IMG/VR virus record: IMGVR_UViG_3300037088_000639
Location: 1 to 21,499 of that record
Length of the DNA stretch: 21,499 nucleotides
Strand: one strand, 5' to 3'
Source of the DNA: a virus
This document shows positions 1 to 21,499 of this stretch, one piece after another. The notes under the pieces are model-generated. The model ran no database searches and was not told the origin of the DNA. It was given only the letters and a program-made list of their open reading frames with translations. The translations under genes were made by a program, and so were the position numbers. How positions within the stretch are numbered: position 1 is the stretch's first letter; each line of letters opens with the position of its first letter.

Positions 1-999
1 TACAGATCAATATTAATAATTCACTCCAATGCGGTGTCAGACTTCCGCGTAGATTTGGCTGCCAGGCACCTAGAGCGGGCCGGGTACGAGACAGAGACCG
101 TCAGCGAAGTCCCGTACTATAAGGCTGGGCAGTTTGATGCTATTCTCTGCTGCCGCCCCGGGGGCGCGTTGGGTAAAGACAATCCAGGGATGATCAGCTT
201 CCTCAGAGTGGCGCTTGACGCCGGCAAGCCGGTGATTGTTGACCTGGACGATGATTTCTATGCCATCCCCAGGAACAACCCGGCCTTTGGATACATGGGC
301 GCCGGCAGTCCCACATTTTTGAATGAGCTGGATCACATTCTGAAACACGAGGGAGTCATTGTTACTTATGCCTCCAAGGAATTAGAGACTCGATACCGGA
401 CGCCGGGTATCGTTATTCCCAATTGCTGGGATGAAGAGAATCCAAACTGGCTGTCAAAGAAACCAAAGAGAAAGACAATCAACATCGGGTTTTCTGGCAC
501 CAGAACCCACCGTGACGATTTCAGGGTGGTTGAACCCACTCTTAAGAAGTTGCTGGCTGAAAACAATAAGTTGAAGATGGTTGTCAGTGTTGACGATACG
601 ATCTACAGGTGCTTTTCAGATGTGCCGGAGGGACAGAAGTTATTCATCCCGGGCATATCATACAAGGATTACCCGCTTGTGTTTCAGTACATCGACATTT
701 TGGTGGTTCCGCTGAAGGATACCAGGTTCAACCGGGCCAAGAGCGACATTAAAAATTTAGAAGCAGGGGCCAGCCGCACCCCGTGGGTGGCGTCTAATAT
801 CCCTGTGTATGCAGAGTGGGGCGTCGGCGGGTTGATCGTCAAGGGAGACGATTGGGAAACCCCGCTGCGGTCGTTGATCGATGATGCGGAGCTGCGCAAG
901 GAGTACGGGGACTCCGGGCACCTGAAAGCTATGACCCGCACCAGCGAGGTCATAGGCAGGATGTGGGTTGAGTTATTCGGGAGGGTGCTGAATGTTTGA
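1..999 (+). CDS. GT4-like glycosyltransferase, 5' end cut by the window edge
   Basis: The frame is open from base 1, and the first visible residues (YRSILIIHSNAVSDF) read like the first beta strand of a GT-B glycosyltransferase. The GTG at 34 is therefore probably internal and the true start lies left of the window. About 332 residues are visible. Features seen: a hydrophobic strand ending in an acidic cluster (VIVDLDDDFYAIP, near 245-270), a mid-protein NIGFSGTRTH strand-turn typical of the start of the C-terminal Rossmann domain, and a late acidic/Gly segment (SDIKNLEAGASRTPWVASN) that resembles the donor-binding region of family 1/GT4 enzymes. It probably transfers a sugar from an activated nucleotide donor; acceptor unknown. 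The same acidic-cluster architecture recurs in the gene at 1215-2288, so the two look like distant paralogues. The stop overlaps the next small ORF by 8 nt. Confidence 0.75.
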   Translation, partial: YRSILIIHSNAVSDFRVDLAARHLERAGYETETVSEVPYYKAGQFDAILCCRPGGALGKDNPGMISFLRVALDAGKPVIVDLDDDFYAIPRNNPAFGYMGAGSPTFLNELDHILKHEGVIVTYASKELETRYRTPGIVIPNCWDEENPNWLSKKPKRKTINIGFSGTRTHRDDFRVVEPTLKKLLAENNKLKMVVSVDDTIYRCFSDVPEGQKLFIPGISYKDYPLVFQYIDILVVPLKDTRFNRAKSDIKNLEAGASRTPWVASNIPVYAEWGVGGLIVKGDDWETPLRSLIDDAELRKEYGDSGHLKAMTRTSEVIGRMWVELFGRVLNV

Positions 1000-1102
1000 G
1001 TGCATTCTTTGGTTGGTTGTTATTATCGTTCTGGCCATCTTTGGTGGTGGCATTGTCGGGCTGATCATCGGGATTATGAAACTATTCAAGAGGCATGAAT
1101 GA
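992..1102 (+). CDS. single-helix membrane microprotein (36 aa)
   Basis: ATG at 992 sits inside the last codons of the glycosyltransferase, and the ORF ends with TGA that overlaps the next ATG (ATGA, 1099-1102). The 36-residue product begins MFECILWLVVIIVLAIF and is a continuous hydrophobic helix of about 25 residues with Gly-rich turns (GGG at 18-20). It ends in a short basic tail (KLFKRHE). This predicts one transmembrane span with a cytoplasmic basic C-terminus. Support is the perfect coupling to both neighbours and the coherent membrane pattern; I recognise no family. Possible roles include an envelope-associated accessory protein or a small holin-like protein, but no lysis gene is nearby, so I assign no function. 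Confidence 0.6.
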   Translation: MFECILWLVVIIVLAIFGGGIVGLIIGIMKLFKRHE

Positions 1103-1218
1103 AAATTTATTACGAGATGATTCTACCTGCTATGATTGGCATATTAATGGGTGTGGCGTTTCTTGCCATAGTAATTTTTATTGGCTTTCTTTTATCGGGA
1201 AGGCACGGGAAGAAATGA
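1099..1218 (+). CDS. single-helix membrane microprotein (39 aa)
   Basis: Starts at ATG 1099, overlapping the stop of the previous microprotein, and stops at 1218, overlapping the ATG (1215) of the second glycosyltransferase. It begins MKIYYEMILPAMIGI, followed by a helix of about 24 hydrophobic residues and a basic tail (SGRHGKK). This is a second, unrelated-looking single-span membrane peptide placed directly between two glycosyltransferases. An overlapping frame from ATG 1095 runs into the glycosyltransferase frame, but its first 40 residues look like an out-of-frame translation of this peptide, so I prefer the microprotein. Function unknown. Confidence 0.55.
   Translation: MKIYYEMILPAMIGILMGVAFLAIVIFIGFLLSGRHGKK
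1114..1126 (+). repeat. 13-base direct repeat, copy 1
   Basis: GAGATGATTCTAC occurs here inside the 39-aa microprotein and again at 3459-3471, immediately before another microprotein start. Both copies are followed within a few bases by ATGATTG. It may be a remnant of shared ancestry of the two microprotein segments, or chance. Confidence 0.4.
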
Positions 1219-2288
1219 AGATTCTTTTTATCGAATCGGACAACCTCAAAGAGTACAACTGCTCAAACTGGCGCTGTGCAATACCGATGCGGGCTCTCAG
1301 ACGTGCCGGCCACGATGCTCACATGATTCGCATAGAAGAATGGGACAAGCGCACCGAGACAGCCATTAAGCTTACCCAGGCGGCGGACATCATATTCGTG
1401 CAGCGTAACCTTTTCAACGAGACTTTGGGCGAGGTGTTCTACTGGCGGGCCAAAGGAAAAGTCGTGGTCGCTGACGTTGACGACTCGTACAAGGACATGA
1501 CGGAAGAGACCGGCTCGCCCTCTTATGCCTACTGGATAAAGGGGAAGATAAAAGAGGGAGACAAAGAATACATATTATCTCCAACACCGCAGGAGATGCT
1601 CACCTTTGGGGCAAAGCTGTGCGGGTCCCTGTCCAGTCCGTCCGAGCTTATCTGTGAGGATTGGAAGAAGATTGTTAGAACTTACTGGTTTCCGAACTAC
1701 CTGGATTTGTCGCTCTACAAACGAAACACAAATTTCCGCCACGACCCCGGTGCGATTCATATCGGCTGGGGAGGCTCCATGACCCATCTGGTTTCATGGA
1801 TTGCCAGCGGAGCAGCGGAGGCTGTTTCACAGCTGATCAACGAGAATCCGAGGATAAAGTTTGTACACGTGGGCGATCCTCGCTGCGAGCGTCTGTTTAA
1901 GATTCCAGCGAAGAACCGGCTATGCGGAGTGTGGATCCCACAGCCGTCATTCGGGGCGAAGCTGTCATCGTTTGACATTGGCCTGATACCTCTCTCTGGA
2001 GAGTATGACCGGCGCAGGTCCTGGATAAAGACCGCAGAGTATTCCGTCATGGGAATTCCCTGGATCGGCACTGACATGGAGCCGACCAGGTCAGTCGACA
2101 CCGGCCTCCGGGTCAAGAACACCGCGGAGGATTGGTACAAGGCTCTCAAACTTTATACCGAGAACATTGAGGCTTTTCAGGATGCCGCCGCTGCCAACAT
2201 CGAGGCCAGCAAGGAGCGGTTCGACATTGACCTGCACACCGACGAGCTGGTGACGCTGTTTGAGAAGATCATCAAGGAGGCCAAGTGA
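1215..2288 (+). CDS. GT4-like glycosyltransferase (357 aa)
   Basis: I place the start at ATG 1215 (MKILFIESDN), preceded by a purine-rich GGGAAG and coupled by ATGA to the upstream microprotein. The longer frame from 1095 adds 40 residues without domain character. The N-terminal Rossmann-like half has a first beta strand KILFIES, then ADIIFVQRN and VVVADVDDSYKDM, the last matching the acidic cluster of the first gene. The C-terminal half starts near residue 180 (IHIGWGGSMTH) and has a nucleotide-sugar-like segment with FDIGLIPL and IKTAEYSVMGIPWIGTD. This is the GT-B layout at typical length. It probably adds a sugar to a phage- or host-encoded glycan. Strong SD AAGGAGG near its 3' end (2274-2280) serves the next gene. 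Confidence 0.75.
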   Translation: MKILFIESDNLKEYNCSNWRCAIPMRALRRAGHDAHMIRIEEWDKRTETAIKLTQAADIIFVQRNLFNETLGEVFYWRAKGKVVVADVDDSYKDMTEETGSPSYAYWIKGKIKEGDKEYILSPTPQEMLTFGAKLCGSLSSPSELICEDWKKIVRTYWFPNYLDLSLYKRNTNFRHDPGAIHIGWGGSMTHLVSWIASGAAEAVSQLINENPRIKFVHVGDPRCERLFKIPAKNRLCGVWIPQPSFGAKLSSFDIGLIPLSGEYDRRRSWIKTAEYSVMGIPWIGTDMEPTRSVDTGLRVKNTAEDWYKALKLYTENIEAFQDAAAANIEASKERFDIDLHTDELVTLFEKIIKEAK

Positions 2289-2650
2289 ACTACGAAGATA
2301 TTATGGGCGATAAATGGCGTGCCGTCATCAGTAAGGCTTTTCAGGACGCTGCGAATGAAGAAGCCGAGAAGATTCGCACGTGGGGTGTACCGACATCGGC
2401 AACTGGGAATTGGGCCGGCGTTGACATGGGCGGCCTAGACTCCAGTGGTTATATTTATATCCACGTAGCACGTCAGGGCGGGAAAACCGCCGAGACCATA
2501 GCTCAGATGGAAGCCGATTCAAAGAGGATGAATTTCATTTCACTGGCCAGTCGGTTGGGACAGATCGAGCACGAGAATCCTGGCATTATGAAACGGTTGC
2601 TCTCCTCAAAAGAGAGTGCCAACCTTTTAACACTATTGAAGGCAAAATGA
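2285..2650 (+). CDS. hypothetical protein, GTG start (121 aa)
   Basis: The start is GTG at 2285, overlapping the TGA of the glycosyltransferase (GTGA), with a near-perfect SD AAGGAGG four bases upstream. An in-frame ATG at 2309 (MGDKWRA) has no comparable SD. The protein is soluble and mostly helical at both ends, with a Gly-rich middle (GNWAGVDMGGLDSSGYIYIHVARQ) that may form a beta sheet. The C-terminal part is Ser/Leu-rich helix ending LLTLLKAK. No family recognised. It ends with ATGA overlap into the first Cys-rich gene, so it belongs to the same polycistronic run. Confidence 0.6.
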   Translation: MNYEDIMGDKWRAVISKAFQDAANEEAEKIRTWGVPTSATGNWAGVDMGGLDSSGYIYIHVARQGGKTAETIAQMEADSKRMNFISLASRLGQIEHENPGIMKRLLSSKESANLLTLLKAK

Positions 2651-3123
2651 TAACAAAATTCATGTTCCGAACGTGGCTTCACATTGATAGAGCAATGATG
2701 AATTTTTTTCTGCGGATAGTAAAAGCAGAAGGCAAATTTGAATTAAAACGCTTGGAGGTGAGGAAATTCCGGGCCACACACACGATTGATTTTCTTCTAG
2801 ACAGGCTGCCAATACAGACAAAAATAAAGATTTGTAACTTGATTTTCTCCCCACTGGGCCGCGTGTTGAAAAAGAACATGCTCCCGTTTTACGGTGGCGT
2901 TTGCAATAGATGTGGCACTCCGATAAAGCGGACGATCCTATGGGTAGAACCAATCGCGGGCGGTGATTTGGTAAGCGACGATTATTATCTTTGTAAGGGC
3001 GCCGGGGGGAGTTCTTGCTGGGTGTGTAAAACACCATTCTCAGTTATTCAAGTTTGGAAGAACGGGGTTTGTCAGCAAGAACACGAAAGCAAGATCAGGG
3101 TTCGGGAAATGAACCACCAATGA
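2647..3123 (+). CDS. Cys-rich putative zinc-binding protein, paralogue A (158 aa)
   Basis: ATG 2647 overlaps the previous stop (ATGA). The N-terminal half is basic and helical (MITKFMFRTWLHIDRAMM...), and the C-terminal half holds a C86-x2-C89 pair (VCNRCGTP), then C116 and a C124-x2-C127 pair (CWVC). Two CxxC knuckles about 35 residues apart are what a zinc ribbon needs. The next gene has the same plan: RLPxxTK, a helix, FYxGxCxxCGxP, a strand, a second CxxC, then a V-x-K segment. I therefore read the two as a tandem duplication. This copy has an extra N-terminal segment of about 50 residues. Zinc binding is inferred; DNA, RNA or protein binding cannot be told apart. Confidence 0.6.
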   Translation: MITKFMFRTWLHIDRAMMNFFLRIVKAEGKFELKRLEVRKFRATHTIDFLLDRLPIQTKIKICNLIFSPLGRVLKKNMLPFYGGVCNRCGTPIKRTILWVEPIAGGDLVSDDYYLCKGAGGSSCWVCKTPFSVIQVWKNGVCQQEHESKIRVREMNHQ

Positions 3124-3458
3124 AAAACTACATTACAAATCTCATGTTCCGCCTGCCACAGAAGACAAAGGTGTGGCTGTCTGATAATGTGTTGTGGCGT
3201 TTCTTCAAGCCGCCAGCGTTGTTTTTCTACGCTGGCCAATGTCATATATGTGGTGGACCGCTTCGATTCGTTGGAGTTTATATTGTTCCAGGGAATGTAC
3301 AGGAAAGTAAAGAAATTGTCAGTTTCAAACTACAGAATCCGGCCAGATGCCCTTACTGCAACACCCGTATCGGAAGAGTTGCTGTGTATAAGAGCGCCGC
3401 TGCAATGGTGGCCGGCAATCAGATTCTTCACGATCACGTTACGGCAAAGATGAATTAG
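3120..3458 (+). CDS. Cys-rich putative zinc-binding protein, paralogue B (112 aa)
   Basis: The best start is ATG 3120 (MKNYITNLMFRLPQ), coupled by ATGA to the previous stop. A longer frame from 3054 only reads the end of paralogue A out of frame. CxxC pairs are at C41/C44 (CHICGG) and C77/C80 (CPYC), which would make a compact zinc ribbon. It shares with the upstream gene the order RLPxxTK, then FYAGQCHICGGPL, then a VxPG strand and a Val/Lys-rich end. Function unknown; probably a small metal-stabilised regulator or binding protein. A 14-base gap with SD-like GGAG separates it from the next microprotein. Confidence 0.6.
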   Translation: MKNYITNLMFRLPQKTKVWLSDNVLWRFFKPPALFFYAGQCHICGGPLRFVGVYIVPGNVQESKEIVSFKLQNPARCPYCNTRIGRVAVYKSAAAMVAGNQILHDHVTAKMN

Positions 3459-3471
3459 GAGATGATTCTAC
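3459..3471 (+). repeat. 13-base direct repeat, copy 2
   Basis: Second copy of GAGATGATTCTAC, here overlapping the ribosome-binding region of the 43-aa microprotein (ATG 3473). See copy 1 at 1114. Confidence 0.4.
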
Positions 3472-3472
3472 A

Positions 3473-3604
3473 ATGATTGAGGGAAATGATAGAACGCCAA
3501 CGTGGGTTTTGAAAACACTTTTATTTATTGGTGGAATTATTATTCGGTTCAACTTGTTTCGGATGAAGTATCTTGGTTGGAGATATGGAGATGACGATGA
3601 CTAA
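3473..3604 (+). CDS. membrane microprotein (43 aa)
   Basis: ATG 3473 follows GGAG (3458-3461) at a somewhat long spacing. The product starts MIEGNDRTPTWVLKTLLFIGG, has one hydrophobic stretch of about 15-18 residues (VLKTLLFIGGIIIRFNLF), a basic/aromatic segment and an acidic Asp run at the end (GDDDD). It overlaps the start of the dehydratase gene by a few bases. A short membrane or amphipathic helix is likely; no family known. Compared with the other microproteins its helix is broken by an Arg, so membrane insertion is less certain. Confidence 0.45.
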   Translation: MIEGNDRTPTWVLKTLLFIGGIIIRFNLFRMKYLGWRYGDDDD

Positions 3605-4610
3605 ACATTTGCTTTTGACCGGGGGTGTCGGATTTATTGGCTCACACACCGTGGAGCACGTGCTCAAGAACACTGACTGGAATATAACCGTGCTTGATCG
3701 GCTCACCTACGCCGGAGACCTGAACCGGTTGACCGCGATGGACTGCTGGGAGCAGGAGCACGAGCGCGTGCACTTCGTGTACCACGATTTCCGGGCTCCT
3801 ATCAGTCTGGGCGTCTGGCACCACATCAAGTCTGGCTTCGGAGACGTTGATTATTTGATTCACATGGGCGCTGAGTCGCACGTCGACAGGTCGATCGCAG
3901 ACCCAATGCCGTTTGCCGAATCCAATGTGATCGGAACGGTCAACATGCTGCAGTTTGCTAAAGACGCCAAGGTGCCTAGGATGATTTACGTTTCTACCGA
4001 TGAGGTTGTAGGTCCAGTCAAAGACGGACAATTACACAAAGAAACAGACCCGCACATACCAGGGAATCCTTACAGCGCATCCAAGGCAGCCGCGGAAGAT
4101 TTCTGCCAGGCATATTGGAATACTTATGGCTTGCCGATTATCACATCCCGGACCATGAACAACTTTGGTGAGCGGCAGGACGTGGAGAAGTTTGTGCCAA
4201 GGACGCTTCGTGCGCTACTGCTTGGCCAGCCGGTCACAATCCACGTGAAGAAGAATGAAACTGGAGAGGTGGTTGACGTTTCATCACGGTGCTGGCTGCA
4301 TGCACGGAACCACGCGGACGCGCTCCTATTCCTGCTTGAGCATGGGGAACCCGGCGAGCGGTACAACGTTACGGGCGATCTTCTGGACGTCGAGAAAATG
4401 GCGCACCTTATTCAAGAATACTCTGGTATCTCAGAGTACAAATTCGAACTTGAGGACTTCCATTCATTCAGACCAGGGCATGATCTCAAATATGGACTTG
4501 ATGGTACAAAGATGATCAATATGGGTTGGAAGCCCCCTATGGATTTCAAGAACAGCTTATACAAAACAATCCAATGGTATCTTAATCACCCAGATTGGCT
4601 GGAAATGTGA
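3597..4610 (+). CDS. RmlB-like NDP-sugar 4,6-dehydratase / extended SDR (337 aa)
   Basis: An extended short-chain dehydrogenase/reductase. It has the NAD-binding GGVGFIG motif (residues 9-15), the catalytic triad segment STDE (133-136; Thr134, Asp135, Glu136) and YSASK (Tyr159, Lys163). AESHVDRSI and RPGHDLKYGLD match the dTDP-glucose 4,6-dehydratase (RmlB) signatures. The family converts dTDP- or another NDP-glucose to the 4-keto-6-deoxy sugar, the first committed step to rhamnose and other deoxysugars. The usual VYG after the triad is VVG here, and the protein is a little shorter than cellular RmlB (about 350-360 aa). Start choice: ATG 3597 has GGAG 6 nt upstream; ATG 3591 and 3585 and a TTG at 3573 are alternatives. 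It would supply donors for the two glycosyltransferases. No other rml genes are visible here. Confidence 0.88.
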   Translation: MTKHLLLTGGVGFIGSHTVEHVLKNTDWNITVLDRLTYAGDLNRLTAMDCWEQEHERVHFVYHDFRAPISLGVWHHIKSGFGDVDYLIHMGAESHVDRSIADPMPFAESNVIGTVNMLQFAKDAKVPRMIYVSTDEVVGPVKDGQLHKETDPHIPGNPYSASKAAAEDFCQAYWNTYGLPIITSRTMNNFGERQDVEKFVPRTLRALLLGQPVTIHVKKNETGEVVDVSSRCWLHARNHADALLFLLEHGEPGERYNVTGDLLDVEKMAHLIQEYSGISEYKFELEDFHSFRPGHDLKYGLDGTKMINMGWKPPMDFKNSLYKTIQWYLNHPDWLEM

Positions 4611-4612
4611 CG

Positions 4613-5050
4613 ATGAATATTGACGAGAGATTTTGGTCAAAGGTAGATAATAGCGGCGGCAAAGATGCTTGCTGGAATTGGAAATCGAGCATGGTAGTAA
4701 GGGGATACGGAAAATATGTACCAGCTCACAGATTTGCTTTCTCTTTATACAATAGCAGACCACTAGAATCTTTTGATGTCATACGCCATAAATGTGATAA
4801 CAAAAAATGCTGTAATCCAAAACACCTTGAAGAAGGTAGTCAAACAGATAACATGCGAGATTTCTATGAAAGGCAATTCAAGAATTGGGGCGAGACGAGC
4901 ACTGGCGCAAAGTTGACAGAGAAAGATGTTATTGAAATAAGAAGGCGGGCCGATACCGAATCGCATACAAAAATTGCAAAAGATTATGGTGTCAACAGAA
5001 GGCAAATAGACAGGATAGCTAATCACCAAAGCTGGAGGAGACTTATATGA
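4613..5050 (+). CDS. HNH homing endonuclease (145 aa)
   Basis: Start ATG 4613 (MNIDERFWSKVD), just after the dehydratase stop. The region CWNWKSS...GYGK...AHRFAF is the typical front of the phage HNH_3 type, followed by the core RHKCDNKKCCNPKHLEEG. In that core His59 is the first catalytic His, Cys61/66/67 and Asn68 follow, and His71 closes the motif. After it come a short linker and a helix-turn-helix-like tail (KLTEKDVIEIRRR...IAKDYGVNRRQIDRIANH, about 99-138) that would supply DNA specificity. Such genes are mobile and move between phage genomes. The base composition is visibly A-rich against its neighbours, consistent with separate acquisition. It sits exactly between two other accessory genes and disrupts none that I can see. 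Confidence 0.88.
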   Translation: MNIDERFWSKVDNSGGKDACWNWKSSMVVRGYGKYVPAHRFAFSLYNSRPLESFDVIRHKCDNKKCCNPKHLEEGSQTDNMRDFYERQFKNWGETSTGAKLTEKDVIEIRRRADTESHTKIAKDYGVNRRQIDRIANHQSWRRLI

Positions 5051-5748
5051 AATACACGACAAGATTCTCACCAACTGTGAATGGCAATCTTCATATCGGT
5101 CACATTTTTATGGCCCTTGTCAACGAATACGAGGCGCACCACTCCGGCGGCAAGTTCACCGTGCGCTTTGACGACGACCAAAAATATTGGAATGAAATAA
5201 AGCAAGTTGATACTAAAGAAATAGAAACAGGTATAAAGAATGACTTTATGTGGCTGGGTATAAAGGTGGATGAGTGGGAATCAGAGAAACTAATGAAACA
5301 CAACAGGGCCTTAATCTCTGGTTCTAAAATACCACCAGAAATGGCAGAATACCCAGACATCCCAGAGGTAGTCGGATGGACCGCCACAACTTATCCGTAT
5401 GCTCCGAATCTGACCGCCCTCAAGGTTTTACTGGATTACGTCGATGGCGTGAATCTACTTATTCGTGGAATTGATTTGATTACTGAATTCAGTCTGTATG
5501 AACATTATGTCGAGGAATTTGAATTACCATTCCCACGTCATGTTTATCTACCGCGGTTGACATTGGGGGGCAATGGGGAGATAAGCGACATCTCGAAAAC
5601 AGCTGGCAATAATTCTATCAAGCAGCTACGGGAGTATGGGATAACCCCCAAGTGGATTATAGACGACCTGAAGCGCTCCTGCCTGAAAGACCCGGAAGGC
5701 GATTGGTCAATTGATAATGTGAAAGCGAATCCGGTGTGGTTTCGATAA
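5047..5748 (+). CDS. stand-alone GluRS-like class Ic catalytic domain (233 aa)
   Basis: The N-terminus carries the class I synthetase signature: RFSPTVNGNLHIGH, with HIGH at residues 16-19, then GGKFTVRFDDD where GluRS has GGxFxLRIEDTD. An IRGID segment (139-143) matches the GluRS IRGDDH. DISKT (181-185) sits where the KMSKS-like loop (KLSKR in GluRS) is expected. The protein stops soon after that loop, so the anticodon-binding domains are absent. At 233 aa it is shorter even than GluQ-RS (about 300 aa), which glutamylates queuosine in tRNA-Asp, and it has no Cys zinc site. It should still activate an amino acid, likely Glu or similar, with ATP. The acceptor is unknown: a modified tRNA, a small molecule, or an aminosugar as in the CysRS-like MshC. 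It overlaps the HNH stop by ATGA and the permease start by 13 nt. Confidence 0.8.
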   Translation: MKYTTRFSPTVNGNLHIGHIFMALVNEYEAHHSGGKFTVRFDDDQKYWNEIKQVDTKEIETGIKNDFMWLGIKVDEWESEKLMKHNRALISGSKIPPEMAEYPDIPEVVGWTATTYPYAPNLTALKVLLDYVDGVNLLIRGIDLITEFSLYEHYVEEFELPFPRHVYLPRLTLGGNGEISDISKTAGNNSIKQLREYGITPKWIIDDLKRSCLKDPEGDWSIDNVKANPVWFR

Positions 5749-6683
5749 AGCGACTCTTCGCGGTTCCTGAACTTCTCATCCTGGCGGTGCTCGCGCTGCT
5801 GGCTGGGTTCTTTGAGTTGCAGAACCCGCTGTTTCTGTCCTGGGGGAATATAGCCGTGCTCTTGCGCTCCTCCGCGTTCACCGGGATCTGTGCTATCGGG
5901 ATGGCGGTGCTGCTAATCTCTGGGCAGATCGATATTTCAATCGGAAGCATCGCTGGGCTGGCTTCTGTGGCCTTTGCCACACTGGTAACGTATAAGTTAC
6001 CCTTTATTGCCGCAGCGGGGCTAGGAATCGTTCTGGGGGGATTCTGTGGCTTTATCAACAGTCAATTGGTGCTCAGACTGCGAATATCGGCGTTTCTGTC
6101 GACAATCGCCACAATGTACGTGTTTCGGGGCCTTGCGATGACCCTAACCAATGGTTATACCGTGTACCCGCTGCCCGCTGCAGTTAATTCTTTTGGGGAT
6201 GCACAACCTTTTGGTGTCAGCTGGTCGTTCTGGATATTCGCAGCACTATTGGTGATCATCGAATTAGTTTTATATTTTACGGTCTGGGGGCTGGAAGTAA
6301 AAGCGACAGGCTCAGACAAGGAGATTGCCTCATGGACGGAAGTCAACGTAAAGAAAGTCAACATGGAGACGTTCATCCTCTGCGGCGCTCTGGCAGCACT
6401 GGCGGCGATTCTATTGACAGCCCGGGTACAAGCGGGCCAGCCTACGATGGGACAGGGATGGGAGCTGAACGCAATAGCGGCAGCAGCTATCGGTGGAGTG
6501 TCCCTATCTGGATATACTGGTTCAATGGTCGGTGTATTTCTGGGAGTGTTGCTAATTCAGGTGCTAGCGAATGGGTTAGTGGCGATGGGTGCCTCGGCTT
6601 ATCTCCAACCTATTGAGGTGGGAGTGATCCTGGCCTGCACCGCTGCCATTGATGTGCGGAGAAGGGAGAGGCTAAAGATATGA
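5736..6683 (+). CDS. ribose/sugar-type ABC transporter permease (315 aa)
   Basis: A strongly hydrophobic protein with about eight to ten membrane spans. It matches the RbsC/BPD_transp_2 family through GQIDISIGSIAGLASV near residue 65 (family pattern GGIDLSVGS) and the C-terminal coupling region AAAAIGGVSLSGYTGSMVG, followed by NGLVAMGASAYLQPIEVGVIL. Length is normal for the family. It would form the inner-membrane channel of a monosaccharide importer, working with the binding protein at 7217-8230. The start is GTG 5736, inside the end of the GluRS-like gene; the next ATG is far inside the protein. No RbsA-like ATPase is present in the window, so it would need an ATPase encoded elsewhere or by the host. 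Confidence 0.9.
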   Translation: MVSIKRLFAVPELLILAVLALLAGFFELQNPLFLSWGNIAVLLRSSAFTGICAIGMAVLLISGQIDISIGSIAGLASVAFATLVTYKLPFIAAAGLGIVLGGFCGFINSQLVLRLRISAFLSTIATMYVFRGLAMTLTNGYTVYPLPAAVNSFGDAQPFGVSWSFWIFAALLVIIELVLYFTVWGLEVKATGSDKEIASWTEVNVKKVNMETFILCGALAALAAILLTARVQAGQPTMGQGWELNAIAAAAIGGVSLSGYTGSMVGVFLGVLLIQVLANGLVAMGASAYLQPIEVGVILACTAAIDVRRRERLKI

Positions 6684-6880
6684 AATTATTACCCAAGTGC
6701 CCTCAAACAATGACTAAGGCACTTAATCAAGCGCACCCAGAACTTGACCCAAGCAAGCCTATTTCTGATGCCGATTTCTGGCAGGGGATTGAAGAACTCG
6801 ATGATTTGATGCGCACTGTGGCTGACAGAAACCAACGGTTGACTATCAAAATGCGCTACGGTAAAAAGGAGAAGCCATGA
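6680..6880 (+). CDS. hypothetical protein (66 aa)
   Basis: ATG 6680 overlaps the permease stop and its own stop overlaps the next microprotein start (both ATGA). It begins MKLLPKCPQTMTKALNQAHP and continues with an acidic helix (DADFWQGIEELDDLMRT) and a basic tail. No family recognised. Perfect coupling on both sides is the main support. It may be a small helical partner protein, but nothing identifies the target. Confidence 0.55.
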   Translation: MKLLPKCPQTMTKALNQAHPELDPSKPISDADFWQGIEELDDLMRTVADRNQRLTIKMRYGKKEKP

Positions 6881-6969
6881 ACCTACTTGGTGCACTCGTT
6901 GTCTTTATAGTGATATTCGCAATTGGAATCGGAATTGTCAACAGTTATATCTCAAGAAAGGACAAGTAG
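6877..6969 (+). CDS. single-helix membrane microprotein (30 aa)
   Basis: ATG 6877 overlaps the previous TGA (ATGA), and SD-like AAAAGGAG lies upstream (6865-6872). The product is MNLLGALVVFIVIFAIGIGI followed by a polar basic tail (VNSYISRKDK). The whole N-terminal two thirds is an uninterrupted hydrophobic helix, so a single transmembrane span is predicted. It lies between the permease and binding-protein genes, so it could be a small regulator or accessory subunit of the transporter, but it also resembles the microproteins at 992 and 1099, which are not near the transporter. Confidence 0.55.
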   Translation: MNLLGALVVFIVIFAIGIGIVNSYISRKDK

Positions 6970-6971
6970 AG

Positions 6972-7220
6972 ATGGCATCAAATGACTTGAAGATTACGGT
7001 TGAACTGAGTCCGTTGTTTATTGTGGCCCCGAAGGAATGGGACAGTGAAACCATCGATAATTTTGAAGAACACTTGCACGGAGATTTGGCGATGGAGCGC
7101 ATTATTATTCTCCCTTACGGCACTAAAATATTTGGTTTCCTTAAGATTCATCAGAAGCCAAGCTTCTGGCTTGGTATCATAAAATCAATTTTACTCAAGA
7201 GAAAGGTGGTAACAAAATGA
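6972..7220 (+). CDS. hypothetical protein (82 aa)
   Basis: ATG 6972 follows two bases after the microprotein stop, and the ORF ends by ATGA overlap with the binding-protein gene. It starts MASNDLKITVELSPLFIVAP, contains alternating beta-like and acidic segments (WDSETIDNFEEHL), and ends in a Trp/Leu/Ile segment with a basic tail (FWLGIIKSILLKRKVVTK) that could bind membrane. No family recognised. Confidence 0.5.
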   Translation: MASNDLKITVELSPLFIVAPKEWDSETIDNFEEHLHGDLAMERIIILPYGTKIFGFLKIHQKPSFWLGIIKSILLKRKVVTK

Positions 7221-8230
7221 ATAAGGTACAGAAAGTGATCTTTGTTGTGTTATTGCTTATCATCGTGGGGTTGTTCGCCTATCAACTTACACAGGCTCCC
7301 GCACTGAAGCCGGTTGCAAAAGGAACCGACTTTTCGCAGTACCAGGACGGCAAGCCGTTCCGCATGGTGGTGACTAATCAGGAAGTCCCGGTCGTAAAGA
7401 TTATGATCGCCGGTTTCCTGCAGGCGTGTTCTGACTATAACCTCAAGTGTCAGGTCATGGGCGTCACCGGGAACGATATCGCCGGATCTGTGCAAATGGC
7501 TGAGCAATCGATCAGTCTGGGCAGCTCTGGCATCCTGGCCACTGTTTATGATAAGGCTTGGTATGGTCCGGTCGGGGATGCGATCAAAGCGGGGATCCCT
7601 GTGGTCAATGCGCACTTCCCAATGGCCTCTGATGTCATTCCAGGCCTTTCAGCATGGGTCGCTCCTGACAATACGGGGTACGCGGTTACCGCAGCTGATG
7701 CGATGGCCAGTAAGTTGAACTGCGCTGGAAAAGTAGCGATTACGCAGTCAGGGGCCAGCGACGCTGAGAGCGCCGTTAATGCATCCTTCAAAGCAGAGAT
7801 GGTCAAGGATTGCCCGAATATCGCTGTGCTTGACACACAGATGGAAACCACCGACCCGGCTCAGGCGATTCTTGTAACGAGCGCGATCATCAAAGCCAAT
7901 CCCGATTTATCCGGGGCGTTCTCCAGCACGGGCGGTGGGGCGACAGCCTGGGCGACATCGGCCAAAGAGAGCGGACTGGCCGCGGGTAAGATTGCGATAA
8001 TCGGGATGGACTTCACCCAGCAGAATCTTGACCTCTTGAAGAGTGGCGATGTGTACGCACTTGTGGCACAGCCAACTTTTACAGAGATGGAGGATGGTGT
8101 GGTTTTGCTTTTGGAGATCAGAATGGGCTATCAGATCCCGTACGCTAATGTTCTGGCAGCACCGTTGATCTTCAAGAATGGCACAGCACCCTACTATGAT
8201 ATTCTTAAGAAAGCGGAGGCAGTGAAATGA
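7217..8230 (+). CDS. type I periplasmic sugar-binding protein, RbsB-like (337 aa)
   Basis: The N-terminus is a short basic stretch, then a hydrophobic segment (residues 7-23, VIFVVLLLIIVGLFAYQ) with no lipobox Cys. This is either a signal peptide (possible cut after TQA, about residue 27) or an uncleaved anchor. The mature part fits Peripla_BP_4/RbsB: a first strand FRMVVTNQEVP, SGILATVYDKAWYGPVGDAI, GIPVVNAHFP, PDNTGYAVTAADAM, GKVAITQSG, and the C-lobe GKIAIIGMDFTQQNLDLLKSGDVYALVAQP. This two-lobed layout binds a monosaccharide-like ligand and delivers it to a permease, here almost certainly the one at 5736-6683. SD-like AAAGGTGG precedes the start. It is uncommon in a phage genome. The ligand cannot be read from sequence. 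Confidence 0.88.
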   Translation: MNKVQKVIFVVLLLIIVGLFAYQLTQAPALKPVAKGTDFSQYQDGKPFRMVVTNQEVPVVKIMIAGFLQACSDYNLKCQVMGVTGNDIAGSVQMAEQSISLGSSGILATVYDKAWYGPVGDAIKAGIPVVNAHFPMASDVIPGLSAWVAPDNTGYAVTAADAMASKLNCAGKVAITQSGASDAESAVNASFKAEMVKDCPNIAVLDTQMETTDPAQAILVTSAIIKANPDLSGAFSSTGGGATAWATSAKESGLAAGKIAIIGMDFTQQNLDLLKSGDVYALVAQPTFTEMEDGVVLLLEIRMGYQIPYANVLAAPLIFKNGTAPYYDILKKAEAVK

Positions 8231-8526
8231 TGAGCATAACTATGACTAATGCAGAACCAATAGCGGAGCAAGAATTATCCCCGCTGATGAAAAGCATAAA
8301 TGAATTGTATAAGGCAGTAAGTGGTGTTGAGACAAGAATTAGTGGGCATCTTGAACCAAAATTAAAACATTTAATGATGGTTCCAGACGCAGTAAAAAAA
8401 GATGAGGCCAACAAGTCCGTATCAGTTCAGATAGACTCTGCAGCCAAGCTCGAAATCGATCGATTGACTTCAAGGGTAAAAGTTATTGAAAGTATCCTTG
8501 AAAATTTTGCAAACAGACTGCAGTAA
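8227..8526 (+). CDS. hypothetical coiled-coil-like protein (99 aa)
   Basis: ATG 8227 overlaps the binding-protein stop (ATGA); ATG 8230 is an equally possible start one codon later. The product is charged and helical throughout, with heptad-like hydrophobic spacing in LSPLMKSINELYKAVSGVET and in RLTSRVKVIESILENFANRL. A homo-oligomeric helical bundle is likely. The segment is A-rich compared with the flanking genes. No family recognised. Confidence 0.55.
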   Translation: MMSITMTNAEPIAEQELSPLMKSINELYKAVSGVETRISGHLEPKLKHLMMVPDAVKKDEANKSVSVQIDSAAKLEIDRLTSRVKVIESILENFANRLQ

Positions 8527-8541
8527 AAAGGAGCATTCAAA

Positions 8542-8763
8542 ATGAGTCCATTACCAGACACCAAGAAAGCAGTAATATCCGACGCCACGATCGTCGAGCA
8601 ACTTCGCAGCGAGATATCCGTCCTAAATTCAGTGTTGGATGAAGCTCGCGCCCGCGACATGCTGGTGCAGGTCACCATGACCGACAAGGCCGGCACGCCG
8701 TCATTTCATCTTGACGCAGCGTACAAACAGCTCGCCAAGCCGCTCATCATCACGCACCTATGA
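8542..8763 (+). CDS. hypothetical protein (73 aa)
   Basis: ATG 8542 has a clear SD AAAAGGAG (8526-8533) eight bases upstream. The N-terminal 40 residues form a helix (VEQLRSEISVLNSVLDEARA) and the end has a short beta-like part (MLVQVTMTDKAG). The stop overlaps the methyltransferase start (ATGA), so the two are coupled. No family recognised; it may be a small partner of the preceding helical protein. Confidence 0.55.
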   Translation: MSPLPDTKKAVISDATIVEQLRSEISVLNSVLDEARARDMLVQVTMTDKAGTPSFHLDAAYKQLAKPLIITHL

Positions 8764-9233
8764 TTCGCCTTGATATTGGCAGTGGCCCTTTGCCGCGAGC
8801 TGGCTTCACCGGGGTGGACTTCTATGTCGACGCCCCGGGCATCATCAAGGCGCCAATGAATAAACTGCCCTACGAGGATGAGACCGTTGACGAGATTTAC
8901 AGCTCCCATGCTCTTGAGCACATCGGAAAATATGAGGTCATCCCCACGCTTACCGAGTGGTGGCGGGTGCTCAAGTTTGAGGGACTGCTTACTATAGAAG
9001 TCCCGGACTTCGAATGGGTGTGCAGGAACTGGCTAAAATATAAGGACAACGGGTGGAACCTTGACGCAGTGTTTGGAGACCAGGTTGACATGGGCCAGTA
9101 CCACAAAACTGGCTACACAAAACAGTTGATGTACGGGTACCTCATGGAGTCTGGTTTCACAGGCCGGACAGTTGAATCGGCTATTGTGTTTTCTCACAAT
9201 CAAGACTGTTTGGTATTTTCGGTTCAGAAATAG
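8760..9233 (+). CDS. small SAM-dependent methyltransferase, class I-like (157 aa)
   Basis: Begins MIRLDIGSGPLPRAGFTGVD. Residues 4-9 (LDIGSG) are the SAM-binding motif I, with the acidic GVD after the next strand as motif II. Then KLPYEDETVDEIYSSHALEHI matches the Methyltransf_11 pattern (motif IV), and WWRVLKFEGLLTIEVPDFE is the usual post-helix strand. Length is short for the family, and there is little room for a substrate domain. Such small enzymes often sit in polysaccharide clusters and O-methylate sugars. That role fits the neighbouring sugar genes but is inference. Translation is probably coupled to the upstream ORF, since no SD is evident. Confidence 0.8.
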   Translation: MIRLDIGSGPLPRAGFTGVDFYVDAPGIIKAPMNKLPYEDETVDEIYSSHALEHIGKYEVIPTLTEWWRVLKFEGLLTIEVPDFEWVCRNWLKYKDNGWNLDAVFGDQVDMGQYHKTGYTKQLMYGYLMESGFTGRTVESAIVFSHNQDCLVFSVQK

Positions 9234-9244
9234 GAGAATAATCA

Positions 9245-10267
9245 ATGCCATTCCTCAATAACTCGGAGCACTTTCTTTTGATGGACATTGCCGCCCTTAG
9301 TGGCACGGATCCGTCAAATTACCCACTGGTGCCGCTGGAGCAGTATGAGCACCGAACTCTGGATGAGCTAAAGCAGCTCAGGGATGTCGGCATACAAACC
9401 ACGATGAACTTCCAGACCGTACGCAAGTTTATAGAGACTGCGCCCGGGGTGTACGATTGGTCGTACCTGGACGGGTATGTTAACCGTGCTACGATCGCCG
9501 GAATGAAGTGTCTCTTGTTTACGACCACACATGGATATCCGGACTGGTACCCGGATGATTACTTTGCCAAGTGTGCGGACGGCGTCCACCGCGAGGCACT
9601 CAGTCCCTGGAATGAGGAGGCGATGGCCGATAACAACGCATTCACCCATAAATTGATCGAGCGTTATTACAGCGAAAATCACTGCATGGTGATCAGCAGC
9701 CAGCAGTCCGTTGGAGAGACCGCGTACCTGAATATGCCGGCCTTTTATGATCCTGCGGCTATAAAGTCGTACCAGGATTACTCAGAGACAGATGGCACGC
9801 CTTCCCCAAATGACCCGGTCACGAACCTGTGGATGTTGTACAGCCTCAGCAAGATGCTGGTCGAACAGCAGAGTATTATGGCCAAGCAGAACAATGAAAT
9901 CTGGCTGATGCTTCATCCGGCGATTGCCGACATGGGCTACTACGGAAATGGCTGCAACTGGATCGACGAGCTGGAGTATGACCTGACCCAGCGCATCCCT
10001 GGCGTTAAGATAAATCATCTCTACTATACGTGGATTCAATGGGCCGCGTACTGGTCAAAGATGAATTCCCTGCGCGACAAATATCACGAGGACGTTTTCG
10101 GTGGAGCGGAGTACGCAGAAGGATTGCCGGTGACAACACCACAGGCAATTGCACAGGGGCTGCGTGGTCAGATCATCGCCCCGTGTTACCCAGGAATACA
10201 CGAGCACCTTGAACCGTGGATGCTTGAGAACATCAAAGCAGCGCAGAAGTTGTGGGAAACCAAGTGA
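9245..10267 (+). CDS. putative TIM-barrel glycoside hydrolase, clan GH-A/GH42-like (340 aa)
   Basis: ATG 9245 is preceded by AGGAG. The stretch ETAPGVYDWSYLDGYVNRA, then AGMKCLLFTTTHGYPDWYPDD, is the beta-strand pattern seen in GH42/GH-A enzymes (pattern: P..G.yDws.lD......a...G.kvll.t....P.W). Candidate catalytic residues are Glu158 (SVGETAYL, where an acid/base Glu would end strand 4) and Glu289 (GGAEYAEG, where a nucleophile would end strand 7). No signal peptide is visible. It would cleave or rearrange a glycosidic bond. It could be a virion depolymerase, but it lacks a recognisable tail-fibre domain. It is the last gene of the left-hand run, directly before the promoter region. Confidence 0.6.
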   Translation: MPFLNNSEHFLLMDIAALSGTDPSNYPLVPLEQYEHRTLDELKQLRDVGIQTTMNFQTVRKFIETAPGVYDWSYLDGYVNRATIAGMKCLLFTTTHGYPDWYPDDYFAKCADGVHREALSPWNEEAMADNNAFTHKLIERYYSENHCMVISSQQSVGETAYLNMPAFYDPAAIKSYQDYSETDGTPSPNDPVTNLWMLYSLSKMLVEQQSIMAKQNNEIWLMLHPAIADMGYYGNGCNWIDELEYDLTQRIPGVKINHLYYTWIQWAAYWSKMNSLRDKYHEDVFGGAEYAEGLPVTTPQAIAQGLRGQIIAPCYPGIHEHLEPWMLENIKAAQKLWETK

Positions 10268-10316
10268 CACGCCCCTGCACAAAAAAGCATAAAAACAGTA
10301 AATCTGTGAAATAGTT

Positions 10317-10325
10317 TGCTATAAT
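10317..10325 (+). promoter_or_regulatory. extended -10 promoter before the terminase (cassette copy 1)
   Basis: TG-C-TATAAT at 10317-10325 is a perfect extended -10 box for a sigma70-type polymerase. No good -35 lies at 16-18 bp upstream, which extended -10 promoters do not need. Transcription would begin near 10332. The same TGCTAYAATAGMAA string occurs before the protease gene at 16125. A small ACAG-n5-CTGT dyad (10295-10307) lies just upstream and could be an operator, but this is weak. Confidence 0.7.
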
Positions 10326-10331
10326 AGAAAC

Positions 10332-10399
10332 AGATTCTGCAATTTCGTGAAACGTAGACACACGGAATGGATATCAGTCCATTCCGTGTTTTTATTTTT
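10332..10399 (+). ncRNA. conserved leader RNA, copy 1 (about 65 nt)
   Basis: The expected transcript between the promoter and the terminator holds CGTGAAACGTAGACACACGG (10346-10365), which recurs almost exactly at 16151-16171. CGTG (10346-10349) can pair with CACG (10361-10364), the same bases that form the left arm of the terminator, so a weak alternative hairpin competes with termination. It could be an attenuator leader or a released small RNA. The transcript start is inferred from the -10 box. Confidence 0.5.
10361..10399 (+). terminator. intrinsic terminator/attenuator in front of the terminase
   Basis: A perfect 11-bp stem (CACGGAATGGA with TCCATTCCGTG), a 6-nt loop and a T-rich tract (TTTTTATTTTT). 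It lies between the promoter and the terminase start at 10410, so transcripts from this promoter meet it within about 60 nt. Transcripts from the upstream accessory operon would also end here. Confidence 0.85.
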
Positions 10400-10409
10400 A
10401 AGGATATTG

Positions 10410-11942
10410 ATGGCGATCTCAATTGCAACCCCACTGGCTTTACGTGCAACAGCCGAGCTGGAATTACGCAGCCGGATCGGTAAAGAGACTGCCAATCCAG
10501 AAGGATCACAAAACCCCTTTCAAAAACAATATATGAATGATCCAGTGGCGTTTGTGCATGATTGTATTCGCTGGAAAGAAGGGGAGGGACCTGCAAACTA
10601 TCAAGACGCGGCTCTTTCAGAATTGATCATCTATCATCGCGAAAGTCTGCGCAGCCCTCACGGTGCCGGAAAAACAGGTTTAGTTGGATGGGCAGTCCTT
10701 TGGTTTTCATTGGTCAACGATGGATGGACAGATTGGAAGATCCCAATCACAGCCAGTGCCTGGCGACAATTGACGAAATTTGCCTTACCTGAAGTGCACA
10801 AGTGGGCGCGGCGATTGAAATGGGATAAGATCGGGCGCGAACCTTTCAACGAACGAACAGAACTCACACAACTTTCTTTGAAGCTAAAAACTGGGGAGGC
10901 ATTTGCTTTGGCCAGTGACAATAGCGCGTTGATAGAAGGCGCACACGCTTCAAAAATGATGTACGTTTTTGATGAATCCAAAGAGATACCTGTGGCTACA
11001 TGGGATTCTGCCGAAGGCGCATTCAGTGCTGGCGAGTGTTTTTGGTTGGCAGTAAGTACCCCGGGAGAACCAGTTGGTCGTTTCTATGATATTCAATCAC
11101 ATAAGCCCGGCTATGATGATTGGCATACAAAACACATTGCTCTTGAGGATGTAATCAGCGCGGGGCGTGTATCAAAATCGTGGGCAGAATCCAGACGGCT
11201 ACAATGGGGAGAGCAATCTGCAGTTTACCAGAACCGCGTCAAAGGTGAGTTTGCCAGCTCCGAGGCTGACGGTGTTATTCCGTTGTCATGGATAGAGGCC
11301 GCCAACGATCGCTGGGATGATTGGTTTGAAACCAAGCCTGAACTGACATTCGTGGCCGTGGGTGCAGATATCGCCAGATCAGGCGAGGATAAGACTGTTC
11401 TTGGCCTGCGCTGGGGCATGGTGCTCACGGAACTGCGGGTGACCTCGAAGGAGGACACTATGCAAACCACCGGTCGCGTCAAGGGAATTTTGGATGCTCA
11501 CGGTGGCAAGGCGATGGTCGATGTTATTGGCATTGGGGCCGGTGTGGTTGACCGCCTCCGTGAAATGAAAGACAAGAACGACCGGAAGTACAACATTGTT
11601 GCATTCAACGCATCCGAGCACACTGACTACACTGATAAATCGGGGGAGATGGGTTTTATAAATTGTAGAAGCGCTTCCTGGTGGCACCTGCGAGAACTTC
11701 TGGACCCGGCCGCAGAGAGTGGTATTGCGCTTCCAAAAGACGATATGTTGACCGGAGACCTGGTAGCCCCTCACTGGAAAGTTACCTCTGGGGGAAAGAT
11801 TCAAGTGGAAGCGAAGGAAGATATCAAAGAACGCATTGGAAGGTCTACTGATTACGGAGATGCTGTGGTCATGGCCTTTTTTGACAATAACGTGCTGTCT
11901 CTGCAGAACTGGACAGACGCCCTGAAGAAGCATACGAAGTGA
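10410..11942 (+). CDS. terL: terminase large subunit (510 aa)
   Basis: The start is ATG 10410 (MAISIATPLAL) with AAGGAT just upstream. A longer frame begins at GTG 10347 but lies inside the leader/terminator and is rejected. The ATPase part has the Walker A SPHGAGKT (residues 82-89, Lys88) and Walker B YVFDES (Asp188-Glu189). The C-terminal RNase H-like nuclease has Asp320 (VGADIARSGEDKT), Asp371 (AMVDVIGIG) and Asp484 (DYGDAVVMA), the three metal-binding acids of this fold. It is the packaging motor that cuts and pumps DNA into the prohead through the portal encoded next. No small terminase subunit is recognisable directly upstream. Confidence 0.93.
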   Translation: MAISIATPLALRATAELELRSRIGKETANPEGSQNPFQKQYMNDPVAFVHDCIRWKEGEGPANYQDAALSELIIYHRESLRSPHGAGKTGLVGWAVLWFSLVNDGWTDWKIPITASAWRQLTKFALPEVHKWARRLKWDKIGREPFNERTELTQLSLKLKTGEAFALASDNSALIEGAHASKMMYVFDESKEIPVATWDSAEGAFSAGECFWLAVSTPGEPVGRFYDIQSHKPGYDDWHTKHIALEDVISAGRVSKSWAESRRLQWGEQSAVYQNRVKGEFASSEADGVIPLSWIEAANDRWDDWFETKPELTFVAVGADIARSGEDKTVLGLRWGMVLTELRVTSKEDTMQTTGRVKGILDAHGGKAMVDVIGIGAGVVDRLREMKDKNDRKYNIVAFNASEHTDYTDKSGEMGFINCRSASWWHLRELLDPAAESGIALPKDDMLTGDLVAPHWKVTSGGKIQVEAKEDIKERIGRSTDYGDAVVMAFFDNNVLSLQNWTDALKKHTK

Positions 11943-11949
11943 GGTAGAT

Positions 11950-14900
11950 ATGGGTTTACGTGAAGCACTCAGCGGTTTTATTTCTGGACTTGGTCAAAGC
12001 GGTCAAACCGCCCGTCCGCCGGTAAATGTGCAACCTGGATTGGGAACGCTTGAGGTTGTTGATACATCGAAGTCACCGACCCGGAGCAATATTCCAGGCT
12101 CGTGGAGCCGGACGTTCCTTGGCCCAGGCCAGCCATTTGCCAGCATGGATATGTCGCAGGTGTCAGCCAGAGACAAAGACCGAGAGTCGGAGCCCAGGGC
12201 GTTTCAGTACGTGACAAGCGTCAACAGCACGATCAGCCCCAGGCTCGCTTATGGGCTCATGGCGTTCTCTGATCTGAGATTCTATGCAGAGTCTGTGCCG
12301 GAGGTTAGCATGTGCATCCGGTTGCTGACCGAGGAATTAAAAGCCTTTGTTCCGACCATCATCGATACGCAAGGCAATGCAATCTCCGATTCTGAATATC
12401 AATGGATGACTGACAGGCCGGACCAATTCAACCCGTTCCCGGTGTGGCTGTCCAGGTTCATGTACAACACACTTGTTTATGACGCTTGCACCGCTTACTT
12501 GGTGCGCAACAGCCGGAAGAAGATCATCGCATCACGTATCATTGATGGCTCCACCATCTTTGTGCTGATCGATGAACGCGGTGAGCAGCCACGACCACCG
12601 GCTCCAGCCTTCCAGCAGATCATCTGGGGTGTTCCCCACGGAATGTACAATACCCGGCAAATATGGTATCACCCGCGCCATCTGCGGGCCGATGCTCCTT
12701 ATGGGCGCAGCCCGGTCGAGGATTCGTTACCTGCAGTCAAGTTGCTGCAGAACCTCTGGGATTATGAAGGAGACAAATATATCGTCGGCAACATCCCCGA
12801 AATGGGTCTGACCACTCCTCCAGAATGGAAAGACGATGCTGATGCCATCCTGGAGTACGAGGACGCTTTCAACGCGAGAATGTCCGGGTCTAACAAGGAG
12901 CGTGTCAGGGTGAGATTCTTCCCGTCTGGGACAGAAACACTGGCCACGAAGGAATTGACGTTCAACAAGGATAGCTACGACGCCGCCACTAACGCGGTGC
13001 GCATGAGCTTTGGCATTTTGCAGTCAGAGGTTGGCGAAGGCCCCAGCGGCGGTCTGGGCGGGAAGGGTTATGCAGAAGCTATGCAGTCGGCCTTTTACCG
13101 CATGGGACTGGCCCCGCTGATATCATATATCGAGAGTCACTTCAACGATATCCTCAAGATGAACGGCGAGAATAAACAGAAGTTCAAACTTGAGTTTCCA
13201 CCTGAATCTCTGGATCCATCGAAAGAAGAAGAAAAATATGCTACAAGATTCGAGAATGGTGGTATCAACCGCGATGAATACAGGCAGGGAATTAGCATGA
13301 ACCCGATCGGCGGCGAGGTTGGCAATTTCTTCATCACCGACGCTGTTGGCCCGGACGAGGGCGATGATAGTCAAATGCCCGATTTCGGCGGCGGCGGCAG
13401 TGGCAACCACAGACCCATTAAGGTGATCAACACTAGACGTGTACAGGTACGCAGGCCGATCAAGGTTCTAAAGAACCCCGTGGACGTGGCCAAGAATCCT
13501 GTACCTGTCAAAAAGGTAGACGCCAGCGAGATAAAAGAGCTCGGTAATAAACTTGGCGTAGATTGGGACAACATCAATCCAGATGAATTTGTAGCCGGCG
13601 TGAATGAAGAAATGGAGCACATTGACACGGTTGGCAGTGTAGAGACCGTGGCACAGATCGCTCTTGACCACCTCAAGGAAGATCCCGCTTATTACACCAA
13701 GTTGAAAGGAATATTCGCAAAGTTCGACCTTCCAACGTTACAAAAGTATTGTGGTGTTGACCCGAATGACGACCTGTTATTTGGCAGCCCGGCGTCGCTT
13801 TACGCAGAGGCGGACATGCCCCACCAGGGAGCAAACGAGAGCATGATCGTGAGCATCGGGGGCACCAATGACCTGGATGCGAGGCCGGCAGTCTGGAAGC
13901 CCTTAGTTGGGGAGACACCTGATTTACAGGGATGGGTAAAGGGTACGCTGTTCCGCAGGGCCGAGGCAGCTTATTTGCTTGACAGAGAACTTGCCCCGGA
14001 CGAGAAACACTATCTGGTGCCGGTCGCATATATCACAGAGATCGACGGTGAAATCGGCAGCGTGCAGCATTATGTCATAGGCCGGCAAGACCGCGAGGAC
14101 GTCAGTGCTTACGGCCAGGAATGGATCGAGCAGGCTGCCGTCCTGGATTACATCATGGGACAGGTTGACCGAAATGGCAAGAACTGGTTGACGCACCCGC
14201 ACGATACTAAACGGCCCGTGTTGATCGACAATGACCTCTCATTCTCGCCTGACAAAGACGAGACTCTTCACAGCACATTCGTGGACGCCATGACCGGGCG
14301 GCCGCTGACACAAAAGACACTTGATGCAATTTACCTGGCAATTGGCAGCCACGACCTCTGGGAAGATTTGCAGGACTGCCTTGAGGACGAGGCGGCTGTA
14401 GCCAATGCGAAGGCACGTGCCGCAGAGCTGTACCAGAATGGCATGATTGGTGGCAGAGACCCGGATCGGGTGTTTGTGAAAAACAATTCAGACGAACCGC
14501 TTGACAAAGGCGACTTCGAAGAGGATAAACACCCACGCGCTAAAGATGGAGAATTCACAGGCAAGGGCAGAATGCTTAGATACGATCCAGAGAAACACAA
14601 GGGATTACCCCTGTATCAAATAGTGTCAGTAAAAGTTGGAGAGCATTCGATTGGCACTGGGCACGAACTTGTAACAGATGAAAAGGAAATAGAGAACGCC
14701 GACAAAGTCCCCTACTTTTTCAAAGTGAAATATTCTGATGTTGTGGCAAGAGATAGCGTTTCTTCTTACTTGCACCCTTTTACCGACGAAGAGGCAAAAA
14801 GTATCTCGGAGAAGTTACCTGTTGATGTTCCATTTTCAAAAGAGGGGTTGATAGCCACTGTTACTGATTGTCTCCCTAAATTATCCCCAGATGATTTGAA

Positions 14901-15051
14901 TATGGTCTTCAAGTACTATAAAGAGTCTGGTGGTCAAATGGAGTTGTCTCATAAACCTGGCATTGTTTCTTCCGAAAACCCAACGGAAGAAACAATTGTA
15001 AAGAAGTCCGATTCCCGAAAACGGCACAAGGCAAAGAATGAGACGAACTGA
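11950..15051 (+). CDS. portal protein fused to a PI3/4-kinase-like domain and an extra C-terminal domain (1033 aa)
   Basis: ATG 11950 follows GAGGTAG. Residues 1 to about 477 are the portal: a linker, then YGLMAFSDLRFYAES, PEVSMCIRLLTEELKAF, WYHPRHLRADAPYGRSPVEDSL, and C-terminal helices. This is about the normal length of a portal. A Gly-rich linker (about 480-485) and a basic KN/PV repeat segment follow. Residues about 620-820 look like a PI3/4-kinase/HipA-type kinase: AVWKP (Lys650, ATP-binding), GETP, GTLFRRAEAAYL, GSVQHYV, DRNGKNW (Asp740, Asn745), IDNDLSF (Asp760, metal). HPRAKDGEFTGKG (861-873) marks a linker, and 160 residues of unknown fold end the protein, encoded by AT-richer DNA. 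The portal forms the packaging vertex, so about 12 kinase copies would sit at the portal ring. It overlaps the next gene by 14 nt. Confidence 0.85.
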   Translation: MGLREALSGFISGLGQSGQTARPPVNVQPGLGTLEVVDTSKSPTRSNIPGSWSRTFLGPGQPFASMDMSQVSARDKDRESEPRAFQYVTSVNSTISPRLAYGLMAFSDLRFYAESVPEVSMCIRLLTEELKAFVPTIIDTQGNAISDSEYQWMTDRPDQFNPFPVWLSRFMYNTLVYDACTAYLVRNSRKKIIASRIIDGSTIFVLIDERGEQPRPPAPAFQQIIWGVPHGMYNTRQIWYHPRHLRADAPYGRSPVEDSLPAVKLLQNLWDYEGDKYIVGNIPEMGLTTPPEWKDDADAILEYEDAFNARMSGSNKERVRVRFFPSGTETLATKELTFNKDSYDAATNAVRMSFGILQSEVGEGPSGGLGGKGYAEAMQSAFYRMGLAPLISYIESHFNDILKMNGENKQKFKLEFPPESLDPSKEEEKYATRFENGGINRDEYRQGISMNPIGGEVGNFFITDAVGPDEGDDSQMPDFGGGGSGNHRPIKVINTRRVQVRRPIKVLKNPVDVAKNPVPVKKVDASEIKELGNKLGVDWDNINPDEFVAGVNEEMEHIDTVGSVETVAQIALDHLKEDPAYYTKLKGIFAKFDLPTLQKYCGVDPNDDLLFGSPASLYAEADMPHQGANESMIVSIGGTNDLDARPAVWKPLVGETPDLQGWVKGTLFRRAEAAYLLDRELAPDEKHYLVPVAYITEIDGEIGSVQHYVIGRQDREDVSAYGQEWIEQAAVLDYIMGQVDRNGKNWLTHPHDTKRPVLIDNDLSFSPDKDETLHSTFVDAMTGRPLTQKTLDAIYLAIGSHDLWEDLQDCLEDEAAVANAKARAAELYQNGMIGGRDPDRVFVKNNSDEPLDKGDFEEDKHPRAKDGEFTGKGRMLRYDPEKHKGLPLYQIVSVKVGEHSIGTGHELVTDEKEIENADKVPYFFKVKYSDVVARDSVSSYLHPFTDEEAKSISEKLPVDVPFSKEGLIATVTDCLPKLSPDDLNMVFKYYKESGGQMELSHKPGIVSSENPTEETIVKKSDSRKRHKAKNETN

Positions 15052-15931
15052 TTACCGCCGCCGGATGATGCGTGTCAATAATCAGCTTGAAGAGCAGATA
15101 CAGAAAGCTGCTCAATCTGAGCTCAATTGGCTATTCAGGCAGTACCAGTACAAGGTGCGCCGCATCAATCAATTCCGGCCCAAAATAAACACCGCCAGGC
15201 CAAAGTTGACTAAGTCTTATGTGGCCAACGCTGATCTGTGGGATGAATTCCGCAAGCGGATGAGAACCTCGATCATGCGAACTATAAAAGACATGCTGCC
15301 GATCCTTCTGGCTTTGCCAACCGATCAATTTAAGGAGTACGCGGTTAATTTTAATTCTGATGACCTGGCCGCCCAAATTCTGCCTGAGATCGGAATGCGC
15401 ATCACCCAGGTAGAAACATCCATAAAACGTTCGGTAGGCCGCAAGGTTTTAGCCTGGTACAACAGTCCCGGCGTCACCATGCAGAGCCTGATCAACCAAA
15501 TCAAAGAGGACAACTTCACCCCGGCCCGGGCTCAGTTGATCGCCAGAACCGAAGTGACCTATCTCAACAGCCGGGTCAGTGATTTGATTGCCGAACAGAT
15601 AGGGTCAACTGAATGGGTGTTTGATAGCCGCAATGATTCAAAGGTTTGTATCAAGCCAATCGTGGGGCCAGATGGGAAGATGTATAACGGCTGCCGGGCG
15701 CTGCACGGGAAAACATTCAAACAGGGAATGAAGAAACCACCCGATGGAAGTCACATCGGATGCCGCTGCTCGGCTATTGACCTGCCTCCGAAACCAAAGA
15801 CAGCGCTAGAACCGAATCCCATCATGGAATTTGGTAAGTTCGATCCGTCAGAGAAGTTTGACAAAGACCATCCCACTAAATATAATGTATTAAAGAAACC
15901 CATAAAGGTGGTAAGGGTAAAACATGCCTAG
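15038..15931 (+). CDS. Mu gpF-like minor head protein (297 aa)
   Basis: Starts MRRTDYRRRMMRV inside the end of the portal gene. The N-terminal half is helical and basic. The C-terminal half has the Phage_Mu_F signatures: ARTEVTYLNSRVSDL, STEWVFDSRNDSKVC, ALHGKTF and PPDGSHIGCRCSAIDL (Cys-rich end). The family lies next to the portal inside the head and helps assembly or is injected. Length is typical for a stand-alone member without a toxin fusion. It carries no extra effector domain; the extra domain here is on the portal instead. The stop overlaps the small ORF that follows. Confidence 0.88.
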   Translation: MRRTDYRRRMMRVNNQLEEQIQKAAQSELNWLFRQYQYKVRRINQFRPKINTARPKLTKSYVANADLWDEFRKRMRTSIMRTIKDMLPILLALPTDQFKEYAVNFNSDDLAAQILPEIGMRITQVETSIKRSVGRKVLAWYNSPGVTMQSLINQIKEDNFTPARAQLIARTEVTYLNSRVSDLIAEQIGSTEWVFDSRNDSKVCIKPIVGPDGKMYNGCRALHGKTFKQGMKKPPDGSHIGCRCSAIDLPPKPKTALEPNPIMEFGKFDPSEKFDKDHPTKYNVLKKPIKVVRVKHA

Positions 15932-16118
15932 ATCAGATTACATTCCAATGGATTTATCCTCCCCGGAAATAAAGCTTATCCTGAGACTGAGGCAACTGCG
16001 AAAGTCGAATGAGACCAGCATGTTCATGGTGACAACCACACCACTCACGCTTGCGATTATGGGTCACCTTGAATTATTGGAAACAACGTATTCCAGCGGC
16101 AGTGGTGGTTTTGGCTAA
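15924..16118 (+). CDS. hypothetical protein (64 aa)
   Basis: ATG 15924 overlaps the end of the MuF gene by 8 nt. It begins MPRSDYIPMDLSSPEIKLIL and has a charged helical middle (RLRQLRKSN), a Thr/Leu stretch and a Ser/Gly-rich end. No family recognised. Its last codons run into the second promoter cassette. Position in the head module suggests a minor virion or assembly factor, but nothing proves that. Confidence 0.5.
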   Translation: MPRSDYIPMDLSSPEIKLILRLRQLRKSNETSMFMVTTTPLTLAIMGHLELLETTYSSGSGGFG

Positions 16119-16124
16119 AAATCG

Positions 16125-16133
16125 TGCTACAAT
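16125..16133 (+). promoter_or_regulatory. extended -10 promoter before the protease (cassette copy 2)
   Basis: TG-C-TACAAT at 16125-16133, one base from consensus, again an extended -10 box. The surrounding TGCTACAATAGCAA matches TGCTATAATAGAAA of copy 1. GTGGTT at 16105-16110 is a poor -35 candidate at 17 bp. The promoter starts within seven bases of the previous stop codon, so it is a dedicated internal promoter of the head operon. Confidence 0.6.
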
Positions 16134-16139
16134 AGCAAT

Positions 16140-16199
16140 GTAATAGACGACGTGAAACAATAGACACACGGCGACCTTTCCATAGGCCGCCGTTTTTTT
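16140..16199 (+). ncRNA. conserved leader RNA, copy 2 (about 60 nt)
   Basis: CGTGAAACAATAGACACACG (16151-16170, followed by G) repeats the leader block of copy 1 with one base inserted and about two changed. CGTG (16151-16154) can pair with CACG (16167-16170), the latter overlapping the left arm of the terminator, so the same switch-like competition is possible. Bases outside the block differ between copies, which argues for selection on the block and not for a recent duplication. Confidence 0.5.
16169..16199 (+). terminator. intrinsic terminator/attenuator before the protease
   Basis: CGGCGACCT and AGGCCGCCG form a 9-bp stem with one A-C mismatch, a 6-nt loop, and seven T residues follow (16193-16199). 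The stem sequence differs from copy 1 but the position relative to the conserved block is the same. It lies 22 bases before the protease start. Confidence 0.8.
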
Positions 16200-16221
16200 G
16201 TTAACAATTTTGGAGACACCA

Positions 16222-17421
16222 ATGTCTGATGAAGAAATCCAATCCGAAAAAACGATGTTCATCCCCATCCGCAAGGTGAATGAGGAACGCCATGAAGTCT
16301 ACGGCTGGGCTGCAGTTGAAGAACCAGACAATTCCGATGAGATTATGGACTATGCCACTTCCAAACCTCTCTTCCAGGATTGGTCCAGCAAAGCGCAGAA
16401 ACGTTCCGGTGGCAAGAGCCTCGGAAACGTCCGGGCCATGCACGGCAACATTGCTGCAGGTAAATTGGTAGAACTTCGTCTGGACGATAAGGTTAAAGGT
16501 TTCTATGTTGGGGCCAAGATCGTCGATGATGCTGAATGGAAAAAGGTAGACCAGGGCGTCTACACCGGCTTCTCGATTGGCGGTTCCTATTTGAAGCGCT
16601 GGTCTGACTATAACAACCCCGGCAAGATTCGCTACACAGCCAAGCCCAATGAAATCTCGATCGTCGATTCCCCGTGCATTACCAGCGCCACCTTCGAAGT
16701 GGTCAAAGTGGACGGGTTGACCGTGAAAAAGGAATTCCAACCCGGAAAGGGAGTAAATATGTTGAAACTTGACAGGGTAACAGAAATGACAGCCGATGAG
16801 CAGCGGGCTTTCCTGCAATCAAAACTTGCAGATGCCTTCCCGTATTTACAGAGAACCGATGGAATTATCGACAATGTTCCGCCCAATTCTGGCTCCCGTT
16901 ATTGGCTGCAAGATTTTAGCAAAGACTGTGTGTACGTTGGTTTGGGGGAGAAACATTATTCCATTCCCTACACAGTTGATGAAGCCAATAATGTCACATT
17001 TGGAGTGGTCACGGAAGTGATCATGCACGTGACCTATGAACCGATGCCCGCGTCAACAGAATCCGTTGGAAAGATGACCAAAGCCGACATTCCCGGTTCC
17101 CCGGAACCGATTGCTGACATTCCGCTTCCGAGTATGGTGGGTCCCGATTATGTGGTCGAGCACACGCCACCCCCGAATGCACTCCTGGAAATCAAACCTA
17201 ACGCAGAACCCTCTCAGGAAATCCTGGCAGCTCATGCAGTCGCCACTAAAAACCTGGATGCTGCAATGGCAGCCTGGTTACCCAAGATCGGTCATATGGT
17301 GAAATCCGCAGTAGCAGAAGAATTCAAGGCTGCCGCTGATTTGAATAAAAGCACCCCGACAGCGCCCGCGCTCATCCCGGTGTATCGCAGAAAATTAATC
17401 AATGTACGAAAGGAGAAATAA
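16222..17421 (+). CDS. prohead maturation protease with C-terminal assembly region (399 aa)
   Basis: The start is ATG 16222 (MSDEEIQSEKTMF) with TGGAG about seven bases upstream. Residues about 10-175 form the protease: VYGWAAVEEPDNSDEIMDY, AMHGNIAAGKL (candidate catalytic His74), VYTGFSIGG (candidate nucleophile Ser118) and ISIVDSPC. This is the herpes/HK97-like serine protease plan that trims head proteins after assembly. From about 180 the protein has a small beta domain (KDCVYVGLGEKHYSIPYTVD), a Pro-rich linker and a C-terminal helical tail (TKNLDAAMAAWLPKI...EEFKAAADLNK), which is what a scaffold would look like. A strong internal ribosome site at 16748-16761 suggests a shorter nested product. 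It is the first gene after the second leader cassette. Confidence 0.85.
   Translation: MSDEEIQSEKTMFIPIRKVNEERHEVYGWAAVEEPDNSDEIMDYATSKPLFQDWSSKAQKRSGGKSLGNVRAMHGNIAAGKLVELRLDDKVKGFYVGAKIVDDAEWKKVDQGVYTGFSIGGSYLKRWSDYNNPGKIRYTAKPNEISIVDSPCITSATFEVVKVDGLTVKKEFQPGKGVNMLKLDRVTEMTADEQRAFLQSKLADAFPYLQRTDGIIDNVPPNSGSRYWLQDFSKDCVYVGLGEKHYSIPYTVDEANNVTFGVVTEVIMHVTYEPMPASTESVGKMTKADIPGSPEPIADIPLPSMVGPDYVVEHTPPPNALLEIKPNAEPSQEILAAHAVATKNLDAAMAAWLPKIGHMVKSAVAEEFKAAADLNKSTPTAPALIPVYRRKLINVRKEK
16759..17421 (+). CDS. possible nested scaffold-like product of the protease gene (220 aa)
   Basis: Inside the protease gene, GGAAAGGGAG (16744-16753) lies five bases before ATG 16759 (Met180, MLKLDRVTEMTADEQ), in frame. 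This is a better ribosome site than many real gene starts in the window. The product would contain the small beta domain, Pro-rich linker and C-terminal helices, without the protease. In lambda, the Nu3 scaffold is made just this way from within gene C. No separate scaffold gene is visible between protease and capsid, which supports the idea. Inference from sequence only. Confidence 0.4.
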   Translation: MLKLDRVTEMTADEQRAFLQSKLADAFPYLQRTDGIIDNVPPNSGSRYWLQDFSKDCVYVGLGEKHYSIPYTVDEANNVTFGVVTEVIMHVTYEPMPASTESVGKMTKADIPGSPEPIADIPLPSMVGPDYVVEHTPPPNALLEIKPNAEPSQEILAAHAVATKNLDAAMAAWLPKIGHMVKSAVAEEFKAAADLNKSTPTAPALIPVYRRKLINVRKEK

Positions 17422-17422
17422 C

Positions 17423-19504
17423 ATGTCCGAAAAAAAGTTAGCAAAAGACGGTGCGGGCAATATCGGCGCAGCCCGCGACATGGTGACTCAGTTGCAGGAG
17501 CAGGCCAAGAACGGTCAGATCGATGGCGCTCTGATAGATCAACTTGAGGCCATTCTGAATGTCTCAGTGGATACCGCTGATGACAAACAATCGGAAATGC
17601 AATCTGACGCTTCCAAGGTAACAGATGTGTCGACGGCACCAACAATGACCTCTGTACCTTCCTCGAGCGCCAGCACTGGTTCTGATCTTGGCAAGGATGA
17701 AGCGGCCACCACGGCGCCTACCGATGCATCGTCAGATCCAACCAAGCCGGCATTCACAACCAAACCCACTGAATCCAGCAAGCCGTCTGATGACGATTCA
17801 GATTCAAAAAAGGAGTCCACTGTGGACGAGAGCACAACCGTAACGAAAGCGGACGAACCGTTGAGTGCTCGCCCGGGCACCCCAAATCTGATGTTCGATC
17901 ATGCAGAAGACGTGCTATCGAAATTGCCCGATTTTATCAAGGCAATGACCAATGGCAAAATGGGCGAAGCCCAGAAGATTGCCGGCGGGAAATCCAATGA
18001 GTTCGACACCATGTTTAATGTGGCCCAGACCGCAATCCTGAACGAGGGCGGATGGACTTCCAATAACATGGCCAAGCTCAATGGAATGGCTGCAAGCGAT
18101 GTCTTGCAGAAGTCCATAACCGCGGCCAGCGTTCCAGGTGTAAACCTGATTCGCCTTGCCAAACTGATGTTACCTGTGTACGCTGGTTTGACTCAGAGAC
18201 TTCCTGCCGATTCTCCAAAAGGTATGGGAAGTACTCAGGCGACTTGGCGTGCCCAGCTCGGCTTTGGGGCACTCGGTGAGCAGAACTTCTTCCGCATCGC
18301 AGAGGGAAATATTGGTGTCAATCCTCCAACCAGTTTCCTGACCTTCAACTCTCCATACGATGATATTTCAACCAATGACTCCGTAACCCTTAAAGCCCTC
18401 CGGGCCTCAATGGGTTATGCAGATCCATTGCAGATCGGTGTCATCAAGGCCATGAGCGCACTGCTCCGTGGTCAGGAACGGGTCATCCTCGGAAGTAACA
18501 ACGCAGCGATCGCCGCTCCTGCGGCCCCCACTGTAGCGCAAGGACTTCCCTCGCAGGCTGTGGTCGCCACCGGTTCTTATATGGTTGGTGTCACTGCCCT
18601 AACCTACGAAGGTTGGTTGGCAACCAGCAAAGGTGGATCACCTGCAGTTGGTGAAACCACTGCTGCTTATGCAGGCCAATTCGTACTCGGTTCTGGAAGC
18701 TCGATCACTTTGACTTGGGCTGCAGTTCCGGGCGCCGTCGCTTACAACGTGTACTTCTCTGGTTCTGGTGCTTCAGCTGGTTCAGCTGCCGCATGGAACC
18801 AGATGGTGCTTGTAAACAAGGCGGTCATCAGCAAACTGTCGACCGGTTCTTATGTGGCACCTCCTGCAGACACGACCGTCAACGCCACTTATGGTATTGA
18901 AGGTCTGCTCAATTGGTGCGAGCTCGCAACCGTTTACACTAATGCGATCCCCTCCAAGCAAACCATCACGGATAATGCAGGAGCTGGTTTGACCACCGGC
19001 AACGGAGGTATCACGCAATATGATACCGTCCTCTCAAGTCTGTGGACCAACTGGCACACCGCCCCAAGCTTGATGGTGATGAGCCCGAACATGAACGCAA
19101 GTTTGGTCGGAAAGCTCCAGACGCTTGGTTCGGGTAACTTCTATCGCATCGATGTTGGTGCGGAACGCAATCAGGTCAACGGTGGTTTGATGGTAAGTGG
19201 GTACGTGAACAAGTTCGCCCCATTTGCGGACGGAACCCCACGTATGATCGACATCATTCCTCACCCGTACATGCCGGATGGCACCGTGCTCTTCATCAGC
19301 GAGACCATTCCCTATCCTATGGGCAATGAATCACGCGGGTTTGTACGTGACGTGCTCCTTCCGTACACCTACTTCCCACTGCCCTCACAGGCTGGTGGTG
19401 TGAACCAAACAACCTACAACTTCGCAATCACCACCTCTGAAACTGTGGAATGCTTCAACCCAGGCCCACAGGCGGCTTTGGTAGGTGTGGACTACACTCT
19501 GTAG
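17423..19504 (+). CDS. HK97-fold major capsid protein with N-terminal extension and Ig/FN3-like insertion (693 aa)
   Basis: ATG 17423 has a strong SD AAAGGAG seven bases upstream (the frame is open from 17402). Residues 1 to about 55 are helical (LAKDGAGNIGAARDMVTQLQ). Residues about 56-150 are a Ser/Thr/Asp/Lys-rich low-complexity stretch, then the HK97-like part (about 150-360). That part includes LMLPVYAGLTQRLPADSP and MSALLRGQERVILGSN. Between about 361 and 487 lies a Gly/Ala/Ser-rich segment with SITLTWAAVPGAVAYNVYFSG, a typical FN3/Ig strand pattern. The capsid fold then resumes (GLLNWCELATVYTNAIPSK...) to the end. The extended N-terminus is probably a delta-type assembly domain removed by the upstream protease. 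693 aa is long for this family (commonly 300-450). It forms the icosahedral shell. Confidence 0.85.
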   Translation: MSEKKLAKDGAGNIGAARDMVTQLQEQAKNGQIDGALIDQLEAILNVSVDTADDKQSEMQSDASKVTDVSTAPTMTSVPSSSASTGSDLGKDEAATTAPTDASSDPTKPAFTTKPTESSKPSDDDSDSKKESTVDESTTVTKADEPLSARPGTPNLMFDHAEDVLSKLPDFIKAMTNGKMGEAQKIAGGKSNEFDTMFNVAQTAILNEGGWTSNNMAKLNGMAASDVLQKSITAASVPGVNLIRLAKLMLPVYAGLTQRLPADSPKGMGSTQATWRAQLGFGALGEQNFFRIAEGNIGVNPPTSFLTFNSPYDDISTNDSVTLKALRASMGYADPLQIGVIKAMSALLRGQERVILGSNNAAIAAPAAPTVAQGLPSQAVVATGSYMVGVTALTYEGWLATSKGGSPAVGETTAAYAGQFVLGSGSSITLTWAAVPGAVAYNVYFSGSGASAGSAAAWNQMVLVNKAVISKLSTGSYVAPPADTTVNATYGIEGLLNWCELATVYTNAIPSKQTITDNAGAGLTTGNGGITQYDTVLSSLWTNWHTAPSLMVMSPNMNASLVGKLQTLGSGNFYRIDVGAERNQVNGGLMVSGYVNKFAPFADGTPRMIDIIPHPYMPDGTVLFISETIPYPMGNESRGFVRDVLLPYTYFPLPSQAGGVNQTTYNFAITTSETVECFNPGPQAALVGVDYTL

Positions 19505-19509
19505 GAACT

Positions 19510-20052
19510 ATGGAATTCAATGTCAGGCTGGTGGATGACGGCAATCTAGCTAAAGGACTTGCACGCGCAGACGAGCTGTTTGCACCCTTTGCCAGTAAAG
19601 CCATTGCCATCAGCCTGACAGCTATTGAGGCACAGGATGCTCCGTACCCGCCGCAGCCCGACAGAAACAGGGCAAAGACATTCAACACTTATGTCAGAGG
19701 CCAGGGCAATTACCCAAAATCGGCATTCGTGGCCGACACCAAAGAACCGGGCGGGTTTGCAATAAAAGCCAAGATGGCTGGTAAGGTTAGAATGACCAGT
19801 CAGGATATGAAGAGTAAGTTCAAGACCGCAGTAAAAACAAGCGGCGGAACAGTGCAAGGCGAACTTACGAACAGCGCGACCTACTCCGGTTACGTACTGG
19901 GTTCAAAAGAACAAGATCCAAAGCAGGCCAGCTTCCACGCCGAGACTGGTTGGGTAAGCAAAGAGGATGCCATTGAGGCAGCGATACCGGAGATTGAATC
20001 AGCATATGAGCAGGCGGTAAAGGATTTCTTGACCGCTTTAGTAGGTAGATAA
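19510..20052 (+). CDS. putative head-tail joining/tail-completion protein (180 aa)
   Basis: ATG 19510 (MEFNVRLVDDGN) follows TAGGA; a longer frame from 19450 reads the capsid end out of frame. The order beta strand, helix (FASKAIAISLTAIEAQDA), a basic beta-rich middle, and a C-terminal helix (AIEAAIPEIESAYEQAVKDF) is like HK97 gp10-type tail-completion proteins. This is based on size and shape, not on a clear motif. It lies between the capsid and gp6-like genes, where connector proteins sit. It could also be a minor capsid or decoration protein. Confidence 0.5.
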   Translation: MEFNVRLVDDGNLAKGLARADELFAPFASKAIAISLTAIEAQDAPYPPQPDRNRAKTFNTYVRGQGNYPKSAFVADTKEPGGFAIKAKMAGKVRMTSQDMKSKFKTAVKTSGGTVQGELTNSATYSGYVLGSKEQDPKQASFHAETGWVSKEDAIEAAIPEIESAYEQAVKDFLTALVGR

Positions 20053-20090
20053 AAGGCAGGTGTAACATCGACTACACTGATATCTCCACG

Positions 20091-20690
20091 GTGAAACAGG
20101 AAATGCACATCGTTAGCGGTTCTTCTGTTGACGATGGGTTGCTTGCTACACTGATTACTGCTGCCTCCCGGGCGTGGGACAGAAAGTGCGCCGGCGTTGC
20201 AGATGCCATTGATTATTTCGCGTCTGCTTCCGTTGTCAATGAACTTCTGGTCGGTCAAATCGATTACGAAGGTCAACGCATTATCTGTTACCCCCATAAG
20301 CCGATTATTAATTCAGTGCAATCTTTCGGCTATCAAGCTGATATTGTCAGCACTCTTTACACTGTGGATCCATCACGGGTGGAGGCATACGGGCCAAAAG
20401 TAACCGCATACCCAACGAATATGGCCCTGGACTTCCCCTCCTCGTGCAAAGTTGTTCTTAGTTACACTGGCGGGGTTGGAGCGACACTTAACGACCTCCC
20501 AGATGATTTGGTCGAGGCGGTAACCATTCTGGCTATCCGCTTCTACCGGGAAGCAGAAAGCGGTCTGACCGACCAGATCGGCATTGCCGATTCAGGCGGT
20601 CAGTACGTTTACACCAAAGCCTGGCCGGTTCGAGTCAAGGAACTGGCCGAGGTTTACAAGCGTAAAGTCGGATGGCGCCATAGCGCGTAA
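20091..20690 (+). CDS. gp6-like head-tail connector (about 199-207 aa)
   Basis: Coordinates begin at the first canonical start, GTG 20091, but this has no SD, and the family N-terminus would extend upstream. Codons 20067-20090 read IDYTDIST and join smoothly to VKQEMHIVSG, like the usual start of gp6-like adaptors, and AGGTG sits 6 bases before ATC 20067. The body fits the family: DDGLLATLITAASRAWDRKC (helix), a beta domain with RVEAYGPKV, YTGGVGATLNDLPDDLVEAV and a C-terminal helix (LAEVYKRKVGW). These proteins join the portal ring to the tail. Confidence 0.7.
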   Translation: MKQEMHIVSGSSVDDGLLATLITAASRAWDRKCAGVADAIDYFASASVVNELLVGQIDYEGQRIICYPHKPIINSVQSFGYQADIVSTLYTVDPSRVEAYGPKVTAYPTNMALDFPSSCKVVLSYTGGVGATLNDLPDDLVEAVTILAIRFYREAESGLTDQIGIADSGGQYVYTKAWPVRVKELAEVYKRKVGWRHSA

Positions 20691-20694
20691 TAAT

Positions 20695-21177
20695 ATGACC
20701 GCAGAAGTGAACAACGTCCTGAAACAACTGGCAGTGATTCAACGGGAGATTTTGAACCCGCTGAATAATCTTCCAATTGTCGCCTATGACACCGTTCCTT
20801 ATGTGATAAACGCCGCAGACATGCCCCTCTTCGTGAACTTTCCCGGCCCGCTGGTGAGAAACGATGTGATCAGCTCTGACGATCGAGGCCGCGATTTTAA
20901 CGAGGTGCGCACTTATACCATGAACCTTTATTACGCCCCTTATGCTTCTGGTGTAGAAGGAGAAAAGACCGCCCTTATGGTTCCGTTCTTTTCTCTGGTT
21001 TATAACAAATTTGGTCAATATCCCCATCTCAAACAATTGGGTGGGGTTTTGGATGCAAAGCTGGTCGGCGACAGTGGTACGACAACTCTGACGTTTATCG
21101 GCCAGCAAGATTTCGCAATCAAGTTTTCCCTGCAGGTGGTCTCAAAAGTTCGCAGGCTGCTCGACAGTAGAGAATAG
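20695..21177 (+). CDS. hypothetical head-tail module protein (160 aa)
   Basis: ATG 20695 (MTAEVNNVLKQLAVIQ) begins four bases after the previous stop; no SD is evident, so reinitiation is likely. A frame opening at 20584 reads the previous gene out of frame. The N-terminus is helical, followed by beta segments (PYVINAADMPLFVNFPGP, RTYTMNLYYAPYASG) and a C-terminal strand/helix. Position between gp6-like and a probable tail protein suggests a tail terminator or tail-completion role, but no motif confirms it. Confidence 0.5.
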   Translation: MTAEVNNVLKQLAVIQREILNPLNNLPIVAYDTVPYVINAADMPLFVNFPGPLVRNDVISSDDRGRDFNEVRTYTMNLYYAPYASGVEGEKTALMVPFFSLVYNKFGQYPHLKQLGGVLDAKLVGDSGTTTLTFIGQQDFAIKFSLQVVSKVRRLLDSRE

Positions 21178-21188
21178 GAGAAAATACT

Positions 21189-21499
21189 ATGGCTGCACCT
21201 AGTAAAATAAGGTCTACCGCTGGGTTTCGTAATCTAGAACTTTACGAACTGAACGCCTCCGGCTATCCTATCGGCCTGCAGACCCTGCAGGCACAAACCC
21301 CCTATACGGTTTCGGGGTCTGTTGTCAATTCAGGATCGACCGTGGCGGTTCCTGCTGGGACTGCTGTGTCTGGTTCTAATGGCTATTATGGCATCTGGGC
21401 CTCTGGGGGAAAGGTCTTGACGATAAATGACCCCGTACCACGGGTCTTGCCCCATGTCGGAGATGATGGTGTGATCTCCCTGCAGGTACTTCCTGCTCA
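21189..21499 (+). CDS. putative tail or virion surface protein, 3' end beyond the window
   Basis: ATG 21189 has SD AGGAG (21176-21180) eight bases upstream, and the frame is open to the right edge (103 codons). It starts MAAPSKIRSTAGFRNLELYE, and most of it is Gly/Ser/Val-rich beta sequence (TPYTVSGSVVNSGSTVAVPAG). In this module order the next gene after connectors is usually the tail tube protein, and a beta-rich start fits. A decoration or adhesin-like virion protein is equally possible. Confidence 0.55.
   Translation, partial: MAAPSKIRSTAGFRNLELYELNASGYPIGLQTLQAQTPYTVSGSVVNSGSTVAVPAGTAVSGSNGYYGIWASGGKVLTINDPVPRVLPHVGDDGVISLQVLPA

Follow-up and report, generated by a model that had tools for sequence, protein, structure and literature searches.

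The window analysed here is the entire contig of IMGVR_UViG_3300037088_000639, an incomplete metagenome fragment of 21,499 bases. It carries a cassette that begins with a GluRS-like gene, continues with genes for a permease and a binding protein (SBP), and ends with a GH42-like gene. This transporter operon lies upstream of the terminase, portal and capsid genes (Table 1). The operon's genes all point the same way, with overlaps of 4 or 13 nt, and these overlapping, one-directional ORFs confirm a sequence-only reading that had placed the permease and the SBP in the same coupled operon as phage genes. Between the two, where that reading saw three small ORFs, we count only two as plausible. The GluRS-like and GH42-like genes had escaped it as members of the cassette.

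Table 1. Genes and sites in the window.
Feature	Position	Strand	Basis
Short GluRS/GluQRS-like catalytic domain, 233 aa; overlaps permease start by 13 nt	5047..5748	+	PF00749 9.5e-17
CUT2/BPD_transp_2 permease (RbsC/AraH-like), phage clade, 315 aa	5736..6683	+	PF02653 E=5.8e-40
Coupling-loop motif TGSDKEIASWTEV, residues 191-203; E202 replaces Gly	6306..6344	+	Alignment with phage and cellular permeases
Y260, replacing Gly in the SLxGGxG cytoplasmic loop (fourth)	6513..6515	+	Gly in 47/47 cellular permeases
Small ORF, 66 aa, window lineage only	6680..6880	+	Weak PHROG match, phrog_15170, E 0.026
Small ORF, 82 aa, window lineage only	6972..7220	+	No family match
Peripla_BP_4 SBP, 337 aa, N-terminal membrane anchor, no lipobox	7217..8230	+	PF13407 E=1.7e-28
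Small ORF, 99 aa, same operon	8227..8526	+	ORF list
Small ORF, 73 aa, conserved in L005	8542..8763	+	33% identity
SAM methyltransferase, conserved in L005	8760..9233	+	PF08241; 64% identity to L005
GH42/GH35-like TIM-barrel hydrolase, last cassette gene	9245..10267	+	PF02449, PDB profile
Terminase large subunit and portal	10347..15051	+	PHROGs
MuF-like	15038-15931	+	PHROGs
Prohead protease	16198-17421	+	PHROGs
Likely major capsid protein	17402-19504	+	Position and homology to L006

The permease had been called RbsC-like, and the call holds: PF02653 scores 137.6 bits against a cut-off of 26.8, as for the BPD_transp_2 subunit of a CUT2 importer, and the best NCBIfam match is AraH (5.5e-50, under the equivalog cut-off). 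The pore-family residues, including the conserved pore glycines, are retained. No permease template came out of a PDB sequence search; a structure model (pLDDT 51, too poor to judge docking) weakly resembles the ABC importer permeases PsaC and HmuU. The SBP, previously described as RbsB-like, scores 100.3 bits with the Peripla_BP_4 family PF13407 of CUT2 importers (cut-off 35.1), and its PDB relatives are sugar-binding proteins. It was also rightly said to have no lipobox, since its N-terminus is a hydrophobic anchor in which the lipobox Cys is absent; the SBPs of L125-L128 do carry one (IGMIGC). When set against the ribose contacts of E. coli RbsB, the SBP keeps D215 and Q235, and N13, F15, F16, N64, D89, R90, R141 and N190 are replaced. 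The clade-specific pocket residues are conserved and are common to the phage copies and the cellular transporter; judged by its residues, the pocket is not ribose-like. Homologues of the SBP occur in L005 and L124-L130.

In the permease tree, which had been proposed as a check against host candidates, the phage proteins form a single clade (support 100/99) beside complete Anaerolineae permease-SBP-ATPase operons (L119-L123). In contrast, the SBP tree is undecided on phage monophyly. By sequence, the phage permease and SBP derive either from a complete permease-SBP-ATPase transporter of the Anaerolineae or from an ancestor common to both. The hosts of the cassette phages are probably Chloroflexota bacteria of the Anaerolineae, a common and mostly uncultivated group.

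A profile of five phage GluRS-like copies matches GluRS over both the HIGH and KMSKS halves, and these copies (233-246 aa) conserve the HxGH and SK[TS] motifs with no anticodon domain, as in a GluQRS core; against the NCBIfam GluQRS equivalog the protein reaches 65.6 bits, below the cut-off of 250. Its fold matches GluRS and E. coli GluQRS in a low-confidence model (pLDDT 54) that is too poor for docking arguments. The GH42-like protein scores 23 bits with the TIM-barrel family PF02449 (cut-off 21), matches a PDB profile (1.1e-7) over its N-terminal third only, and shows no N-terminal hydrophobic signal. Copies are found in L005, L124-L130 and L148. E158 is invariant among them and E289 (in GAEY) is His in L124; we take these two, with E289 as candidate nucleophile, to be the putative GH42 catalytic Glu pair.

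At least three phage backbones unrelated to one another carry the cassette, namely those of the window, of a 67.6-kb contig, and of a 40.3-kb contig with its relatives. The GluRS-like gene adjoins the permease gene in L124-L126, L128, L129, L132 and L134, and glycosyltransferase genes lie near the cassette. Values of dN/dS are 0.02-0.06 for the permease, SBP and GluRS-like genes (0.025-0.043 among close permease copies) and 0.04-0.12 for the GH gene. As expected of phage auxiliary metabolic genes, the set is carried in phage genomes and conserved, on three unrelated backbones and with low dN/dS. The earlier suggestion of a phage-borne importer without an ATPase stands, but as a conserved cassette rather than a single case. 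Single-protein scans of IMG/VR with the SBP and with the permease gave zero matches, as did INPHARED searches with the SBP, the GluRS-like protein and the L125 SBP; INPHARED matches to the permease were just 25-33% identical. Among distant TerL relatives (L009-L049), 0 of 41 contigs carry PF13407 or PF02653.

ABC importers are textbook ATP machines, and in L119 a double ABC_tran ATPase gene adjoins the permease and SBP genes. As had been noted, no RbsA-like ATPase is encoded with the phage transporter: PF00005 is absent from the record, and searches of the window, of five relatives and of seven cassette contigs (the 67.6- and 40.3-kb ones among them) gave no match above cut-off, the sole sub-threshold match overlapping a RecA-like ORF. 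Nor can such a gene lie to the left, since the 21,499-base record is the complete contig. We compared the permease with 47 cellular permeases, including nine from E. coli. At the coupling-loop position of E202, where a CUT2 importer has Gly (46/47 cellular permeases; Ala in the other), Glu is found in all five full-length phage permeases, within a conserved phage motif, TGSD[KR]E[IV]A..TEV; D194 stands where cellular permeases have Asn or Ser. In the fourth cytoplasmic loop, Tyr is likewise present in 5/5 full-length phage permeases versus the Gly of every cellular one. Hydropathy and the positive-inside pattern place both E202 and Y260 in cytoplasmic loops. A197 was dropped as a coupling-loop change; the cellular L119 permease has Val there, and A198 is retained. 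Decay of the permease was rejected, since dN/dS shows purifying selection. Read from the alignment, the docking motif has been replaced clade-wide, under strong purifying selection. In FhuB, changing G226 or G559 to Ala, Val or Glu lowers uptake, there being no room for a side chain (PMC8660799), and loops 3 and 4 of IsdF are required for FhuC binding (PMC10147376). One substitution cannot prove lost ATPase coupling; the replaced motif is conserved, so something could dock there. The importer may thus run without ATP hydrolysis or with another partner in place of the ATP-driven motor.

The explanation that we tentatively prefer, although we would put it somewhat short of an even chance, is that of a mobile, conserved phage cassette whose SBP-dependent importer brings in a sugar-like compound that is then trapped or processed in the cytosol, no canonical ABC ATPase driving the import. 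At the cell surface, the membrane-anchored SBP would catch a monosaccharide-like ligand and pass it to the permease, through which the ligand would flow down its own gradient. In the cytosol the ligand would be consumed or trapped by the adenylate-forming GluRS-like enzyme, the hydrolase or both, together with glycosyltransferases encoded nearby, and uptake would so be pulled, in a manner analogous to the one suggested for BtuM with BtuR; what results may feed a phage-directed glycan or other modification. Precedents exist for ATPase-free uptake with trapping (PMC6072759). Against this reading, the GluRS-like/GH pair occurs without a transporter in L148, so the enzymes are not tied to uptake, and for the same reason the GluRS-like protein was demoted as the permease's dedicated motor. 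We know of no precedent for ATP-free transport by a CUT2-type permease. That an ABC importer has been turned to ATPase-independent, SBP-dependent uptake pulled by, or docked to, the cassette's short aminoacyl-tRNA-synthetase-like adenylating enzyme seems to us rather unlikely.

A classical auxiliary metabolic gene use, in which an RbsA-like ATPase of the infected host is enlisted by the phage permease and SBP, as cyanophage PstS supplements the host Pst, is possible if doubtful. Phage pstS provides the precedent (PMC10987575), the pore and SBP families are intact, and the nearest cellular relatives are full ABC systems of the likely host group. Many CUT2 permeases are found in Anaerolineae genomes, so ATPases should exist there, and one of the host's ATPases could have a groove to match. 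However, Glu and Tyr occupy the docking glycines throughout the phage clade, with D194 for Asn/Ser, and a search of 400 Chloroflexota genomes for the phage coupling-loop motif (0/400) yielded no host permease whose docking surface matches. Thus, while the importer genes without an ATPase remain, the proposal that they divert a host ATPase is weakened, because both docking loops of a type II importer are altered at near-invariant glycines and the equivalent Gly-to-Glu change in FhuB cuts uptake. It is distinctly unlikely that a non-transporting permease-SBP pair serves as a decoy, occupying host partners or surface sites and stopping host sugar uptake, or blocking superinfecting phages that use the transporter as receptor. 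Changed ATPase docking would fit a dominant-negative subunit, the SBP is anchored at the surface and glycosyltransferases lie nearby; but constraint over the whole SBP, pocket residues shared with a cellular transporter and a cassette shared with two enzymes point towards metabolism, and a decoy has no obvious need for a hydrolase and a GluRS-like enzyme. We consider it very improbable that the SBP and permease are a ligand sensor that signals the sugar status outside to a protein docked on the changed loops in the cytoplasm, perhaps the GluRS-like protein, which is translationally coupled: the new loop motif is conserved, not decayed, and in four copies (the window, L125, L126 and L128) the GluRS-like and permease genes overlap by exactly 13 nt, yet the GluRS-like and GH genes are also found without the permease and no signalling domain was seen. 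Finally, host DNA, a chimera or contamination is scarcely credible, even with genes homologous to bacterial transporters on an incomplete fragment, and an assembly break or host operon fails as an explanation, because independent contigs with terminase, portal and capsid genes carry this block in unchanged order (L005 has SBP, 73-aa ORF, methyltransferase, GH, TerL and portal in the same order; L002, from another sample and with a 99% identical TerL, spans approximately window positions 8355-13434).

A conserved viral clade with exchanged docking glycines and no ATPase gene is a natural test of a permease without ATP hydrolysis or with another engine, and the pairing of a sugar importer with a glycosidase and an aminoacyl-tRNA-synthetase-like enzyme in one cassette suggests an undescribed phage modification or nutrient pathway. 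Like the CUT2 importers (E. coli RbsABC and AraFGH, Anaerolineae L119), the phage system has a PF02653 permease with pore glycines and a PF13407 SBP, and it shares the permease/SBP gene order of the L119 operon (44% identity for the permease, 37% for the SBP). Unlike them, it has no ATPase gene, Glu for the coupling Gly and Tyr for the fourth-loop Gly, and its gene partners are GluRS-like and GH42-like. Unlike RbsB, its SBP is without the ribose contacts D89, R90, R141 and N190, which is equally true of the L119-type clade. Phage pstS and related transporter AMGs are also phage-encoded transporter parts, often the binding protein alone; whereas pstS relies on the host Pst, here permease and SBP travel jointly in a fixed cassette with two enzymes. 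To our knowledge, no change at ATPase docking residues has been reported for pstS-type AMGs. The phage GluRS-like protein resembles GluQRS (YadB) in being a short GluRS catalytic core without an anticodon-binding domain, but its gene is linked to a transporter and a hydrolase, not to tRNA modification genes. The solitary ECF S-components BtuM and BioY are, similarly, membrane subunits of the ABC family for which uptake without an ATPase module has been reported, and BtuM is gene-linked to an ATP-using enzyme, BtuR, which could trap the substrate; the phage importer differs from them in its fold, its binding protein and its viral setting.

All of the window genes described here run on the plus strand. 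Glycosyltransferases, a nucleotide-sugar epimerase, an HNH endonuclease and a short GluRS-like gene make up the 5' part. In the middle, two small ORFs separate the permease from the binding protein (SBP), after which come further small ORFs, a methyltransferase gene and a GH42-like one. The 3' part holds the genes for terminase, portal, MuF-like protein, protease and capsid. The permease and the SBP clearly belong to PF02653 and PF13407, respectively, and no ABC ATPase is encoded in the 21,499 bases of the window, which makes up one whole IMG/VR contig. The sequence-only reading had described a permease and an SBP lacking an ATPase, which holds, and three small ORFs between them, of which two are plausible. 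Its concern that the contig might be chimeric is answered by two related viral contigs. L005, whose TerL is 70% identical to that of the window, begins within a binding-protein gene (35-39% identical) and has the same order of 73-aa ORF, methyltransferase, GH42-like gene, TerL and portal; L002, from a different sample, spans roughly window positions 8355-13434 with a 99% identical TerL. The C-terminal extension of the window portal weakly matches TIGR03843 (SCO1664 family) and resembles a PI3/4-kinase-type domain; the L005 homologue runs instead, as judged by eye, into a JAB/MPN-like HNHPGG motif.

Coordinates of the features discussed
Sequence	Coordinates	Strand	Feature
Window	34-4610	+	two phage glycosyltransferases (phrog_7162) and nucleotide-sugar epimerase, upstream of cassette
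Window	5047-5748	+	GluRS-like gene
Window	5736-6683	+	permease
Window	7217-8230	+	SBP
Window	9245-10267	+	GH42-like gene
Window	11950-15051	+	portal protein, 1033 aa
L005	4592-7774		portal homologue
L120	10314-13253		979-aa ORF, three near-identical tandem binding-protein domains
L124	7598-8344		family-2-type glycosyltransferase gene
L125	928-1548		family-2-type glycosyltransferase gene
L148	3930-5727		adjoining GluRS-like and GH42-like genes
L149	1777-3566		GluRS-like gene (274 aa) beside TIM-barrel-like ORF

Searching viral contigs with an SBP alignment of phage and cellular copies yielded seven further contigs, and a permease-alignment search added L132 and L134. The order GluRS-like, permease, SBP, GH42-like was found in every contig with complete sequence: in L124 (67.6 kb; SBP 50% and permease 51% identical) and in L125, L126, L128 and L129 (42-46% identical), with partial cassettes in L127, L130, L132 and L134. 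In the window, L125, L126 and L128 the GluRS-like gene shares exactly 13 nt with the permease gene. The backbones differ, since the terminases have different best PHROG matches (window, phrog_2; L124, phrog_979; L129, phrog_38) and no window protein outside the cassette matches the cassette contigs. In L129 the cassette sits between the capsid and head-tail genes. Read by eye, L124 looks nearly complete, with its terminase gene at one end and a likely small-terminase gene at the opposite end. All loci are metagenomic and contigs may be incomplete; the absence of an ATPase is firm only for the sequence analysed.

We compared the phage permeases with 47 cellular ones (34 Anaerolineae hits, nine E. 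coli transporters and four plasmid-borne). The cellular coupling loop follows the pattern G-x-[N/S]-x-x-[A]-x-x-x-x-G, Gly being present in 46/47 and replaced by Ala in LsrD, and the Gly of the SLxGGxG loop is invariant (47/47). All five full-length phage permeases instead have TGSD[KR]E[IV]A..TEV, which places Glu at the coupling-loop Gly, and Tyr at the SLxGGxG-loop Gly, while retaining the other signature residues (D66, S68, G70, G105, N108, T123, G192, G253, G254, G259 and G262). Family hydropathy and the positive-inside pattern identify both altered loops as cytoplasmic, the third and fourth. A DNA pattern for the phage motif recovered all of the phage permeases examined and had no match in 400 Chloroflexota genomes. 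Among close phage copies dN/dS was 0.025-0.043 for the permease, 0.022-0.043 for the SBP, about 0.06 for GluRS and 0.04-0.12 for GH; these low values rule out decay and indicate that the docking-loop change is maintained. As the permease occurs in just two or three independent lineages, the motif shift was probably one event, kept in all.

The TerL has its best genomic relatives (54-56%) mainly in Anaerolineales/Chloroflexota, and others, less similar, in Calditrichota, Acidimicrobiia and Streptomyces. When 396 Anaerolineae genomes were searched with the SBP, five matches stood out (36-38%, E 1e-44 to 1e-53, against E >= 2e-21 for the rest), and a permease adjoins each of them. L119 holds a full operon of permease (44%), SBP lipoprotein (37%) and double ABC_tran ATPase followed by sugar-type enzymes; L120-L122 have two permeases and an SBP with a single-domain ATPase nearby, and L123 permeases and an SBP as far as the contig end. 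The triple SBP domain in the cellular operon of L120 is either a real triplication or an assembly artefact. The phage permeases are a single clade (100/99) that groups with the permeases of L119-L123; the phage SBPs fall together with the L119-type ones in one clade (100/100), within which the tree does not resolve phage monophyly. From these cellular relatives and a Chloroflexota-like surface motif in L129, we infer an Anaerolineae host.

Set against RbsB, phage and L119-type SBPs keep D215 and Q235 and replace N13, F15, F16, N64, D89, R90, R141 and N190; the ligand is thus probably monosaccharide-like and not ribose. The cellular operon neighbours (SDR, FAA hydrolase, transaldolase-like, UlaG-like) hint that the ligand may be an uncommon sugar or sugar acid. 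SBP anchoring differs: the N-terminus is hydrophobic in the window and L124, and L125-L128 have a lipobox.

The GluRS-like protein retains the GluRS catalytic domain in both its halves, together with the HxGH and SK[TS] motifs; its predicted fold, from a poor model, tends towards GluRS/GluQRS, and it has no close similarity to ordinary cellular GluRS. In the GH product the GH42/GH35 match is confined to the N-terminal third. L148 is a phage contig with a portal gene and an intein-bearing terminase-like ORF, assigned by binning to an Anaerolineae genome; it has the enzyme pair with neither permease nor SBP. In L149, from an Anaerolineae genome, sulfotransferase-like and glycosyltransferase-like ORFs precede a more distant GluRS-like gene, whose neighbour was called TIM-barrel-like by eye. 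The enzyme pair is therefore a wider phage core module to which the transporter was added. In two cassette lineages (L124 and L125) the glycosyltransferase gene lies just 5' of the GluRS-like gene, which suggests glycan modification as the cassette's theme.

Type II importers include RbsC (PMC11466899). In FhuB, likewise type II, uptake falls when Ala, Val or Glu replaces the Gly that corresponds to the one altered in the phage coupling loop, and the structure has no space for a side chain there (PMC8660799); to bind FhuC, IsdF needs its coupling Ala/Gly pair as well as a C-terminal part that takes in loop four (PMC10147376). As alternatives, the phage transporter may use a host ATPase, act as a decoy or in exclusion, or serve as a sensor. 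In the mechanism that we propose, no canonical ABC ATPase would take part: the SBP would feed substrate through the permease, and cytosolic consumption would pull its passage. The closest stated precedent for such facilitated diffusion with trapping is BtuM/BtuR: BtuM, an ABC-family membrane subunit, is reported to work without an ATPase module and is gene-linked to BtuR, an ATP-using enzyme (PMC6072759).
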